Source: Micromonospora purpureochromogenes (lineage in GTDB: Bacteria; Actinomycetota; Actinomycetes; Mycobacteriales; Micromonosporaceae). From it: a DNA stretch of 64,000 nt. This document shows positions 1 to 64,000 of the stretch, one piece after another. The stretch covers positions 1,550,001 through 1,614,000 of the forward strand of contig NZ_LT607410.1 in the NCBI RefSeq assembly GCF_900091515.1, read 5' to 3'. The position numbers were made by a program, and so were the translations under genes. Position 1 is the first letter of the stretch, and every line of letters begins with the position of its first letter. Under the pieces are notes generated by a model. That model ran no database searches. It was not told the origin of the DNA and saw only the letters and a program-made list of their open reading frames with translations.

Positions 1-432
1 CACGAAGTTGCGCCGGTCGATCGGCGTCGGGTCCTTGCGCCGCTCCTCGCTCACCGGCGTCGCGGGCGGCTGCCAGTGCGGGTCGTACGGCAGCGACGGG
101 TCGCAGCGCACCCCGTAGACGTTCTGCACCCGCCGTTCGGTGGGCAGGCCGTTGTCGTCCCAGCCCATCGGGTAGAAGACCGTCCGGCCGCGCATCCGCT
201 GGAAGCGGGCCACCATGTCGGTGTGCGTGTACGAGAAGACGTGCCCCATGTGCAGCTCGCCCGATACGGTCGGCGGCGGGGTGTCGATCGCGTACACGTC
301 CGACCGCTCCTTCGAGCGGTCGAACGCGTACGTGCCCTCCTCCTGCCAGTGGCGCGCCCAGGTCTCCTCGAGCCCGTCCAGGGTCGGACGCTCGGGGACG
401 CCGGCGCGGGCCGTCCTCGCCGTATCAGTCAT
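1..432 (-). CDS. valS: Valine--tRNA ligase, N-terminal part (runs off window)
   Basis: Charges tRNA-Val with valine in the cytoplasm. Only the first 144 codons lie in the window; the gene continues beyond position 1. The visible part has the class I synthetase HIGH-type signature (HMGHVFSYTHTD) after a DTPPPTVSGEL stretch, followed by FYPMGWDDNGLPTERRVQNVYG. That combination is typical of ValS rather than IleS or LeuS. The ATG at 432 gives an N-terminus (MTDTARTARAG) of normal length before the HIGH motif. The gene runs in the same direction as the downstream-numbered secreted protease, separated by about 56 bp. The family call is certain; the catalytic KMSKS loop lies outside the window. Confidence 0.95.
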   Translation of the reverse strand, partial: MTDTARTARAGVPERPTLDGLEETWARHWQEEGTYAFDRSKERSDVYAIDTPPPTVSGELHMGHVFSYTHTDMVARFQRMRGRTVFYPMGWDDNGLPTERRVQNVYGVRCDPSLPYDPHWQPPATPVSEERRKDPTPIDRRNFV

Positions 433-488
433 CCGTCGATCGTAGGCAGCCCGCGTCGCCCTGCCCACGGCTTATCCGCCGGTGTCGC

Positions 489-2069
489 CTAACGGTTCGA
501 GGACCCGATCGGGTTGAGCAGCGGGCCCCGGGTGGCGAGCTGGATGCCGAGGCCGGTGTTGGCGTTCACCCGGTCCAGGATGGTGGAGACCGGCATGTAG
601 TAGTTCTGCTCGTTCGGGTTCGTGCAGGCGCCGCTGCCCGGGTCGCCGTCGTTCAGGATGCCGAGCGCCCGGCCGTCGGACTCGGTGAAGAGCGGGCCGC
701 CGCTGTCACCGGGGCGGGCGCAGACCCGCACGCCGATGCGGCCGTTGGTCTTGCTGGTGACCGTGCCGCAGCGGGTGCCGGGGACGTAACCGGCGCCCGC
801 CCCGGAGTCGACGTACACCTCGCCCGCCTTGGGCGTGTACCCCGAGCCGGTCGCGCAGACGACCCAACCGATCTGGACCGCGCTGTAGGCGGTGTACCCG
901 GTGATCTTCACGTCGTGGCTGTCCGTGGTGGCGCAGGCCGGGTTGTCCGTCACGCAGAAGTAGTTGACCAGGCTGGCCTGGTCGCCGCCGCTCCGCCGCG
1001 GGTACGCCCACCGGTCGATCGCGCCGTCCTGGTACGGGATCACCGCGTAGTCGTACGTGGTGGTGTTCTCGGCCAGCACCGGGCTGGTCGACTCCACGCC
1101 GACCGGCACCTTCGGTCCGAGGAACTGGTGCCAGGTCCGGTCGACGTTCAGGTGCCGCCCGCCGACCACGCAGTGCCCGGCGGTCAGCAGGTAGTACCGC
1201 CCGGACCGCGCCCGCAGGTTGAAGGCGCTGGTGCAGCCGCCGACCGTGCCGTCGTCCCGGGGCACGTCCAGCCGGATGCCGCCGCGCATCGGCGCCTGGG
1301 CGCAGTTGAGCGGGTCGCACGACTTCTCGATCGAGGGCGGAATCTGTCGGGTCCGGGCCGGCACCCCGGCGGCCTCGATCGCGCCGGCCAGCCGGGCGTC
1401 GTCCGCCGCGACCGCGCCGCCGGTGAGGACCAGCACCTCGTTGGCCTGCTCGTCGACCACCACGTCGGTGCCGGCGGTCACGCCGAGCGCGCCGGCCGCG
1501 CGGGCCGCCGCCTCGGTGAGGTCGCGCAGCGAGTGGCGCACCGGGACGACCTTCACGTGGGCGGCGTCCGGCACCCCGGCGACCGCCTTCGCGACCGGAG
1601 CCGGGTCGGTGGCCGCGATGGTGAGGACGCCGCCGCCGGCCTGGTCCAGCCACATGCCGGCGTACTCGGTGGGGTAGCTCGCGGCGAGGGTGGCCGCGAG
1701 CGGCGCGGAGAACTCCTGGAGGGCGACCCGGCGGGCCGCCTCGTCCTGGCTGACCCGGTAGCGGTTGCTCAGGTAGGCCACCGAGGCGGGCGCGTCCTTC
1801 GCCACCTCAGCGGCGGGTCGCCCGACGGCCGTGACCGGTCGCGTGTCCACCGTGGAGCGCCCCGCGCCGGCTCGGCTGCCGATGCCGCTGTCCGCGCCGG
1901 GCGCCGCATCCGCCGGGGCCGTCCCGGCGGTGGCCGATTCGACCGCGCCCGCCGTCACGGCGGCCGGCACCGGACCGGCGTCGTCCTCCCGCGCCAGCGC
2001 GACCGTCGCCGCGCCCACCGTGCTGATCACCAATGCCGCCGCGACAACCACTCGTCGTCGGATCCGCAC
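489..2069 (-). CDS. Secreted trypsin-like (S1, streptogrisin-type) serine protease with propeptide
   Basis: Predicted extracellular endopeptidase of 526 aa. The GTG start at 2069 is chosen because GGAGG lies 7 nt upstream and the protein then begins with a signal peptide (MRIRRR followed by a hydrophobic VVVAAALVISTVGAATVALA). Residues ~30-250 form a long alanine-rich propeptide with repeats resembling an alpha-lytic/streptogrisin pro-region. The catalytic triad is visible: His299 in TAGHC, Asp340 in TTYDYAVI, Ser456 in RPGDSGGPL. Paired cysteines around C251/C256, C279/C300, C435/C450 suggest disulfides. A short C-terminal tail follows the catalytic domain. An open frame continues upstream to 2351, but it has no RBS and would bury the signal peptide. 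Substrate unknown. Confidence 0.9.
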   Translation of the reverse strand: MRIRRRVVVAAALVISTVGAATVALAREDDAGPVPAAVTAGAVESATAGTAPADAAPGADSGIGSRAGAGRSTVDTRPVTAVGRPAAEVAKDAPASVAYLSNRYRVSQDEAARRVALQEFSAPLAATLAASYPTEYAGMWLDQAGGGVLTIAATDPAPVAKAVAGVPDAAHVKVVPVRHSLRDLTEAAARAAGALGVTAGTDVVVDEQANEVLVLTGGAVAADDARLAGAIEAAGVPARTRQIPPSIEKSCDPLNCAQAPMRGGIRLDVPRDDGTVGGCTSAFNLRARSGRYYLLTAGHCVVGGRHLNVDRTWHQFLGPKVPVGVESTSPVLAENTTTYDYAVIPYQDGAIDRWAYPRRSGGDQASLVNYFCVTDNPACATTDSHDVKITGYTAYSAVQIGWVVCATGSGYTPKAGEVYVDSGAGAGYVPGTRCGTVTSKTNGRIGVRVCARPGDSGGPLFTESDGRALGILNDGDPGSGACTNPNEQNYYMPVSTILDRVNANTGLGIQLATRGPLLNPIGSSNR

Positions 2070-2284
2070 GCCGCAACCTCCCCGTGTTTTCGGCTGTGCC
2101 CGACCGGCCGGACGTCGCCCTGGGGCGATCGCCGGGCCGATCAACGCACGGCAGTCTAGCCGGGCGACCCGTCCACGGGGTGCCGGTCTCGGGGCAGCGC
2201 CCGCGCCGGTGGCCGTGCGAGCATCAGCCACCACGCGGGGAGAGCGGCCAGGATCGCGGGGTCCTGTACACCGGAAGGCGGTCC

Positions 2285-3745
2285 ATGGACGAGGTGGGTG
2301 TACGCCGGGCGTGGTGGGACTGGCCCGCGCTGGTGGAGGCGTTGGCGGCATTCGCCGTCGGCATGGCGTTCATGGTCCCGGCTTGGCAGTTCCCGGGAAC
2401 GGCCGGCTACGGCGACCTGTTCCAGAGTTCGCTGATCCCGCTGGCCGCGCTCGCGTGCGCGCTGCTGGTGGTCGGGGTGTCGACGACCGCGCTGCTGCCG
2501 CGCCTGCCGGCGTGGCCGTTGGTCGTGGGTGCCCTGCTGGTCGCCCTGGCCGCCGACGGGATCGCCGACGGTGCGGAGTTGGTGCTCACCGACCACCGCC
2601 CCGTGGCGCGGATCGTCGCGGTGCTCGCCGGTCTGGAGGTGGGGCTGGCGCTGGGCGGCGTCCTGCTGGCCGTCGCGCAGGCCCCCCGGTCGGTCCGGTG
2701 GCTGATCAGCGGCGGGCTGGCCGCCGGTCTGGTGCTGCAACCGGTGAGCGTGGCGACGGTCCATGCTCTGGTGCGCGGCCGGGAGTCGGTGTCCCCGGTG
2801 ACGGCGCAGCTCGGGTTCGCCGCGCTCGCGGCGGTCTGCGCAGCCCTCGTCGCGTACCGGCGGGGTCGGTACGCGCCGCTGCCCACGTCGGGCCGACCGG
2901 CGGTCGCCCCGGTGGTCGTGGTGGGCGCGGCGGGCGCGCTCGTCGGGGCCGGCCTGGCCGTCCGGTCCGCGCTGTCGGGCGGCTCCCCGCTCCCGAACAG
3001 CCTGTCCGGCCACGACCGCCAGCAGGCGCTGGCGGGGTTCGGCCAGTGGTCCCTGGTGCTGCTGGTGGTGGCCGTCGGCGTGCTGCTTCTCGGCCACGCG
3101 TACCGGGTCGGTGGGGTGGTCGCGGCCCGCTGGGTGCTGCTCTGCCTCGGCGCCGGCCCGGTAGCCCTCCTCGCGGCGCAGACGACCAGTGCGGCGCGGG
3201 CCGAAACCGGGTATCCGCTGGTCCTCGCGGCGGTCGCCGCCGTCACCGCGGGCGCCGCGTTCGGCCGGTACGCCCCCGCCCGGGCCGTGCCGTGGGACGC
3301 CCTCGGCCTGCTGGTGGCCGCGGTCGCCGGGTTCCTGTCCACCCCGGCGGTCCGCACCGAGTTGCCGTCCCTGCGACTGCTGACCGTCGCCGGTCTTGGC
3401 CTCGCTCTCTCGTTCGGGCTGAGCCAGGCCGCCTGGGGGCTGCCCGGGCCGGACAGCGACCGTACGCTGGTGCTCCGGATCCTGGTCACCGGCCCGGCCG
3501 CGCTCGTGCTCTCCGCGCTCGCGCTGGCACCGGTGGTCATCCGGTCGCTCTCCGGCGTTCCCGAGGATGAGTCGCTGCTCACGGTTCCGGGTCACGCGGC
3601 GGCGGTCGCCGTGCTCCTGGTGCTGCTCCTCGGCATCAGCCGGGCGGTGGAGCGGTTCGGCCGCGACCCGGGCGTCGAGCCGGGCACCGGCACGGCGTCG
3701 CCCGCGCCGGTCTCCCCGGGCGGCGCCGGCGGACCAACCCGCTAG
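2285..3745 (+). CDS. Polytopic membrane protein of unknown function
   Basis: A 486-aa integral membrane protein with roughly 12-14 hydrophobic segments (for example VEALAAFAVGMAFMV, LVVGALLVALAADGI, VLLVVAVGVLLLGHAY, AAAVAVLLVLLLGI) and a short proline/glycine-rich cytosolic tail after RFGRDPG. The ATG at 2285 follows a GGAAGG ribosome-binding site and fits the first membrane segment; the frame is open upstream but that part is not protein-like. I see no recognisable transporter, glycosyltransferase or enzyme motif, so no function is assigned. Its stop codon (TAG, 3743-3745) interlocks with the convergent stop of the ABC exporter (3742-3744), leaving no room for a terminator between them. Confidence 0.8.
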   Translation: MDEVGVRRAWWDWPALVEALAAFAVGMAFMVPAWQFPGTAGYGDLFQSSLIPLAALACALLVVGVSTTALLPRLPAWPLVVGALLVALAADGIADGAELVLTDHRPVARIVAVLAGLEVGLALGGVLLAVAQAPRSVRWLISGGLAAGLVLQPVSVATVHALVRGRESVSPVTAQLGFAALAAVCAALVAYRRGRYAPLPTSGRPAVAPVVVVGAAGALVGAGLAVRSALSGGSPLPNSLSGHDRQQALAGFGQWSLVLLVVAVGVLLLGHAYRVGGVVAARWVLLCLGAGPVALLAAQTTSAARAETGYPLVLAAVAAVTAGAAFGRYAPARAVPWDALGLLVAAVAGFLSTPAVRTELPSLRLLTVAGLGLALSFGLSQAAWGLPGPDSDRTLVLRILVTGPAALVLSALALAPVVIRSLSGVPEDESLLTVPGHAAAVAVLLVLLLGISRAVERFGRDPGVEPGTGTASPAPVSPGGAGGPTR

Positions 3746-5616
3746 ACCAGCGAGTCGCGCCACTGCCGGTGCAGGGCGGCGTACCGGCCACCGGCGGCGG
3801 CGAGCCGCGCGGGCGGTCCGTCCTCCACCACCCGACCGCCGTCGAGGACCAGCACCCGGTCGGCGGTCTCGACCGTGGAGAGCCGGTGCGCGATCACCAG
3901 CGCGGTGCGGTCGCGCAGCACGGTGGCGAGTGCCCGCTGCACCAGCCGCTCGGTCGGCACGTCCAGCGACGAGGTCGCCTCGTCGAGGATCAGCACCCGC
4001 GGGTCGGCCAGGAACGCCCGGGCGAACGCGACGAGCTGCCGCTGCCCGGCGGAGAGCCGGCCGCCGCGTCGGTGCACCTCGGTGGCGTACCCGTCGGGAA
4101 GCGCGGCGATGAAGTCGTGCGCGCCGATCGCCCGCGCGGCGGCCTGCACCGCCGCGTCGTCGGCGCCGGGGCGGCCGAACCGGATGTTCTCCGCCACCGT
4201 GCCGCTGAACAGGTGGTTCTCCTGGGTCACCAGCACCACCGCGCGGCGCAGCTCCGGGTCGGCCAGGTCGCGCAGGTCGATCCCGTCCAGCTCGACGGCG
4301 CCGCTGTCCGGGTCGTGGAAGCGGGCCAGCAGCTTGGCGACGGTGGACTTGCCCGCCCCGGTCGGCCCGATCAGCGCGACCGTCTGCCCGGCCGGCACCC
4401 GCAGGTCCAGCCCGAGCAGGATCGGCGTGCCCGGCCGGTAGCCGAAGGAGACCGACCGGAACGCCACGGCCCCGCGTCCCGGCCCGGTGGGCAGCGGCAC
4501 CGGCTGCGCCGGTTCGGGTACGCCGGGCCGCTCGTCGAGCACCCCGGCCAGCTTCTCCAGCGCCGCCGTCGCCGACTGCAACGAGTTGTAGAACTGGCTC
4601 AGCTCCTGCATCGGCTCGAAGAAGCGGCGCAGGTAGAGCAGGAAGGCGGCGAGCACCCCCACCTCCGTCGCGCCGTCGAGCACCCGCCAGCCGCCGTACC
4701 CGAGCACCACCGCCACGGTGACGTTGCCGATCACCTTGATCCCCGGCGAGTACGTGGCGATCAGGCGGAACGCCCGCAGGTTGGCCCGCCGGTACCCGTC
4801 GTTGACCGCCCCGAAGATCTGCTGGTTGCGCGGTTCCCGGCGGTACGCCTGCACGGCGCGGATGCCCCGCAGCGACTCCACGAAGTGCACGATGACCAGC
4901 GCCACCGCCTCCCGGCTGCGCCGGTACGCGTCGGCCGACGCGCGGGCGAACCAGCGGGACAGCAGGTAGAGGAACGGGAAGGCGAGCAGGGTGACCGCGG
5001 CCAGCGGCAGGTCCAGCCAGAGCAGGATGGCGGCCACGGAGAGCACCGACAGCGCGGCGGTCACCAGGCTGTCGATGCCGCCGTCGACCAGCTCGGCGAT
5101 GGATTCCAGGTCGCTGGTCAGCCGGGACACCACCCGGCCGGAGGTGTAGCGCTCGTGGAAGCCCACGGAGAGGCCCAGGAAGTGCCCGTACACCCGCCGG
5201 CGCAGCTCCAGCAGGACGGCCTGGCCGATCCGCGCGGAGAGGGTGAGGAAGCCGCGCCGGGCCGCGTACTCGGTCACGGCCGCGACCACGAAGGCGCCGG
5301 CGACGGCGGCCAGTGGGCGCGCGTCGCCGGCCCGCAGCGGCGCGATGGCCCGGTCGATGCCGAGCATGACCAGGTACGGCCCGGACATGGCGGCCGCGTT
5401 CTGCGCCAGCAGCAGGCCCACGGCCAGGCCCAGCCGGCCCCGGTGCGGGCGCAGCAGCTCGCCCAGCAGCACCCGGCTGCGGGCGCGCAGCCGGGCCACC
5501 GCTTCGGGTGCGGTGTCCTCGGCGCGGCTGCGGTCGGTGTCCGGGTCGGTGGCCAGCCCCCGCCAGCGGGACAGATCCGGTGGCTCGGTCCGCTGCCGGG
5601 GCAGCCGGGGTGTCAC
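3742..5616 (-). CDS. ABC exporter half-transporter, canonical NBD (second gene of heterodimer)
   Basis: A 624-aa fused membrane-ATPase half-transporter. The N-terminal half has six membrane spans of the type 1 exporter fold (for example LGLAVGLLLAQNAAAM, SVLSVAAILLWLDLPLAAVTLLAFPFLYLLS). The NBD holds Walker A GPTGAGKST, Q-loop VTQENHLF, signature RLSAGQRQ, Walker B VLILDEATSSLD with the catalytic Glu, and the switch His in VIAHRLSTV. The GTG start at 5616 overlaps the TGA of the preceding exporter gene (GTGA), so translation is coupled. With its partner, which has a degenerate Walker B, it forms a TmrAB/BmrCD-style heterodimer in which this NBD supplies the consensus catalytic glutamate. Substrate (drug, lipid or peptide) cannot be read from sequence. 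Confidence 0.92.
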   Translation of the reverse strand: MTPRLPRQRTEPPDLSRWRGLATDPDTDRSRAEDTAPEAVARLRARSRVLLGELLRPHRGRLGLAVGLLLAQNAAAMSGPYLVMLGIDRAIAPLRAGDARPLAAVAGAFVVAAVTEYAARRGFLTLSARIGQAVLLELRRRVYGHFLGLSVGFHERYTSGRVVSRLTSDLESIAELVDGGIDSLVTAALSVLSVAAILLWLDLPLAAVTLLAFPFLYLLSRWFARASADAYRRSREAVALVIVHFVESLRGIRAVQAYRREPRNQQIFGAVNDGYRRANLRAFRLIATYSPGIKVIGNVTVAVVLGYGGWRVLDGATEVGVLAAFLLYLRRFFEPMQELSQFYNSLQSATAALEKLAGVLDERPGVPEPAQPVPLPTGPGRGAVAFRSVSFGYRPGTPILLGLDLRVPAGQTVALIGPTGAGKSTVAKLLARFHDPDSGAVELDGIDLRDLADPELRRAVVLVTQENHLFSGTVAENIRFGRPGADDAAVQAAARAIGAHDFIAALPDGYATEVHRRGGRLSAGQRQLVAFARAFLADPRVLILDEATSSLDVPTERLVQRALATVLRDRTALVIAHRLSTVETADRVLVLDGGRVVEDGPPARLAAAGGRYAALHRQWRDSLV

Positions 5617-7418
5617 GAGCGCACCAGGCCGTCCGTGGAGTTCGGCTCGGCGGAGAGCACCGCCCGGTACGCGGGCACGGTGGCGAGCAGCTCGGAGTGC
5701 CGCCCCACCGCGGCGATCCGGCCCCCGTCGAGCAGCGCCACCCGGTCGGCCAGCGCGACGGTCGACGGTCGGTGCACCACCAGCAGCGCGGTGGTGTCCC
5801 GCAGCACCCGTCTCAGCGCCGCCTCGACCAGCGCCTCGGTGTGCACGTCCAGGGCGGAGAGCGGGTCGTCCAGCACGAGCAGCGCGGGCCGGCCGAGCAC
5901 CGCCCGGGCCAGCGCGAGCCGTTGCCGCTGCCCGCCGGAGAGCGACAGCCCCTGCTCGCCGACCCGGGTCGCCAGCCCCCACGGCAGGTCGTACGCGAAG
6001 TCGGCCTGGGCCAGCGCCAGCGCGGCCCGCACCTCCTCCTCGTCGGCGTCCGGGCGGCCCAGGGTGAGGTTCTCCCACACCGACATGGAGAACAGCGTCG
6101 GCTCCTCGAAGGCCACCCCGACCAGCCGGCGCAGCGAGGCCAGCCGCAGGTCGCGCAGGTCGTGCCCGTCCAGGGTGATCCGCCCGCCGGTCACCTCGTG
6201 CAGCCGGGGCACCAGGGAGAGCAGGGTGCTCTTGCCGCTCCCGGTCGCGCCCACCAGCGCCAGCGTCTCGCCCGGCTCCACGGTCAGCTCGATCTCCCGC
6301 AGCACCGGCTCGGGGGCGCCGGGATAGCGGAACGAGACGGCCTCGAAGCGCAGCCGGCCCCGCACCGCCGCCGGGGCGAGCGTGACCGCGTGCGGGGCGT
6401 CCACGATGGACGGCGGGGTGTCCAGCACCTCCTGGATCCGGTCGGCCGCGGTCGCCGCCTCCTGGGCGTTCGCGATGATCCAGCCCAGCGACTGCACCGG
6501 CCAGATCAGCATCAGTTGCAGGCTGACGAAGGCGACCAGCTCGCCGATGGTGAGGGTGCCCCGGGCGGCGAGCGCCGCACCGCAGACCAGCACCACGCCG
6601 AGGGTCAGGTTGGGCACCAGGTCGAGCAGCGCGGAGGTACGGGCCAGCAGCCGGGCCTTGTCGACGCCGGTGTCGTGCAGCGCGCGGGCCCGCTCGCCGA
6701 ACCGGGCGGCCAGTTCGGGCCCCCGCCCGTATGCCTTCATGGTGCGCAGGCCCTGCGCGGTCTCCTCGACCAGGGTGGCCACGTCGCCCTGCTGGTCCTG
6801 CATCCGGCGGGACGCGGCGTGGTAGTGCCGGGCGAACCGCCGACTGATCAGGAACAGCGGCACCGCGCTGGCCGCCACCAGCAGCCCCAGCGGGCCGTGC
6901 AGCCGGATCAGCAGGGCCACCACCGCGAGGTAGGTGATCAGGTTGAGTACCAGGAAGAGCAGGCCGAAGGAGAGGAACCGGCGGATCACCGACAGGTCGC
7001 TGGTGACCCGGGAGAGCAGCTGGCCGGACTGCCACCGGTCGTGGAAGCCGGCCGGGAGCCGTTGCAGATGGGCGTAGATGTCGGCGCGGATGGCCGACTC
7101 CATGCCCACCGAGGAGGAGGACTGGGCCCACCGCCGGATGAAGATCAGCAGCGCCTCGGCGAGCCCGAGCAGCAGGGCCAGGCCGCTGAGGCGGAGCAGC
7201 CCGTCCGCGTCGTGTCGGGCGATCGGGCCGTCGACCACCCGCTGCACCACCAGCGGCACCGCCAGGCCGGCCGCGGTGGCGGCCAGCGCCGCGAGCAGCA
7301 GCAGGCACCACTCCACCGCGTACGGGCGCAGGTAGGGGCCCAGTCGCCGGAGGTTGTGCAGCGGGCGCGGCCGGGCGTCCACCCGGTGGGTCGGGTCGCC
7401 GTCGCGCTGCGCGGGCAC
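5613..7418 (-). CDS. ABC exporter half-transporter, degenerate catalytic NBD (first gene of heterodimer)
   Basis: A 601-aa type 1 ABC exporter half: six membrane helices (WCLLLLAALAATAAGLAV, FLVLNLITYLAVVALLI and others) followed by an NBD with Walker A GATGSGKST, signature SLSGGQRQR and switch His in LLVVHRPSTV. Walker B reads LLVLDDPLSALD, so the residue that is the catalytic Glu in canonical NBDs is Asp. This marks the non-canonical site of an asymmetric heterodimeric exporter. The ATG at 7418 starts the gene, and its stop overlaps the start of the partner by 4 nt. The two genes form a tight two-gene operon. Confidence 0.92.
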   Translation of the reverse strand: MPAQRDGDPTHRVDARPRPLHNLRRLGPYLRPYAVEWCLLLLAALAATAAGLAVPLVVQRVVDGPIARHDADGLLRLSGLALLLGLAEALLIFIRRWAQSSSSVGMESAIRADIYAHLQRLPAGFHDRWQSGQLLSRVTSDLSVIRRFLSFGLLFLVLNLITYLAVVALLIRLHGPLGLLVAASAVPLFLISRRFARHYHAASRRMQDQQGDVATLVEETAQGLRTMKAYGRGPELAARFGERARALHDTGVDKARLLARTSALLDLVPNLTLGVVLVCGAALAARGTLTIGELVAFVSLQLMLIWPVQSLGWIIANAQEAATAADRIQEVLDTPPSIVDAPHAVTLAPAAVRGRLRFEAVSFRYPGAPEPVLREIELTVEPGETLALVGATGSGKSTLLSLVPRLHEVTGGRITLDGHDLRDLRLASLRRLVGVAFEEPTLFSMSVWENLTLGRPDADEEEVRAALALAQADFAYDLPWGLATRVGEQGLSLSGGQRQRLALARAVLGRPALLVLDDPLSALDVHTEALVEAALRRVLRDTTALLVVHRPSTVALADRVALLDGGRIAAVGRHSELLATVPAYRAVLSAEPNSTDGLVRS

Positions 7419-7455
7419 TACCCGACGGTAGCGTCAGATGACGGCCGCGCCGGTG

Positions 7456-7965
7456 TCAGCTTGCCGTCAGCCGCCGTTCGTGACCGAGCAGCCATTCCTT
7501 GACGTCCAGTCCCCAGCGGTAGCCGCCGAGCGTCCCGTCGGTGCGCAGCACCCGGTGGCAGGGGACGAAGAGGGCGGCGGCGTTGCGGGCGCAGGCGGCG
7601 GCCGCCGCCCGTACGGCGGCCGGCCGGCCGGCCAGCCCGGCGAACCCGGTGTACGTCACCGGTTCGCCCGGCTTCACCTCGCGCAGCACCTCCCAAGCGT
7701 AGGTCATGAACGCTCCGCCGCTGTGCTGCCGCACCGGCACCCCGTCGATGGCGGTCAGGTCACCGTCCAGGTAGGACCGGACGGCGACGGTGACGGGGCC
7801 GAGGTCGGTGCGGTGCCGCAGCGCCCCGCGCAGGCTCGGATGCACCAGCGGGAGCAGGTTCTCCGGGGCCGGGGTGAAGCCGGCCGCCCGAACGGCCCCG
7901 TCCGGGCCGGCCAGGATGCTCAGCGGGCCGACGGGGGTGTCGATGACGGTGCTGTCGATGCTCAT
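7456..7965 (-). CDS. ogt: Methylated-DNA--protein-cysteine methyltransferase
   Basis: A 169-aa suicide enzyme that transfers the alkyl group of O6-methylguanine (and O4-methylthymine) to its own cysteine. The active-site motif PCHRVL is present at about residues 139-144, preceded by the helix-turn-helix-like stretch GLAGRPAAVRAAAAACARN that inserts into DNA. The length and the N-terminal small domain (STVIDTPVGPLSILAGPDG) are typical of Ogt. Its ATG overlaps the stop of the upstream alkA gene (7962-7965), so the two repair genes are co-transcribed and probably induced together through the Ada-like domain of the first. A confident assignment. Confidence 0.93.
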   Translation of the reverse strand: MSIDSTVIDTPVGPLSILAGPDGAVRAAGFTPAPENLLPLVHPSLRGALRHRTDLGPVTVAVRSYLDGDLTAIDGVPVRQHSGGAFMTYAWEVLREVKPGEPVTYTGFAGLAGRPAAVRAAAAACARNAAALFVPCHRVLRTDGTLGGYRWGLDVKEWLLGHERRLTAS

Positions 7966-9455
7966 GCTGCTCTCCAGAGTCGGATCACCGCGTACGAGCG
8001 CCAGGGGCGCCAGCGTTCGGCGTGGGTGTCGAGGGTCTTCGGGTCGGTGGGCAGGCCGAGGGCGGCGGCGCCCCGGCGTACGGCCAGGTCGGTGGGGAGC
8101 AGGACGTCCGGGTCGCCGAGGGCGCGCATGGCCACGTAGCCGGCGGTCCAGGATCCGATCCCGGGCACGGCGGTCAGTCGCCGGAACACCTCTTCCCGGT
8201 CTCCGCCCGGGTCGAGGTCGATCTCGCCGGAGGCGACGGCCCGGGCCAGCGCCCGCACCGTCTCCCGCCGCCCGGCCGGCATCCCGAACGCCGAGTCCGG
8301 CAACTCCGCCACCTCCGCCGCCCGGAGGAATCCCCGCAGCCCCGGTCGATCATGAGGTTGACCGGGGTTCTGGAGGTTCACCTCGCCGTCAACCTCATGA
8401 TCGACGGGTGGCTGCGGGATGGGGGCGGCGGTGAGGAGGCGGGTGAGGGTGGTGCGGGCGGAGCGGACGGAGACCTGCTGGCCGACCACGGCACGCAGGG
8501 CCGCCTCGAAGCCGTCCACCGCGCGGGGCAGGCGGATGCCGGGCTCGGCCGCGACCGCGGCGGCCAGGGCCGGGTCGGCGGCGAGGGTCTCGTCGATGGC
8601 CTGCGGGTCCGCGTCGAGGTCGAGCAGCCGGCGGCAGCGGGCCACCGCGGGGGCCAGGTCGCGCATGTCGGCCAGGCGCAGGGTCGCCGAGACGTGGCCG
8701 GCCGCCGGGGTCAGCGCCACCTCCGCCGCGCCGTGCGGCAGTCGCAACCCCCGGTGGTACGTCCCGTCGCGTACCTCCTCCACGCCGGGCAGCGCGCGGA
8801 GCGCGAGGAAGTCCAGCAGCGCGGCGGCGTGCAGCGGTGGCCGGTACGCCAGCCGCAGCGTGATCGTCCCCGCGCCGCCCGCCACCGACCGGCCGCCCCG
8901 CGCCACCCGCAGCTCCGACGGGGCGGTGCCGAAGACCTCGCGGACCGTGTCGTTGAACTGCCGGACGCTGCCGAACCCGGCCGCGAAGGCGATCTCGGCC
9001 ATGCCCAGCCCGGTCGTCTCGATCAGGGTGCGGGCGGTCTGCGCCCGCTGGGCCCGGGCCAGCGCCAGCGGGCCGGCCCCCAGTTCGGCGCGGAGCATCC
9101 GGTGCAGGTGCCGCTCGGTGTAGCCGAGCCGGGTGGCCAGCCCCGGTACGCCGTCCCGGTCGACCACCCCGTCGGCGATCAGCCGGACGGCCCGGCCCAC
9201 CACGTCGGCCCGGACGTCCCACTGCGGCGAGCCGGGCGCCGCGTCCGGGCGGCAGCGGCGGCAGGCGCGCAGCCCGGCGCCCTGCGCGGCGGCGGCCGAC
9301 GGGAAGAACCGGACGTTCTGCCGCTTCGGCGTCATCGCCGGGCAGGACGGCCGGCAGTAGATCCCGGTCGACGTCACGCCGGTGTAGAACCAGCCGTCGA
9401 AGCGCTGGTCACGGCTGTCCACGGCCCGGTAGCACCGCTCGAAGTCCAACTCCAT
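7962..9455 (-). CDS. alkA: Ada/AlkA fusion: methyl-responsive regulator and 3-methyladenine DNA glycosylase II
   Basis: A 497-aa protein combining two functions. Residues 1-~80 are the Ada zinc/methyl-acceptor domain ([12 protein letters not shown], Cys in GIYCRPSC and CRRC). Residues ~85-185 are an AraC-type helix-turn-helix (GYTERHLHRMLR, MAEIAFAAGFGSVRQFNDTVRE). The remainder is an AlkA N-domain plus HhH-GPD glycosylase (LTAVPGIGSWTAGYVAM, catalytic Asp in LLPTDLAVRR). It removes alkylated bases and probably activates its own operon when methylated. An 18-bp perfect inverted repeat (8345-8405) lies within the frame and encodes about 21 residues (~351-371) inserted between glycosylase helices. 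The ATG at 9455 is the family start; a duplicated copy of this 5' end lies at 12226. Confidence 0.9.
   Translation of the reverse strand: MELDFERCYRAVDSRDQRFDGWFYTGVTSTGIYCRPSCPAMTPKRQNVRFFPSAAAAQGAGLRACRRCRPDAAPGSPQWDVRADVVGRAVRLIADGVVDRDGVPGLATRLGYTERHLHRMLRAELGAGPLALARAQRAQTARTLIETTGLGMAEIAFAAGFGSVRQFNDTVREVFGTAPSELRVARGGRSVAGGAGTITLRLAYRPPLHAAALLDFLALRALPGVEEVRDGTYHRGLRLPHGAAEVALTPAAGHVSATLRLADMRDLAPAVARCRRLLDLDADPQAIDETLAADPALAAAVAAEPGIRLPRAVDGFEAALRAVVGQQVSVRSARTTLTRLLTAAPIPQPPVDHEVDGEVNLQNPGQPHDRPGLRGFLRAAEVAELPDSAFGMPAGRRETVRALARAVASGEIDLDPGGDREEVFRRLTAVPGIGSWTAGYVAMRALGDPDVLLPTDLAVRRGAAALGLPTDPKTLDTHAERWRPWRSYAVIRLWRAA
8345..8405. repeat. Palindromic element inside alkA (18-bp perfect arms)
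   Basis: Left arm GTCGATCATGAGGTTGAC at 8345-8362, right arm its exact reverse complement at 8388-8405, 25-bp spacer that itself contains a small GAGGT/ACCTC stem. It is read through in the alkA frame as VDHEVD, spacer residues, then QPHDR. Three similar long-armed palindromes occur elsewhere in the window (28924, 47280, 62674); those lie between convergent genes. Confidence 0.9.
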
Positions 9456-9470
9456 GCCACCGATGATGCC
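9334..9470. repeat. Direct repeat copy A (alkA 5' end and upstream)
   Basis: This segment covers the start of alkA (first ~40 codons and start codon) and 15 bp upstream. It is matched without gaps at 12226-12362, with 4 mismatches in 137 bp by eye. Weaker similarity continues to about 9505, including a shared GCGGGAATCGGACC. The repeat pair brackets the FAD/LLM/HxlR cassette. Confidence 0.9.
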
Positions 9471-9512
9471 CCGCTCGGCAGCCCGCCGGCTGGCGGGAAT
9501 CGGACCCGGGCG

Positions 9513-10847
9513 TCAGTGGCGTCGCCGGCCCTTCCGGTCGGCGAGCAGGGCCGGCCGGAACACGCCGTCCGGGTCGTACCGCCGCCACAGCCGCGCCACC
9601 CGGGCTCCGGTCTCGCCGGGGTAGATCCGGGCGAACGCGGCCGGATCCGGCCGGCTCTCGAAGTTCACGTACGCGCCGTCGGCCCGTGCGGCGATGCCCT
9701 TCCAGGCGGTGTCCAGCGCCGCTCCGCCGTGCGGCGGAAACACCGAGGCGGTGACCAGGGTGTCCTGGTGCCGGTGCGGGTAGGCGGTCGCGCCGGGATC
9801 GACGTCGTTGACCGCCCCGCCCACCGAGCGCAGCTGGATCAGTGCGCGCGCCGGCCCGGCGGCCGCCCGCATGATGGCCCGGGCCGCGGCGTCGTCCATG
9901 CCGGTGAGCAGGCCGTTGGTGGTGGTGCTCCGCTGGTGCCCGACGTTCGGGTGCAGGTGCCCGGTCGGCACCAGGGCGGAGTAGGGCACCAGGTCGGTCC
10001 GGTATTCGAGCACCTTCCCGATCTCCAGCAACGGCTGCACGGCGGGCCGGACCCGCCGCAGGCTCTCGGCGGTGACCACGGCCGTGATGGACAACACGGC
10101 CGACGGCCCGTGCGGGAACAGGACCGCAGCCGTGGACAGCTCGCGCGGCGCCTGCGCCAGGTAGCCCGCCCACTCCCGCAGGGTGCGGCCGTCCCGCTCC
10201 GCCTCGATGACGATCTGCGCCACCCCGACGTTGCGGACCTCGGTGGCCTCGATCTCGAACGCCACCACCACTCCGCCTCCCGCGCCGGCGCCGCGCAGCA
10301 CCCAGAACAGTTCCGGCTCGTGCTCCGCGTCCGCGCGCACGAAGGTCCCGTCCGCCAGCACCACCTCGACCGCCCGGACATGGTCGATGGTCAGGCCGTA
10401 CGAGCGGACCAGCCAGCCGACGCCACCGCCGATGGCCAGGCCGCCCACGCCGACGTTGCCGTGGTCGCCGGAGCTGATCACCAGCCCGTACGGGGCCAGC
10501 GCCGCCGCGACCGACGCCCAACGGGCACCGGCCTGCACCCGGACCAGCCCGGACCGCTCGTCGAGCACCTCCACCCGGTCGAGCGCGGACAGGTCGATGA
10601 CCAGGCCGCCATCGTTGGAGGAGGCACCGGAGAGGCCGTGCCCGCCGCTGCGGACGGCGAGCGGCAACCCCTGCTCCCGCGCGTACCGGATGGCGTCGAC
10701 CACCTGTGCCGTGGTCTCCGGCAGCAGGACCCCGGCGGGGGAGTTCGCCGTGGTGTACGTCGAGCGCAGCAGCCCGTACCGGCGGTCACCGGGCGTGACG
10801 ATCCGCCCGGTGAGGGACTCGGGGACGCGGGCCAGGGCGGCGGTCAT
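9513..10847 (-). CDS. FAD-binding (PCMH/BBE-type) oxidoreductase
   Basis: A 444-aa flavoprotein of the berberine-bridge-enzyme / vanillyl-alcohol-oxidase class. The FAD-binding PCMH domain spans residues ~35-205, with the pyrophosphate-binding VRSGGHGLSGAS and the GVGGLAIGGGVGWLVRSYG glycine-rich stretch. The C-terminal BBE segment (YVNFESRPDPAAFARIYPGETGARVARL...YDPDGVF) is present. The expected FAD-linking His is in the GGHGLSG motif; the second Cys-type linkage seen in bicovalent members is not (SSGDHGNVGVGGL instead of a Cys). Such enzymes oxidise alcohols, sugars or natural-product intermediates. The ATG at 10847 overlaps the stop of the LLM gene (ATGA), so the two oxidoreductases form an operon divergent from an HxlR regulator. 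Substrate unknown. Confidence 0.85.
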   Translation of the reverse strand: MTAALARVPESLTGRIVTPGDRRYGLLRSTYTTANSPAGVLLPETTAQVVDAIRYAREQGLPLAVRSGGHGLSGASSNDGGLVIDLSALDRVEVLDERSGLVRVQAGARWASVAAALAPYGLVISSGDHGNVGVGGLAIGGGVGWLVRSYGLTIDHVRAVEVVLADGTFVRADAEHEPELFWVLRGAGAGGGVVVAFEIEATEVRNVGVAQIVIEAERDGRTLREWAGYLAQAPRELSTAAVLFPHGPSAVLSITAVVTAESLRRVRPAVQPLLEIGKVLEYRTDLVPYSALVPTGHLHPNVGHQRSTTTNGLLTGMDDAAARAIMRAAAGPARALIQLRSVGGAVNDVDPGATAYPHRHQDTLVTASVFPPHGGAALDTAWKGIAARADGAYVNFESRPDPAAFARIYPGETGARVARLWRRYDPDGVFRPALLADRKGRRRH

Positions 10848-11749
10848 CGCTGCCCCCGAAACTCGCGCACCTGCTCGCGGACCGCCGGGACCACCCGTTC
10901 GGTGAACGCCCGCAGTTGTGAGCGGGGCGAGGCGGTCGGCCAGAAGATGAACGTGTCGAAGCCGAGGTCGACCGCCCACCGGGTGAGAGTGTCCACCCAG
11001 AGTTGCGCGTCTCCGACCAGCCCGGTGCCGCCGGGCCCGCCCGACCCGCCGATCGTGCCGATGACGTTGTAGATCCGCCGGACCACCGCGGGATCCCGCC
11101 CCGCCGCGCGGGCCGCCTCGTCGATGATCTGCTGGCGGGACGGCACCTCCTCCGGCGGGACGTAGATGTTCAGCGGGGAGATCCAGCCGTCGCTGTGCCG
11201 GCCGGCCACGGTGAGCATCCGGGGCCGTTGGCCGCCCAGCCAGAGCGGCACCGGCGCGGGCGGTACGGGTCCGCCGCGGTAACCCTCGACCGCGAGGTGG
11301 GCGCCGGCGAAGCGCACCACGTCCCCGGCCAGCGCCCGACGCATGATCTGCAACGCCTCGGTCGTGTACGCGACGGTGTCCCCGCCGGTGCGCCGTGTGC
11401 CACCCATGGCGGCCACCGCGTCCGCGCTCGCGCCGCCGCCGACGCCGAGCACGATCCGGCCGCCGGTGAGCACGCCGAGTGACGCGCCGGCCTTGGCCAG
11501 CATGGTCGGCGGACGCAGTTGCAGGTCGGCGACGTCGGTGAGGAAGTTGATCCGGCTGGTCCGGGCGGCCAGGTGACTGATCATCGTCCAGGTGTCAAGG
11601 TGGCCGGGCTGGTAGGGATGGTCCTGGACGGCGAGGTAATCCAAACCGCCGTCGTCCGCGGCCTGAGCCAGTTGTCGCGTCGCGTCCAGTTCGTGGGCGG
11701 ACGGATCGAGGCTTAGCCCGAAAGTGATCGGGTGTCCGTAGTCGGTCAT
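10844..11749 (-). CDS. LLM-class flavin (probably F420)-dependent oxidoreductase
   Basis: A 301-aa luciferase-like monooxygenase-fold protein (TIM barrel). Family features: ITFGLSLDPSA at the N-terminus, HLAARTSRINFLTDVADLQLRPPTMLAKAGASLGVLTGGR across strands 3-4, GVGGGAS, and VPLWLGGQRPRMLTVAGRHSDGWI. The pattern is that of F420-dependent reductases/dehydrogenases rather than FMN monooxygenases, but cofactor choice cannot be proven by reading. It is translated first in a two-gene unit with the FAD oxidoreductase and faces the HxlR regulator across a 64-bp intergenic region carrying a palindrome. It probably acts on the same unidentified substrate as its partner. Confidence 0.85.
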   Translation of the reverse strand: MTDYGHPITFGLSLDPSAHELDATRQLAQAADDGGLDYLAVQDHPYQPGHLDTWTMISHLAARTSRINFLTDVADLQLRPPTMLAKAGASLGVLTGGRIVLGVGGGASADAVAAMGGTRRTGGDTVAYTTEALQIMRRALAGDVVRFAGAHLAVEGYRGGPVPPAPVPLWLGGQRPRMLTVAGRHSDGWISPLNIYVPPEEVPSRQQIIDEAARAAGRDPAVVRRIYNVIGTIGGSGGPGGTGLVGDAQLWVDTLTRWAVDLGFDTFIFWPTASPRSQLRAFTERVVPAVREQVREFRGQR

Positions 11750-11797
11750 GACTCAAGGGTGGGAGGCTGCCACAGCCTCGGCAAACCTGAGGTTAGC

Positions 11798-11813
11798 TAC
11801 TAGTATTTGGTAA
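11798..11813 (+). promoter_or_regulatory. Palindromic operator overlapping leaderless HxlR promoter
   Basis: TACTAGTA (11798-11805) is an 8-bp palindrome centred in the divergent intergenic region. TAGTAT (11801-11806) matches the actinobacterial -10 pattern TANNNT and sits 7 nt before the GTG at 11814, suggesting a leaderless transcript whose -10 is covered by the operator. Autoregulation by HxlR is inferred. Confidence 0.5.
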
Positions 11814-12215
11814 GTGACTAGCGATCAGACCGCCGCCTTCCGGCGTTACCAGGGGATCGACGACACGGGCTGCCGCACCTTCCAGGACGCGCTGGAACTG
11901 GTCGGCCGCCGGTGGACCGGGGCGATCCTGCTCGCCGGGATGCGCGGCGCGCGCCGGTTCGGGGAGTACCGGGCGGCAGTGACCGGGATCTCCGACCGCC
12001 TGCTGGCGCAGCGGCTCAAGGAGCTGGAGGGTGACCGGCTCATGGAGCGCACGGTGATCCCGACCTCGCCGGTCCAGATCCGCTACGCCCCCAGCCGGGA
12101 CGGGCAGGAGCTGATGACGCTGCTCCAGCCCCTGATCGACTGGAGCCACCAGCGCCTCGGCGGCCCGGCGGCCGGCGACGCCGGCCGGGCCGGGGGGGAG
12201 GGCCGCCCGGCCTGA
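11814..12215 (+). CDS. HxlR-family winged-helix transcriptional regulator
   Basis: A 133-aa MarR-like winged helix of the HxlR class. Diagnostic stretches are [20 protein letters not shown] (with the conserved N-terminal Cys), [25 protein letters not shown] (recognition helix) and a wing ending in [11 protein letters not shown]. HxlR proteins often respond to aldehydes, quinones or oxidants through that Cys. It is divergent from, and probably controls, the LLM/FAD oxidoreductase pair. The GTG at 11814 is chosen because a -10 box lies 7 nt upstream. The coding end is followed directly by the duplicated alkA fragment. Confidence 0.9.
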
Positions 12216-12225
12216 CCGGATCCGA

Positions 12226-12362
12226 ATCGCCGGGCAGGACGGCCGGCAGTAGATCCCGGTCGACGTCACGCCGGTGTAGAACCAGCCGTCGAAGCGCTGG
12301 TCACGGCTGTCCACGGCCCGGTAGCACCGTTCGAGGTCCAACTCCACGACACCGATGATGCC
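12226..12362 (-). pseudogene. Duplicated 5' fragment of alkA (direct repeat copy B)
   Basis: On the minus strand this reads the alkA N-terminus ([18 protein letters not shown], then GIYCRPSC) and stops resembling AlkA after CPA; the initiating ATG has become GTG. It is 133/137 identical by eye to 9334-9470. Weaker similarity extends to ~12400. No downstream AlkA domains follow, so it cannot make a repair enzyme. Apart from this, the gene-free stretch 12216-12592 shows only ~190 bp of unremarkable leader sequence before the next gene. Confidence 0.9.
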
Positions 12363-12592
12363 CGCTGGTCAGGCCGGTGGCTCGCGGGAATCGGACCTGA
12401 GTGTGTGACGCCCGACGCCCCGCCCTCCCGGTCCGCTCCCACCGATCCGGGCGTCGCAGCTCAGGGCAGCGATCCGTTGCGGGACAAGGGATCGGACGCG
12501 AGAAATTGTCGGTAGTGGTCGGTACGGTCCCGCCACCAACTCAAGAAGGGTGCGGGGGCGATGGCGAGCGTGGCCGGGCGGGGTGTCCGCTG

Positions 12593-13042
12593 ATGCGGTC
12601 GGGGCGGGCACGGCTCGATCGCACGGTGGTGCAGGGCTTCTACGACCGGATGCGGGCGGTGGCGCCGGCGGCGTACGGGGCGATCGAGCGGGACCGGGTC
12701 GGTGAGCCGGGGCGCCCCTTCGGGGAGACGGCGTGTGGCCGGCTCGCCGCGTCGCTGGATCCGGCCGGCGTGCGGGCGCTGGGCATGTGGGCGCACCACT
12801 GGTGCATGCGCTTCTACGACGACGACACCCGCCCGGGGCTGCGGCTGGTCCGCGAGATCGCCGGCCGGCGCGGGCTGGGCTGGACGGCCGACGAGGTGCG
12901 CTGGATGCTCGGCGAGTCGTACGCGGCCGGCCCGTCCGCCGCGCACCGGTTCACCCTGCCGCTGGCCGCCGCCGCCGAGCTGCCCGCCGGGGCGCTGCCG
13001 GAGGCCGACGCCCTCGGGGCGGACTGGCGCCTGGCCGGCTGA
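12593..13042 (+). CDS. Hypothetical protein (149 aa)
   Basis: No family recognised. The protein is soluble and rich in Ala/Arg. It has a middle part dense in aromatic and acidic residues (MWAHHWCMRFYDDDTRPG), a GWTADEVRWMLGESY helix and a C-terminal Ala-rich tail ending in WRLAG. The clustered His/Cys/Asp could bind a metal, which is speculation. The ATG at 12593 overlaps the stop of a possible 10-codon leader (12561-12593, TGATG), which may couple translation. Its last 229 bp are antisense to the C-terminal tail of the convergent EamA transporter gene. Codon-position GC and the biased composition favour this strand as coding. Confidence 0.65.
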   Translation: MRSGRARLDRTVVQGFYDRMRAVAPAAYGAIERDRVGEPGRPFGETACGRLAASLDPAGVRALGMWAHHWCMRFYDDDTRPGLRLVREIAGRRGLGWTADEVRWMLGESYAAGPSAAHRFTLPLAAAAELPAGALPEADALGADWRLAG

Positions 13043-13941
13043 GCCGCCCCGCCGGGGCGACCGACGGGTCCGGACGCCGCACCGCCGGGGCGGGCGGGCA
13101 GTTGCGCCACCACCATCGCCGCCACCGCCAGCGCGAAGCCGGTGAGCTGGGTCGGGCTCAGCGCCTGGTCCAGCACGATCCAGCCCAGCGCCGCGGCGGT
13201 CAGCGGGCTCAGCGCGCCGAGCACCGAGACCTGCGTCAACGGCAGCCGCGCCGCGCCCCGGAACCACAGCACGTACGCCAGCGCGGTGCCGACCAGCCCG
13301 AGCCAGGCGTACCCGAGCAGGGCCGGGCCGTCCGGGGCCGGCGGCGCGCCCTCGACGGCGACGGCGACCGGCGTGACCAGCAGGCCGCCGGCGGTGAGCT
13401 GCCAGCTCGTCGCGGCGAGGGTGCTGATCCCGGCCGGGCGGCCCCAGCGGCGGGTGAGCACCAGCCCGGTGGCCATCGCGGCGGTGCCGGCCAGGCCGGC
13501 GGCCACGCCCAGCGGGTCGGTGCCGGCGTCCGGCCGGAGCACGACCAGCGCGACGCCCAGCGGGGCGGCCGCGGCGGCCAGCAGGGCGAGCCGGTGCGGC
13601 CGGTCCCGCAGCACCAGCACGGTGAGGCCGGCGACGAGCAGCGGCTGGGCCGCGCCGAGCACGGCGGCGGTGCCGCCGGGCAGCCGGTACGCCGCGAGGA
13701 AGAGCAGCGGGAAGAAGGCGCCGATGTTCAGCGCGCCGAGCAGGGCGGCCCGCCACCACCAGGAGCCGTGCGGCCGGCGTCGGGTCAGCGCGAGCAGCAG
13801 CAGCCCGGCGGGCAGCGCCCGCAGCGCGCCGGACCAGAGCGGCCGGTCCGGCGGCAGCAGCTCGGAGGTGACCAGGTAGGTGGTGCCCCAGACGGTGGGC
13901 GCGAGGGCGGTCAACGCGATGTCGGTGCGGCGACGGCTCAT
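12814..13941 (-). CDS. EamA/DMT-superfamily exporter
   Basis: A drug/metabolite-transporter protein with ten predicted helices arranged as two EamA repeats: IALTALAPTVWGTTYLV at the start of repeat one, and AAGLAGTAAMATGLVLTRRWG leading into repeat two. LSPLTAAALGWIVLDQAL is the typical end helix. It probably exports amino acids or small metabolites. The first ~290 residues are ordinary EamA. The last ~75 (after ARPGGAASGP) are low-complexity Ala/Ser/Arg and lie antisense to the hypothetical gene at 12593-13042. That tail may be read-through past a lost stop or simply unused overlap. The ATG at 13941 faces the MarR gene across a 52-bp operator-bearing gap. Confidence 0.85.
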   Translation of the reverse strand: MSRRRTDIALTALAPTVWGTTYLVTSELLPPDRPLWSGALRALPAGLLLLALTRRRPHGSWWWRAALLGALNIGAFFPLLFLAAYRLPGGTAAVLGAAQPLLVAGLTVLVLRDRPHRLALLAAAAAPLGVALVVLRPDAGTDPLGVAAGLAGTAAMATGLVLTRRWGRPAGISTLAATSWQLTAGGLLVTPVAVAVEGAPPAPDGPALLGYAWLGLVGTALAYVLWFRGAARLPLTQVSVLGALSPLTAAALGWIVLDQALSPTQLTGFALAVAAMVVAQLPARPGGAASGPVGRPGGAAQPARRQSAPRASASGSAPAGSSAAAASGRVNRCAADGPAAYDSPSIQRTSSAVQPSPRRPAISRTSRSPGRVSSS

Positions 13942-13968
13942 CGGGCACTCGATTCTCTTCGCAGTAAG

Positions 13969-13986
13969 TAGCTTAGTGCTAAGCTA
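13969..13986. promoter_or_regulatory. MarR operator: perfect TAGCTTAG-TG-CTAAGCTA palindrome
   Basis: Two 8-bp arms separated by TG sit in the 52-bp gap between the divergent EamA and MarR genes. The TAAGCT inside it (13980-13985) fits a TANNNT -10 box 8 nt before the GTG of the MarR gene. Binding here would repress both directions. The regulator assignment is inferred from position. Confidence 0.7.
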
Positions 13987-13993
13987 ATCACCC

Positions 13994-14533
13994 GTGAGCG
14001 AAGAGTGGAAGGGCGACGTGGGGCACAATCCGGGGGTGACCGACCGGGACGACGTCGACCTCATCGTCGAGCAGTGGCGGCGCGAGCGCGCCGGGATGCG
14101 GCCCGAGCCGATGGCGGTCTTCGGCCGGATCTACCGGCTGGCCCGGATCGTCGGCGACGCGCAGGAGCGGGTCTACGCCGACTGGGGCATCGGCCGTGGC
14201 GAGTTCGACGTGCTGGCCGCGCTGCGCCGCAGCGGCGAGCCGTACACGCTGGCACCGAAGGAGCTGGCCGCCGCGCTGATGCTCACCTCGGGCGGGATGA
14301 CCGGCCGGCTCGACCGGCTGGAACGGGCCGGGCTGCTGCGCCGCGCGCCCGACCCCGCCGACCGGCGGGGCCTGCGGGTGACCCTGACCGACACCGGCCG
14401 CCGCGCGGTCGAGGAGGCCGCCGAGGCGGGCCTGACGGTGCAGCGACGAATCCTCGACGCGCTGCCTCCGGCGGACCAGACCCGCCTGGGGGATCTGCTG
14501 CGCGCGCTGCTCGCCGCCGCCGAAGCGGGCTGA
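13994..14533 (+). CDS. MarR-family transcriptional regulator
   Basis: A 179-aa winged-helix repressor. The MarR core is clear: RGEFDVLAALRRSGEPYTLAPKELAAALMLTSGGMTGRLDRLERAGLLRRAPDPADRRGLRV, with the recognition helix at TSGGMTGRLDRLE and the wing at DPADRRG. Helices outside this form the dimerisation domain. It is divergent from the EamA exporter, whose expression it probably represses until a ligand binds. The GTG at 13994 is used because a -10 box and operator lie immediately upstream. A second in-frame GTG at 14036 (start VTDRDDVDL) would give a more typical-length N-terminus and is a real alternative. Confidence 0.9.
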   Translation: MSEEWKGDVGHNPGVTDRDDVDLIVEQWRRERAGMRPEPMAVFGRIYRLARIVGDAQERVYADWGIGRGEFDVLAALRRSGEPYTLAPKELAAALMLTSGGMTGRLDRLERAGLLRRAPDPADRRGLRVTLTDTGRRAVEEAAEAGLTVQRRILDALPPADQTRLGDLLRALLAAAEAG

Positions 14534-14603
14534 CCGGGCCGACGGCTCGGCCGGCGATGACGCAGGATGGGGGGCGTCACCCCGCCCGACGGAAGGATCA
14601 TCC

Positions 14604-15338
14604 GTGTCCGCCAGCGAACCCACCATCGTCGCGACCAGCATGGGCTTCAGCAGCCGGGACCGTGGCCCCTGGGACGCGAAGCCCGGGCCGGTCTTCGACC
14701 TGATGGCCGAGCTGGCCGGGGCCGACGAGCCGAAGATCTGCTACCTCAACCAGGCGGTCGGCGACCAGCCCACCGCGTTCACCGTCTTCTACGGTGCCTT
14801 CGCCGGCACCCGGTTCCGCCCCTCGCACCTGGCGCTGTTCCCGATGCCGACCGTCGACGACATCCGGGCCCATCTGCTCGCCCAGGACATCATCTGGGTC
14901 GGTGGGGGCAGCGTCGCCAACCTCTGCGCCGTCTGGCGGGTGCACGGCCTGCCGGAGATCCTGCGCGAGTGCTGGGAGGCCGGTGTGGTGCTCGGCGGGG
15001 TCTCCGCCGGCTCGATCTGCTGGCACGTCGGCGGCGCCACCGACAGCTTCGGCCGCACGCTGCGCGCCTACACCGACGGCCTCGGGTGGCTGCCGTACGG
15101 CAACGGGGTGCACTACGACAGCGAGGAGCAGCGCCGCCCGCTGATGCACCGGCTGGTCGGCGACGGCACCCTGCCGGTCAGCCACTGCACCGACGACGGG
15201 GTCGGGCTGGTCTACCGGGGTACCCGGCTGGCCGAGGCGGTCGCCGACCGCGAGGGCGTCGCCGCGTACGAGCTGACCCCGGACGGCGCGGGCGGCGCCC
15301 GGGAGACCCGGATCGAACCCCGGCTGCTCACCGCCTGA
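14604..15338 (+). CDS. S51-family peptidase (PepE / cyanophycinase-like)
   Basis: A 244-aa member of the class-I glutamine-amidotransferase-fold serine peptidases. The nucleophile elbow GVSAGSICW is at about residues 132-140, with IIWVGGGSVANL upstream (the S51 GGGN-like loop) and a late His in PVSHCTDDGVG. Family members cleave Asp-X dipeptides or related substrates in the cytoplasm. A GTG start at 14604 follows GGAAGG at a good distance. It stands alone between MarR and the convergent exonuclease gene. Substrate specificity is not readable. Confidence 0.88.
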   Translation: MSASEPTIVATSMGFSSRDRGPWDAKPGPVFDLMAELAGADEPKICYLNQAVGDQPTAFTVFYGAFAGTRFRPSHLALFPMPTVDDIRAHLLAQDIIWVGGGSVANLCAVWRVHGLPEILRECWEAGVVLGGVSAGSICWHVGGATDSFGRTLRAYTDGLGWLPYGNGVHYDSEEQRRPLMHRLVGDGTLPVSHCTDDGVGLVYRGTRLAEAVADREGVAAYELTPDGAGGARETRIEPRLLTA

Positions 15339-15375
15339 GCGCCGGCCCTTCGGGTACGCGGACGGCGCAGCCGGT

Positions 15376-15960
15376 TCAGCCGGCCTCGGCCCGCCCGGGG
15401 CGGTGCCGGAGCGCGGCGTCGAAGACCTGGGCCAGCTCGGCCGCGTCCTCCCCGGCGTGGTGGGTGTGCGGCACGTCGGTCAGGCCCAGCTCGTGCTTGA
15501 TGATCCCCTTGCGGGTCCGCACCCACTCGCAGCCGGTCCGCCCCATCCACCAACTGCGCAGGTCCACCCCGGACCCGGTCGCGCCGAACGGGCTGCGGCC
15601 GGTGAACCGGACGAAGTACCAGTGCACGAACATGCCGTCCCAGACGGCGGGCGCGGCCAGGAAGACCGGCCGGCCGATCCGGCGCAGCCCGTTGACCCAG
15701 CTGGCGGCGGCGCCCATCGCCTCCTCGGCGGTCGGCGCCTCCCGCAGCAGCCGGTCCCGGTCGAGCCCGGAGACCGCGAGGGCGGCCGGCACGAAGTCGT
15801 CGGAGATCGGCTTCAGCTCGGTGTAGAAGGCGAGGTCGGGCCGCCCGGCCACCGCCATGCCCAGCGAGATCATGCTGTACGGGCCGGGGATCGGGCCGTC
15901 CGCCTCGACGTCCACCGCCACGTACAGCTCCGGCAGCCGCTCGCCCGCCCCGCTCGTCAT
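15376..15960 (-). CDS. DnaQ-like (DEDDh) 3'-5' exonuclease family protein
   Basis: A 194-aa single-domain protein. Exo I motif is VAVDVEADG (Asp and Glu metal ligands), a central Asp is in PAVWDGMFVHWYF, and the Exo III motif is HHAGEDAAE (general-base His and last Asp). This set is that of RNase H-fold DEDDh exonucleases. There is no polymerase or helicase domain, so it could process DNA or RNA ends independently. The ATG at 15960 fits the motif position. It is convergent with the S51 peptidase (37-bp gap) and divergent from ychF. Confidence 0.85.
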   Translation of the reverse strand: MTSGAGERLPELYVAVDVEADGPIPGPYSMISLGMAVAGRPDLAFYTELKPISDDFVPAALAVSGLDRDRLLREAPTAEEAMGAAASWVNGLRRIGRPVFLAAPAVWDGMFVHWYFVRFTGRSPFGATGSGVDLRSWWMGRTGCEWVRTRKGIIKHELGLTDVPHTHHAGEDAAELAQVFDAALRHRPGRAEAG

Positions 15961-16064
15961 CCGGGCAGGCTAGCAACGCTGCCGGCGTACCCGGGACGTC
16001 TTTTCCCCCGGCTGGTGGGCCTACCTGCCGGGTGTCGGCGGACATCGGCGTAAGCTGGCCCGTC

Positions 16065-17150
<1,086 letters not shown>

Positions 17151-17187
17151 CGGTGGGGCCGGATCGTAAAGGTTCTAGGTTGGGCGG

Positions 17188-17520
17188 GTGACCCCGACTC
17201 ACCACGCCGTAGAGATGGAAGACCTCACCCGATTGCGGCAACTTCTAGATGCTGGAGCCGCCGTCGAGGATCCCAACGAGCAAGGCATGACTCTGTTGCA
17301 TCATGCCGTGGACTTGGAGGGCGATGGTGCTCTCCAGTCCGGGGGGCCTCTGCATGTGGACGTTACGGCCCTGCTGCTGGCCCGAGGCGCGAACCCCTAC
17401 GCCGCCGATCGTGAAGGCCGCACGCCGTTGGACTACGCCCTGGCTAATGGGCACTGGCTTGCCGTGGAGCTGCTGGCGGCATGGAGCCGCGACCGAGGGC
17501 CGGCCAGCCCGGGTGACTAA
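17188..17520 (+). CDS. Small ankyrin-repeat protein
   Basis: A 110-aa protein built of about three ankyrin repeats: DLTRLRQLLDAGAAVEDPNEQG, MTLLHHAVDLE...VTALLLARGANPYAADREG and RTPLDYALANGHWLAVELL. The TPL/TLLHHA motifs and the GAN/GAA turns are diagnostic. It is a protein-binding module with no enzymatic domain or signal peptide. The GTG at 17188 is the family-compatible start. It is the first gene after the ychF 3' end, in a region with lower GC and less regular codon use than the flanks. Short stand-alone ankyrin proteins of this kind often act as immunity proteins in toxin loci; that is a family-level possibility only, since no toxin gene is visible here. Confidence 0.85.
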   Translation: MTPTHHAVEMEDLTRLRQLLDAGAAVEDPNEQGMTLLHHAVDLEGDGALQSGGPLHVDVTALLLARGANPYAADREGRTPLDYALANGHWLAVELLAAWSRDRGPASPGD

Positions 17521-17700
17521 TTGGGTGACGATGGGTGTGATCAGTAAGGGACGACCACGGACGTCGGTGGACGATTGACGCTGCTAGAAGCCCTCGCCGT
17601 CCCAGGTCAGCGAGCCGTGTTGGTTGCCTGGGGGTCAAGGAGTCGTCCTACCTGCGCGATCCCTCGCGGTTCCGGCCGTCGACCTGAAATCCCGAGCGGG

Positions 17701-18162
17701 TCAGAACGAGAAGTGCTTGACCACCGCCCAGCCCCGCTCCGCGGACCTGGCGTAGAAGGCCCGTAGGTCTGAGTGGTACTGAGCCAGGCGCTCCCGCAGC
17801 TCCTCATCGGACTCGGATGAGGGCAGTTGCCGCCACTCCTGCCACCGGTCCGGGAACGAAACTCTCTCCAGGTACGCTGCCGTGCGCGCCACGTCCGGCG
17901 GCCCGAGCGCCACGTGGCCCGGGCCGCCGCCGGGGTCCGGTATGTGCCGACCTCCGAAGACGGGGAACTCCCGGTCTCCGCTCAGCTGCGACTGGAGCAA
18001 GTAAAGCTCATTCAGCTGGAAGAAGCCGCTCTCCAGCCATACTGCGTCACCTGCCCGGACTCGTCGGCGCAGCTCGTCAAACTCCACATCGAATAGGGCC
18101 TCAAAACCCGCCGGCTTCACGGGCAGCTCGGAGGATTCGAGCCCTTGAAAGTAAACCCACAT
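17701..18162 (-). CDS. DUF1877-like protein (copy 1)
   Basis: A 153-aa cytoplasmic protein of YfbM/DUF1877 character. The recognisable layout is a long N-terminal half, FPVFGGRHIPDPGGGP in the middle, DVARTAAYLERVSFPDRW, and a C-terminal DLRAFYARSAERGWAVVKHFSF. The same order (FGGR, PAEVRRTAEFL, DLRTFYERAAQAGHAVIK) is found in the gene at 20300-20785, so the two are divergent paralogues. The ATG at 18162 is preceded by a GAGAG-type RBS; the open frame further upstream is not protein-like. Function of the family is not established; in some genomes such genes sit in immunity-gene arrays. Confidence 0.75.
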   Translation of the reverse strand: MWVYFQGLESSELPVKPAGFEALFDVEFDELRRRVRAGDAVWLESGFFQLNELYLLQSQLSGDREFPVFGGRHIPDPGGGPGHVALGPPDVARTAAYLERVSFPDRWQEWRQLPSSESDEELRERLAQYHSDLRAFYARSAERGWAVVKHFSF

Positions 18163-18638
18163 ACTCACTCTCGGCAAACTACCTGGCGCCACCGACGCGA
18201 GCCCCGTGGCCAACAGGCACCGCAGGCACGAGCGCGTCGTCGACGAAGACCAGGTCCAGGCCGCCGACAGGTCAACGCCTAGTAGGAGGGCAGCGCGCTG
18301 AGGCAGCCAGGAGGCAGCGAGAGCAACAGCAACGACCGGCATCAGACGACACAGGACCGCAACCGAACCACTCTTCACCGGCAGCGGGCCACGGACCCTC
18401 GCGACGGAAATCCGGCCAGCACAACCTCCGGATCCTCCGCGACGTGGCCCAGTCGGGGGTAACGTCCGGCGGTAGGAACAGCGGCGGCAGTAGCCGCTCC
18501 CGCTCCTCGATCACAGGGGCGTTGGTCCGGTCTTGGTGACGATGGCCGGCGGGAGCCCGGGTGGCCCGGGGCCAGGACCAAAGGGTTCCCGCCGTCGGGA
18601 CAGAACACCGCAGACAGGACAGGCAAGGAGTGGGTACG
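18163..18638. other. Gene-poor stretch in accessory region
   Basis: About 475 bp with no convincing gene. A minus-strand frame between ~18350 and 18520 reads somewhat protein-like (VIEERERLLPPLFLPPDV) but lacks a supported start and loses character on both sides. It may be a decayed fragment. The last 60 bp hold the leader of the VOC gene. Confidence 0.4.
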
Positions 18639-19094
18639 ATGGACGTCAATCTTGAGGTGGTCACGATCCCGGTGTCGGATGTCGACAGGGCGCTGGAGTT
18701 CTACCGGGATCGCCTGGGCTGGCGACTGGACGCAGACATCAAGGTCAGCGACGACGTCCGCATCGTGCAACTGACCCCGACTGGTGACGGCCATACGTCC
18801 ATCGCGTTCGGCAAAGGCCTGCCGATAGCCGCTGCACCGGGGTCGATGCGGCACCTAGAGCTAGTGACCTCCGACGTCGTGGCCACACGGGAGGAGCTAG
18901 CCCAGCGGGGCGTCGACGTCACCGAGGTCTACCACGGCCCCGGCGGCGCTTTCTGGCCCGAGGCGCGCCAACCCGGCCCCGACCCCGAACGTAATAGCTA
19001 CAACTCGTTTGCCTCATTCCAGGACCCGGACGGAAACGGCTGGACGCTGCAGGAGGTCACTACCCGCATGCCGGGTCGCGAGGCCCGTTCGTGA
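18639..19094 (+). CDS. VOC-superfamily (glyoxalase/bleomycin-resistance-like) protein
   Basis: A 151-aa protein with two beta-alpha-beta-beta-beta units. Unit one is VNLEVVTIPVSDVDRALEFYRDRLGWRLD; unit two is MRHLELVTSDVVATREELAQRGVDVTEVYHGPGG ending in FASFQDPDGNGWTLQEV, whose Glu is the usual metal ligand. The first expected metal ligand position is Glu/Val rather than His, so it may be a dioxygenase-like or binding-only member. The ATG at 18639 follows AAGGAG at 9 nt. Codon use is less GC3-biased than housekeeping neighbours, in line with an acquired region. Substrate unknown. Confidence 0.88.
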   Translation: MDVNLEVVTIPVSDVDRALEFYRDRLGWRLDADIKVSDDVRIVQLTPTGDGHTSIAFGKGLPIAAAPGSMRHLELVTSDVVATREELAQRGVDVTEVYHGPGGAFWPEARQPGPDPERNSYNSFASFQDPDGNGWTLQEVTTRMPGREARS

Positions 19095-19908
19095 CATTAC
19101 AAGCCGCGTCGTTGCTACACCACCTACTGCCTGCCTCCTGAGACGGGCCATCCACGGGCCAGAAGCCGATGTCATCGGGGGCTACGTGAGGCCGCCTACG
19201 GCCGAGGCGAGCAGGAGAAGCGGCGCACGTCGAAGCCGATCTTGTGCGATTCCCAAGCTGATAGTGACAGCAATGGTTGGCAGCAACGGCCGTGGACGGG
19301 CAGGGACAGGCGGGGACAGCAAAAGCCGCAGAGCTCAGGGCTAGCGTCGGATCGGGACAGCTTCGGACGGCATCGCCGAGGCTAGGGATCAGATAGCCGC
19401 ATCCGTGACCTGTCTCAGTCCTCATCCAGTCCTCAACAGGTCGACCCTCGACCGCTGACGTCGAGAGATGCCGAGAAGGGTTTCCGCAGGCCACGCCGGT
19501 TTCGCGCAGGTAGACCCAGGTGAGCAACTTGATCTCGTAAGGCATAGGTCGTGGTGACAGCAACGGCGACAGCAACCGAGGCGAGTCGCGCCAACCACAG
19601 CCGAGACTCAGTCGTCACCACAACCGAGGCGGTGCGGCGAGCCTCATCGCTCGGTCTGTGCCTCTAATCCGCCGGTCCGGCGGGCTGCAAGCGCTGCTGC
19701 ATCCCGTCAGTGTGGGGCACACAGGGGGCACAAGACACTGTGAAACGTCGTCAAGCAACCGTGAACGATGGCAGCCTGAGACGCCATGTGAGCAGGCGTC
19801 GCACGCCGTCCGCGCTGGTGGCGGGACAGCCGCTCTAAGTTCCGCTTCAACGTCTGATTCCGCCTTGGCTGCGTCCACTTCGGTAGCTGACGGGAACGGA
19901 AAGCGGCC
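19095..19908. other. Non-coding/decayed stretch with GACAGCAA repeats (possible attachment-region remnant)
   Basis: About 810 bp without a supportable gene. It contains scattered copies of a GTGACAGCAA-type word (19264 GTGACAGCAATGG, 19554 GTGACAGCAACGG, then CGACAGCAACC directly after, and GGGACAGCAAAA near 19313). It ends with the exact copy of the ychF 3' end at 19838. Short direct repeats beside a duplicated gene end are what arm-type integrase sites look like, but no integrase gene is visible. Confidence 0.4.
19838..19862 (+). repeat. att-like core copy 2
   Basis: Positions 19838-19857 are identical over 20 bp to the last 20 bp of ychF, including TGA. The following ATTCCG is shared with copy 3 at 21695 instead of with the ychF downstream sequence. 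Confidence 0.8.
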
Positions 19909-20163
19909 CTATTTCGTGCGCTCAGGGTGCATGTCGCCCGGCTGCACCGGCCGGCCAGGAACGTTGATGCACAACTGACCCGGCTCAGCGCCGCACACCG
20001 GGCAGGGGCGGTACGACTCGACGGACCCCGGATCGAGGCCCCTCGTCTTGGCCGCTCGGACGATCTCGTCGGCCGCGTGGTGCAGCTCAAGGTCCCGATG
20101 GCGCACGGCAGCCTTGTGGATTCGCTGGAGCGCGCTTCGCGCCCGCTCCCCTGGGTCGGTCAT
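19909..20163 (-). CDS. Small zinc-ribbon-like protein
   Basis: An 84-aa protein. The N-terminal half is an amphipathic helix (RARSALQRIHKAAVRHRDLELHHAADEIVRAAK). The C-terminal half carries CPVCGAEPGQLC followed by a HPER tail, a C-x2-C...C...H pattern that suggests one zinc site. Similar short CxxCG-x-GxxC modules are common in actinobacterial mobile elements and phages. The ATG at 20163 has GGGAAGG just upstream on the coding strand. It lies right beside att-like copy 2. No enzymatic role can be inferred. Confidence 0.65.
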   Translation of the reverse strand: MTDPGERARSALQRIHKAAVRHRDLELHHAADEIVRAAKTRGLDPGSVESYRPCPVCGAEPGQLCINVPGRPVQPGDMHPERTK

Positions 20164-20299
20164 CCGACCGACCTTCCCGCTAGGTTCGCCGTCACACACA
20201 CATCCTGTTGGCCTGCGGAAACGCACGATATGGGCCCGCGTGGAAGCCAAATCGGCCGTGCGGTTCGGGCTGACCGACCTCGAGCGTTGCCTGAAGCGG

Positions 20300-20785
20300 C
20301 TAATACCAGAAGGCTTTGATCACGGCGTGGCCGGCTTGCGCGGCCCGCTCGTAGAAGGTGCGCAGGTCGTTGTGGTGGCCGAGGAAGATGTTCCTGGCCG
20401 CGTTCCCGTCTTCCCACCCGATGTACGGCTTGGAGAGCTTCGTCCCCGCGATCTGCCAGCGTTCGCCGAACGGAACGATCCGGAGGAACTCCGCCGTCCT
20501 CCGCACCTCGGCCGGGGTGAGGATGACGAACGGCGGTTGGTCTTCTGCCGGGCTGGAAATCTGCCGACCACCGAAGATCGGCAGAGTGTTGGCCGGGTTC
20601 GTGGCGTCGCCATGCTCTGCGCCCATCGTGTAGAGCTCGTGGACGTGGCCGAAGTCCTTGTCGATGGAATCGGCGATGCCAGCAGCGTGCTCCTCCTGAT
20701 GCGCCTCCCAGGCGGTGGACATGAAGTCAAGCAGCGACGAGAAATCCTCTGGGACCTCGTTGGAGGCCGTGGCCCGCAGGTGCAT
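20300..20785 (-). CDS. DUF1877-like protein (copy 2)
   Basis: A 161-aa paralogue of the 17701-18162 product. Sequence landmarks are MHLRATASNEVPEDF at the N-terminus (the usual DUF1877 opening), LPIFGGRQISSP, VILTPAEVRRTAEFLRIVPFGERW and DLRTFYERAAQAGHAVIKAFWY at the end. An alternative TTG start at 20797 (adding MSFH) has GGAG 10 nt upstream and is plausible; the ATG at 20785 is listed. Two members in one island suggest successive acquisition or duplication. Function unknown. Confidence 0.78.
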   Translation of the reverse strand: MHLRATASNEVPEDFSSLLDFMSTAWEAHQEEHAAGIADSIDKDFGHVHELYTMGAEHGDATNPANTLPIFGGRQISSPAEDQPPFVILTPAEVRRTAEFLRIVPFGERWQIAGTKLSKPYIGWEDGNAARNIFLGHHNDLRTFYERAAQAGHAVIKAFWY

Positions 20786-20831
20786 ATGGAAGCTCAACGG
20801 GCTGCTACTCCTGCATCTGAGTGTCGAAGCA

Positions 20832-21599
20832 CTACTGCTCGCAGCGCCGACGAGCGAGATGGACGGTGAGGTCGGCGGCAATCTCGACCGTCTCAGGCAG
20901 GACCTGCATGATCCGGCTGAATACCTGTTCCCGCTCCGCGGCCGGCAGTTCGAGATAAGCCGAGATGGTCGAGAGGTGGCCGACGTAGTCGCGGGCACTC
21001 ATCGTCGACCGCCGCACGATCACGGACTGCCGAACTTCGGCGAACCACTCAGACCGTTGGAGCTCCGTACCCGGCCACTGCATGTCATGCCCCGGAGGCG
21101 TCCCATCCGGAGACGGAACATCGTCGCTCTCCAGGAACGGTGCGCGGGCCGCGCGAACAGCTTCCTCCACAGCCGGGTCGGCCAGCTGGAGTGGTCCACC
21201 GAACGAGGCGAACACGCCACCTGGCTCCAGCAGCGCGGCGATGCGCGACCACCGGCCCTCCGGGTTCGTCCAATGCAGCGCCGCTGCCGCGTACACCAGC
21301 GCGTAGCGCTCGCCCGGTCGCAGGTCCTCGAACGCGGCTTGCACGGTCTTGACGTCTGCTGCCACGTGCTTACGCAGCTCGGCGAGCATGGCCCCGTCAG
21401 GCTCGGTCGCGGTGACCGTTACCCCTTGCTCAGCGAACAGACGGGTTGCTTTGCCGGTCCCGGCGCCGATTTCCAGGGCAGTCGGAACCGGCTGACCCGC
21501 GTACGTCATCACCAGGTCGAAGAGCTCCACGGGATACCCCAGCCGGAACCGTTCGTATGCCTCCGCCACCACTCCGAAGCTCAGTGCGCGACGAGACAT
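20832..21599 (-). CDS. Class I SAM-dependent methyltransferase
   Basis: A 255-aa cytosolic methyltransferase. Motif I is ALEIGAGTGKATRLFAEQG, motif II has the acidic residue in VTATEPDGAML, and motif post-II/III is YALVYAAAALHWTNPEGRW followed by LLEPGGVFASFGGP. The layout matches UbiE/trans-aconitate-methyltransferase-like enzymes (methyltransf_11). The substrate is not evident. The ATG at 21599 is used, with AGGA 9 nt upstream; an ATG nine bases earlier (21608) is equally in frame. It lies inside the island between att-like copies 2 and 3 with no metabolic partner next to it. Confidence 0.85.
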   Translation of the reverse strand: MSRRALSFGVVAEAYERFRLGYPVELFDLVMTYAGQPVPTALEIGAGTGKATRLFAEQGVTVTATEPDGAMLAELRKHVAADVKTVQAAFEDLRPGERYALVYAAAALHWTNPEGRWSRIAALLEPGGVFASFGGPLQLADPAVEEAVRAARAPFLESDDVPSPDGTPPGHDMQWPGTELQRSEWFAEVRQSVIVRRSTMSARDYVGHLSTISAYLELPAAEREQVFSRIMQVLPETVEIAADLTVHLARRRCEQ

Positions 21600-21694
21600 G
21601 CCGAGCATCCTGACACGATCTGCGCCGTCGATGCCCGGACTTTCCCCGCGACCTGGCCGCCCAGGTCGGCACAGCTGGCGGGAGGACCGGCCAC

Positions 21695-21718
21695 GTTCCG
21701 CTTCCACGTCCGATTCCG
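21695..21718 (+). repeat. att-like core copy 3 (diverged)
   Basis: GTTCCGCTTCCACGTCCGATTCCG differs from copy 2 (19839-19862) at 2 of 24 positions, and is a poorer match to ychF itself. It marks the possible end of a second insertion unit. Confidence 0.6.
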
Positions 21719-21734
21719 GCCTGTTTCCCCCTGG

Positions 21735-22403
21735 TCAGGCGCGGTGGGCGGGGTGGTCGGGCTGCCAGCCGGCGTCGGCCGGGCAGGGTGGCCCGACGTT
21801 GATGAATGGCTGCTGTCCCATCGGGTACGCGGACTGCGGTACGAGAAGGATCGATTGTCCGGTGCGGAAGCGCGCAGGACTGATCTGACGTACGCGAGAA
21901 GGGATGCCGGCGATGAAGGACAGGATCCTGAAAGGGTTGCGGAAGAGGGCGAGCGCGATCGTGGTGCGCCGCCGAGCCAAGGATTCCGTGATCAACAAGC
22001 CGACCGGTGCCAGAAGGCCCGGCAGGCGTTTCCAGTGAGAGCGCGACCGGCCGGGGGCTGAATGGCCGCCCGGCCGGTGGCGAGGAACTGTCCTCCCCGG
22101 TCCGCCGTTCACCATGCCGATGACGGAGTGCGTACCCGAGTGCGGTTGCGCGGCGAACAGCGAGTCCGGGTCGACCGGCCGGGATCGCCGCTGCGCGGCT
22201 CGCCAATCGTCCAGCAGGAACTCGTTGATTCCGCTGTCGTCGTGCGCGGGATCGAGCGTCGCGCGGAACTCGTCCTCGGTCAGGGCGTAGGTCGGGTCCG
22301 GCTCCTCGCGGTGGTACGCGCCCCGGTCGTACACGTCCTGACGTAGCTGCCGGAGCGCAGCGGCGACGTCCGGCTGGTAGGCGACGCTGTACGACCAGCC
22401 CGA
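21735..22403 (-). pseudogene. Broken hypothetical gene (start and C-terminus lost)
   Basis: The frame from 22403 reads a convincing protein start region (GWSYSVAYQPDVAAALRQLR, DVYDRGAYHREEPDP, TEDEFRATLDPAHDDSGINEFLLDDWRAAQ, AAQPHSGTHSVIGMVNGG). It lacks an ATG/GTG/TTG before GWSYS; the codon there is TCG. After GMVNGG the sequence turns into arginine/proline-rich text unlike the first part, which suggests a junction or frameshift near 22105. An in-frame GTG at 22334 could give a short product. The intact form looks like a small cytoplasmic protein of unknown function found in actinobacterial accessory regions. Confidence 0.55.
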
Positions 22404-22448
22404 AGCTCCTCTCGACCGTTGCCGGGACTCGCGATCGATCCCAGCCGG

Positions 22449-22730
22449 TCAGGATGCGCAGCGGTCGAAGCGGTTCGTCCACCCCTCGTCCGGCGAGCCG
22501 TCGAATGTCAGCAGCGCGAACCCGCGTCCGTCGTGGTCGACCAGCAGGGCGTCGCCGAACGCGTACCGGTCGGGCGACCCGTGGTCCCGGGCGGGGCCGG
22601 CCTCGCGGACGCCGAGGTCGAGCCGTACCCATCGCTCGTCCTCGTCGGCGAGCAGCCAGGTGCCGGCGGCGGCCGTGGGTCGGCGGCCGGCGAAGTAGGT
22701 CCGCCAGATGTAGTCGTCGCTCCAGGTCAC
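22449..22730 (-). CDS. Hypothetical protein (93 aa)
   Basis: A small acidic, tryptophan-rich protein (TWSDDYIWRTYFAGRRPT, GTWLLADEDERWVRLDLG, GFALLTFDGSPDEGWTNRFD). It is globular with no signal peptide or known motif. The GTG at 22730 overlaps the TGA of a short upstream frame (GTGA), and the frame stays protein-like for ~20 codons upstream without any start codon, so the true N-terminus may be longer or truncated. It is followed by the broken gene on the same strand. Composition favours real coding; function unknown. Confidence 0.5.
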   Translation of the reverse strand: MTWSDDYIWRTYFAGRRPTAAAGTWLLADEDERWVRLDLGVREAGPARDHGSPDRYAFGDALLVDHDGRGFALLTFDGSPDEGWTNRFDRCAS

Positions 22731-22910
22731 GGGCAGCTCGCGGACGAGGTGGACCAGAGAGTCGTCCGAAACGGGGCCGAGCCGCGCCCATGATCCATTC
22801 GCCGATGGTAGGCGCGGCCTGCGCCGGTCCGACGTGGGGCGGCTCCACTGTGACCCGCCCGTGTCCGGGCGTCCCTACGCTGAGGGGAGCCGTACCCCTG
22901 GGGGGACGAG

Positions 22911-23420
22911 ATGCTCATGCGCCCGACGGCCGTTGTGACGGCCCTGATTCTGGTCGCGTGGGGTCTCGCGGGTTGCACCCCGCGCCTACGCGGCGAGCTG
23001 GGCGTGACCGTCGACCCGCAGGGCCGCCTCGTCGGCCTGATCGCGCTCTGCCCCGACCAGGAGCTGGACCGCCTGACCCTCACCGACGCCGCGCAGGGCG
23101 GGGTACGGGTGACCCTCCGGCCGGCCGGCGACGACCGCCCCGACAGCGTCGTGCTGAGCGATCCGGGGGACGGCTGGACGGACGACTCTCCGCAGCAGCC
23201 CGCGCAGGGGCGCGACCCGCGGGCGTTGACCGCCGACCACGAGTACGTCCTGGCCGGCGTCCTCACCGGCGCGGGCTCCGGGGACGGGAAGTTGGACGGC
23301 GTCACCTTCGTACCCGAGCAGGTGCTGGCCGATCCGCAGCTCCGCTCAGGGATGGTGCGGACCTGGCGCGCGGGGGAGGTCGTCTCCGTCGACGAGTTCC
23401 GCCGCCTCGACCAGTGCTGA
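22911..23420 (+). CDS. Putative lipoprotein
   Basis: A 169-aa exported protein with a signal peptide ending in a lipobox (ALILVAWGLAGC; lipidated Cys at residue 22). The mature part begins RLRGELGVTVDPQGRLVGLIALCPDQELDRLTL and looks like an immunoglobulin-like beta-rich domain with two further Cys. It is presumably anchored to the outer face of the membrane. No family recognised. An ATG at 22917 is an alternative start. The gene is convergent with the next lipoprotein gene, with only 3 bp between stops. Confidence 0.75.
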   Translation: MLMRPTAVVTALILVAWGLAGCTPRLRGELGVTVDPQGRLVGLIALCPDQELDRLTLTDAAQGGVRVTLRPAGDDRPDSVVLSDPGDGWTDDSPQQPAQGRDPRALTADHEYVLAGVLTGAGSGDGKLDGVTFVPEQVLADPQLRSGMVRTWRAGEVVSVDEFRRLDQC

Positions 23421-23423
23421 CGG

Positions 23424-24068
23424 CTATGCCGAACCCCGTCGGGCCAGCGGCTTCGGCGGGACGATGACCCGTCCGACCCCGGTCAGCCGGCAGACCTGCT
23501 CGTCGATCCGGTCGTCGTTGGCGCGGAACACCGCGTCGCGGTCCACCATGGTCAGGACCAGCGCCTCCGGCAGGTCCTCCGGCTCGGCGGAGGCGGCGAT
23601 CTCGGGGGCGACGTCCCGGTAGCTCTCCTTGAGGATCTCGTACCCCTCGTCCCGGCCGCGTAGCCGCACGTCGCGCGCGCCGGGCACCGCCCGCAGGAGT
23701 GACTGCACCGCCTGCTTCTCCGCCTCGGACGCCTCGTTCATGAGGAAGACGACGATGTCGAGCTTGGGCGCGGGATCGGCTGCCGTCCGGACGCTCATCA
23801 TGCACTCGTTTACCGACGGCTGCGATTTCCTGCCCGGAAAGACGACCGAGTCGACGCCGTCGAGCTTGCGCAGGTCGCCGCGGAGCGGCCCCTGGTAGCC
23901 GCGCAGGTGGGTTTCGACGGCTTTCGCCTGGGCGTCGCTGGCGTAGGTGCTCAGGAACACCCGGGCCTTCAAGTTCACCGGGCGGTCCTCGGCCGAGGGT
24001 CCGCCGGTGCAGCCGGGCAGCAGGGCGGCCGCCAGGAGCGCGGCCAGGACGGAAGCCGATCTACGCAC
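23424..24068 (-). CDS. Lipoprotein with FtsX-ectodomain-like repeat
   Basis: A 214-aa protein with signal peptide and lipobox (LLAAALLPGC). The mature region contains two segments resembling the FtsX extracellular domain: LKARVFLSTYASDAQAKAVETHLR... and IVVFLMNEASEAEKQAVQSLLRAVPGARDVRLRGRDEGYEILKESYRD...PEDLPEALVLTM. In FtsX this domain contacts peptidoglycan hydrolases or their activators. Here it is detached from any permease and tethered by lipid, so it could be a solute-independent regulator of cell-wall enzymes. That is inference. The ATG at 24068 fits the signal peptide. Confidence 0.75.
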   Translation of the reverse strand: MRRSASVLAALLAAALLPGCTGGPSAEDRPVNLKARVFLSTYASDAQAKAVETHLRGYQGPLRGDLRKLDGVDSVVFPGRKSQPSVNECMMSVRTAADPAPKLDIVVFLMNEASEAEKQAVQSLLRAVPGARDVRLRGRDEGYEILKESYRDVAPEIAASAEPEDLPEALVLTMVDRDAVFRANDDRIDEQVCRLTGVGRVIVPPKPLARRGSA

Positions 24069-24246
24069 CCGAGCACCCTAGCCAACCGGCAACGAGTCGT
24101 GGGGGGTGCGGACTCACGTCGGGTGACACCCGCGTACGCCCCGCTGGACGGACCCCGCTCCTCAGCGGCAGAGGGACTCGGAGCGGGGAGCGTGAGCTGT
24201 TCTCCGGTCACCGCCGCACCCTAGCGATGGCCCTCGACACGTCCGC

Positions 24247-24927
24247 TCAGCTCGTTTCCTCGTCCGGGCGCCGGACCAGCAGGTAGCAGCGCCGCGTCTC
24301 GCCCTCCTGCGGGTGATGTGCCCGTTCCAGCCGCGCCTCCTCGGTGAAGCCGGCCGCGCGCAGTGCTCCGGCGACGGTCTCCACTTCGTGCTGGTGGAAG
24401 TCGACATCGACCTCGTGGCCCCACCAGTCGGTCAGCCGCTGCACCTCGGCGCCGAGGTGGAACGCCACCAGCAGCGCGCCGCCGGGCCGCAGCACCCGCC
24501 GCATCTCGGCGAACGCCGGCCGCAGCTCCGCCGGGCGCAGGTGGATGACCGAGTAGAGCGCCACCGCCGCGCCGAACTCGCCGTCCGCCGCCGGCAGGCT
24601 CAGCAGGTCACCCTGGCGGAACTCCACCTCCGGGAACCTGCGCCGGCCGGCGGCGACCATCGCGGGGGAGAGGTCGACGCCGACGGCGGTGACGCCGCGC
24701 TCCGCCAGCCAGGCCGCCACGTGCCCGGGCCCGCACCCCAGGTCGGCCACCGGAGCGTCGCCGGTCCGCTCGACGAGAGCCGCGAACAGCGCCCGGTCGA
24801 GGGGCTTGCCGGCCAGTTCGTCGCCGATGCGTTCCCAGTACGTCTCGGCCACCGTGTCGTAGCTCCGGCGTACCCGATCGTGGTCGGCCGCGCGGGACAC
24901 GCCGGCGGAACCGTCCGGGGCGCTCAC
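24247..24927 (-). CDS. Class I SAM-dependent methyltransferase
   Basis: A 226-aa enzyme. SAM-binding motif I is VADLGCGPGHVAAWLAERG, the acidic strand-2 residue is in AVGVDLSPAMV, motif II is FGAAVALYSVIHL, and motif III is RRVLRPGGALLVAFHLG. Typical of the Methyltransf_11/25 small-molecule group. The ATG at 24927 overlaps the TGA of the DUF6928 gene (ATGA), so both are translated from one mRNA. Substrate unknown. Confidence 0.88.
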   Translation of the reverse strand: MSAPDGSAGVSRAADHDRVRRSYDTVAETYWERIGDELAGKPLDRALFAALVERTGDAPVADLGCGPGHVAAWLAERGVTAVGVDLSPAMVAAGRRRFPEVEFRQGDLLSLPAADGEFGAAVALYSVIHLRPAELRPAFAEMRRVLRPGGALLVAFHLGAEVQRLTDWWGHEVDVDFHQHEVETVAGALRAAGFTEEARLERAHHPQEGETRRCYLLVRRPDEETS

Positions 24928-25673
24928 CGGTCCACGACCTCGACCATCCGGCCGTTCTCGTAACGGAACTGGCGGGGTGGCCCCATCGCCTGCACCTGCT
25001 CCAGCAGGGCGCGGCGCTCGGCGGCCTCGCGGCCGGTCGGGTCCACCACCCGGAAGCCGAGCAGCGCGATCGCGTCCGCGTCAACGTCGCCCGGGCGCCG
25101 GCGGCCCTCGATGGTGAACCCGAAGAGGTGACGCAGCGCCTCCTCGCCCAGCTCCAGCGGGTGATAGGGAAGCGGGTACGGCTCCTCGTCGTCCCACTCC
25201 GCTGCGGGCAGGACGGGGTGCTGGCCCGCCCGGTGCGGCAGCTCGAACGCGTACGGCGTGCCGATGTCCTCGCCGACACCGCCGTCGGGGGAGACGCTCA
25301 GTGAGCGGACCAGCTCGCCGTCCTCCCAGACGGCGAAGGCCAGCCAGTCGACGACTGAGTGCATCGCGTGCAGGACGACCCGCCGGCCGGCGGCCAGCCC
25401 CAGCAGATGGGCCGGCAGCTCGGATGGACGGTCCACCATGAACCGACGGTCGCAGAGGATGTCGACGCCGGGCAGACTCGCGGCGTAGGTCACCTTGTCC
25501 GGCGGGTAGCTGCCGTCGGAGAGGGTGTTGCCATCGGTGGCGCTCACCTCGAAACCCGGGTGCGTGCGGCGGACCAGTTCGGCTGTGCGGCGAGCGTCGG
25601 GTGTGCCGACGCGCCGGAGTGCGGTCGGCACGTCCCCGTCGGCGAAGGCCAGCAATCCGGTCTTGGCGCCCAT
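24924..25673 (-). CDS. DUF6928-like protein
   Basis: A 249-aa protein whose opening MGAKTGLLAFADGDVPTALR and internal HAMHSVVDWLAFAVWEDGELVRSLSVSPDGGV match what I know of the actinobacterial DUF6928 family. The C-terminal half has PYPLPYHPLELGEEALRHLFGFTIEGR. The fold and role of the family are not established. No membrane segments or signal peptide. It is translationally coupled to the methyltransferase gene downstream. Confidence 0.75.
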   Translation of the reverse strand: MGAKTGLLAFADGDVPTALRRVGTPDARRTAELVRRTHPGFEVSATDGNTLSDGSYPPDKVTYAASLPGVDILCDRRFMVDRPSELPAHLLGLAAGRRVVLHAMHSVVDWLAFAVWEDGELVRSLSVSPDGGVGEDIGTPYAFELPHRAGQHPVLPAAEWDDEEPYPLPYHPLELGEEALRHLFGFTIEGRRRPGDVDADAIALLGFRVVDPTGREAAERRALLEQVQAMGPPRQFRYENGRMVEVVDR

Positions 25674-25740
25674 CCACCACTCCCCGTCGGTCGTCGTACG
25701 CGATGCCGGCGACGGTAGCCGGAAGCTGCGACAGCCGGGG

Positions 25741-26103
25741 TCAGGAGATGTAGTGCAGGATCACGTTGTGCACGTGGTGGCTCTTCTGCGCGCCCCGGAA
25801 CTCCACCTCGTAGGTGTGCGTGCCGACGTGGACGGCGATCGCTCCGGTGGAGAAGAACGAGCCGCCCCACGACTTGTTGCTCACCACGCTCACACTGGTG
25901 ATCTTCGAGTACGGGATGCTGGTGATGGCGTACCGCTTGCCGATGAACGACCGGTCCTGGATGATCACGCGCCGGTCGGTGAGCCCGATGAACCCGGTAC
26001 CGGTGCCGACGGCGTCGTAGACGGCGATGATCTGCTCTCCGTCGAGCAGTCCACTCTGGATCTGCTGGAACTGCTCCTTGCGGTCGTACGTCGCATTGGC
26101 CAT
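25741..26103 (-). CDS. Bacterial PH-like domain protein
   Basis: A 120-aa single-domain protein. LDGEQIIAVYDAV, TGFIGLTDRRVIIQDRSF, KRYAITSIPYSKITSVSV and GAIAVHVGTHTYEVEF form the bPH/YdjM-like strand pattern (FLALTDRRLIF / IPYSxI motifs). No catalytic residues; such domains are thought to mediate protein or lipid contacts. The ATG at 26103 is the only sensible start. It is divergent from the DUF4190 protein gene. Confidence 0.8.
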   Translation of the reverse strand: MANATYDRKEQFQQIQSGLLDGEQIIAVYDAVGTGTGFIGLTDRRVIIQDRSFIGKRYAITSIPYSKITSVSVVSNKSWGGSFFSTGAIAVHVGTHTYEVEFRGAQKSHHVHNVILHYIS

Positions 26104-26187
26104 GGATCCCACGGTAGGAAGCGGACGCCACCGGTCCGGTCGACTAGTCTGCACGCCGCAAGGGGGACACGGGGGAAGGAACGCGAC

Positions 26188-27261
26188 ATGACCACGGACG
26201 ACACCAGGTCGAGGCAACCGCCGTCGCCCGGCCTCGCCGAGGCGGCCGCGGGCGAGTGGGAGCCGTGGGCGGGGTCCCGGCCGTCGCACGGGCGGATGAA
26301 CCGCCTGGCGGTCGCCGCCTTCGTCCTCGGCCTGCTCGGCGGCGTGCTGGGGGCGGTGGTCGGGGTGGTCGCGCTGCGCCGGATCAGGCGGACCGGGGAT
26401 CGGGGCCGGGGCCTGGCGGTCGCCGGCCTGGTGCTCTGCGGCGTCTGGGCGCTGGCGCTGGCGCTGGTCCTCACCGGGGTGGTGTCCCGGCCCGACCCGC
26501 CGGTCGGCGTCCGGGGGCTGCAGGCGGGTGACTGCTTCCGCGTCGACGACACCCCCACGGGTACGCGCACCGCGCCGGAGGAGGTCACCACGGTGCCCTG
26601 CACCGCGCCGCACGACGCAGAGCTGGTCGACCGCCTGCCCGCCTACGTTCGGCACGCCGGCGAGGCGTACCCGGGCACGGCCGCGCTGTCGGCGCGGGCC
26701 GAGACGGCCTGCCGGCAGCAGCAGCGCAGCTACGTCCTCGACCCGCTCTCGCTCCCGGCGGACGTGCGGCTGCGCTGGTACGTCCCGTCGCGGGTCGAGT
26801 GGCCGACCTATCCGCAGATCACCTGCTATCTGGCCGCCGGGTCGACGCCGTTGACGCGGCAGCTGCGCCAGGACGCCACGGTGGTCCGCCCCGAGCAGCT
26901 GGCCTACCTGATGGCGACCCGCGAGCTCGATGATGCCCGGGCCGTCCTCGCCGCCCAGGGCCCGACCGCCGCGCCGGACGAGCTGCGCGCCATGCTGGCC
27001 CGGACGGCGACGGCCAACGGCCGGTTCTGGCTCGCGCTCAGCGCCCAGGCGTGGCCGGCGCAGGTCAAGGAGCCGATGGAGAAGCTGATCGCCGAGGCGC
27101 AGGAGGCCGGGGCGCACTGGCGGGACGCCGAGAAGACCGCCGACCGTGACCAGGCGCTCCGGCTGGTGGCGCAGGCCGAGCAGCGTCGCGAGCCGCAGAC
27201 GGAGCTGGCCGTACGCCGGGCCCTGGGTCTGTCCACCGTGCAGGGCGAACCGGCGCGCTGA
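26188..27261 (+). CDS. DUF4190 / septum-formation-domain membrane protein
   Basis: A 357-aa protein. The N-terminal ~40 residues are charged and cytosolic. Two helices then form a DUF4190 module (LAVAAFVLGLLGGVLGAVVGVVAL ... GRGLAVAGLVLCGVWALALALVL). The extracytoplasmic part starts with VRGLQAGDCFRVDD and VTTVPCTAPHDAELV, the signature of the septum-formation (Septum_form) domain with its conserved Cys pair. The last ~100 residues are helical, charged and unassigned. The ATG at 26188 follows a GGAAGGA RBS. It is possibly linked to cell envelope or division; that link rests on the family name only. Confidence 0.78.
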   Translation: MTTDDTRSRQPPSPGLAEAAAGEWEPWAGSRPSHGRMNRLAVAAFVLGLLGGVLGAVVGVVALRRIRRTGDRGRGLAVAGLVLCGVWALALALVLTGVVSRPDPPVGVRGLQAGDCFRVDDTPTGTRTAPEEVTTVPCTAPHDAELVDRLPAYVRHAGEAYPGTAALSARAETACRQQQRSYVLDPLSLPADVRLRWYVPSRVEWPTYPQITCYLAAGSTPLTRQLRQDATVVRPEQLAYLMATRELDDARAVLAAQGPTAAPDELRAMLARTATANGRFWLALSAQAWPAQVKEPMEKLIAEAQEAGAHWRDAEKTADRDQALRLVAQAEQRREPQTELAVRRALGLSTVQGEPAR

Positions 27262-27269
27262 CACGCACG

Positions 27270-27310
27270 AGCCCCGCCGGTCGCGTCGGGGGACGCGGCG
27301 CGGCGGGGCT
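27270..27310. terminator. Bidirectional hairpin terminator
   Basis: AGCCCCGCCG (27270-27279) pairs with CGGCGGGGCT (27301-27310), and the interior adds CGCGTC/GACGCG. It lies between the convergent genes ending at 27261 and 27326. Confidence 0.75.
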
Positions 27311-27325
27311 GCGGAGGTGCGGTCG

Positions 27326-27661
27326 TCAGTGGTTGGTGCGCGGGTCGTCGTCGCGGGTGCGGCTGCCCGACTTCGCCAGGCCCCGGCTGACCAGGTAACC
27401 GATGGTCAGCAGGGTGATGTACCACCAGGCCTTGTCGGCGGCGAAGTAGTCCCCGCCGTTGTTGGCGGCGCCGTCACCGACGGCGTTCGAGGCGATCAGC
27501 ACGCCGATCACGGAGAGCAGGTAGACGGCGAGCTCGGTGGTCTTCCACGAGGGCTTGGTCTCGTCGCCGTGCCGGCGCGCGAGGCGGACGTCGTGGTGGC
27601 CGAGGTTGTCGCCGTGGTCGACGCCGTGGGTGGTGACGTTGGTGCCGGTGGGCGTGGTCAT
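27326..27661 (-). CDS. Small membrane protein
   Basis: A 111-aa protein with a His/Asp-rich N-terminal region (THGVDHGDNLGHHDVRLARRHGD), two membrane segments (LAVYLLSVIGVLIASNAVG and AWWYITLLTIGYLVSRGLA) and a charged tail. The loop GDGAANNGGDYFAADKAWW faces the other side. The ATG at 27661 follows GGAG. No family function known. Confidence 0.78.
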   Translation of the reverse strand: MTTPTGTNVTTHGVDHGDNLGHHDVRLARRHGDETKPSWKTTELAVYLLSVIGVLIASNAVGDGAANNGGDYFAADKAWWYITLLTIGYLVSRGLAKSGSRTRDDDPRTNH

Positions 27662-27967
27662 GTCAGCTCCAAGGGGGATAACTTCGTGTGGGTTAGTCCT
27701 CTACGGGCCTTTTCAGCCTGCCCGTGCCGAAGCTTGTACCCTGGGGCGACTTCACCGAAACGACAGATTTTCAGGAAAGTCTCAGGAGGGGGCGACGGAG
27801 CGTCGACGGCCAGCCACTCGGCGGGCCCGGTCCCGCACGTTCCGGCGAGGCCGGGCGGCACCGGCGAGCCCTAGGCTGGGAGCGACGCCGCCGATCACCC
27901 CCGGCGGTGGGGGACGGGGACCGACGATGGACACGTGCCACCAGACTGCGGCCTCGACGGGTGCCGC
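27662..27967. promoter_or_regulatory. Intergenic leader, no gene seen
   Basis: 306 bp upstream of the small membrane protein. A 6-bp hairpin ACGGGC/GCCCGT (27703-27725) sits in its likely 5' leader and a TACAAG-type -10 (near 27735) is possible. I recognise no riboswitch or RNA gene here. Confidence 0.3.
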
Positions 27968-28276
27968 TCAGGAAGCGGTGACTGCCCGGTACGCGTCCTC
28001 GATGCGGGCCGCCAGCAGGACCTCGCCCTCGGTCAGCGGCTCACCGTCGCCGTGCCCGACCCGGATCTGGGTCTCCTCGGCCCGGCGACTGATCTCTGGA
28101 CGGAGCCGGAGCGCGTCCGCGACCACCTTGACCCGTTCGGTCAGCGCCGCGTGCTGGGTGTCGTCCATCACGAGGGTCCGCCGGATCTGCTCACCTTCCC
28201 GGATCCACCCGGTGAGGAGCGTCAGCGCGTCGCTGAGGTAGTCGTGCTTCGCCCGGCTGTTGAACAGCCCGCGCAT
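27968..28276 (-). CDS. Pterin-carbinolamine-dehydratase-like small protein
   Basis: A 102-aa protein. YLSDALTLLTGWIREGEQIRRTL, MDDTQHAALTERVKVVADALRLRPEI and TQIRVGHGDGEPLTEGEVLLAARIEDAYRAV follow the strand-helix order of 4a-hydroxytetrahydrobiopterin dehydratases, including the closing LTEGE...AARIED. The catalytic [EKDQ]-x3-H-[HN] motif of true PCDs is not visible (TQHAALTER instead), so it may be a non-catalytic relative. The ATG at 28276 is the listed start; upstream frame is open but unlike protein. It is divergent from the NUDIX gene. Confidence 0.55.
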   Translation of the reverse strand: MRGLFNSRAKHDYLSDALTLLTGWIREGEQIRRTLVMDDTQHAALTERVKVVADALRLRPEISRRAEETQIRVGHGDGEPLTEGEVLLAARIEDAYRAVTAS

Positions 28277-28459
28277 CACCGCACCTCCCAGGCGTCGTTG
28301 CCGGCTTGTGGCCAAATCGTCGCCGTCCCGTGTCCTCGCGATGTTCCCTAGTCTGTCGTCAGCGGGACGGTGTGTCCACGCCCACACTTCCGTGTTCTGC
28401 TGACCTACCGGTCGGGGACGGTACCCAAACCGACGATTGATCTGGCACGCTGGACGCCC

Positions 28460-28903
28460 GTGTGGACCGAACGGGTAGGCGGAAGCGGACAGGACGAGCG
28501 GCGCGAGCCGAAGGTGATCGTCGGGGCGGCGATCATCCGCGACGGGCGGGTGCTGGCCTGCGCGCGGTCCGCGCCGCCCGAGGTGGCCGGGATGTACGAG
28601 TTCCCCGGCGGCAAGGTCGAGCCGGGCGAGAGCGAGACCGCAGCGCTGGCCCGTGAGTGCGCCGAGGAACTGGCCGTACGCGTCAAGATCGGCGACCGCG
28701 TGGGTCGCGACGTCCGGATGGCCCACGGCCGCTCGGTGCTCAAGGTGTACGCGGCCCGGCTCCTGCACGACGACCAGCCGAAGGCGCTGGAGCACCAGGC
28801 CATGCGCTGGCTCTCCGCCGCCGAACTGGACACCGTCACCTGGCTCCCCGCCGACGCCCCCATCGTGGCCGCCCTCCGCCCCCTCCTGCTGACCGCCCCC
28901 TGA
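28460..28903 (+). CDS. NUDIX hydrolase (MutT-like)
   Basis: A 147-aa hydrolase for nucleoside diphosphate-X substrates, probably damaged or excess NTPs. The Nudix box is GGKVEPGESETAALARECAEELAV; the position normally Gly near its end (REUXEEXGU) is Ala here. VIVGAAIIRDGRVLACARSAPPEVAGMYEFPGG is the MutT-type first strand and loop. The GTG at 28460 begins shortly before the first strand; earlier in-frame starts reach back to 28370 but add sequence unlike the family. Convergent with sdhB; two hairpin structures separate them. Confidence 0.88.
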   Translation: MWTERVGGSGQDERREPKVIVGAAIIRDGRVLACARSAPPEVAGMYEFPGGKVEPGESETAALARECAEELAVRVKIGDRVGRDVRMAHGRSVLKVYAARLLHDDQPKALEHQAMRWLSAAELDTVTWLPADAPIVAALRPLLLTAP

Positions 28904-28923
28904 CCCCCGGGTCCGCCCGGCGG

Positions 28924-28974
28924 TCATGAAGTTGTCGCCCCGACACGCCGACCGGGCGGACAACAGCTTCATGA
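28924..28974. repeat. Palindromic element between NUDIX gene and sdhB
   Basis: TCATGAAGTTGTC (28924-28936) pairs with GACAACAGCTTCATGA (28959-28974) with a 3-nt bulge. The right arm continues TCGAC, so its complement reads GTCGATCATGAAG, sharing GTCGATCATGA with the alkA-internal element at 8345. Confidence 0.75.
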
Positions 28975-29022
28975 TCGACGAGCTGGGCGACGTGGGGGAA
29001 AGGGGCAGGGGGGCGAAAAGGG

Positions 29023-29057
29023 GACGGGGGCCGGCGGCTGTCGCCGCGGCCCCCGTC
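29023..29057. terminator. Hairpin terminator downstream of sdhB
   Basis: GACGGGGGCC (29023-29032) pairs with GGCCCCCGTC (29048-29057), 15 nt before the sdhB stop codon on the minus strand side, with no T-run. Confidence 0.7.
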
Positions 29058-29071
29058 GATGCTTGCCCTGA

Positions 29072-30139
29072 TCAGTGCTTCTCGTCCTGGCTCGGATGAG
29101 CGAAGTTGAGGTGCTCCGGCGGCAGCGGGAAGGTGACGTCGTCGCCGAACGGGGACGGGGCCGCCGCCCGGTCGAAGGTCAGCTCCGTCAGCGGCAGCCG
29201 GCCGGTGGCGTCGACCGCCGGGGCGGTCGGGTGCGGGACCTCGCGGTGCCAGTTCACACCCTGCTGGGCCTGCACCTCGGCGAGCGGATCGTGCGAACCC
29301 CCCGCGTGCGAGTGGACTCCAGCCTGACGAGCGCCGCTGTGCACCGCGGACTCCTTCCCCGCGCTGCCCGCGGTGCTCTGGGGCGTGTCACCCCGACGGA
29401 AGATCTTGCTACCAAGCCACACGAGGGGATCGTACCTGCGGTCGACGACCCGCTCCTTCATGGGGATGATCCCGTTGTCGGTGATCTTGATGTGCTCGGG
29501 GCAGACCTCGGTGCAGCACTTGGTGATGTTGCAGAACCCGAGCCCCTGCTCGGCCTGCGCGAAATCCTTGCGGTCCGTCTTCGCGTCCAGCGGGTGCATG
29601 TCCAGCTCCGCCGCCCGGATGAAGAACCGGGGACCGGCGAAGGCCTGCTTGTTCTCCTCGTGGTCGCGGATCACGTGGCAGACGGTCTGGCACAGGAAGC
29701 ACTCAATGCACTTGCGGAACTCCTGCGAGCGCTCCACGTCGACCTGCTGCATCCGGTAGTCCCCGGGCGCCACGTCGGCCGGCGGCGCGAAGGCCGGCAT
29801 CTCCCGGGCCTTCTCGTAGTTGAACGAGACGTCGGTGACCAGGTCCCGGATGACCGGGAAGGTGCGCAGCGGGGTGACCGTGACCGTCTCGTCCTCCTCG
29901 AAGGTCGACATCCGGGTCATGCAGCTCAGCCGCGGCTTGCCGTTGATCTCCATCGAGCAGGAGCCGCACTTGCCCGCCTTGCAGTTCCACCGGCAGGCGA
30001 GGTCGGGCGCGTCGGTGGCCTGGAGTCGGTGGATGACGTCGAGGACCACCTCGCCCTCGTTCACCTCGACCGTGTAGTCCTGCAGGTCGCCGCCGGTCTC
30101 GTCGCCCCGCCAGATCCGGAACTGTCGCTTGTTGCCCAT
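29072..30139 (-). CDS. sdhB: Succinate dehydrogenase iron-sulfur subunit (with C-terminal extension)
   Basis: A 355-aa electron-transfer subunit at the cytoplasmic face of the membrane. The [2Fe-2S] motif is CRWNCKAGKCGSC...C, and the [4Fe-4S]/[3Fe-4S] ligands are in CIECFLCQTVC and CNITKCCTEVCPEH. The core ends near residue 250 (VWLGSKIFRRGD). About 105 further residues, rich in Gly/Ser/His/Pro (SAGKESAVHSGARQAGVHSH), are not part of usual SdhB and are probably disordered. The ATG at 30139 shares one base with the sdhA stop (TAATG). It is the last gene of sdhCAB. Confidence 0.92.
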   Translation of the reverse strand: MGNKRQFRIWRGDETGGDLQDYTVEVNEGEVVLDVIHRLQATDAPDLACRWNCKAGKCGSCSMEINGKPRLSCMTRMSTFEEDETVTVTPLRTFPVIRDLVTDVSFNYEKAREMPAFAPPADVAPGDYRMQQVDVERSQEFRKCIECFLCQTVCHVIRDHEENKQAFAGPRFFIRAAELDMHPLDAKTDRKDFAQAEQGLGFCNITKCCTEVCPEHIKITDNGIIPMKERVVDRRYDPLVWLGSKIFRRGDTPQSTAGSAGKESAVHSGARQAGVHSHAGGSHDPLAEVQAQQGVNWHREVPHPTAPAVDATGRLPLTELTFDRAAAPSPFGDDVTFPLPPEHLNFAHPSQDEKH

Positions 30140-32052
30140 TACTTGCCCGCCTCCTCAGCGAGGGTGTCGAACTCCGCGAGCTCCTCGTCGGTCAGGTACT
30201 TGGCCAGCTCGGCACGGTCGAAGAGGCCGATCAGCTCCGGCCGCATCGTCGGCAGCCGCTTGTGGTCCAGGCGTACGGTGTCGCCGTCCAGGGAGCAGAC
30301 CAGGTTGACCCGCCGCCACTTCGGCTCCATCGCCGGGAAGTCCTCCCGGGTGTGCCCGCCGCGGGACTCCTGCCGCTCCAGCGCCGCCTTCGCGGTGCAC
30401 TCCGACACCACCAGCATGTTGCGCAGGTCCAGGGCCAGGTGCCAGCCCGGGTTGTAGCGCCGGCCGCCGCTGGCGCTGACCTTGGCCACCCGCTCGCGCA
30501 GCTCCGCCAGCCGGCGCAGCGCGTCGACCAGCTCACCCTCGCGCCGGATGATCCCTACCAGGTCTCCCATCACCGCCTGGAGGTCCTGCTGGAGGGTGTA
30601 CGGGCTCTCGCCGGTGTCCCGCTGCAGGGGCGCCAGCGCCGTCTCCACCGCCGTCTCCACCGCGCCGATCGACACCTTCGGCCGCCCGCCGAGCTGGTCG
30701 GTGTACGACGCCGCGTGCCCGCCGGCCCGCTTGCCGAAGACCAGCAGGTCGGACAGGGAGTTGCCGCCGAGTCGGTTGGAGCCGTGCATGCCCCCGGAGA
30801 CCTCGCCCGCGGCGAAGAGCCCGCGCACGGTCCCGTACGCGGCGCCCGAGTCCGGGTCCACCTCCACGCCACCCATCACGTAGTGGCAGGTCGGGCCGAC
30901 CTCCATCGGCTCGGCGGTGATGTCGACGTCGGCCAGCTCCTTGAACTGGTGGTACATCGACGGCAGCCGGCGACGGATCTCCTCGGCCGAGCGGCGCGAG
31001 GCGATGTCCAGGTAGACGCCGCCCGCGGGCGTACCCCGGCCGGCCTTGACCTCGCTGTTGATCGCGCGGGCGACCTCGTCGCGGGGGAGCAGCTCCGGCG
31101 GGCGCCGGTTGTTGTCCGGATCGGTGTACCAGCGGTCCGCCTCCTCCTCGGTCTCCGCGTACTGCTTGCGGAAGACGTCGGGGACGTAGTCGAACATGAA
31201 CCGCTTGCCCTCGGAGTTCTTCAGCACGCCGCCGTCGCCGCGCACCGACTCGGTGACCAGGATGCCCTTCACCGAGGGCGGCCAGACCATGCCGGTGGGG
31301 TGGAACTGGAGGAACTCCATGTTGATCAGCGTCGCCCCGGCGCGCAGCGCCAGCGCGTGACCGTCCCCGGTGTACTCCCAGGAGTTCGAGGTGACCTTGT
31401 AGGACCGGCCGACGCCACCGGTGGCCAGCACCACCGCCGGCGCCTCGAAGAGGATGAATTCGCCGGACTCCCGGTAGTAGCCGAACGCGCCGGCGACCCG
31501 GTCACCGTCGAGCAGCAGCTCGGTGATCGTGGTCTCGGAGAAGACCTTGATCCGGGCCTCGTAGTCGCCGTGGTCGCGCTTGTCCTCCTGCTGGAGGGAG
31601 ACGATCTTCTGCTGGAGGGTACGGATCAGCTCCAGGCCGGTGCGGTCGCCGACGTGCGCCAGCCGCGGGTACTCGTGGCCGCCGAAGTTGCGCTGGGAGA
31701 TCTTCCCGTCCTTGGTGCGGTCGAAGAGCGCCCCGTACGTCTCCAGCTCCCAGATCCGCTGCGGCGACTCCTTCGCGTGCAGCTCGGCCATCCGGAAGTT
31801 GTTGAGGAACTTGCCGCCGCGCATGGTGTCGCGGAAGTGGACCTGCCAGTTGTCCCGGTTGTTCACGTTCCCCATGGCGGCCGCCGCGCCGCCCTCGGCC
31901 ATCACGGTGTGCGCCTTGCCGAAGAGCGACTTGGAGATGATGGCCGTCTTCTTGCCCGCCAGACGGGCCTCGATCGCCGCGCGCAGGCCGGCGCCGCCGG
32001 CGCCGATCACGACGACGTCGTAGTGGTGTCGTTCGATTCGCGTCTCAGTCAT
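30139..32052 (-). CDS. sdhA: Succinate dehydrogenase flavoprotein subunit
   Basis: A 637-aa FAD-containing subunit oxidising succinate to fumarate. DVVVIGAGGAGLRAAIEARLAGK binds FAD, and SLFGKAHTVMAEGGAAAAMGN carries the His that links FAD covalently. FLQFHPTGM and HGSNRLGGNSLSDLLVFGKRAG are the substrate-site and FAD-cap motifs. C-terminal NLVCSLDGDTVRLDHKRLPTM is typical of the actinobacterial/epsilon-proteobacterial type. ATG at 32052. The set C-A-B without a separate SdhD resembles the mycobacterial Sdh1 enzyme. Confidence 0.95.
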   Translation of the reverse strand: MTETRIERHHYDVVVIGAGGAGLRAAIEARLAGKKTAIISKSLFGKAHTVMAEGGAAAAMGNVNNRDNWQVHFRDTMRGGKFLNNFRMAELHAKESPQRIWELETYGALFDRTKDGKISQRNFGGHEYPRLAHVGDRTGLELIRTLQQKIVSLQQEDKRDHGDYEARIKVFSETTITELLLDGDRVAGAFGYYRESGEFILFEAPAVVLATGGVGRSYKVTSNSWEYTGDGHALALRAGATLINMEFLQFHPTGMVWPPSVKGILVTESVRGDGGVLKNSEGKRFMFDYVPDVFRKQYAETEEEADRWYTDPDNNRRPPELLPRDEVARAINSEVKAGRGTPAGGVYLDIASRRSAEEIRRRLPSMYHQFKELADVDITAEPMEVGPTCHYVMGGVEVDPDSGAAYGTVRGLFAAGEVSGGMHGSNRLGGNSLSDLLVFGKRAGGHAASYTDQLGGRPKVSIGAVETAVETALAPLQRDTGESPYTLQQDLQAVMGDLVGIIRREGELVDALRRLAELRERVAKVSASGGRRYNPGWHLALDLRNMLVVSECTAKAALERQESRGGHTREDFPAMEPKWRRVNLVCSLDGDTVRLDHKRLPTMRPELIGLFDRAELAKYLTDEELAEFDTLAEEAGK

Positions 32053-32063
32053 GTCCCGGGCCT

Positions 32064-32870
32064 TCAGTTGATGAACCGCAGGTCGTTGAACCACTCGGCC
32101 GCGACCGCCATGACGTAGAAGTCGGTGAGCGCCAGGGTGCCGAGGGTGATCCAGGCGAGCTGCATGTGCCGGACGTTCAGCCAGGACACCCCGGTCCAGG
32201 CCTGGTAGCGCACCGGGTGCTTGGAGAAGTGCTTCAGCCGGCCGCCGATGATGTGCCGGCAGGAGTGGCAGGAGATGGTGTACGCCCAGAGCATCACCAC
32301 GTTGACCAGCAGGACGATGTTGCCCAGCCCGAAGCCGAAGCCCTTCGGCGAGTGGAAGGCCAGGATCGCGTCCCAGGTGTTGATCAGCGAGATGATCGCG
32401 GCGGCGTAGAAGAAGTAGCGGTGCAGGTTCTGCCCGAGCAGCGGGAACCGGGTCTCGCCGCCGTACGCCTTGTGCCCGTCCGGCACCGCGCACGCCGGCG
32501 GCGACAGCCAGAACGAGCGGTAGTACGCCTTGCGGTAGTAGTAGCAGGTCAACCGGAACAACAGCAGGAACGGCAGGGTCAGCGCGGCGTCCGGGACGAC
32601 CCACCAGCCGGGCAGGAAGCTGCCGAAGTGCGAGGAGCCCTCGGTGCACCGCTCGGTGACGCAGGGGGAGTAGAACGGGGTCAGGTAGTGGTACGCGTCG
32701 ACCCAGTACCACTTGTGCATGAAGACCCGGACCGTCGCGTACGCGACCCAGGCGGTGAGCCCGGCGAAGGTGAGCAGTGGGGCGAGCCACCAGCGGTCGG
32801 TCCGCAACGTCTTCGCCGCGATGGCGGCGCGCGCCCGCGCCCCCAGCGGCCTCGTTGCCGTTGATGTCAT
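32064..32870 (-). CDS. sdhC: Succinate dehydrogenase cytochrome b / membrane anchor subunit
   Basis: A 268-aa membrane anchor with five helices (WWLAPLLTFAGLTAWVAYATV, DAALTLPFLLLFRLTCYYY, YFFYAAAIISLINTWDAILAF, NIVLLVNVVMLWAYTISCHSCRH, MQLAWITLGTLALTDFYVMAV). Several His sit at helix ends (LHRYFF, SCRHIIGG, RHMQLAW) as heme ligands. The extracytoplasmic loop holds CVTERC. The single-chain anchor matches the Sdh1/FrdC-like class, which passes electrons to menaquinone. ATG at 32870; first gene of the operon, with ~265 bp upstream carrying no gene and presumably the promoter. Confidence 0.9.
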   Translation of the reverse strand: MTSTATRPLGARARAAIAAKTLRTDRWWLAPLLTFAGLTAWVAYATVRVFMHKWYWVDAYHYLTPFYSPCVTERCTEGSSHFGSFLPGWWVVPDAALTLPFLLLFRLTCYYYRKAYYRSFWLSPPACAVPDGHKAYGGETRFPLLGQNLHRYFFYAAAIISLINTWDAILAFHSPKGFGFGLGNIVLLVNVVMLWAYTISCHSCRHIIGGRLKHFSKHPVRYQAWTGVSWLNVRHMQLAWITLGTLALTDFYVMAVAAEWFNDLRFIN

Positions 32871-33138
32871 TCGAGTCGTCTCCCTGACGGGGCCCTCGCG
32901 GGCGGCGGATCACGTTCCGTTCGGTCAGCGGACCGGTGGGACTGGGTCCACTGCCACGTCTTTGCGCACACCAACGACCGCACCGGCATGACGGCGCAGC
33001 TAAGTGACACACGTTACGCCGATCTCCACGGCCCGGCCGCGCAACGCAGTGTCCCGTGTGTCCCGCACGTTGGAAAGACCCGGAGCATGATCAATATGCG
33101 GTGGCCGGAAAAGATCGTCCCCGGTCGACGCCGGACGG

Positions 33139-34530
33139 TCAGCCGGAGGCGCCGCCGGTGAAGTTCCACGCCGCCAGGCGCAGCGCCGGCGCCTCCCACC
33201 AGACCCCGTCCAGCCGGTCCGGCTGGCGCACCGGCCGTTGCCCGAGGCCGAGCACCGCGCCCGGCGCCAGCGCCCGCGGGTACGACTCGGTGAACCGGAA
33301 GTCGCGGACCGCCCGGGTCGGCACGCCGTCCTCGACCAGCCACACGCCGTTGCGGGTCAGCCCCGTGATCACCAGGCTCTTCGGATCGAGCACCCGGGTG
33401 TACCAGAAGTCGCTGACCAGCAGCCCGCGCTCCATCCCGGCGACCAGCGCGGCAGTGTCCCCGTCCGCCACCGCCCCGGGGGTGCCGTCGGCACCGTCGT
33501 CGGGCCGCCCGCCCCGGCCGGTTGCGGCGAGCAGGCGGAGGTTGCGGGGGATCGGGCCGAAGGTGGACGCGCCGACCATGCCGTGGCCGGTGGACCCGGT
33601 GCCCACCTCGGCACCGCTGCGCCGGTCGTGCGCCACCGCACGGGTCACCCCGGCCTCAACCAGCGACAGCGCCCGCCGGGCGGTGCCCTCCAGGTCGAAC
33701 GGGAGGGCGGAGGCGTGCAGCGGGTCGTCGACCAGGGTCACCGACGGGTCGAACTGGGCGGTGCCCGGCTCGGCGAAGGACTGCCGCTCGGCGTACCGCT
33801 TGCCGTTGAAGCCGTACCAGGAGAAGTTCTGCAACAGGTCGCCCACCGCGGCCGGCTCAAGCACCACCTCGTACCGGCCCGGGGACAGCTCCACCGGGTC
33901 GGCGGCGGCGCGCGCCTTGCCGGCGGCCCGGGCGCCCAGCGCCGTCCCGTCGAGGTCGGCCAGGCGGTCGGCGCAGAGCCGGGCCACCCCGTCCGCGCCG
34001 CCGGCCCGGGCGATGCCGTCCATCGCCGCCTCGGTGGTGCGGCCCTGCGCGGTGTGGCCGGCGGAGTTGGCGAACGCCCCGGACCGGTACGACGTCCGGC
34101 AGTAGCCCGCCGCCTCCAGGCCGCCCACCGCGTCGACGAAGGCGCGGACCCGGTCCGCCCGCGCGTCCGGCTCGGCGTAGGCGGTGTCCTCGTCGAGCAG
34201 GCCGCTGGAGCGCACCGCCGTGGGCGGGGTCAACCCCGGCCAGGCCGGGTCCGGCGGACAGAGCCGTGCCGCCGCCACCGTCCGCTCGACCAGCGCGTAC
34301 AGGCCGTCGGCGTCGACCAGGCTGCCCCCGCCGGCGGCGGTCCGGCCGTCGACGTGCAGCCGCAGCCGCACCGAGACCCCGGACTCGGCCACGTTCTGGT
34401 GGATGAAGGAGTTGGCGAACCGGGTCAGCGCCAGGTCGTGGCGGGTCACCGCCACCTCGGCCTGCGCGTCGGGGCCGGCCAGCCGGCGGACCAGCTCCAC
34501 CACCTGACCGGCGACGTCCAGCTCGGTCAT
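33139..34530 (-). CDS. TldE/PmbA-family metalloprotease-like subunit
   Basis: A 463-aa partner subunit of the TldD/TldE heterodimeric protease, which opens to cleave unfolded peptides and, in other bacteria, matures microcins and degrades CcdA. It lacks the HExxxH zinc motif, as expected for TldE. The characteristic core PGRYEVVLEPAAVGDLLQNFSWYGFNGKRYAERQSF and the C-terminal LLVSDFWYTRVLDPKSLVITGLTRNGVWLVEDG are present. The ATG at 34530 overlaps the tldD stop (ATGA), so both are made together. Physiological substrate in this organism unknown; in actinomycetes it could process a RiPP, but no precursor gene is adjacent. Confidence 0.9.
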   Translation of the reverse strand: MTELDVAGQVVELVRRLAGPDAQAEVAVTRHDLALTRFANSFIHQNVAESGVSVRLRLHVDGRTAAGGGSLVDADGLYALVERTVAAARLCPPDPAWPGLTPPTAVRSSGLLDEDTAYAEPDARADRVRAFVDAVGGLEAAGYCRTSYRSGAFANSAGHTAQGRTTEAAMDGIARAGGADGVARLCADRLADLDGTALGARAAGKARAAADPVELSPGRYEVVLEPAAVGDLLQNFSWYGFNGKRYAERQSFAEPGTAQFDPSVTLVDDPLHASALPFDLEGTARRALSLVEAGVTRAVAHDRRSGAEVGTGSTGHGMVGASTFGPIPRNLRLLAATGRGGRPDDGADGTPGAVADGDTAALVAGMERGLLVSDFWYTRVLDPKSLVITGLTRNGVWLVEDGVPTRAVRDFRFTESYPRALAPGAVLGLGQRPVRQPDRLDGVWWEAPALRLAAWNFTGGASG

Positions 34531-35963
34531 GCGCGCACCCCTACTCGGACGGAACGGAAGCGGGCCGGGGCGGCCGGGTGGCCGGTGTGGCCGACCTGGC
34601 CGGGCTGGCCCTTCCCGCAGTTGGGCGTGCCCCAGGCGACGGTCTCGGACGAGAGCATGTCCATCGAGCGCCAGAAGAGCGGGCCGATGCCGGTGTAGGT
34701 GGGGTTGCGCAGCATCCGCCCGCGCCGGCCGTTCTTCACCTCCCAGCCGATCTCGCAGCCGAACTGGAAGTTGAGCCGCTTGTCGTCGATCGACCAGGAG
34801 CGGTTGACGTCCATCAGCACCCCGTCGTCGGTGGCGGCGATGATCTCGTCGAGCGTGTGCGGGCCGGGCTCCAGTCCCACGTTGGTCATCCGCACCATCG
34901 GCAGCCGGGCCCAGCCGTCGGCCCGTACGCTGCCGCCGTAGTCGAGACCGGCGACGGCGGCCGAGTCCCGACCGGCGAGCACGCCCACCCAGCGCCCCTC
35001 GCGGACCGCGTCCCGGCGGACCGCCGGGGAGCCCTCGTCGTCGAAGCCGAAGCTGCCCAGCGCGCCCGGGATGGTCGGGTCGATGGTGACGTTCATCAGC
35101 TCGGAGCCGTAGCGCAGCGAGCCGAGCTGGGCCAGATCCAACCAGGACGTGCCCGCGAAGGCGGCCTCCCAGCCGAGGATGCGGTCCAGCTCGATGGCGT
35201 GGCCGACCGACTCGTGGATCTGCAACGCGAGCTGTTCGCCGCCGAGGATGAGGTCGGTCTCGCCGGCCGGGCACTCGGGCGCGGTGAGCAGCGCCCGGGA
35301 CTCCTCGGCGATGCGCGCGGCGTGCGCGGTGAGGTCCAGCGACTCGACCAGCTCCCAGCCGGTGGTGCCGTACTGGCCGCGGTAGCTGGGGTAGGAGCGG
35401 CGCTGGGTCTCGCCGTCACCGATGGAGGTGGCCGAGATGCCGCCGCCGCACTCGCGGATGCGCTGGTCGATCCGGTGCCCCTCGCTGGAGACGAACCACT
35501 TGGCGGTGTCCCAGATCTGGTAGAGCCCCTCGGCCAGGTCGGCGCCGTGCTCCCGCATCGTCGCGGTGGCCCCGACCAGCAGGTCGCCCTTGTCGGAGAG
35601 GGCGACGCCGAGCGGGTCGACCCGGCACGACGAGGCCCAGCTCGCCACGGCCGCTCCGGTCGACACCAGGTCGATCGGCGGGCCGGGCACCCGCGCGCTC
35701 GCGGCGGCGATCGCCGCGGCGCGCCGGCCGGCATCGCGGGCCGCGGCGTCGGAGAGCTCGGGTACGGCATGGAAGCCCCAGCTCGACCCGACCAGCGCTC
35801 GCACCCCCAGGCCGATGCTCTCGTCCTGGGTCAGCTCCTCGATGGCGCCGTTGCGGGCCGACATCGACTCGTAGCGGCGGTGCATCACCCGGGCGTCCGC
35901 GTACCGGGCGCCCGCGTCGAGGGCGGCCTGGACAGCGGCGGAGGCCGCGTCGAACTCGGTCAT
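34527..35963 (-). CDS. tldD: TldD zinc metallopeptidase
   Basis: A 478-aa catalytic subunit. The zinc/catalytic motif HESVGHAIELD (HExxxH) is at about residues 261-271. Family landmarks RRYESMSARNGAIEELTQDESIGLGVRAL (N-domain) and NVGLEPGPHTLDEIIAATDDGVLMDVNRSWSIDDKRLNFQFGCEIGWEVKNG (active-site groove) flank it, with TYTGIGPLFW and WGTPNCGKGQPGQ near the end. ATG at 35963 is used with AGGG 8 nt upstream; an in-frame start at 35993 is less likely. Forms an operon with the TldE gene. Confidence 0.93.
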   Translation of the reverse strand: MTEFDAASAAVQAALDAGARYADARVMHRRYESMSARNGAIEELTQDESIGLGVRALVGSSWGFHAVPELSDAAARDAGRRAAAIAAASARVPGPPIDLVSTGAAVASWASSCRVDPLGVALSDKGDLLVGATATMREHGADLAEGLYQIWDTAKWFVSSEGHRIDQRIRECGGGISATSIGDGETQRRSYPSYRGQYGTTGWELVESLDLTAHAARIAEESRALLTAPECPAGETDLILGGEQLALQIHESVGHAIELDRILGWEAAFAGTSWLDLAQLGSLRYGSELMNVTIDPTIPGALGSFGFDDEGSPAVRRDAVREGRWVGVLAGRDSAAVAGLDYGGSVRADGWARLPMVRMTNVGLEPGPHTLDEIIAATDDGVLMDVNRSWSIDDKRLNFQFGCEIGWEVKNGRRGRMLRNPTYTGIGPLFWRSMDMLSSETVAWGTPNCGKGQPGQVGHTGHPAAPARFRSVRVGVRA

Positions 35964-35996
35964 GCGCCCGACCCTAGGCGAGCCGACCGACATCCG

Positions 35997-36545
35997 TCAG
36001 GGGACCAGATCCTCCGGCCGGATCGTGGCGTGCACGGGCTCGGTCAGCGTCAAGGTCTCGCCGCGCTTGACCGAGGACTGTTCGACGTAGTTGCGGCCCC
36101 GGCGGCGGAAGAGGCGCATGCCACCCGTCTCCTGCTCGATCAGCAGGTACCACTCAATGCCGGAGGCGGCGTAGTAGTGCATCTTGAGCACCTTGTCGGT
36201 GGCCGCGTTGCTCGGCGAGATGATCTCGCAGATGAGCCGGACGTCGGCCGCCTCGATCATGAGTTCGTCCAGGTCGACCGGCCCGGTGATGACGAGATCG
36301 GGAATGGGGATCCGGCCCGGTCGGAGCCGGACGTTCACCGCCTCCAGGAGTTCCAGCCCGGCGGTCTCCGCCGCGGCTTCGAGGATGTTGCCCAACTTGC
36401 GCGAAATGCGCTGGTGGCGTGGAGTGGGGGCTGGGGTCACGTGGAGGCTCCCGTCGAAGAGTTCGACGCGTTGCTGCGTCTCGCCGAGGGCGAGGTACTC
36501 CTCTTCGGTCCACGGTCCCTCGTGGTCGAACACCGCCGCGGTCAT
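35997..36545 (-). CDS. Uma2-family (PD-(D/E)xK) putative endonuclease
   Basis: A 182-aa protein of the widespread PF05685/Uma2 family. WTEEEYLALGETQQRVELFDGSLHVTPAPTPRHQRI is the family N-terminus. The restriction-fold residues are Asp in IPIPDLVITG, Glu in LICEIISPSN and Lys in TDKVLKMHYYAASGIEWYLLIEQE. ATG at 36545. These proteins are predicted nucleases, often linked to mobile DNA, with unclear biology. It is separate from tldD (33-bp gap, same strand) and divergent from the peptide importer operon. Confidence 0.88.
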   Translation of the reverse strand: MTAAVFDHEGPWTEEEYLALGETQQRVELFDGSLHVTPAPTPRHQRISRKLGNILEAAAETAGLELLEAVNVRLRPGRIPIPDLVITGPVDLDELMIEAADVRLICEIISPSNAATDKVLKMHYYAASGIEWYLLIEQETGGMRLFRRRGRNYVEQSSVKRGETLTLTEPVHATIRPEDLVP

Positions 36546-36747
36546 GGTCACCTCCACCTCGTGCCGGCGCGAATCCTCCCGTGGGTGCCGCCACCATGGT
36601 CGCACCCGAGGTGCGACGGTGGTGGCACGACATCCAGTTGCCGGGGTGGATGTCCTGGTGAGGGCTGTTCACGCCCGTTGTCGACTCGTTACGCTGTGGG
36701 CCGCTGACAGCCCGCCGCTTGTAGCTTATTTTCACCCTCGAAGCTTT

Positions 36748-36766
36748 GTTGTAGGTTCTCTACAAC
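36748..36766. promoter_or_regulatory. Operator-like palindrome GTTGTAG-N5-CTACAAC
   Basis: Two 7-bp arms separated by GTTCT, 15 bp before the GTG of the first importer gene. The ends fit GTTG-N11-CAAC, a pattern repeated at 41131-41149 before the binding-protein gene of the same locus. Confidence 0.6.
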
Positions 36767-36781
36767 CTGAGGGAGGCGGTC

Positions 36782-37888
36782 GTGGACAGTCCGGAACCGG
36801 TGCCGTCCGGGCGCTCGGACGACCGCCCCGGCGTGCCGGAGCAGCGCGCCGCCGAGGCGCCCCACCTGCGCGTCGACGACCTGCGGGTCAGTTTCGCCAC
36901 CACCGACGGCGTGGTCCGGGCCGTGGACGGGGTCTCCTTCGACGTGGCGCGCGGGCGCACCCTCGGCATCGTCGGCGAGTCCGGCTCCGGCAAGAGCGTC
37001 ACCTCGCTGGCCATCCTGGGTCTGCACGACGCCAAGCGGACCACCATCACCGGGGAGATCACCCTCGGCGGCCGTCAACTGGTCGGCCTCGGAGACGAGG
37101 AGGTGCGCCGGCTGCGCGGCCGGGACATGGCGATGATCTTCCAGGACCCGCTGTCCGCGCTGCACCCCTACTACACGGTGGGCCGGCAGATCGCCGAGGC
37201 GTACCGGGTGCACCACCCGGGGGCGGGTCGGCGGGAGGCGCGTACCCGGGCGGTCGACATGCTCGGCCGGGTCGGCATCCCGCAGCCGGCGCGTCGCTTC
37301 GACCAGTACCCGCACGAGTTCTCCGGCGGCATGCGACAGCGGGCGATGATCGCGATGGCGCTGATCAACGACCCCGACCTGCTGATCGCCGACGAGCCGA
37401 CCACCGCCCTCGACGTGACCGTGCAGGCGCAGATCCTGGACCTGCTCACCGACCTGCAGGCCGAGTTCCACTCGGCGATCATCCTGATCACCCACGACCT
37501 GGGCGTGGTCTCCCAGGTCGCCGACGACGTGCTGGTCATGTACGGGGGCCGGGCGGTCGAGCGGGGCACGGTCGAGCAGGTGCTGCGGCGCCCGCAGCAC
37601 CCGTACACCTGGGGGTTGCTGTCGAGCGTGCCCTCGCTGCACGGCGACGCGGACGCGGACCTGGTGCCGATCCCCGGCACGCCGCCCTCGCTGATCAACC
37701 TGCCGTCGGGCTGCGCGTTCCACCCGCGCTGCCGGTACGCCGGCCGCAACGGTGACCGCTCGCGCACCGAGGTGCCCGAGCTGGGCCCGGCGGGCGAGGC
37801 CGGCCACCTGGTCGCCTGTCACCTGTCGGCGCAGGAGCGCACCCGGCTCTACCAGGAGGATGTCGCACAGGTGGGGGTGGCTCGGTGA
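36782..37888 (+). CDS. Oligopeptide/dipeptide ABC importer ATPase (OppD/DppD type)
   Basis: A 368-aa NBD of a class I peptide/nickel-type importer. Walker [11 protein letters not shown]-loop [23 protein letters not shown], signature EFSGGMRQR, Walker [13 protein letters not shown] and switch His in LITHDLGVV. The C-terminal oligo_HPY region ([16 protein letters not shown] ... [10 protein letters not shown]) includes Cys residues that in homologues bind an Fe-S cluster. GTG at 36782 follows GGGAGG. First gene of a five-gene locus; the ATPase dimer is formed with the next gene product. Confidence 0.93.
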
Positions 37889-37943
37889 GCGCGAGGAACG
37901 CAGCGCAGCGGAGTCCCGCAGTCGCGAACGAAGGCAGGTTCCG

Positions 37944-39086
37944 GTGAGCGCGGAGGTCGAGAGCAGGGTGGCAGCCGACGAACCGCTGCTGCGGGTACGC
38001 GGGCTGACCAAGCACTTCCCGGTGCGCACCGGACTGCGTAGCCGGGGGCTGGTGCGGGCGGTCGACGGGTTGGACTTCGACGTGCGGCCGGGGGAGACCC
38101 TGGGCCTGGTCGGGGAGTCCGGCTGCGGCAAGACCACCACCGGCCGGATGCTGGTGCGGCTGCTGGAGCCCAGCGCCGGGACCATCGAGTTCGCCGGTCG
38201 GGACATCACCCACGCCCGGCGTCGGGAGCTGCGGCCGCTGCGGCAGGACCTTCAGATCATCTTCCAGGACCCGTACGCCTCGCTGAACCCCCGGCACACC
38301 GTGGGCCGGATCGTGGCGATGCCGTTGCAGGTCAACGGCATCGACCCGCCCGGCGGGGTGCGCAAGCGGGTGCAGGAACTGCTGGAGCTGGTCGGGCTGA
38401 ACCCGGAGCACTACAACCGCTACCCGCACGAGTTCTCCGGCGGGCAGCGGCAGCGCATCGGCATCGCCCGGGCGCTGGCGCTGCGGCCGAAGCTGATCGT
38501 CGCCGACGAGCCGGTCTCCGCGCTGGACGTCTCGATCCAGGCGCAGGTGATCAACCTGCTCCGGGACCTGCAACGCGACCTCGATCTGGCGTTCGTGTTC
38601 ATCGCCCACGACCTGGCCGTGGTGCGGCACTTCTGCCAGCGGGTCGCCGTCATGTACCTCGGCCGGATCGTCGAGATCGGCGACCGGGCCGACATCTACG
38701 AACGGCCGCAGCATCCGTACACCCGGGCCCTGCTGTCGGCGATCCCGGACGTGACGGCGCTCGGCCCGGCCGGACGGATCCGGCTGGCCGGCGACGTCCC
38801 GACGCCGCTGGACCCGCCCTCGGGCTGCCGGTTCCGGACCCGCTGCTGGAAGGCGCAGGACGTCTGCGCCACCGAGGAGCCGGCCCTGGTGCCCCGGGAC
38901 GGCGGCCGGCAGGCCACCGCCTGCCACTTCCCCGAAGGGGAATCGGCTGGCACGAGCCCGGAGGCCGGCCCGGTGGCCGCCGCCGGCCCGGTCGTCCCGG
39001 TGCAACCGACGGAGTCGACGGCTCCGGCCGGGTCAACGCCCCCGGCCGGGTCGGTGGGCGCGAGCGGCGAGGAGGTGGCGAAGTGA
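37944..39086 (+). CDS. Oligopeptide/dipeptide ABC importer ATPase (OppF/DppF type)
   Basis: A 380-aa NBD with N-terminal [25 protein letters not shown], Walker [26 protein letters not shown], signature EFSGGQRQR, Walker [13 protein letters not shown] and [11 protein letters not shown]. Oligo_HPY motif [18 protein letters not shown] and [14 protein letters not shown] close the conserved part. A further ~45 residues ([17 protein letters not shown]...) are a low-complexity tail. GTG at 37944 is selected; the gap to the preceding gene is a 55-bp linker bounded by GGTGAGCGCG repeats. Stop overlaps the next start (GTGA). Confidence 0.92.
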
Positions 39087-40093
39087 GTCTGTCCCCGGTC
39101 GAGGGTCTGGCGCTGGCCGAGATCGAGTCCGGCGGCGAGGGCGACGCGCCGCGGAGCAGAGGCATCGTCGGCCGGTCACCCGGCCAGCTCGCGCTGGCCC
39201 GGCTGCGCCGGGACCGGACCGCCCGGGTCAGTGCCGCCCTGCTGGTCTTCTTCGTGGTGGTGGCGCTGGTCGCCCCGCTGCTCTCGATGGTGTACGGCGT
39301 CGGTCCCGGCGAGGACTTCAAGGACAAGCTGGACCAGTGCTGCGGCATGCCGCTGGGCTACCTGGGCGGCATCTCCGGCGAGCACTGGTTCGGGCTGGAG
39401 CCCGGCACCGGCCGGGACATCTTCATCCGGATGGTGTACGGCCTGCGGACCTCCCTGCTGATCGCCTTCTCGGCGGCGGTGCTCAGCACCGCGCTCGGCA
39501 TGACGCTCGGTGTCGTCGCCGGCTACCTGGGCGGCTGGATCGACGCGGTGATCACCTGGATCACCGACCTGGTGCTGGCCATGCCGTTCCTGATCATCGC
39601 GCTGGCCCTGATGCCGACGCTGGTGCTGCGCTTCTACGGCGAGCGCGATGCGGTGCCCGAGGCGTTCGGCGTGGCGATGCTGATCGCGATCTTCGTGGTC
39701 TTCGGTTGGACCAGCACCGCCCGGCTGGTCCGCGGGCAGGTGATCGCGCTGCGCGAGCGGGAGTTCGTGGAGGCGGCCCGGGCCAGCGGCGCCGGCCTGG
39801 GGCACATGCTCTTCCGGCAGCTGCTGCCGAACATCTGGGCGCCGATCCTGGTGGCCTTCTCGCTGGCGGTGCCGCAGTTCATCACCAGCGAGGCGGCGCT
39901 GGCCTTCATCGGGGTCGGCCTGACCGACGAGACGCCGAGCTTCGGCCGGATGATCTACCGGAGCCTGGACTACCTCCAGACCGACCCGGCGTACGTCTTC
40001 TTCCCCGGCGTCACCATCTTCGCGCTGGTGCTGGCCTTCAACCTCTTCGGGGACGCGCTGCGCGACGCGCTTGACCCGAAGTCGTCGCGGTAG
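39083..40093 (+). CDS. Peptide ABC importer permease (OppC/DppC type)
   Basis: A 336-aa inner-membrane permease. The N-terminal OppC_N segment ([35 protein letters not shown]) is followed by the BPD_transp_1 domain with [21 protein letters not shown], the EAA loop that docks the ATPase. Six helices. An extracytoplasmic insertion with [11 protein letters not shown] is present between helices one and two. GTG at 39083 overlaps the previous stop by 4 nt. Confidence 0.92.
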
Positions 40094-40103
40094 GGGTGCC
40101 GAC

Positions 40104-41090
40104 ATGGCCCGTTTCCTGATCAAGCGGATCTTCTCCGCCGCCCTCACCCTCTTCGTGGTGAGCGTGCTGACCTTCCTGATGTTCTTCGCGCTGCCCCGCG
40201 ACCCGGTCAACGGCATGTGCCCGAAGAACTGCAACCCGGAGCGGCTGGAGCGGGTACGCCAGGAGCTGGGGCTGCGCGATCCGCTCGTCACCCAGTACGC
40301 CGGCTACATGAAGGGCATCTTCACCGGCCGGGATCTGGGCAGCGCCCAGGGTGGTCGGTGTGACGCCCCCTGCCTGGGCTGGTCGTACGTGGCCAACGAG
40401 GCGGTCTCCGACACCATCGCCCGGGTGCTGCCGGTGACGCTGAGCATCGTGATCCCGGCGGCGATCCTCTGGTTGCTGCTCGGGGTGGGTCTCGGCATGA
40501 TCTCCGCGCTGCGTCGGGGCACCTGGGTGGACCGGGTCGCGATCGGCTTCTCGCTGACCGGCGCCTCGTTGCAGCTCTACTTCGTCGGCGCGGTGCTGCT
40601 GCTGGTCTTCGTCTACACGACGCGGCTGCTCCCGGTCCCCGGCTACACGTCGATCCTCGACAACCCGCTGAAGTGGGCGAGCGGGTTGGTGCTCGCCTGG
40701 GTCGCGCTGGCCTTCCTCTTCTCCGCCATCTACGCCCGGCTGTCCCGGGCGCAGATGCTGGAGACGCTGTCGGAGGACTTCGTCCGGACCGCGCGGGCCA
40801 AGGGCCTGGCCAAACCCCAGGTGTACGGGCGGCACGCGCTGCGCGCGGCGATCACCCCGGTGGTCACCATCGCCGGGCTGGACGTCGGCGGGGCGCTGGG
40901 CGGCACGGTGATCACCGAGCTGACCTTCGGCCTGACCGGGCTGGGGCGTACCGCCGTGGACGCGGTCAAGGGCGGTGACCTGCCCACCATCATGGCCACC
41001 GTGCTGATCGCGGCCTTCTTCGTGGTGGTCGCCAACCTGGTGGTGGACCTGCTCTACGCCGCGATCGACCCGCGGGTGCGGCTGGGCTGA
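40104..41090 (+). CDS. Peptide ABC importer permease (OppB/DppB type)
   Basis: A 328-aa permease starting MARFLIKRIFSAALTLFVVSVLTFLMFFALPRDPV, the standard DppB opening. The first periplasmic loop contains CPKNCNPERLERVRQELGLRDPLVTQYAGYMKGIFTGRDLG. The EAA loop is VRTARAKGLAKPQVYGRHALRAAITPVVT. ATG at 40104 lies 10 bp after the DppC stop. Two Cys pairs in loops could form disulfides. Confidence 0.92.
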   Translation: MARFLIKRIFSAALTLFVVSVLTFLMFFALPRDPVNGMCPKNCNPERLERVRQELGLRDPLVTQYAGYMKGIFTGRDLGSAQGGRCDAPCLGWSYVANEAVSDTIARVLPVTLSIVIPAAILWLLLGVGLGMISALRRGTWVDRVAIGFSLTGASLQLYFVGAVLLLVFVYTTRLLPVPGYTSILDNPLKWASGLVLAWVALAFLFSAIYARLSRAQMLETLSEDFVRTARAKGLAKPQVYGRHALRAAITPVVTIAGLDVGGALGGTVITELTFGLTGLGRTAVDAVKGGDLPTIMATVLIAAFFVVVANLVVDLLYAAIDPRVRLG

Positions 41091-41130
41091 CGCCGTCGCG
41101 GGTCGGGAGCGGACACCCGATGTACGCGTC

Positions 41131-41149
41131 GTTGAAATTTAGCGACAAC
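41131..41149. promoter_or_regulatory. GTTG-N11-CAAC motif before the binding-protein gene
   Basis: GTTGAAATTTAGCGACAAC, with the same 19-bp outer geometry as the palindrome at 36748-36766. The gap 41091-41245 is also locally AT-rich (TTTTCTTCTTTACGA), suggesting a second promoter for the binding-protein gene. Confidence 0.45.
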
Positions 41150-41245
41150 TGTTACACAACTCGAAGGTTTTCTTCTTTACGATCCTCGGGACGTCGGCGG
41201 GTCCCCGCCCGGCGCCCGCAGAGCACACGGTGGAGGAGGTACGAC

Positions 41246-42988
41246 ATGCGACCACGGGTGGCGGCAGCCGCATCCGGCGCTATCGCACTGGTTGTGGCGT
41301 TGGGCGCGTGCACGAAGAACACGGACGACGGCCCGGTGGTGGACAACAACCGCAAGCAGACCGGGGTGATCGCGACCGACCCGAAGGACTCCCAGGGGCC
41401 GGCGGCCGAGGTCGAGGGGGCCCAGAAGGGCGGGACCTTCAGCATCATCCGGGAGACCCCCATCTCCCATCTGGACCCGCAGCGGACGTACTCGTTCGCC
41501 GGCCTGATGGCCAACCCGCTCTTCGCCCGCTACCTGACCACCTGGAAGGACGACGGCAAGGGCGGCCTGGTGCTCGTCGGTGACCTGGCCGAGACGCCCG
41601 GCACCAACGTCAACAACGACTGCAAGGTCTGGGAATTCAAGATCAAGGACGGGGTGAAGTTCGAGGACGGCAGCGCGATCACCGCCAAGGAGATCGCGTA
41701 CGGCATCGCCCGCTCCTTCGACCCGGACCTGCCCGGCGGCCCGACCTACATCCAGGAGTGGCTGGCCGACAGCCCGCAGTTCGACACCAAGTGGGACTTC
41801 AAGAAGAACAAGACCGGGCTACCCCCGGGGCTGACCACGCCGGATGCGAAGACGCTGCGCTTCGAGTTCGCCAAGCCCCGCTGCGACCTGCCGTTCGCCG
41901 TCTCACTGCCGACCACCGCGCCGCTGAAGCCGGAGATGGACACCGGCGTCAACCTCGACCAGAAGCCGTTCTCGTCGGGGCCGTACAAGGTCGCCAAGCA
42001 CCAGGTCGGCGTGCAGCTGACCCTGGACCGCAACCCGAACTGGGACCCGAAGACCGACCCGGTGCGGCACCAGTACCCGGACCAGTTCGTCTGGACGTTC
42101 GGCCCGACCGCCGACGCCGCGAACAACCGGGTGATCGCCGACAACGGCGCGGACCAGAGCGGGCTCGCGTGGAACTTCGTGCCCGCCTCGCTGGTGGCCA
42201 AGGTCGCCGGTGACGCCAACCTGAAGTCGCGGACCATCCTCTCCCCGACGCCGAGCGCCAACCAGCTGGTCATCAACACCCAGCGGGTCACCGACCTCAA
42301 GGTCCGGCAGGCGCTCAACTACGCCATCGACCGCGACGGCCTGATCAAGACCATCGGCGGCTCCACCGTGGCGGCCCCGCTGACCACGCTGATGCCGCCG
42401 GCGACGATCGGCTACCAGGCGTACGACGCGTACCCGGCGGGCGCCAGCGGCGACATCGACAAGGCCAAGGAACTGCTCGGCGGCCAGACCCCGCAGCTCG
42501 TCCTCGGCGCCTCCGACGACTCGTCGGAGCAGGAGATGGCCACCCAGATCAAGAGCAACCTGGAGAAGGCCGGCTTCAAGATCACGATCCGGAACATCCC
42601 GGACGACGCCAAGCTCGACGAGATCAAGAAGAAGAACAACCCCTGGGACCTGTACATCGGCAACTGGGCGGCGGACTGGCCGAGCGGCGCGTCCATCCTG
42701 CCGGTGCTCTACGACGGCCGGTCGATCAAGGCCGAGGGCAACAGCAACCAGTCCTACTTCAACGACCCGGCCATCAACGCCGAGTTCGACCGGATCCTGG
42801 CCATGTCCCCGGCCGACCAGGGCCCGGAGTGGGGCAAGCTCGATGAGCGGATCATGAAGGAGCACGCCCCGGTGGTGCCGCTCTACGTCGACGTGGCCTA
42901 CGTCGTGCACGGCTCCAAGGCCGGCGGGGTCTTCATCTCCAGCGTCTTCGGCTACCCGTCCTTCGTCAACGCGCACGTCAAGCAGTAA
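41246..42988 (+). CDS. Peptide ABC importer solute-binding lipoprotein
   Basis: A 580-aa SBP_bac_5 protein. Signal peptide with lipobox (GAIALVVALGAC, Cys ~20), then a linker and the domain opening GGTFSIIRETPISHLDPQRTYSFAGLMANPLFARYL. CKVWEFKIKDGVKFEDGSAITAKEIAYGI and NQLVINTQRVTDLKVRQALNYAIDRDGLIKTIGG are classical family motifs. It captures peptides outside the membrane for the importer encoded upstream. ATG at 41246 has GGAGGAGG 6 nt before it. It is last in the locus, D-F-C-B-A, rather than first as usual. Ligand unknown. Confidence 0.93.
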   Translation: MRPRVAAAASGAIALVVALGACTKNTDDGPVVDNNRKQTGVIATDPKDSQGPAAEVEGAQKGGTFSIIRETPISHLDPQRTYSFAGLMANPLFARYLTTWKDDGKGGLVLVGDLAETPGTNVNNDCKVWEFKIKDGVKFEDGSAITAKEIAYGIARSFDPDLPGGPTYIQEWLADSPQFDTKWDFKKNKTGLPPGLTTPDAKTLRFEFAKPRCDLPFAVSLPTTAPLKPEMDTGVNLDQKPFSSGPYKVAKHQVGVQLTLDRNPNWDPKTDPVRHQYPDQFVWTFGPTADAANNRVIADNGADQSGLAWNFVPASLVAKVAGDANLKSRTILSPTPSANQLVINTQRVTDLKVRQALNYAIDRDGLIKTIGGSTVAAPLTTLMPPATIGYQAYDAYPAGASGDIDKAKELLGGQTPQLVLGASDDSSEQEMATQIKSNLEKAGFKITIRNIPDDAKLDEIKKKNNPWDLYIGNWAADWPSGASILPVLYDGRSIKAEGNSNQSYFNDPAINAEFDRILAMSPADQGPEWGKLDERIMKEHAPVVPLYVDVAYVVHGSKAGGVFISSVFGYPSFVNAHVKQ

Positions 42989-43003
42989 CTCGCGGTAGGG
43001 ACG

Positions 43004-43035
43004 GGCCCCGGTCGACAACGGTGTCGGCCGGGGCC
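43004..43035. terminator. Strong hairpin terminator after importer locus
   Basis: GGCCCCGGTCGACA (43004-43017) pairs with TGTCGGCCGGGGCC (43022-43035) with one G-T pair and a 4-nt loop, between convergent stop codons at 42988 and 43045. Confidence 0.85.
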
Positions 43036-43044
43036 TTCCGCGTC

Positions 43045-45186
43045 TCAGAGGTGCGTACGCAGGAAGTCCAGCTCCAGCCGGAGCAGCCGCTCGGACAACC
43101 CGTCGGCGGCCATGTGGCTGGCCCCGGTCAGCGGCAGCACCGCGTGCGGGCGCCCGGTGGCCAGCAGCGCCGCCGACAGCCGCAGTGTGTGCGCGGCCAC
43201 CACGTTGTCGTCGACCAGGCCGTGCACCAGCAGCAGCGGTCGGGCCTGCTCCGACTCGAGCAGCGGCTCGGCGGCCAGCTCCACCAGCGAGTGGTGGCCG
43301 TACACGTCGATCCCGTCGTCCGGCAGGCCCAGGTAGCGCTCGGTGTAGGCGGTGTCGTACAGGTGCCAGTCGGTGACCGGGGCGCCGGCGATGCCGCAGC
43401 GGAACAGCTCCGGGTGCCGCAGCACGGCCAGCCCGGCCAGCCAGCCGCCGAACGACCAGCCCCGGATCGCCACCCGGTCCAGGTCCAGGTCCGGGTGCTT
43501 GCCGGCCAGCGCGGTCAGCGCGTCCACCTGGTCGGCCAGGATCACGTCGGCCAGCCGGCGGTGCACCGCCTTCTCGAACGAGGGCGCCACCCCCGGCGTG
43601 CCCCGGTTGTCGACGGTCACCACCGCGAAGCCGGAGTCGGCCCACCACTGCCGTTCCAGCCAGGCCGCCCGGGCGGCCACCACCTCCTGGTGCCCCGGAC
43701 CGCCGTACACGTCCAGCAGCACCGGCAGCCGGGTGCCCTTGACGTGGTCGGTCGGGTAGAGCACGCCGGACGGCAGCCGTCGGTCGGTCACCCGGACCAG
43801 CATCGGGCGCGGGGCGTACGGCGGGGTGGCGGCCAGCGAGCGCAACTGGGCCACCTCCCGGTCGCCGCGCCAGACCGACCAGCTCGTCCCCGCGTCGTCC
43901 AGCGAGGCGGTGCCCACCACCAGCACGTCCCCGCCGACCGCGGCGGTGTGCCAGCCGGGGGTGCCGCTCATCCGGCGGGCGTCCACGCCGCCGCCGATCA
44001 CCGTGCGGACCCGGTACAGGTGGCGCTGGCTCGGCTCGCCCTCGCTCGCCTCGACCAGCAGGTCGGCCGGGCCGCCGCCGGTGGGCAGCCGCCCCACCAC
44101 CCGGCGTACGTAGAGCGAGGGCGGGGTGAGCAGGGTGCCGTCGGCAAAGAGGCAGCGGGCGTCGTACCCGTCGTGGGCCAGCTCCCCGCCGACCAGGACC
44201 CGGCCGTCCGGCAGGTGCGCCGGGGTGCCCGGGATCGGCTCCACCCAGCGCGGGTCGGCCAGCTCGGCGTGCACCTGCGTCTCCCCGGTGCGCGGGTCCA
44301 CGGCCAGCACCAGGCCGTGCTGCTGCGAGCGGCGCAGCACCGTGATCAGCGGCCCGCCGTCGGCCCAGCCCACCGAGGCCAGGTAGGGGTAGGTCTCGCG
44401 GTCCCAGTGCACGTCGACCCAGCCGTCGTCGAGGTCGAGCAGGTGCAGGCTGACCTCGGCGTTCGGCCCGCCCGCCCGGGGGTACGCGACCGTGGTCGGC
44501 GGGCTCGTCGGGTCGGCCGGGTCGTGCAGGTGCCAGCGCGGCAGCCGGGACTCGTCCACCCGGGCGGCCAGCACCGAGCGGCCGTCCGGCGCCCACCAGT
44601 AGCCGCGGAACCGGTCGAACTCCTCGGCCGCGACGTGCTCGGCCAGCCCCCAGGTCACGCCGGAGTCCTCGCCGGCCAGCAGGGTGTCGGTGCCGTCGGA
44701 CTCGACCACCCGCAGCTGGCCCCGGCGGACCCCCTCGGCGGCGTCGGTGACGTACGCCAGCCGCTCGCCGGTCGGGTCCGGGCGCGGGTCGATCACCGGA
44801 CCGACGGTCTCCACCTCGACCACGTCGCCGTGCACCAGGTCGGCCCGGAACAGCCGCCCGGCCAGCGCGAAGACCGCCACCCGGCCGGCGGCGTCGAGGG
44901 CGTACGAGCCGATGCCGGCGCTGCTGAGCCGCAGCCGTTCGCGCAGCGCCCGCTCGCCGGGGGCGAGCGCGCCCGGTGCGGTGTCGGCGCCGAGGAGCGC
45001 GGCCGGGTCGGCGATCAGCCGCTCCTCGCCGCTGGCGACCTCCAGCGCCCAGAGTTGCTCGGCCGGGTCCTCGGGACCGCCCGAGCGGAGGAAGACCACC
45101 CGGGAGCCGTCGTCGGCCACGGAAACGGCGCGCGGCGCCCCGTGGCTGAACCGACGGGTGCGGGCGGCCAGCTCGGGAAAGTCCAC
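43045..45186 (-). CDS. S9-family prolyl oligopeptidase / DPP-IV-like peptidase
   Basis: A 713-aa peptidase. Residues ~1-460 are a beta-propeller (DPP IV N-terminal type; repeats such as RVVFLRSGG, RGYWWAPDGRSVLAARVDE, LASVGWADGG). The rest is an alpha/beta hydrolase with nucleophile Ser578 in RGWSFGGWLAG, Asp ~659 in GLVDDNV and His691 in TGASHMAAD. It removes N-terminal dipeptides or processes oligopeptides. No signal peptide, so cytoplasmic. The GTG at 45186 starts just before the propeller (VDFPELAARTRRF). It sits back to back with mshB and next to the peptide importer, which may supply substrates. Confidence 0.92.
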   Translation of the reverse strand: MDFPELAARTRRFSHGAPRAVSVADDGSRVVFLRSGGPEDPAEQLWALEVASGEERLIADPAALLGADTAPGALAPGERALRERLRLSSAGIGSYALDAAGRVAVFALAGRLFRADLVHGDVVEVETVGPVIDPRPDPTGERLAYVTDAAEGVRRGQLRVVESDGTDTLLAGEDSGVTWGLAEHVAAEEFDRFRGYWWAPDGRSVLAARVDESRLPRWHLHDPADPTSPPTTVAYPRAGGPNAEVSLHLLDLDDGWVDVHWDRETYPYLASVGWADGGPLITVLRRSQQHGLVLAVDPRTGETQVHAELADPRWVEPIPGTPAHLPDGRVLVGGELAHDGYDARCLFADGTLLTPPSLYVRRVVGRLPTGGGPADLLVEASEGEPSQRHLYRVRTVIGGGVDARRMSGTPGWHTAAVGGDVLVVGTASLDDAGTSWSVWRGDREVAQLRSLAATPPYAPRPMLVRVTDRRLPSGVLYPTDHVKGTRLPVLLDVYGGPGHQEVVAARAAWLERQWWADSGFAVVTVDNRGTPGVAPSFEKAVHRRLADVILADQVDALTALAGKHPDLDLDRVAIRGWSFGGWLAGLAVLRHPELFRCGIAGAPVTDWHLYDTAYTERYLGLPDDGIDVYGHHSLVELAAEPLLESEQARPLLLVHGLVDDNVVAAHTLRLSAALLATGRPHAVLPLTGASHMAADGLSERLLRLELDFLRTHL

Positions 45187-45282
45187 AGCTCCAGATCGTA
45201 GGGCGGCTCGCGACGTGATGTGGCCGACCTGGGCGGACGCGTCAGGCTCGGCGGACGGAGACCGCCGGTTAGAGTGACGGAC

Positions 45283-46197
45283 GTGACGACGCTGCCCGAT
45301 CGACGCCTTCTGCTGGTTCACGCGCACCCCGACGACGAGTCCATCGGCACCGGGTCGACGATGGCCTGGTACGCCGCCAGCGGCGCCCACGTCACGCTGG
45401 TGACCTGCACTCTCGGCGAGGAGGGCGAGATCCACGTGCCCGAGCTGGCGCAGCTCGCCGCCGCCGAGGCCGACCAGCTCGGCGGCTACCGGATCGGCGA
45501 GCTGGCGGCCGCCTGTGCCGCGCTCGGCGTCACCGACCACCGCTTCCTCGGCGGCGCCGGCCGCTACCGCGACTCCGGCATGATGGGGCTCGCCACCAAT
45601 GAGCACCCCCGGGCCTTCTGGCAGGCCGATCTCGACGAGGCCGCCGGGCACCTGGTGGAGATCATGCGCGAGGTCCGCCCGCAGGTCATGATCACGTACG
45701 ACCCGAACGGCTTCTACGGGCACCCCGACCACATCCAGGCCCACCGGGTGGCGATGCGGGCGCACGAGCTGGCCGCCGCCGAGGGTTGCGCCCCGGCCAA
45801 GGTCTACTGGACGGCCATGCCGCGCAGCGTGCTGGAGGCCGGCCTGACCGCCTTCACCGAGGCGTCCGACAACCCCTTCGACGGCATCGACAGCGCCGAC
45901 GAGCTGCCCTTCGGCACCCCCGATCCGCAGATCGCCGCGCGGATCGACGCCACCGACCAGCATGCCGCCAAGGAGGCGGCGATGCGCGCCCACGCCACCC
46001 AGATCCCGGCCACCTCGTGGCTGTACTCGATCGCCGGCAACTTCGGCGCCGAGTTCATGGGCGTGGAGTACTTCACCCTCGCGGTGGGCGAGAAGGGCCC
46101 CGGCAAGGGCCCGTACGGCTGGGAGGACGACCTCTTCGCCGGGCTGGGTGCGGACGGCACCGATCGCTCCCCGGTCGCGGTGGCCGGGCTCCGGTGA
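45283..46197 (+). CDS. mshB: N-acetyl-1-D-myo-inositol-2-amino-2-deoxy-glucopyranoside deacetylase
   Basis: A 304-aa zinc LmbE-fold deacetylase that removes acetate from GlcNAc-inositol in mycothiol biosynthesis. The metal site is in [22 protein letters not shown] (AHPDDE) with the later His in [28 protein letters not shown] and the C-terminal [20 protein letters not shown] match MshB rather than the paralogue Mca. TAGAGT sits 7 nt upstream of the GTG at 45283, compatible with leaderless expression; a GTG at 45274 is also in frame. The neighbourhood mshB ... fdx-dapC resembles that in Mycobacterium tuberculosis. Confidence 0.92.
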
Positions 46198-46652
46198 CCC
46201 TGCCGGCCGCGCCGATGACGGTGGTCGAGGAGCAGGTCACGCCGCCGCCGCCGGGCCGGTCCGCGCGGCTGCTCGACGTCGCCCTGCGGATCGCCGGCGG
46301 GCTGGTCTCGGTGGTCGGCGGGGTGCTGGTGGCGCTGCTCGGGCTGCTGCTGTCCACCGTCCGGGTGGGCGGTCACCTGATCGGGGTGTCGGTGCTGGTC
46401 ACCATCGGCGCGGCGATCGCGGTGAGCTGGTTCGCGTACGCCACGGTCGGCCGCAGGTGGGCGGTGGCGCTGCCGGCGTTGCCGTGGTTCGTGCTGATGG
46501 CCGTGGCGGCGGTCCGCACCACCGAGGGCGACCTGCTCGTCGCCGGCGACAACTGGGTGGGTCTGGGCATGATCACCGCCGGAGCGATGACCTTCGCGGT
46601 GATGGCGTTCCGGCAGATCCTCGGCCCGCCGCAACGACGTCACGACGGGTGA
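46194..46652 (+). CDS. Membrane protein, coupled to mshB
   Basis: A 152-aa protein with four membrane helices ([82 protein letters not shown]). The GTG at 46194 overlaps the mshB stop (GTGA), so it is co-translated. No family function known; similar small membrane proteins follow mshB in other actinobacteria. A later ATG at 46215 is an alternative start. Confidence 0.82.
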
Positions 46653-46733
46653 TGACGCCGCACAGCCTGTGGTGGTAGACATTCCTGCCAGAAGGCTCGC
46701 CGGTGGGGCGGGCGGTACGGCGGGAGGCGTGCG

Positions 46734-47198
46734 ATGGGGAATCGGTGGCGCGCGGTCGGCGTGCTCGCGGGGGCACTGTTCGCGATCAACGTGGTGGCTC
46801 GGGTGATCATCAAGCTCGGCTTCGACGGGAACGACAGCGCCGCCGACCGGGTCTCGCTGGGCATGTTCGTGGTGATCGGGCTGATCCTCGCCGGGGTCGT
46901 CTTCGTGCAGGGGCGTACCCGTCCGGTGGGCGCCTGGGGCGCCGACGTCGGCGCGGCGGTGCTGGTGGCGCTGCTGCTGACCGTGCTGGTCGGGCCGCTG
47001 CTGGTCGGCGACAATCCGTTCGGCGGGGGCGCCGGGCTGTTCTTCGCCCAGATCTGGCTCTACCTGCTGGCCGCCGGGGCGGGTGTGGCGGTCGGCTACC
47101 TGGTGCTCACCGCGCTCGGCCTCGACCACCGCTCGCAGCAGCTCAAGCGGTACGCCGAGATCAAGTCGGCCAAGCCGCGCCGCGTCGTCCGTCGCTGA
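46734..47198 (+). CDS. Small polytopic membrane protein
   Basis: A 154-aa protein with four helices (AVGVLAGALFAINVVARVI, VSLGMFVVIGLILAGVVFV, AAVLVALLLTVLVGPLLVG, IWLYLLAAGAGVAVGYLVLTALG) and a basic C-terminus (KRYAEIKSAKPRRVVRR). ATG at 46734 after GGGAGG-like GGGAGGCG. Likely same transcription unit as mshB. Function unknown. Confidence 0.8.
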   Translation: MGNRWRAVGVLAGALFAINVVARVIIKLGFDGNDSAADRVSLGMFVVIGLILAGVVFVQGRTRPVGAWGADVGAAVLVALLLTVLVGPLLVGDNPFGGGAGLFFAQIWLYLLAAGAGVAVGYLVLTALGLDHRSQQLKRYAEIKSAKPRRVVRR

Positions 47199-47279
47199 GG
47201 CGTCGAGTTCTCCGGCCCCCATCGGCCGGGGCCACTCGTCGGTCCGGCGTGTCGTGGCCTGGGGTGGCAACGCCGGTGT

Positions 47280-47327
47280 GAGCGATATGCCTGAGAGGCG
47301 TATTTAGGACTCTCAGGCATATCGCTC
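47280..47327. repeat. Palindromic element with 18-bp perfect arms
   Basis: GAGCGATATGCCTGAGAG (47280-47297) and its exact complement (47310-47327) around a 12-bp AT-richer loop (GCGTATTTAGGA). It lies between the convergent genes ending at 47198 and 47478. The rest of 47199-47477 shows no supportable gene; a short frame (LREVALAEHPFVCEARL) near 47362-47420 may be debris. Confidence 0.9.
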
Positions 47328-47477
47328 GTGCGGGTGTACGCCTTCCGGCCGGCCCCGGTTGCGGGAGGTCGCGCTGGCCGAGCATCCGTTCGTGTGCGAG
47401 GCGCGCCTCAAGCCGGACAGGCCCCGGCCGGGTCGGGGCCCGTCGGTGACGGCCCCCGACCCGGTGCTGCTGCTCGC

Positions 47478-48794
47478 CTAGCTAACGGGGGAGGAGGCCC
47501 GGTCCCTACCGTCCGTTCCGGGCAGCGGCGGGGTGGCCACCGCGGTGCCGTCCTCGGCGGTGAGCACGGTGCCCTCCGGGGTGACCACCTCGTCGACCGG
47601 CTCCATCTTGGCCGGCACCATCGAGGTGAGCACCCGGTCGGCGGTCGGTCCCGATTCGGCGTCCTCGTCGCGCGTCCGTACCGGCTGCCTGTCCGCCGTG
47701 TCCCTGCCCGCGTCGTCGGCGCCAGACCGGGGTTGCGGGACGCGGATGCCCGAGCCCTTGTCCGACGGGGACGCCGGCAGCGCCGGCCGGGTCGCGGTGG
47801 AGTCCAGCTCCCGGCGGGGCGCGGCCGACGGCCGCGTCGTCGCCTCGGACACCGCTTCCTCCAGCTCCGCCGCCCGCCGCTCGACCTCCTCGACCTCCGT
47901 CGCCACCGGCGTCACGTCCGCCAGTTCCGCCGCTCGCCGCTCCACCTCCGCCAACTCCACCTCGGGCGACTCCACCTCCGGCGACTCGGAGCGAGGCCGA
48001 CGCGGGCCGGAGCGGTCGGGGGCGGCCGACGTGCCGCCGGTCGCCGAACGCCCGGAGCCGGAGCGCCCGGAATCCGAGCCGGCCGAGGGCCCGGAGCCCG
48101 AGCCGGCCGAGCGGCCAGAGCCTGAGCCGGCTGAGCGGCCGGAGCCCGAGCCGGTCGAGCGGCCGGAGCCCGAGCGGCCGGTGCCGGAGTCGGTGGTCTT
48201 CCGGCCCTCGCGGAGCGCCTTGATCAGGGCGTCGACGAGTTCGTCCTTGCGCATGTCGGCGGTGCCGGTGATGCCGCGTCGGCGGAGTCGGTCGCGGAGC
48301 TGGTCGACCTTGAGGCGGGCGATCTCGCTCTCGTTGACCTCGGGGGTGTTCGGGGTCTGATTGCCCGGCTGCTCACCGGTTCCGCCCCGCGCCCCGGCAC
48401 CAGAAGCCGACCTGCCGCCCGACGCCGAACCGCCGCCCCGCGATCCGGAACCCCCACCAGAAGCCGATCCGCCGCCTGACGCCGAGCCGGACGTGCTGCG
48501 CGAGCCCGAGCCGCCACGGGAACCGGAGTTCGTGCGCGACGTACGGCCCGTGCCCGAGCTGGTCGTCCTCCGGCCTTCGCGGAGCGCCTTGATCAGGGCG
48601 TTGACCAGTTCGTCCTTGCGCATGTCGGCGGTGCCGGTGATGCCGCGTCGGCGGAGTCGGTCGCGAAGCTGGTCGACCTTGAGGCGGGCGATCTCGCTCT
48701 CGTTGACGTCGGGGGTGTTCGGGGTCTGGTTGCCGGGGGCGTTCTTCGTCGCCGTCGAGCCGCTGGCGCGTCCCGATCCGCTGCGCGTGGCCAT
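47478..48794 (-). CDS. Tandem SAP/Rho-N-like domain protein with low-complexity linkers
   Basis: A 438-aa protein. Two nearly identical ~55-residue modules (residues ~22-76 and ~145-199) read NQTPNTP, VNESEIARLKVDQLRDRL, RRRGITGTADMRKDEL, ALIKALREGR. This helix-extended-helix resembles the Rho N-terminal/SAP fold that binds nucleic acids. They are separated and followed by Gly/Ser/Arg repeats (GSGSGRSAGSG), then an acidic segment (VESPEVELAEVERRAAELADV) and an unstructured tail. It could bridge DNA or RNA segments; that is inference from the fold. ATG at 48794. The paired modules are ~96% identical at DNA level. Confidence 0.8.
   Translation of the reverse strand: MATRSGSGRASGSTATKNAPGNQTPNTPDVNESEIARLKVDQLRDRLRRRGITGTADMRKDELVNALIKALREGRRTTSSGTGRTSRTNSGSRGGSGSRSTSGSASGGGSASGGGSGSRGGGSASGGRSASGAGARGGTGEQPGNQTPNTPEVNESEIARLKVDQLRDRLRRRGITGTADMRKDELVDALIKALREGRKTTDSGTGRSGSGRSTGSGSGRSAGSGSGRSAGSGSGPSAGSDSGRSGSGRSATGGTSAAPDRSGPRRPRSESPEVESPEVELAEVERRAAELADVTPVATEVEEVERRAAELEEAVSEATTRPSAAPRRELDSTATRPALPASPSDKGSGIRVPQPRSGADDAGRDTADRQPVRTRDEDAESGPTADRVLTSMVPAKMEPVDEVVTPEGTVLTAEDGTAVATPPLPGTDGRDRASSPVS
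48198..48362 (-). repeat. Intragenic duplicated module, copy 2
   Basis: Encodes residues 145-199 of the SAP/Rho-N-like protein. Matched at 48567-48731 (offset exactly 369 bp = 123 codons) with about 7 differences in 165 bp by eye. Confidence 0.9.
48567..48731 (-). repeat. Intragenic duplicated module, copy 1
   Basis: Encodes residues 22-76 of the SAP/Rho-N-like protein; partner of 48198-48362. Confidence 0.9.
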
Positions 48795-48901
48795 CGAGCA
48801 GGTCCTTCCTGGTCCGGGGTCGAAGGAGGCGTCGCGACGTACGTCGTGCCGCCTCCAGTTCTTCCGGTACCCCGAACGACCTGCGGGAACCTTCCCTCTG
48901 C

Positions 48902-49861
48902 TCAGCCCGGGGCGACCCGGGTCAGGTAGGTGTGGTGGGTGGTGAAGCCGAGTCCCCGGTAGAGCGTGACCGCGGCGGTGTTGCGCTGCTCCACCTGGAG
49001 GAAGGCGTGCGTCGCCCCCTCCGCCACGCCCCAGTCGACCAGGGCCCGGACCACCCGGCCGGCCAGCCCGCGCCGCCGGGCCTCGGGCACCACCTCGATC
49101 AGGCTGAGTCCGAGCCAGCGTCCCCGCCCGGTGACGGTGCCCCGGCCGATCGCGACCAGCCTGCCGTCGGCGTACACGTGGGCGAAGCGGACCCGGGCCA
49201 CGGCGGTGAGCACGTGCCGCGCGGCGTCCGGGAGGCCGCCCTTGCGACCGGCGGCGATCGCGAGCCAGTCGTCCGACGGCGCGGCGGCCAGCTCGACCGG
49301 CGGCGAGCCGGCCGGGGTCGGCGCGGCCGGCGGCATCGCGGCGAGGGCGACGGTCTGCACCAGCACCGGTGGCCGGCTGCCCCAGCCTCGGGCGTCCAGC
49401 TCCGCGCCGACCGGCGCGGCCAGCGGGAGCGGGGTGTTCACCATGGCTGGTTGCCCCTGGTCGGCGTACCAGCGTTCCACCGCGTCCAGCGCGGCCGGCA
49501 GCGGCCGGTCCGGGTCGCCCACCGGCAGCGCGGAGTTGGCCCGGCCGGACCAGCCGGCGGTGGACCGCAGCAGCCAGTCGCCCAGCCGGTCCCGGACGGC
49601 GGCGGGCCAGGCCTCGTCGGAGGCCAGCTCCAGCTCGATCACGGCGGAGGCGGTCGGCCGGCGAGTGGGCGGCACCCGCTTGGCCCGGTGCACCTCGGTC
49701 ACCGGCACCCGCAGCCGGCCCTGCGTGGTGGCGAGAGTGAGATGTGTCTCGGTCAGCTCCACCAGCTCGCCGAGAGCGTCCGAGAAGAGGGGGCGGCCCT
49801 CGCGAATCCCCACAATGCGGCGCACCACGATCCGGTGGCCCACGTCCTGCTGTCGGAGCAC
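48902..49861 (-). CDS. GNAT-family N-acetyltransferase with N-terminal SH3-like domain
   Basis: A 319-aa protein. Residues 1-~65 (GHRIVVRRIVGIREGRPLFSDALGELVELTETHLTLATTQGRLRVPV) look like a small beta-barrel. The C-terminal half is a GNAT domain with acetyl-CoA loop IEVVPEARRRGLAGRVVRALVDWG and EQRNTAAVTLYRGLGFTTHHTYLTRV. Substrate unknown. The GTG at 49861 has GGAGGAGG 6 nt upstream. Divergent from fdxA across 78 bp. Confidence 0.88.
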   Translation of the reverse strand: MLRQQDVGHRIVVRRIVGIREGRPLFSDALGELVELTETHLTLATTQGRLRVPVTEVHRAKRVPPTRRPTASAVIELELASDEAWPAAVRDRLGDWLLRSTAGWSGRANSALPVGDPDRPLPAALDAVERWYADQGQPAMVNTPLPLAAPVGAELDARGWGSRPPVLVQTVALAAMPPAAPTPAGSPPVELAAAPSDDWLAIAAGRKGGLPDAARHVLTAVARVRFAHVYADGRLVAIGRGTVTGRGRWLGLSLIEVVPEARRRGLAGRVVRALVDWGVAEGATHAFLQVEQRNTAAVTLYRGLGFTTHHTYLTRVAPG

Positions 49862-49939
49862 GATCGACCTCCTCCCCGGCGAGATACTAGGCTCTTACCG
49901 TCGCGGGTGATCGCGGCGAGTCTTGCGGAGGAGAGACCG

Positions 49940-50266
49940 GTGACCTACATCATCGCCGAGCCGTGCGTGGATGTGCTCGACAAGGCATGCATCGAGGAGT
50001 GCCCGGTCGACTGCATTTACGAGGGCAATCGGATGCTCTACATCCACCCCGACGAGTGCGTCGACTGTGGTGCCTGTGAGCCGGTCTGCCCGGTCGAAGC
50101 GATCTTCTACGAGGACGACGTCCCGGAGCAGTGGAAGGACTACACCGGGGCCAACTACGAGTTCTTCGAGGATCTCGGCTCGCCGGGTGGCGCGTCGAAG
50201 ATCGGCAAGGTGGAGAAGGACGCAACGTTCGTCGCCGCCCAGCCGCCGCGCGAAGAGGGCCACTGA
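49940..50266 (+). CDS. fdxA: Ferredoxin, 7Fe [3Fe-4S][4Fe-4S] type
   Basis: A 108-aa low-potential electron carrier. Cluster ligands are in EPCVDVLDKACIEECPVDCIY and DECVDCGACEPVCPVEAIFY; the first group has the spacing of a [3Fe-4S] site with an extra loop, the second is a classical CxxCxxCxxxCP. The ~50-residue tail (DDVPEQWKDYTGANYEFF) is typical of FdxA/FdxC. GTG at 49940 follows GGAGGAG. The stop codon overlaps the likely CTG start of dapC. The fdx-dapC order is conserved in actinobacteria. Confidence 0.93.
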   Translation: MTYIIAEPCVDVLDKACIEECPVDCIYEGNRMLYIHPDECVDCGACEPVCPVEAIFYEDDVPEQWKDYTGANYEFFEDLGSPGGASKIGKVEKDATFVAAQPPREEGH

Positions 50267-51378
50267 ACCGGCCCGCGCCGGTCTCGTCGCGGCTGCCCGA
50301 GTTCACCTGGGACACGCTGGACGCCGCGGCCACCATCGCCGCGGCGCACCCGGACGGTCTGATCAACCTCTCGATGGGCACGCCGGTCGACCCGGTCCCC
50401 CCGGTGATCCGGCAGGCGCTGGCGGACGCGTCCGACGCCCCGGGGTACCCGCTGACCGCGGGCACCCCGGCGCTGCGCGACGCCATCGCCAGTTGGGTGG
50501 CCCGGGCCTGCGGGGCCGGGGTCGACGGGCTCGGCGTCCTGCCCACGATCGGCTCCAAGGAACTGGTCGCCTGGCTGCCCACCCTGCTCGGGATCGGCCC
50601 CGGTGACGTGGTCGTGGTGCCGTCGATCGCCTACCCGACGTACGAGGACGGGGCCCGGCTCGCCGGCGCCACCACCGTCCGCGCCGACTCGCTGACCGCG
50701 GTCGGCCCGACGTCCCGGGTACGCCTGGTCTGGGTCAACTCGCCCGGCAACCCGACCGGTCGGGTGCTGCCCCCCGCCCACCTGCGCAAGGTGGTCGACT
50801 GGGCCCGCGAGCGGGGCGCCGTGGTGGCCAGCGACGAGTGCTACCTGCCGCTGGGCTGGACGGCCGACGCCGAGCCGGTCTCGGTGCTCTCGCCCGAGGT
50901 CTGCGGCGGGTCGTACGAGTCGGTGCTGGCGGTGCACTCGCTCTCCAAGCGCTCCAACCTGGCCGGCTACCGGGCCGGGTTCGTCGCCGGCGACCCGGCG
51001 CTGGTGGCCGAGCTGCTCAAGATCCGCAAGCACGCCGGCATGATCGTGCCCGCGCCGGTGCAGGCCGCCATGGTGGCCGCGCTCTCCGACCAGGCGCACG
51101 CCGACGAGCAGCGCGAACGCTACCGGGCCCGGCGGGAGACGCTGCTCGCCGCGTTCACCGGGGCGGGCTTCACCGTGGAGCACTCCGAGGCCGGGCTCTA
51201 CCTCTGGATGACCCGGGGCGAGGACTGCTGGGCGACGGTGGACTGGCTGGCCCGCCGGGGCATCCTGGTCGCCGCCGGCGTCTTCTACGGCCCCGGCGGG
51301 GCGCAGCACGTCCGGGCCGCGCTGACCGAGTCCGACGCGCACGTCGCGGCGGTCGCCGCGCGGCTCGCACAGGCCTGA
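50263..51378 (+). CDS. dapC: Succinyldiaminopimelate transaminase
   Basis: A class I/II PLP aminotransferase of 371 aa converting N-succinyl-2-amino-6-ketopimelate to N-succinyl-diaminopimelate. NLSMGTPVDPVP, GYPLTAGTPALRDAI, SIAYPTYEDGARLAG and VNSPGNPTGRVL are family motifs; the PLP lysine is in SLSKRSNLAGYRAGF. The family start (SRLPEFTWDTL) is preceded by no ATG, GTG or TTG in frame until 50131. The only nearby candidate is CTG at 50263, which overlaps the fdxA stop (CTGA). With dapD and dapE 10 kb away it serves the lysine/cell-wall pathway. Confidence 0.88.
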   Translation: MNRPAPVSSRLPEFTWDTLDAAATIAAAHPDGLINLSMGTPVDPVPPVIRQALADASDAPGYPLTAGTPALRDAIASWVARACGAGVDGLGVLPTIGSKELVAWLPTLLGIGPGDVVVVPSIAYPTYEDGARLAGATTVRADSLTAVGPTSRVRLVWVNSPGNPTGRVLPPAHLRKVVDWARERGAVVASDECYLPLGWTADAEPVSVLSPEVCGGSYESVLAVHSLSKRSNLAGYRAGFVAGDPALVAELLKIRKHAGMIVPAPVQAAMVAALSDQAHADEQRERYRARRETLLAAFTGAGFTVEHSEAGLYLWMTRGEDCWATVDWLARRGILVAAGVFYGPGGAQHVRAALTESDAHVAAVAARLAQA

Positions 51379-51385
51379 CGCGCCG

Positions 51386-52432
51386 ATGGGCGGGGCCGGC
51401 GGGGTGGTCCGGGCGGCGGTGGTCGGCACCGGGCTGATCGGCGGTTCGGTGCTGCTCCGGCTGCACGCCGCCGGGCTGGACGTGGCCGGCTGGGACCCGG
51501 ACGAGGCGACCCGGCGGCAGGCCCGGCGGGTCGGCATACCGGCACCGGAGCGGCTGATCGACGCGGTGGCCGACCGGGACGTGGTCTTCCTCTGCGGGCC
51601 GCTGCCCACCCTGCCGCGGACCCTGGTCGAGGTGGCCGCGGCGACCGGCGAGGACTGCCTGCTCACCGACGTCGGGAGCACCAAGGCGGAGCTGGCCGCG
51701 TTCGCCGCCGCGCAGGGGCTGACCCACCGCTTCGTCCCCGGCCACCCGATGGCGGGCACCGACCGGGCCGGCCTGACTGCTGCGGTGCCGGGGCTCTTCG
51801 ACGACGCCGCCTGGGTGCTCTGCCCCGCGCCCGGCCCCGGCCTGGCCGCCTTCCGCCGGCTCACCGTGCTGGTGATGGAGGTGTTCGCCGCCCGGGTGGT
51901 GCCGATGGCGGCCGACCGGCACGACGCGGTCGTGGCGCTCGCCTCGCACGTGCCGCACCTGCTCGCCGGCGCCCTCGCCGGGGCGGCCGAGCGCTCCCCG
52001 CTGCGCGACGCCGTCCTCGGCCTCGCCGCCGGAAGCTTCCGCGACGGCACCCGGGTCGCCGGCACGCCGCCGGAGCGGACGGCGAACATGCTGCTCGCCA
52101 ACCGGGCGGAGGTGCTGGCCGCGCTGACCTCGGTCACCCTGTTCCTCGATGAACTGGCGGCCGCGCTGCGCGACGACGACCGGGCCGCGCTCACCGCCCG
52201 GCACGGCGAGGGCCGCGACGCCCGGGTCGCGCTGGCCGGCCGCGCGACGGTCGAGCTGCGGCGGGCCTTCCCGCTGGCCGGCGGCGGGGACGCGGAGCTG
52301 CGCTTCCTGCTCGAGCTGGGCGCGGCCGGCGGGTACCTCGACGGGTGCCGGACGACCGGCGACCAGGTCGAGTACGCGGCCCGCCGGTTGGCCGTGGAAC
52401 CGGGCGGCCCACCGGGCCCGCCGCTAGGGTGA
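51386..52432 (+). CDS. tyrA: Prephenate dehydrogenase
   Basis: A 348-aa NAD(P)-dependent enzyme of tyrosine biosynthesis. The Rossmann fingerprint is AAVVGTGLIGGSVLLRLHAAGLDVAGWDPD. LLTDVGSTKAELAAFA, FVPGHPMAGTDRAGL (substrate His/Ser region) and SHVPHLLAGALAG are family motifs. The C-terminal helical domain mediates dimerisation; no ACT domain. ATG at 51386, 7 bp after dapC, so part of the same run. Confidence 0.9.
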   Translation: MGGAGGVVRAAVVGTGLIGGSVLLRLHAAGLDVAGWDPDEATRRQARRVGIPAPERLIDAVADRDVVFLCGPLPTLPRTLVEVAAATGEDCLLTDVGSTKAELAAFAAAQGLTHRFVPGHPMAGTDRAGLTAAVPGLFDDAAWVLCPAPGPGLAAFRRLTVLVMEVFAARVVPMAADRHDAVVALASHVPHLLAGALAGAAERSPLRDAVLGLAAGSFRDGTRVAGTPPERTANMLLANRAEVLAALTSVTLFLDELAAALRDDDRAALTARHGEGRDARVALAGRATVELRRAFPLAGGGDAELRFLLELGAAGGYLDGCRTTGDQVEYAARRLAVEPGGPPGPPLG

Positions 52433-52436
52433 GGGC

Positions 52437-53078
52437 GTGACGGACGGACCGGTCGTGGCGGTGCGCGGTGAGGCGTACCGGGAGGTCGCGCCCGAGCTGG
52501 CCCGCTTCCAGGTGACCGCGACGGCCCGCGAGCGGGACCGGGAGGTCACCCTGACCCGGCTCGCCGAGCGGGCCGCCGCCGTGCGGGTGCTGCTCGACGA
52601 GCACGCCGCCGCGCTGGACCGCCGGGAGGCCGGCGACCTGCGGGTACGTCCCGAGACCAACCGCTCCGGCGAACGGGTGGTCGGCTACCACGGCAGCGTG
52701 ACCACCAGCGTCACCGTCACCGACTTCGCCGTCCTCGCCGAACTGATGCTCCGCCTGGCCGACCAGGAGCAGGTCGAGGTCGCCGGCCCCTGGTGGTCGC
52801 TGCGGCCGGACAGCCCGGCCCACCGGGAGGCCCGGCACGCCGCCATCGCCGACGCGCTGCACCGGGCCCGGGAGTACGCCGAGGCGTTGGGCGCCCGGGT
52901 CACCGCCCTGCTGGAGCTGGCCGACGCGGAGGAGGGGTTCGCCCCGATGGCCGGCGCGGCGTTCTCCCGCCGGATGGAGAAGGGCGCGCCGCCGGAGCTG
53001 GAACTCGACCCGCAGCCGCAGACCGTGCACGCCGTGGTGCGGGCCCGGTTCACCGTCAGCGACCCGGTCCTGCCCTGA
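52437..53078 (+). CDS. SIMPL-domain (DUF541) protein
   Basis: A 213-aa protein of the SIMPL family: VVAVRGEAYREVAPELARFQVTATARERDREVTLTRLAERAAAVRVLL at the start and HREARHAAIADALHRAREYAEALGARVTALLELAD towards the end. Here it lacks a signal peptide, whereas many members are periplasmic. Function unclear in the family. GTG at 52437 is 4 bp after the tyrA stop; its stop overlaps the next start (TGATG). Confidence 0.85.
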   Translation: MTDGPVVAVRGEAYREVAPELARFQVTATARERDREVTLTRLAERAAAVRVLLDEHAAALDRREAGDLRVRPETNRSGERVVGYHGSVTTSVTVTDFAVLAELMLRLADQEQVEVAGPWWSLRPDSPAHREARHAAIADALHRAREYAEALGARVTALLELADAEEGFAPMAGAAFSRRMEKGAPPELELDPQPQTVHAVVRARFTVSDPVLP

Positions 53079-53725
53079 TGCCCGAGGCCCCCCCGCTCCC
53101 GCTCGACGACCTGGTGGCCCGGGCCCGGGCCCTGGCCGAGGCGGGGCCCCGGCAGTTGCTCGGCATCGCCGGGGCGCCCGGGGCGGGCAAGTCCACCCTG
53201 GCCGAGCGGATCGTCGCGGCGGTCGGCCCGAGCGCCCGGCTGGTGCCGATGGACGGCTTCCACCTGGCCCAGGCCGAGCTGGAGCGGCTGGGCCGCGCCG
53301 CGCGCAAGGGCGCGGCCGACACCTTCGACGCCAACGGGTACGTCTCGCTGCTGCGCCGACTGCGACGGCTGGAGCCGACCGCGGTCTACGCGCCGCTGTT
53401 CCGCCGGGACCTGGAGGAGCCGGTGGCCGGGGCGATCGAGGTGCCGCCCTCGGTCCGGCTGGTGGTGACCGAGGGCAACTACCTGCTGCTCACCGACCCG
53501 CCGTGGGACGACGTGCGGCCGCTGCTGCACGAGGCGTGGTTCGTCGACCTGGACGCGGAGTCGCGGCTGCGCCGGCTCGTCGCCCGGCACGAGGCGTACG
53601 GGCGGACGCCGGAGCAGGCGGCGGCCTGGGCGTACGGCACCGACGAGACCAACGCCGCCCTGGTCCGCGGCACCGCGAACTACGCCGACCTGGTGGTCCG
53701 TCTAACCGACCCCCCGCCGGGGTGA
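53078..53725 (+). CDS. P-loop nucleoside/pantothenate-kinase-like protein
   Basis: A 215-aa kinase of the uridine-kinase/PanK-like group. Walker A is GIAGAPGAGKST; VPMDGFHLAQAELERLGRAARKGAADTFDANGYVSLL holds the acidic substrate-binding residue and the fructose/nucleoside-kinase-like lid; VVTEGNYLLL is Walker B-like; ESRLRRLVARHEAYG ends the lid region. Substrate (nucleoside, sugar or pantothenate) is unresolved. ATG at 53078. The last 24 bp overlap the convergent membrane hydrolase gene. Confidence 0.85.
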   Translation: MPEAPPLPLDDLVARARALAEAGPRQLLGIAGAPGAGKSTLAERIVAAVGPSARLVPMDGFHLAQAELERLGRAARKGAADTFDANGYVSLLRRLRRLEPTAVYAPLFRRDLEEPVAGAIEVPPSVRLVVTEGNYLLLTDPPWDDVRPLLHEAWFVDLDAESRLRRLVARHEAYGRTPEQAAAWAYGTDETNAALVRGTANYADLVVRLTDPPPG

Positions 53726-56284
53726 CGGGACGCCGCGCCGCAGCAGCCGGGCGACCATGGCACGTTCCCGCTGGAACTCCACCGCCTCCGGATATCCGCT
53801 GTGGTTGCGGATCGGCGGGTCGGCGACCTCCCCGCCGCTGGGGTGCAGCGCCTCCGGGTCGACGACCGGCACCTCCCGCTCTCCGGCGGTGACCTGCCAG
53901 CCCAGCGGGTCGGTGGGGCGCCAGAAGTTGGTCCAGGCGACGCACCCGTCGGGCCAGGTGAGGGTGCCGGCGAGCACCCGGAGCCGGTCCGGCCCGAAGT
54001 ACGCCGGGAAGACCCGGCCGTAGAGCCGGGTGAGCTGGCAGCCGTAGGAGAAGAACCAGATCCGCCGGCGCCAGCGTGCCGGCAGTTGGAGCAGCATCGA
54101 GGCGCAGATGACGGTCCCCTGGCTGTGCCCGGAGAGGATCACCCCGTCCATTCGGCGCGGGTCCTGCTCGGCCAGCGCGAGGATCCCGGCGACCCGGGTC
54201 TGGAGTTCGGGCACCGCCCGCTCGGCGTAGCTCGGCGGGGCCAGTGGGTGGGCGGCGCGGGGCCAGAAGGTGCCGACGTCCCAGACGACGCCGACCGAGC
54301 GGCGGACGGTGTCGTTGCGGTAGACCAGCAGCCCCACCCCGGCGACCACCACCGGCAGCCAGCCCAGCATCATGTCGCCGACGTCCGCGACGGTGTGGAT
54401 CACCGCCTGCCAGCCGACGGCGGACCCCGGGACGGGACGGCTGCGGGACAGCGCCGCCGCGCAGCAGAGGGCGGCCAGCACCACCGACACGGTGGCGTAG
54501 CGGCCGACCAGCCGGACGGCGTGTTCGCCGACCAGCCGGTGCACGGCGCGGTAACCGCTGACGTCGCGGCAGCGCCGCCGGTCGTGGGCGGAGTGGACGG
54601 TCCCGGGCCCGGTCAGCGCGGCGTACTCCTGGCGGCGCAGCCGCCCGAAGAGCAGGCCGGCGCGGATCCCGATGCCGACGAGGGCGGCCACCGCCACGGC
54701 GAAGGCCAGCCCGGCCCAGAACACCGCCAGTGGCGGCATCACCCGTTCGGGCCGGGCGTCGTCGTTGAGCCGTTCGGCGGCCCAGTGCAGCAGCCCGGCG
54801 CCGTAGGCGACGGCCATCATCCAGCCGGCGCCGGCGACCAGGGTCGGACCCCGACCACCCCAGGCCAGGTCGGTGTGCGGGCCGGGGGGCTGCTGGTCGG
54901 CGTCGCCGCGGGTCCGGGGCAGCAGCAGACCGGTCGCGGCGACCGCGATCGCCGGCACGGCGAGCACCCAGGTGCTCAGTCCAGATGGTGCGGCCGGCAC
55001 TCCGGGCAGCCCGCCCTCGATCCAGCCCACCCCGAGCGGCAGCAGCGCCGCGCAGAGCACCGGGGCGAGCAGCGCGCGCCGTCCCGACCGCGTGACCGCG
55101 CCGATGGCGATCAGCAGCAGCAGCTGGTACGTGGCCAGCCAGGCGACGGCCGTGTCGTACCCGGGCAGCGACCGGTCCGCCAGGCAGCCCGGCGTGTCGG
55201 GGGCCCCGGTGCAGCCGGCCGGCGGGCGGAACTGCCCGAGCGGTCGGCCGGCGGGCCCGTCGGGCAGTACCAGGAGCACGAAGGTTCCGGTCAGTCCCAG
55301 GCCGAGCAGCGTCCCGACGGCGGCGGTCCACCGGCCCAGCGGGGTGTCCCCGCGGCGTCGGGTCAGGTAGGGCCGGCCGATCGCGACGACGGCTGTCCCG
55401 ACCACCGCGGCGAGGGCGGCGACGGTGGTCCAGGCGACCACCGCCCGGGCGCCCCGGGGCGGGTCCATCACGAGCACCGCCGCGATCGGCACCGACGCGG
55501 CGACCGCCGCCCCGGTGCACAGGTGCAGCACGGCGGCCCGGCGCAGCTGCCCCTCGCCGCACCAGAAGGTCGGGTCCTGCAACGGGTTCGCCGGCGACGG
55601 CGGGTCGGTCGGCAGGGCGACGTCCGGTCCGGCGTCGCTGCGGGGGCGGGCGGGACGCGGCTCGGCGGGCATCTCGGCCTCGTACTGGTAGGTGCGCCAG
55701 GCGACCACGCCGAGCACGGCCAGCACGGCCAGCGGCAGCAGCAGGCCCACGGCGAGCGCGTGGGCGTCCGCCCGCCACCAGCCGTGGCCGAGGAACTCCC
55801 ACGGGCCGGGCACGCGGCCGAGGCAGTCCTGGTCCACGCACTGCCAGGCGATCAGGTCCACGCCCACCCCGGTCAGCGTGATCGACAGGGTGGCGGTGAG
55901 GCTCAGGCAGAAGAGGCGGATCAGCCAGGCGGCGATGCCGGAGCGGCCGGCCCAGCGTTCCGTGTCCGGGTCCGGCGGGATGTCGGGGCGGGCGTGCAGG
56001 GCCACGTTGGCCAGGGTGAACGGCAGCAGCACCGTCCACAGGGCCCGCTCGACGTCCCGCGCGGTCCGCGCGCCGGAGGTGAGCTGCCCCCAGCTGTACG
56101 CCTCGACGGTGATCGGGTCGTCCGGGCCGGCGGAGGTGGACCGGTAGAAGCCGGTGACCTTGTCGCCGGCCACCAGGGCGGGTTGCGGGCCGGACCCGGC
56201 GGGTTCGGGCCGCAGCCCGAGGAGCTGGTTGGGCGGGGTGTTGGACACCCCGTGCACCCGTAGTTCGAGCACCCGTTCGTCCAT
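53702..56284 (-). CDS. Large integral membrane protein with alpha/beta-hydrolase (lipase-like) domain
   Basis: An 860-aa protein. The N-terminus (VLELRVHGVSNTPPNQLLGL) looks like the first strand and HG motif of a lipase fold. About 10-12 membrane segments follow (VLLPFTLANVALHA, ALAVGLLLPLAVLAVLGVVAW, AVLHLCTGAAVAASVPIAAVL and others). The C-terminal ~230 residues return to the hydrolase with nucleophile elbow ILSGHSQGTVICASMLL (GHSQG) and WTNFWRPTDPLGWQV. Membrane helices thus interrupt a single hydrolase domain. Substrate unknown, possibly lipids. ATG at 56284. Confidence 0.8.
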   Translation of the reverse strand: MDERVLELRVHGVSNTPPNQLLGLRPEPAGSGPQPALVAGDKVTGFYRSTSAGPDDPITVEAYSWGQLTSGARTARDVERALWTVLLPFTLANVALHARPDIPPDPDTERWAGRSGIAAWLIRLFCLSLTATLSITLTGVGVDLIAWQCVDQDCLGRVPGPWEFLGHGWWRADAHALAVGLLLPLAVLAVLGVVAWRTYQYEAEMPAEPRPARPRSDAGPDVALPTDPPSPANPLQDPTFWCGEGQLRRAAVLHLCTGAAVAASVPIAAVLVMDPPRGARAVVAWTTVAALAAVVGTAVVAIGRPYLTRRRGDTPLGRWTAAVGTLLGLGLTGTFVLLVLPDGPAGRPLGQFRPPAGCTGAPDTPGCLADRSLPGYDTAVAWLATYQLLLLIAIGAVTRSGRRALLAPVLCAALLPLGVGWIEGGLPGVPAAPSGLSTWVLAVPAIAVAATGLLLPRTRGDADQQPPGPHTDLAWGGRGPTLVAGAGWMMAVAYGAGLLHWAAERLNDDARPERVMPPLAVFWAGLAFAVAVAALVGIGIRAGLLFGRLRRQEYAALTGPGTVHSAHDRRRCRDVSGYRAVHRLVGEHAVRLVGRYATVSVVLAALCCAAALSRSRPVPGSAVGWQAVIHTVADVGDMMLGWLPVVVAGVGLLVYRNDTVRRSVGVVWDVGTFWPRAAHPLAPPSYAERAVPELQTRVAGILALAEQDPRRMDGVILSGHSQGTVICASMLLQLPARWRRRIWFFSYGCQLTRLYGRVFPAYFGPDRLRVLAGTLTWPDGCVAWTNFWRPTDPLGWQVTAGEREVPVVDPEALHPSGGEVADPPIRNHSGYPEAVEFQRERAMVARLLRRGVPSPRRGVG

Positions 56285-56377
56285 CCGTGCCCCCTGGTGT
56301 CGCGCTCACTACCCAGAGTGCACCCCGATGCCGGGTTGGGGCCACCGGTATATCCGCTGTTTCGGCAGGTCAAGCGG

Positions 56378-56926
56378 CTATTCCAGGGTGCGCACCGGGC
56401 GGGCGGGATTGCCGACGGCGACCACGTTGGGTGGCAGATCCCTGGTCACGACGGCGCCGGCGCCGACCACGGTGTTCGCGCCGACCGTCACCCCGGCGAG
56501 CACGACGGCCCCGCCGCCGAGCCAGGCGTTGTCGCCGATGGTGATCGGCTTCGCCGCCTCCCACTTCTTCCGGCGCGGGCCGGGCTCGATCGGATGGGTA
56601 GGGGTGAGCAGCTGCACGTTGGGTCCGATCTGGACGTCGGCGCCGATGGTGATCCGGGCGACGTCGAGGAAGACCGCGTTGAAGTTCACGAAGCAGCGCG
56701 GACCGAGGTGGATCTGCCAGCCGTAGTCGCAGTGGAAGGGCGGACGGATCCAGGTGTCCTCGCCGAGCGAGCCGAGCAGCTCGCGCAGCGCGGCCAGGCG
56801 CCCCAGCGGGTCGTTGGCGGCGGTGGTGTTGAAGCGCTCCATCAGCTGGGTGGCGCGGTCGAGGTCGGCGATGATCGCGGGCTCGTTGGCGAGGTAGGGC
56901 TCGCCGGCCAGCATTCGTTCCCGCAT
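56378..56926 (-). CDS. Hexapeptide-repeat sugar O-acetyltransferase (Maa/NodL-like)
   Basis: A 182-aa left-handed beta-helix acetyltransferase. MRERMLAGEPYLANEPAIIADLDRATQLMERFN is the Maa N-domain; PPFHCDYGWQIHLGPRCFVNFNAVFLDVARITIGADVQIGPNVQLLTPTHPIEP includes the catalytic His region. The closing hexapeptides are WLGGGAVVLAGVTVGANTVVGAGAVVTRDLPPNVVAVGNPARPVR. It acetylates free sugars or glycosides. ATG at 56926 matches homologues; an in-frame ATG at 56983 adds 19 residues and cannot be excluded. Confidence 0.88.
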   Translation of the reverse strand: MRERMLAGEPYLANEPAIIADLDRATQLMERFNTTAANDPLGRLAALRELLGSLGEDTWIRPPFHCDYGWQIHLGPRCFVNFNAVFLDVARITIGADVQIGPNVQLLTPTHPIEPGPRRKKWEAAKPITIGDNAWLGGGAVVLAGVTVGANTVVGAGAVVTRDLPPNVVAVGNPARPVRTLE

Positions 56927-57001
56927 GGACCTCACCGGGCGATCATCGCCGGCTGGGTCCCCGCGAGGGGCGGGGACGGTCATATTCCGGACTTTCCTTC
57001 T

Positions 57002-57016
57002 GCATACCCGGTATGC
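57002..57016. promoter_or_regulatory. Palindrome GCATACCCGGTATGC
   Basis: Near-perfect inverted repeat (GCATAC/GTATGC around CCG) between the divergent acetyltransferase and subtilase genes. Its first 14 bases recur exactly at 62993-63006. Likely a regulator site; the regulator is unknown. Confidence 0.6.
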
Positions 57017-57075
57017 AATTCTGGTCGCTGTCAATGTGACTCCCGTCTATGAGGACGCTTCCCGAGGAGGATCCG

Positions 57076-60000
57076 TTGCACAGAACCAGAAGAAAGACCG
57101 CCGCGCTCGGGCTGGTGCTCGGCCTGGCGCTCGGCGCCCCGGCCACCGCCTCGGCCGCCGCACCGACCGCACCGGCGGATGCCGCCGGGGCCGCCCGGCC
57201 GGCCGGGAAACCATCCACCCCGACCGGTGGGTCGACCACCGTCACCCTGGTCACCGGGGACCGGGTCACCGTCACCGGCTCCGGCGACGCCGCCGTCCGG
57301 CCCGCCGCCGGCCGGGGTGACCTCCGATTCCTGGTACGCCGGGAGCGCGGGCACCTGACCGTGGTGCCGCAGGACGCGCTGGCGCTGATCCGCGCCGGCC
57401 GGGTCGACCGTCGACTCTTCGACGTCACCGAGCTGATCTCCGCCGGCTACGACGACGCCCGCCGCGACGACCTGCCGCTGCTGGTGTCGTACGCCCCGGG
57501 GGAGGCCCGGCGCGGCGTGGCCGCGCTGCCCGGCGCCCGGGTGACCCGGGACCTGCCAGCGATCCGCGGCGCCGCCCTCACCGCCGGCAAGTCCACCGCC
57601 GGTCAGGTGTGGTCGGCGGTCACCACCGGCTCCACCGGCACCCGGCTCGGCGCAGCGGGGGGCGTCGAGCGGATCTGGCTCGACGGCCGCCGCCGGGTCA
57701 CCCTGGACCACAGCGTGCCCCAGATCGGGGCGCCCACCGCCTGGTCGGCCGGCTTCACCGGCAAGGGCGTCAGCGTCGCGGTGCTGGACACCGGCGTCGA
57801 CACGACCCACCCCGACCTGGCCGGCAAGGTGGCCGAATCGCGCAACTTCACCGAGGTCACCGACGACCGGGACACGGTCGGCCACGGCACCCACGTCGCC
57901 TCCACCATCGCCGGCAGCGGCGCCGCCTCCGGCGGCCGGTACAAGGGCGTCGCGCCGGACGCCACGCTGCTCAACGGCAAGGTCTGCGAGGACATCGGGT
58001 GCAGCGACTCGGCCATCCTGGCCGGGATGCAGTGGGCCGCCGTCGACAAGCGGGCCACCGTGGTCAACATGAGCCTCAGCGGCTGGGACTTCCCCGAGGT
58101 CGACCCGCTGGAGGAGGCGGTGCAGACGCTGACCGCACAGACCGGCACCCTCTTCGTCACCGCCGCCGGCAACGCCGGATCGGACGCCTCCGTCGGCTCC
58201 CCGGCCAGCGCCGACGCGGCGCTCGCCGTCGGCGCGGTGGACCGCGACGACCAGCTCGCCGGGTTCTCCAGCCGCGGCCCCCGGGTGGGCGACGACGCGG
58301 TGAAGCCCGACATCACCGCGCCCGGCGTCGACATCGTCGCCGCCCGGTCCGCCACCGGCGCCATCGGCGACCCGGTGGGGGAGAAGTACGTCGCGCTATC
58401 CGGCACCTCGATGGCCACCCCGCACGTGGCGGGCTCGGTGGCGCTCCTGGCCCAGCAGCACCCGGACTGGAAGGCCGGCCAGTTCAAGGCGACGCTGATG
58501 GCCGCCGCGAAGCCGCACCCGGCGCAGACCGCGTACGAGCAGGGGGCCGGCCGGGTCGACCTGAGCCGCGCGATCGGCCAGCAGGTGACCAGTGACCCGG
58601 TGAGCGTCTCCTTCGGCCGCACGCTCTGGCCGCACGGCGACGACGCGCCGATCACCCGCACGGTGGCCTGGCGCAACGCCGGCCCGACCGCGGTCACGCT
58701 CGACCTGAGCACCGAGATCACCGGCCCGGGTGGCCAGCAAGCGCCGGCGGGGATGTTCCGCCTCGGCGCGACCCGGGTGACCGTGCCCGCGGGCGGCCGG
58801 GCGGAGACCACCGTCACCGCCGACACCCGGCTCGGTGCCGCCGACGGCTACTGGACCGGCCGGGTCGTCGCCCGCTCCGGCGGCACCGTCGCGGTGACCC
58901 CGGTGGCGGTGAACCGGGAGGTGGAGAGCTACACCCTGACGCTGACCCACCTGGACCGGTCCGGCCGGCCGACGGCCGACTACTACACCAGCCTGGCCAG
59001 CCTGGACCGCTTCGACATCCGGGACGCCTACGACCCCGACGGGGTGGCCCAGGTACGGCTGCCCAGGGGGCGCTACGGCCTGAGCACGCTCATCTTCGAG
59101 CCCGCCCCCGAGGGCGAAGCCGGCGGGCTGACCATGCTGGCCCAGCCCGAGCTGACCGTCGACCGGGACCTCACGCTCACCGTGGACGCCCGGCGGGGCA
59201 AGCCGGTCCTGACCACGATCCCGAAGCGGGACGCGGCGCCGCTGCTGATCGACGTCAGTGCGGTCTTCTTCGCCGACGACGGCGGCAGCTACGGCTTCGG
59301 GCTCTGGGCCGACAGCTTCGCCGGCCTGACCACCGCCCAGCTCGGCAGCCCGGTCTCCGCGGACCGGTTCGTCTCGACGATCAGCAGCCAGTGGGCCGAC
59401 CGGGAGGCCGCCAGCAGTCCCTACCTGTACGCGCTGAGCGAGGCGGTCCCCGGCCGGATGCCGACCGGCTTCGTCCGGCACTACCGGGCCGGCGACCTGG
59501 CCACCGTGGTGCACCGGTTCCGGGGCGGGTACCCGGGGATGGTCGCCGAGCGGATCGTCATCCCGGAGCTGGAGTACAACACCGGGGCTTCGGCGATCGT
59601 CCTGCCGACCCAGGTGCCCGGTGAGCGGGTCGAGCACTACAACACCAGGGGCGTGCGCTGGGAGTCCGAGCTCGACTTCGGGGTGGTCGGCGAAGAGGGC
59701 TGGCTGGAGCCGAAGGCGGCGCTGTTCTCCGTGCCGACCGCGTACCGGGCGGGGCGGACGGTCCACGAGACCTGGAACCAGGCCCCGTACGGGCCGTCGT
59801 TCCCGGCCCCGCGCTGGCCGGAGGAGAGCGTCAGCCGCACCGGTGACCTCATCCTCGTCGGCCTGCCGGTGCACAGCGACGCCGCCGGGCACCCCGGCGG
59901 GTCGGTCACCGACACCGCCCGGACCGCCCTGTGGCGCAACGGGAAGCTGGTCGGCGAGAGCGAGTACGCCGGCTACGGCGAGTTCACCGTGCCGGCCGCG

Positions 60001-60441
60001 GCGGCCGACTACAAGCTGACGGTGTCGGCCACCCGGAGCTTCACCGACCTGAGCACCGAGGTGGAGTCGACGTGGACCTTCCGGTCCGGTCACGTCGCCG
60101 GTGACACCCCGGCCCGGCTGCCCCTGCTGGCGGTGCGCTTCGCCCCGCCGCTGCGGGTCGACAACAGCGCGGCGGCCGGCCGCCTCTTCGCCGTGCCGGT
60201 GCAGGTGCAGCGGCAGCCCGGGGCGCCGGCCGCCGGGGTGGAGAAGCTGACCGTCGACGCCTCGTACGACGGCGGGAAGACCTGGCGCAAGGCCGCCGTG
60301 CTCCGGGTGCCCGGGAAGGGCTGGGTCGCGCTGCTGCGGCACCCGGCCGGCCCCGGTCACGTCTCCCTGCGGGCCACCGCCCGGGACACCGCCGGCAACA
60401 CGGTGACCGAGCGGATCGTCCAGGCGTACCGGCTGCGGTGA
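57076..60441 (+). CDS. Large secreted subtilisin-like (S8) serine protease
   Basis: An 1121-aa extracellular protease. The TTG at 57076 is chosen because GAGGAGG lies 5 nt before it and the product then opens with a clean signal peptide (HRTRRKTAALGLVLGLALGAPATASAAA). The upstream ATG at 57049 has no RBS. After a propeptide (~45-210) the S8 triad is Asp238 (VAVLDTGVDTTHPDL), His270 (VGHGTHVAST), oxyanion Asn366 and Ser445 (LSGTSMATPHVAGS). About 640 further residues form beta-sandwich-like domains (VSVSFGRTLWPHG, YDGGKTWRKAAVL) common in actinobacterial S8 proteins. It probably degrades environmental protein. Confidence 0.92.
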   Translation: MHRTRRKTAALGLVLGLALGAPATASAAAPTAPADAAGAARPAGKPSTPTGGSTTVTLVTGDRVTVTGSGDAAVRPAAGRGDLRFLVRRERGHLTVVPQDALALIRAGRVDRRLFDVTELISAGYDDARRDDLPLLVSYAPGEARRGVAALPGARVTRDLPAIRGAALTAGKSTAGQVWSAVTTGSTGTRLGAAGGVERIWLDGRRRVTLDHSVPQIGAPTAWSAGFTGKGVSVAVLDTGVDTTHPDLAGKVAESRNFTEVTDDRDTVGHGTHVASTIAGSGAASGGRYKGVAPDATLLNGKVCEDIGCSDSAILAGMQWAAVDKRATVVNMSLSGWDFPEVDPLEEAVQTLTAQTGTLFVTAAGNAGSDASVGSPASADAALAVGAVDRDDQLAGFSSRGPRVGDDAVKPDITAPGVDIVAARSATGAIGDPVGEKYVALSGTSMATPHVAGSVALLAQQHPDWKAGQFKATLMAAAKPHPAQTAYEQGAGRVDLSRAIGQQVTSDPVSVSFGRTLWPHGDDAPITRTVAWRNAGPTAVTLDLSTEITGPGGQQAPAGMFRLGATRVTVPAGGRAETTVTADTRLGAADGYWTGRVVARSGGTVAVTPVAVNREVESYTLTLTHLDRSGRPTADYYTSLASLDRFDIRDAYDPDGVAQVRLPRGRYGLSTLIFEPAPEGEAGGLTMLAQPELTVDRDLTLTVDARRGKPVLTTIPKRDAAPLLIDVSAVFFADDGGSYGFGLWADSFAGLTTAQLGSPVSADRFVSTISSQWADREAASSPYLYALSEAVPGRMPTGFVRHYRAGDLATVVHRFRGGYPGMVAERIVIPELEYNTGASAIVLPTQVPGERVEHYNTRGVRWESELDFGVVGEEGWLEPKAALFSVPTAYRAGRTVHETWNQAPYGPSFPAPRWPEESVSRTGDLILVGLPVHSDAAGHPGGSVTDTARTALWRNGKLVGESEYAGYGEFTVPAAAADYKLTVSATRSFTDLSTEVESTWTFRSGHVAGDTPARLPLLAVRFAPPLRVDNSAAAGRLFAVPVQVQRQPGAPAAGVEKLTVDASYDGGKTWRKAAVLRVPGKGWVALLRHPAGPGHVSLRATARDTAGNTVTERIVQAYRLR

Positions 60442-60447
60442 ACGACG

Positions 60448-60479
60448 CCGGGCCCGCGGTTCCATCGCCGTGGGCCCGG
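60448..60479. terminator. Hairpin terminator between subtilase and dapD
   Basis: CCGGGCCCGCGG (60448-60459) pairs with CCGTGGGCCCGG (60468-60479) with one G-T pair and an 8-nt loop, between convergent genes. Confidence 0.8.
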
Positions 60480-60525
60480 ACGCCGGTCGGGGTCGGGGCG
60501 CGTCGCCCCGGCCCCGGCCGGTCCG

Positions 60526-61485
60526 TCAGTCGTTGGCGTGCAGGGCGGCGTTCAGCTCGATGCCCTTGCCGGTGCGCTGCTTCGCCTCCAGCGCGCCGGT
60601 GACCGAGTTGCGCCAGAAGAGCAGGCCGTCCACACCGGAGAGCTCGCGGGCCTTGACCACCCGGCCGTCGGGCAGGGTGATCTTCGACGCGGCGGTGATG
60701 TAGCAGCCCGCCTCGACCACGCAGTCGTCGCCGAGCGAGATGCCGACCCCGGCGTTGGCGCCGATCAGGCTCCGCTCGCCGATGCTGACCTTCTCGGTGC
60801 CGCCGCCGGAGAGGGTGCCCATGATCGACGCCCCGCCGCCGATGTCGGAGCCGTCACCGACCAGGACGCCCTGCACGATCCGCCCCTCGACCATCGAGGT
60901 GCCCAGCGTGCCGGCGTTGAAGTTGACGAAGCCCTCGTGCATCACGGTGGTGCCGGCGGCCAGGTGCGCGCCGAGCCGGACCCGGTCCGCGTCGGCGATC
61001 CGGACCCCGGAGGGAACCACGTAGTCGGTCATCCGGGGGAACTTGTCCACTCCGTACACCGCCAGGTACCGGCCGGCGGCCCGCTCGATCACCCGCAGCT
61101 CGTCGACCCGCTCCGGCGGGCACGGCCCCGCCGACGTCCAGGCCACGTTCGCCAGCTTGCCGAAGATGCCGTCCAGGTTGACCTCGTTGGGCCGCACCAG
61201 GCGGTGGGAGAGCAGGTGCAACCGGAGGTACGCGTTGGCGGCGTCCTTGATCGGGTCGTCCAGCGAGCCGATCACGGTGGTGACCTCGACGGTACGCAGA
61301 CCCGGCAGCGGCCGCTCGCCGATCGCGCCCGGCGGCAGGTCGAGCACGTCGCCCTGGTCCTCGCCGGGGACCAGCGGCAGCTCGCCGAGTCCGAGCTTGC
61401 CGGTCGGGTACCAGGTGTCGAGCACCTGGTCGTCAGCGGTGACGGTGGCCAGGCCGATGCCCCAGGCGGGTACTGCGGACGTCAC
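60526..61485 (-). CDS. dapD: 2,3,4,5-Tetrahydropyridine-2,6-dicarboxylate N-succinyltransferase
   Basis: A 319-aa trimeric hexapeptide-repeat enzyme using succinyl-CoA in the diaminopimelate pathway. The actinobacterial DapD type is clear from the N-terminus ([26 protein letters not shown]) and the beta-helix ([61 protein letters not shown]). Catalytic-site residues Glu/Gly are in the MVEGR stretch. GTG at 61485 has GAGAGG 7 nt upstream. Divergent from dapE across 80 bp, so the two steps may share control. Confidence 0.94.
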
Positions 61486-61565
61486 TGTTACACCTCTCGT
61501 TCGCGGCTGCGGGGCAGGCGGGCTCACTCCCCGCGCGCACCGAATTTGACGGTACCGTGCCCAGC

Positions 61566-62639
61566 ATGGAGAACCCGCTGACCCCCGAGGTCTTGGCTGA
61601 TCCGGTGGCCCTGACCCGTGCCCTGGTCGACATAGAGTCCGTCTCCCTCAACGAGAAGGCCATCGCCGACTGCGTCGAGGAGGTGCTGCGGGGCGTGCCG
61701 CACCTGGCCACGTTCCGACACAACAACACGGTGATGGCCCGTACCGACCTGGGCCGGGCCTCCCGGGTGGTGCTCGCGGGCCACCTGGACACGGTGCCGC
61801 TGAACGACAACTTCCCGTCGACGATGCGCGGCGACCTGATGTACGGCTGCGGCACCTCGGACATGAAGTCCGGCGTGGCGTTCGCCCTGCACCTGGCGGT
61901 GACCCTGCCCGACCCGCGCTACGACGTGACGTACTTCTTCTACGAGGCCGAGGAGATCGAGTCGAGGTACAACGGGCTCACCCTGGTCTCGCAGGCGCAC
62001 CCGGAGTGGCTGGAGGCCGACTTCGCGGTGCTGCTGGAGCCGACGTACGGGATCGTCGAGGCCGGCTGCCAGGGCACCATGCGGGCGGTCGTCACCACGC
62101 ACGGCGAGCGCGCCCACGCCGCCCGGTCCTGGCACGGGGTGAACGCCATCCACGGCGCGGGCGAGGTGCTGCGCCGGTTGGGGGCGTACGAGGCCCGACG
62201 GGTCACCATCGACGGCTGCGACTACCGCGAGGGACTGAACGCGGTGCGGATCGCCGGCGGCGTGGCCGGCAACGTCGTCCCGGACCGCTGCGAGATCGAG
62301 ATCAACTACCGGTACGCCCCGGACCGCGACCCGGCGGCCGCCGAGGCGCACCTGCGGGAGGTCTTCGCCGGCTTCGACCTGACGGTGACCGACGCGGCGG
62401 CGGGCGCGGCGCCCGGCCTGGAGTCGCCCGCGGCGCAGGAGTTCCTCGCCGCCGTCGGCGCCGCGCCGATCGGCAAGCTGGGCTGGACGGACGTGGCCCG
62501 GTTCGCGGCGATGGGCATCCCGGCGCTGAACTTCGGCCCCGGCGACCCCAATCTGGCCCATCACAAGGACGAGCACGTCGAGATCACCAAGATCCGCGAC
62601 GGCGCCGCCACCCTGCACCGCTGGCTCGCCTCCGCCTGA
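61566..62639 (+). CDS. dapE: Succinyl-diaminopimelate desuccinylase
   Basis: A 357-aa M20 dizinc hydrolase releasing LL-diaminopimelate. Metal ligands are in [13 protein letters not shown] (His, Asp), [27 protein letters not shown] (catalytic Glu and ligand Glu) and the C-terminal [11 protein letters not shown]. The dimerisation domain is ~175-290 ([25 protein letters not shown]). TACCGT ends 7 nt before the ATG at 61566, compatible with a leaderless mRNA; a GTG at 61557 is also in frame. With dapC and dapD this gives three of the succinylase-branch enzymes in the window. Confidence 0.94.
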
Positions 62640-62673
62640 TCCCGGCCCGGCCCCCCGGACCCGGCCCCCGGCC

Positions 62674-62751
62674 CGCTCGCGTCGGTGATCAAGAGGTTTG
62701 CGTCCAAAGAGGCCCCTCAGGTGACCCAAACCTCTTGATCACCAGCGAGCG
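62674..62751. repeat. Palindromic element between dapE and the small basic protein gene
   Basis: Inner arms GGTGATCAAGAGGTTTG (62684-62700) and its exact complement (62727-62743). Outer arms CGCTCGC (62674-62680) and GCGAGCG (62745-62751), 26-bp loop. Sequence resembles the elements at 8345 and 28924 (GATCAwGArGTT core). Confidence 0.85.
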
Positions 62752-62801
62752 CCGGCGGGGCCGGCGGGGTTCGGGGCCGTGGGTGTGGAGTGCGGTGGGG
62801 G

Positions 62802-62960
62802 TCAGGCGGTGGTCAGGGCAGGGGAGTCGGTGGTCTCGGGGTCGGCGGTCGGTGCCGCCGGGGACTCCAGCTGTCGGGCACGGCGGCGCTCGGCCACCAC
62901 GTCACGGATGCGCCGCTGCATCTGCCGGCGGATCCGGATCCGCTCGTTGTTGTTGATCAC
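62802..62960 (-). CDS. Very small basic protein (52 aa)
   Basis: Starts GTG at 62960 with a strong GGGGAGGAG 5 nt upstream. The product opens INNNERIRIRRQMQRRIRD, continues VVAERRRARQLES and ends in an acidic/Thr-rich tail (ADPETTDSPALTTA). The first two thirds are an amphipathic, strongly basic helix that could bind nucleic acid or ribosome. A GCATACCCGGTATG palindrome lies 33 bp upstream. No family recognised. The RBS and the distinct composition support a real gene. Confidence 0.65.
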   Translation of the reverse strand: MINNNERIRIRRQMQRRIRDVVAERRRARQLESPAAPTADPETTDSPALTTA

Positions 62961-62992
62961 GCTTGCTCCTCCCCCGAAGGCGCGCGACCGGG

Positions 62993-63006
62993 GCATACCC
63001 GGTATG
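62993..63006. promoter_or_regulatory. Palindrome GCATACCCGGTATG, second copy
   Basis: Identical over 14 bp to 57002-57015. Placed 33 bp before the start of the small basic protein on the minus strand and ~110 bp before the LOG gene. Confidence 0.6.
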
Positions 63007-63116
63007 TGAATAGTAAGACGTACGAGCGACAGAATTAGTTGCCCAAGATCACGAACTATTTCTCCGGCTCGCCGGGCGGCACCCCCGGCCGGTGCCGCTC
63101 CACTACGGTTGCTCCC

Positions 63117-64000
63117 ATGAGCCAGAGCAACGGGCGGCAGCCGGGCCGCGATCCGGAGCGGCACCGGGGCGCGGTCACGCTGCGCCGCGGCGCGATCCCG
63201 ACCAGCACCGCCGACCAGCGGCTGCTCGACTCCCGGGGCCGGGGCGACTGGAAGACCAAGGACGCCTGGCGCGCGCTGCGGATCCTCTCCGAGTTCGTGG
63301 AGGGCTTCGACACCCTGGCCGACCTGCCGCCCGCCGTCAGCGTCTTCGGCTCCGCCCGCAGCAACCCGGACAGCCCCGAGTGCCGGCTGGCCGAGGAGCT
63401 GGGCGCCGCTTTGGCCCGGGCCGGCTACGCCGTGATCACCGGCGGCGGGCCGGGTGTGATGGAGGCGGCCAACCGGGGGGCCAGCGACGCCGGCGGGCTC
63501 TCCGTCGGGCTCGGCATCGAACTCCCCTTCGAGCAGGGGCTCAACGACTGGGTCGACCTGGCCATCGACTTCCGGTACTTCTTCGCCCGCAAGACCATGT
63601 TCGTCAAGTACGCCCAGGCGTTCGTGGTGCTGCCCGGCGGCTTCGGCACCATGGACGAGCTCTTCGAGGCGCTCACCCTGGTGCAGACCGGCAAGGTCAC
63701 CCGGTTCCCGGTGGTGCTGATGGGCACCGCGTACTGGCGGGGGCTGCTCGACTGGCTGCGGGACAGCATGGCCGCCGAGGGCAAGATCGGGCCGGTCGAC
63801 CTGGACCTGATCTGCCTCACCGACGACGTGGACGCCGCCGTCCGGCACATCGTCGAGGCCGAGGCCGCCCTCTCCGCCGAGCAGGAAGCCGTACGGGAGG
63901 AGGCCGTCGCCCGGGCCGCCGCCGACCAGCAGGCCGCCGCGGACAGCGCGGGCAACCGCGCACCGGGCGGCGGGCCGGCCGGTCCGACCGGGTCGGGCCC
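63117..64000 (+). CDS. LOG-family (TIGR00730) Rossmann-fold protein, runs off window
   Basis: At least 294 codons with no stop before the window end. SVFGSARSNPDSP, VITGGGPGVMEAANRGASDAGGLSVGLGIELP and VVLPGGFGTMDELFEALTLVQTGK are the lysine-decarboxylase-like/LOG motifs (GGGxGVM and PGGxGTxxE). Family members hydrolyse cytokinin riboside monophosphates or other nucleoside monophosphates; this longer actinobacterial form often lies next to dapE, as here. ATG at 63117 has TACGGT ~10 nt upstream. The C-terminal part visible (AEAALSAEQEAVREEAVARAAADQQ) is a charged Ala-rich tail. Confidence 0.9.
   Translation, partial: MSQSNGRQPGRDPERHRGAVTLRRGAIPTSTADQRLLDSRGRGDWKTKDAWRALRILSEFVEGFDTLADLPPAVSVFGSARSNPDSPECRLAEELGAALARAGYAVITGGGPGVMEAANRGASDAGGLSVGLGIELPFEQGLNDWVDLAIDFRYFFARKTMFVKYAQAFVVLPGGFGTMDELFEALTLVQTGKVTRFPVVLMGTAYWRGLLDWLRDSMAAEGKIGPVDLDLICLTDDVDAAVRHIVEAEAALSAEQEAVREEAVARAAADQQAAADSAGNRAPGGGPAGPTGSG

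Follow-up and report, generated by a model that had tools for sequence, protein, structure and literature searches.

The 3' end of ychF recurs downstream of this gene in Micromonospora purpureochromogenes, a soil bacterium, and the question is how these copies arose and by which kind of element. An earlier note on this DNA had proposed serial site-specific insertion. We analysed the locus within a window of 64,000 nucleotides, which is the whole stretch of DNA under study, and in 100 congeners.

AICEs of the pSAM2/SLP1/pACPL kind insert mostly in tRNA genes, according to the available parts of the reports (PMC3218068, PMC3364876). No actinobacterial ychF insertion site was found in the accessible literature, most subscription papers and all supplements being outside reach. 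How conjugative elements switch integration sites is generally deduced by comparing whole elements. If stacked half-sites represent past specificities, a single sequence could reveal the succession of switches in a lineage.

Copies of the ychF end and their rarity

The following features carry the ychF end:

16065..17150, plus strand: ychF (Pfam YchF-GTPase_C, 132 bits on 16059-17150); its last 20 bp are the left att core copy
19695..19857, plus strand: unit a, attR; arm pair GGGGCACA present twice, core identical to the ychF end
21694..21713, plus strand: decayed third core copy, arms unrecognisable

The 20-mer AGTTCCGCTTCAACGTCTGA, which includes the ychF stop, lies at 17131-17150 and is repeated exactly at 19838-19857, as previously noted, and the 24-bp relative at 21695-21718 indeed differs from the 19838 copy by two mismatches when the sequences are compared. 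Between 21694-21713 and AGTTCCGCTTCAACGTCTGA there are three mismatches. The shuffled window contained no match to the 20-mer with up to three mismatches allowed. In the 6.67-Mb genome the 19-mer left after removal of the first A is exact at the 17131 and 19838 copies only; one site has one mismatch (5,220,304), one has two (the 21694 copy) and three have three, while the reversed 19-mer, used as control, gave one match. A chance origin was rejected on the shuffles and on this genome-wide rarity, and the 20-mer is not the common genomic sequence that would have spoken against insertion: it is nearly absent elsewhere.

A profile built on the attR sites of 12 other loci in congeners scored 146.9 bits (E 1.8e-44) on 19695-19857, and 120.5 bits (E 2e-36) on the arm of unit a without the core. 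The 19838 copy belongs to a genuine attR, whose arm matches that of the AICE family of genome G008, described below. The 21694 copy gave no P-arm match and its P' part scored 3.2 bits (E about 5), so worn a sequence being beyond classification. At the other end, ychF is followed by no P' arm in the window; such an arm is present in 21 of the 100 congeners. The window has thus kept the attR arm and core as well as the core at ychF, and has lost the attL P' arm.

Extent and gene content of the island

The GC content in 500-base windows is 63-69% from about 17,000 to 22,250, the flanks having 69-81% (12,000-17,000) and 70-78% (to the right, as far as 25,500). A second dip, to 66-67% at 25,500-26,250, marks the place of a conserved PH-domain gene. 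The island is real and larger than first described, as variable DNA reaches 25,741, where the first genus-conserved gene starts. Pfam confirmed the presence of small accessory genes, as reported before, and assigned them to ankyrin, DUF1877 (two genes), glyoxalase-fold, zinc-finger and methyltransferase types:

17188..17520, plus strand: ankyrin-repeat protein, cargo (Ank_4, 50.6 bits)
17701..18159, minus strand: DUF1877 protein, cargo (25.2 bits, cut-off 22)
18639..19094, plus strand: glyoxalase-fold protein, cargo (Glyoxalase, 50.5 bits)
19909..20169, minus strand: zinc-finger protein, cargo (Phage_zn_bind_8, 32.1 bits)
20300..20785, minus strand: second DUF1877 protein, cargo (50.2 bits)
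20832..21599, minus strand: methyltransferase, cargo (Methyltransf_25, 49.6 bits)
25741..26103, minus strand: small conserved gene, right bound of the hotspot; PH-domain-like, as read by eye only, with no Pfam run

The two DUF1877 proteins are 31% identical. Segment 18354-19137 shows 93-98% identity to segments at other places in five congeners, and segment 20814-21662 shows 74-91% identity to loci at other places in many congeners. An ancient fixed region would have the same gene order and repeats in distant relatives; among the 100 congeners examined this arrangement was not encountered, second cores lying at varying distances and the island DNA being present in fragments only. No known RNA family scored above the gathering score in 16900-22500.

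The ychF hotspot in congeners

The PH-domain-like gene lies 3' of ychF in 88 of the 100 congeners, on the minus strand in 88/88, and the interval between the two genes measures from 46 bp (empty) to 18 kb. This interval is an insertion hotspot in Micromonospora. Comparison with relatives, which the earlier note had suggested, yielded the 46-bp empty site as well as integrases or their remnants and intact elements at ychF. Element signatures were present there in 32 of the 100 congeners: an attR arm unit in 18, a P' arm in 21, an integrase or remnant in 18, and one serine integrase. Since a motif regex overlooked true integrases, a profile of ychF-adjacent integrases was used instead.

The element of G008 is predicted from its gene set and att sites to be an intact AICE: between attL (59.7 bits) and attR (135.3 bits) lie Int, Xis, Rep and Tra, with matches to Int (76 bits), HTH_17 (35.8), RepSA (474), FtsK/SpoIIIE (39.8) and GntR (74.9). 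Integrases at least 72% identical to that of G008 occur in 12 genomes and adjoin ychF in 11; G112 has a 93%-identical integrase, with non-ychF DNA beyond the P' arm on its contig. Among the congeners, the integrases adjoining ychF display every stage of truncation. Serial insertion is seen in L144, with its P arm-core-P' arm junction, and tandem attR-attL junctions occur in L144, L126, L186, L189, L143 and L139. Phage-like elements also lie at ychF, in L194 (tape measure gene) and L195 (serine integrase, tape measure, primase).

Absence of element genes from the window

As had been noted, no integrase is visible: the profile of ychF-adjacent tyrosine integrases (E <= 0.01) found neither integrase nor remnant in the ychF-to-PH interval of the window. 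Pfam detected no recombinase among the window proteins run, no Rep or FtsK/SpoIIIE-type transfer gene among the island proteins run, and no phage structural or replication gene among the window proteins run; two proteins compared with PHROGs gave no match. In this genome (G000), no G008-type integrase matched at E <= 1e-40 among the 12 of 44 candidates that were scored. The suggestion that the elements had decayed or were mobilised in trans is therefore retained in its first part, the attL arm and integrase being gone, whereas mobilisation in trans within this genome is unsupported.

When plasmids were searched for the ychF end, 28 records contained sequence resembling ychF, and an excised AICE was recognised in none of them; in plasmids and phages, every relative of the G008 integrase was <60% identical to it. 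In the sequence record of the satellite phage Mulchroom, 43 bp from the 3' end of ychF lie next to the gene of a tyrosine integrase. With this integrase as probe, two strong matches only were obtained in the genus, neither on a ychF contig, and it was dropped as a probe for ychF elements. Unannotated fecal phage records with a ychF match also exist and were left out of the analysis.

Foreign half-sites beside unit a

Three more attR-like half-sites lie in the window in the same orientation as unit a, together with a weak match:

17509..17648, plus strand: unit e, relic attR-like half-site; pSAM2/pACPL-type arm pair at 17509-17529 with 2 mismatches
19244..19311, plus strand: start of a type-b unit, weak match (12.1 bits, E 0.003); GACAGCAA repeats
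19382..19551, plus strand: unit c, relic attR-like half-site; arm pair AGTCCTCA present twice, core TTGATCTCGTAAGGCATAGGTCG fitting tRNA-Thr(CGT)
19553..19679, plus strand: unit d, attR-like half-site; arm pair GACAGCAACGGCGACAGCAAC

The tRNA-Pro(GGG) half of unit e lies at about 17628-17648; the same genome has tRNA-Pro(GGG) at 4,502,822 and an attR with the arm pair of unit e at 4,354,272. At 39,592 this genome also has a genuine attR whose core is that of unit c and whose arm is similar. Unit d is common to loci of G027, G021, G056 and G084, and no tRNA-like partner for it was found in the genome. The half-sites neighbouring unit a match tRNA genes and not ychF, which had been missed. The GACAGCAA repeats already reported are present in the island; they are paired direct repeats that start attR-like units and therefore probable integrase arm sites, a prediction from sequence that the earlier note did not make. 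An IS element was dropped as source of the GGGTGACTAACTGGGTGAC blocks, which the pACPL paper gives as arm-type repeat.

In the tRNA-type relics the homology to the target ends 17-20 nt past the anticodon loop, and genuine attR sites extend to the tRNA end.

Half-sites across the genus

Half-sites of these kinds are dispersed in the genus. Neighbouring pairs, counted up to a distance of 4 kb, had the same orientation in 39/39 cases with a spacing of 0.1-3.6 kb, counts that are not independent because some loci have flanks in common. One partial type-a unit in L335 has the opposite orientation and was left out of this count because its distance, 6.7 kb, exceeds the limit. Within ychF intervals, including that of the window, all 30 of 30 units have one orientation.

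In the window, L126, L331 (twice), L338 and G130, the attR that belongs to the anchor stands on the right-hand side of the foreign units. L329 and L341 yielded no anchor repeat, and L339 one of 12 bp only. The letter order of units omits the type-e arm pairs of L126 (9 and 1001 bp 3' of ychF) and those near the units of L331 and L338. Of 20 loci (L328-L347), only L341 and L343 have a P' arm or integrase remnant directly after the type-a core.

Among 62 type-a units, 13 pairs share the left flank only, 8 the right only and 1 both. Identity between L299 and L302 is 99, 96 and 100% up to the core and then 50%; between L042 and L332 it is 62, 77 and 80% before the core and 94% after it. Thirteen of the 21 one-flank pairs were examined, and several had no clean switch at the core (L147/L142, L329/L326, L342/L330). 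The same 0.8-kb left flank accompanies a unit at ychF in G071 (L281) and one away from ychF in G062 (L345).

Origin of the island

An AICE-type insertion at ychF, now decayed, is very probably what the window contains. Its remnant would be 17151-19857, which has kept both arm and core of the distal attR together with a few single cargo genes, whereas the attL arm and the integrase, xis, rep and tra genes are gone. We read units e, c and d as relic attR half-sites of other integrases, for tRNA-Pro(GGG), tRNA-Thr(CGT) and a target for which no tRNA-like partner was found, the ychF-type attR standing outermost; an older tandem element whose core has decayed probably accounts for 19858-21713. We infer that the lineage swapped its integration module several times, in a certain order, and that after each swap the former P arm and core stayed behind at the distal end; genuine tRNA-Thr(CGT)- and tRNA-Pro(GGG)-type attR sites in the same genome have arm and core as in units c and e. 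That module swaps produced the stacked half-sites is proposed tentatively, our judgement inclining very slightly against it, whereas the whole account, an AICE remnant at ychF with relics of earlier integration specificities, is in our view reasonably probable. The earlier proposal of serial insertion is thus upheld for insertion, by the attR profile and the congener elements; seriality in the window rests on the 21694 copy and the foreign half-sites. The account is also favoured by the empty site, the 11 of 12 genomes with a G008-like integrase at ychF, the ychF end in Mulchroom, the single orientation of neighbouring units and of the units in ychF intervals, and the position of the anchor's attR beyond the foreign units. 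Several observations count against the account: the window has neither an attL arm after ychF nor an integrase remnant, the point where relic homology stops is not predicted by swapping, and the dependent unit counts, the opposite unit of L335, the DNA of G112, the missing or short anchor repeats, the omitted type-e arm pairs and the fact that no tRNA-like partner was found for unit d must be added.

Whole elements may instead have accumulated in tandem at ychF and other sites and then suffered deletions, the foreign half-sites being cargo or the result of chance recombination. The six loci with tandem junctions and the graded truncation of integrases fit this explanation, as do accretion and AICE decay known from the accessible text on Streptomyces (PMC9513070), yet by itself it leaves two features unexplained: most dispersed units have kept a P arm that ends sharply on its right but lack a P' arm and an integrase, and units for different targets share one orientation. 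We consider it rather unlikely. A prophage that used ychF is a highly improbable source: phage-like L194 and L195 and Mulchroom use this gene too and the window encodes a Phage_zn_bind_8 domain, but its attR arm is that of the G008 AICE family and the proteins 19909-20169 and 20300-20785 have no PHROG match.

Less likely than the relic reading, and doubtful in itself, is a cassette-like system, in which AICE integrases would trade modules of one to few genes, each with a half-att unit (an arm pair and a core of about 20 bp) at its end, among ychF, tRNA genes and other islands, giving one-directional arrays with no integron integrase. The pair orientations, the reshuffled type-a flanks, the switches at the core in L299/L302 and L042/L332 and the left flank shared by G071 and G062 agree with it. 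Recombination between P'-less half-sites is a hypothetical step, however, and the unclean switches speak against it, as does homologous recombination within the 150-bp units, a disfavoured but still potential source of flank switches. Integrons likewise have one-directional arrays of modules each ended by a recombination site, but IntI and hairpin attC were not found: 0/160 genomes exceeded the TIGR02249 cut-off (weak sub-threshold matches in 160/160), and the z-scores for attC-like folding were -0.85 to 1.20 in three units on both strands. If the cassette reading were true, actinomycetes would own an integron-like gene-trading route made from other parts.

Relation to known systems

As far as the accessible texts go, the pSAM2/SLP1/pACPL AICEs resemble the G008 element in gene set, and their published arm-type repeat is that of unit e; here the target is a protein-gene 3' end and the window copy has no core genes. 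The accessible text on Streptomyces describes defective AICEs, decay and accretion, with 14 protein-gene sites in Table S5, among which ychF may be (PMC9513070). Partial integrases, cargo, flanking repeats and several elements per site are common to both cases, and a family that reaches different sites by switching its integrase recalls the window island; accretion there concerns elements sharing one site, whereas half-sites for different targets are stacked here in one orientation. The Dehalococcoides ssrA islands are also tandem, with 20-bp repeats of a conserved gene 3' end and some lacking an integration module, but they have, in the part of the source available, a serine recombinase, an RNA gene target and no half-sites of other specificity (PMC3146451).

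The main text of the Mulchroom paper gives no attP or attB (PMC10690885). Unlike the window, Mulchroom is a phage genome with a different integrase. A pneumococcal paper reportedly deals with a prophage and ychF (PMC6375853). The pneumococcal prophage PPH005 is likewise a mobile element at the ychF locus, but in the available text its attB is flanked by a DUF951 gene and ychF, int adjoins ychF and the host differs (PMC8637289). The ychF gene is a recurrent protein-gene target, used by no fewer than three classes of recombinase (AICE tyrosine integrase, phage-type serine integrase and satellite-phage tyrosine integrase), and its end may serve as a defined candidate attB for integrative vectors in Micromonospora.

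Methods

The comparison set comprised 159 congeners, and approximately 18 kb 3' of ychF were taken from 100 of them (3 to 8.5 kb in five at contig ends). An attR profile, consisting of the P arm and core, was built from 12 other loci, and an integrase profile from four ychF-adjacent integrases of the kind present in locus L143 of genome G008. The terms P arm, core and RDF logic follow general usage for tyrosine integrases. Unit order was read in islands where the anchor's own attR was found, and 13 flank-sharing pairs of units were inspected in detail.

The island of the window

The 3' end of ychF was claimed in an earlier note to occur three times, and this was borne out in the window sequence. 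The core is rare, as a whole-genome search found the 19-mer exactly at 17132 and 19839 only. The following units were recognised:

17509-17648: type e, arm repeat at its start and tRNA-Pro(GGG) half at its end
19382-19551: type c half-site, ending in TTGATCTCGTAAGGCATAGGTCG
19553-19679: type d half-site, starting with GACAGCAACGGCGACAGCAAC
19695-19857: type a, the ychF-type attR, its P arm opening with GGGGCACACAGGGGGCACA

The last of these matched the attR profile with 146.9 bits (E 1.8e-44), and with 120.5 bits when the core was left off. Thirteen loci, selected by that very pattern, have a pair resembling GGGGCACACAGGGGGCACA in their P' arm. At 21694 the attR profile search recognised the core alone. 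The GC content of the ychF-adjacent stretch is below that of most of the surrounding DNA, and the closest named loci belong to Micromonospora. There is good support for the island being a decayed insertion at ychF derived from an AICE. The two DUF1877 proteins encoded at 17701-18159 and 20300-20785, on opposite sides of the 19838 attR, are 31% identical.

A hotspot downstream of ychF

A homologue of the window gene at 25741-26103 lies downstream of ychF in 88 of the 100 congeners, always on the minus strand (88/88), and was not found in the stretch taken from the other 12. Its distance from the ychF stop, 8.6 kb in the window, ranges in these 88 from 46 bp (L217, genome G115) to 18,037 bp, with a median of 6.8 kb; L217 and Micromonospora sp. 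HNM0581 (L043, 251 bp) are near-empty sites. Conservation extends to most congeners beyond this gene and to few before it, and a second core (at most 3 mismatches of 19) is present in 26/100 ychF stretches at varied distances. The interval is a hotspot.

In L143 the 3' end of an integrase gene abuts ychF, a second core lies 12.26 kb off, and Xis-like HTH, RepSA, FtsK/SpoIIIE and GntR/UTRA genes are present; this element is an AICE inserted in a protein gene. Matches to the integrase profile adjoin ychF in 18 of the 100 congeners; those in L143 and L194 are whole, and the other 16 are truncated or fragmented. A P' arm follows ychF in 21 and an attR arm unit is found in 18; the union of element signatures, including the serine-integrase locus L195, reaches 32/100. 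Integrases at least 72% identical to that of G008 occur in 12/160 genomes and adjoin ychF in 11, the exception being G112. Other matches are at most 46% identical and lie away from ychF, so far as ychF positions allow, except one in G002 (36%), located at ychF, with relatives at the same place in Blastococcus, Modestobacter and Klenkia.

The G112 integrase (L278, L279), 93% identical to that of G008, is on a 3.6-kb contig where the P' arm borders non-ychF DNA, and ychF sits on another contig. L195 (G143) is prophage-like over 0-14.1 kb 3' of ychF and encodes a tape measure protein, a primase and a serine integrase with Resolvase and Recombinase domains. In the Streptomyces satellite phage Mulchroom (L118, OQ784832.1) an unannotated copy of the final 43 bp of ychF (93% identical) lies at 7338-7380, beside the integrase gene; this copy is probably attP.

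Half-sites of other specificity

The window blocks 17500-17647, 19382-19551 and 19534-19679 are common to other genomes, mostly not at ychF. A core near-identical to TTGATCTCGTAAGGCATAGGTCG occurs in the same genome at tRNA-Thr(CGT) (47,232) and at a genuine attR (39,592), whose arm is similar to 19382-19551 (34.5 bits, E 2e-10, profile from one other locus). A 7.6-kb element (G000:C1:39592-47249, L354) stands at this tRNA gene; it has a 63-bp repeat at its far end and contains a type-c unit (55 bits) in its interior and a Phage_integrase match at 46,655-47,056.

The arm repeat opening 17509-17648 is the one reported for pACPL, in a paper that also compares it with pSAM2 (PMC3364876). The source genome carries tRNA-Pro(GGG) at 4,502,822, with a Phage_integrase match at 4,502,132-4,502,632, an attR with the type-e arm pair at 4,354,272, and a third tRNA-Pro(GGG) half, without that pair, at 4,384,954. 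Just 2/100 congener ychF intervals contain the pair (at most 3 mismatches). Type-b units have arms GACAGCAA and carry CTTGTAAGCGAG as in tRNA-Thr(TGT), and lie near type a in many loci. In half-sites b, c and e (several loci) tRNA homology stops 17-20 nt past the anticodon loop, whereas in genuine attR sites it reaches the tRNA end.

Oriented stacks and their origin

One or more matches to the 163-bp attR (E ≤ 0.001) are present in 100/160 genomes, ychF loci and partial matches counted; of 30 matching loci that were cut out, two lie at ychF, and the other 28 are at different positions or on different contigs. Neighbouring units at most 4 kb apart were same-oriented in all 39 pairs from 140 loci. 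Of these pairs 36 lie outside the 100 ychF loci, but three of the 36 are in L281 and L284, which are at ychF in two additional genomes. A partial unit in L335 is reversed, 6.7 kb from its neighbour and beyond the pair limit. All 30 units in ychF intervals, including the window's a, c and d, are oriented as ychF. Related loci enter these counts, which are not independent, and the loci had been picked for their resemblance to the window's unit.

Order of units (anchor attR in square brackets)
Window: e, c, d, [ychF]
L126: b, b, b, b, [ychF]; type-e arm pairs 9 and 1001 bp after ychF
L331: a, b, [Lys], a, b, [Lys]
L338: b, a, [Val]
G130: a, b, b, [Val]; two more short Val matches beyond

L339 reads a, b, with an anchor match of 12 bp only; an anchor match was searched for in L329 and L341 and none was found.

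Among 62 unique type-a units, 13 pairs have the left flank alone in common, 8 the right alone and 1 both. Similarity starts or stops at the core in the clearest pairs, against background arm identities of 72-74%: identities were 99, 96, 100, then 50% past the core for L299/L302; 96, 96, 95, then 52% for L345/L281 (elsewhere in G062, and the ychF locus of G071); and 62, 77, 80, then 94% for L042/L332. Switching is less clear in L147/L142, L329/L326 and L342/L330.

AICE accretion, decay and integrase switching have been described (PMC9513070, PMC3218068), as have tandem gene-end islands in Dehalococcoides (PMC3146451). In the literature searched, we found neither a description of AICE insertion at ychF nor one of half-sites stacked in a single orientation. 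Accretion and decay alone would leave the P/P' asymmetry unaccounted for. We infer that several specificities stacked in one direction as the integration module was replaced, whereby the old arm-plus-core would stay behind at the distal end of the element. This would account for the units all pointing one way, for the lack of P' halves and for the current attR lying outermost, but not for the sharp end of target homology. Cassette-like trading of modules by a hypothetical recombination would explain that end, but the integron features tested for were not found.

Besides the stack at ychF, a second one lies in the source genome, well away from ychF (L003, about 1240-1519; G000:C1 about 5,220,040-5,220,322), where type e is followed by type a (92.5 bits), with a Phage_integrase match of another kind 4 kb on, at 5,224,200.
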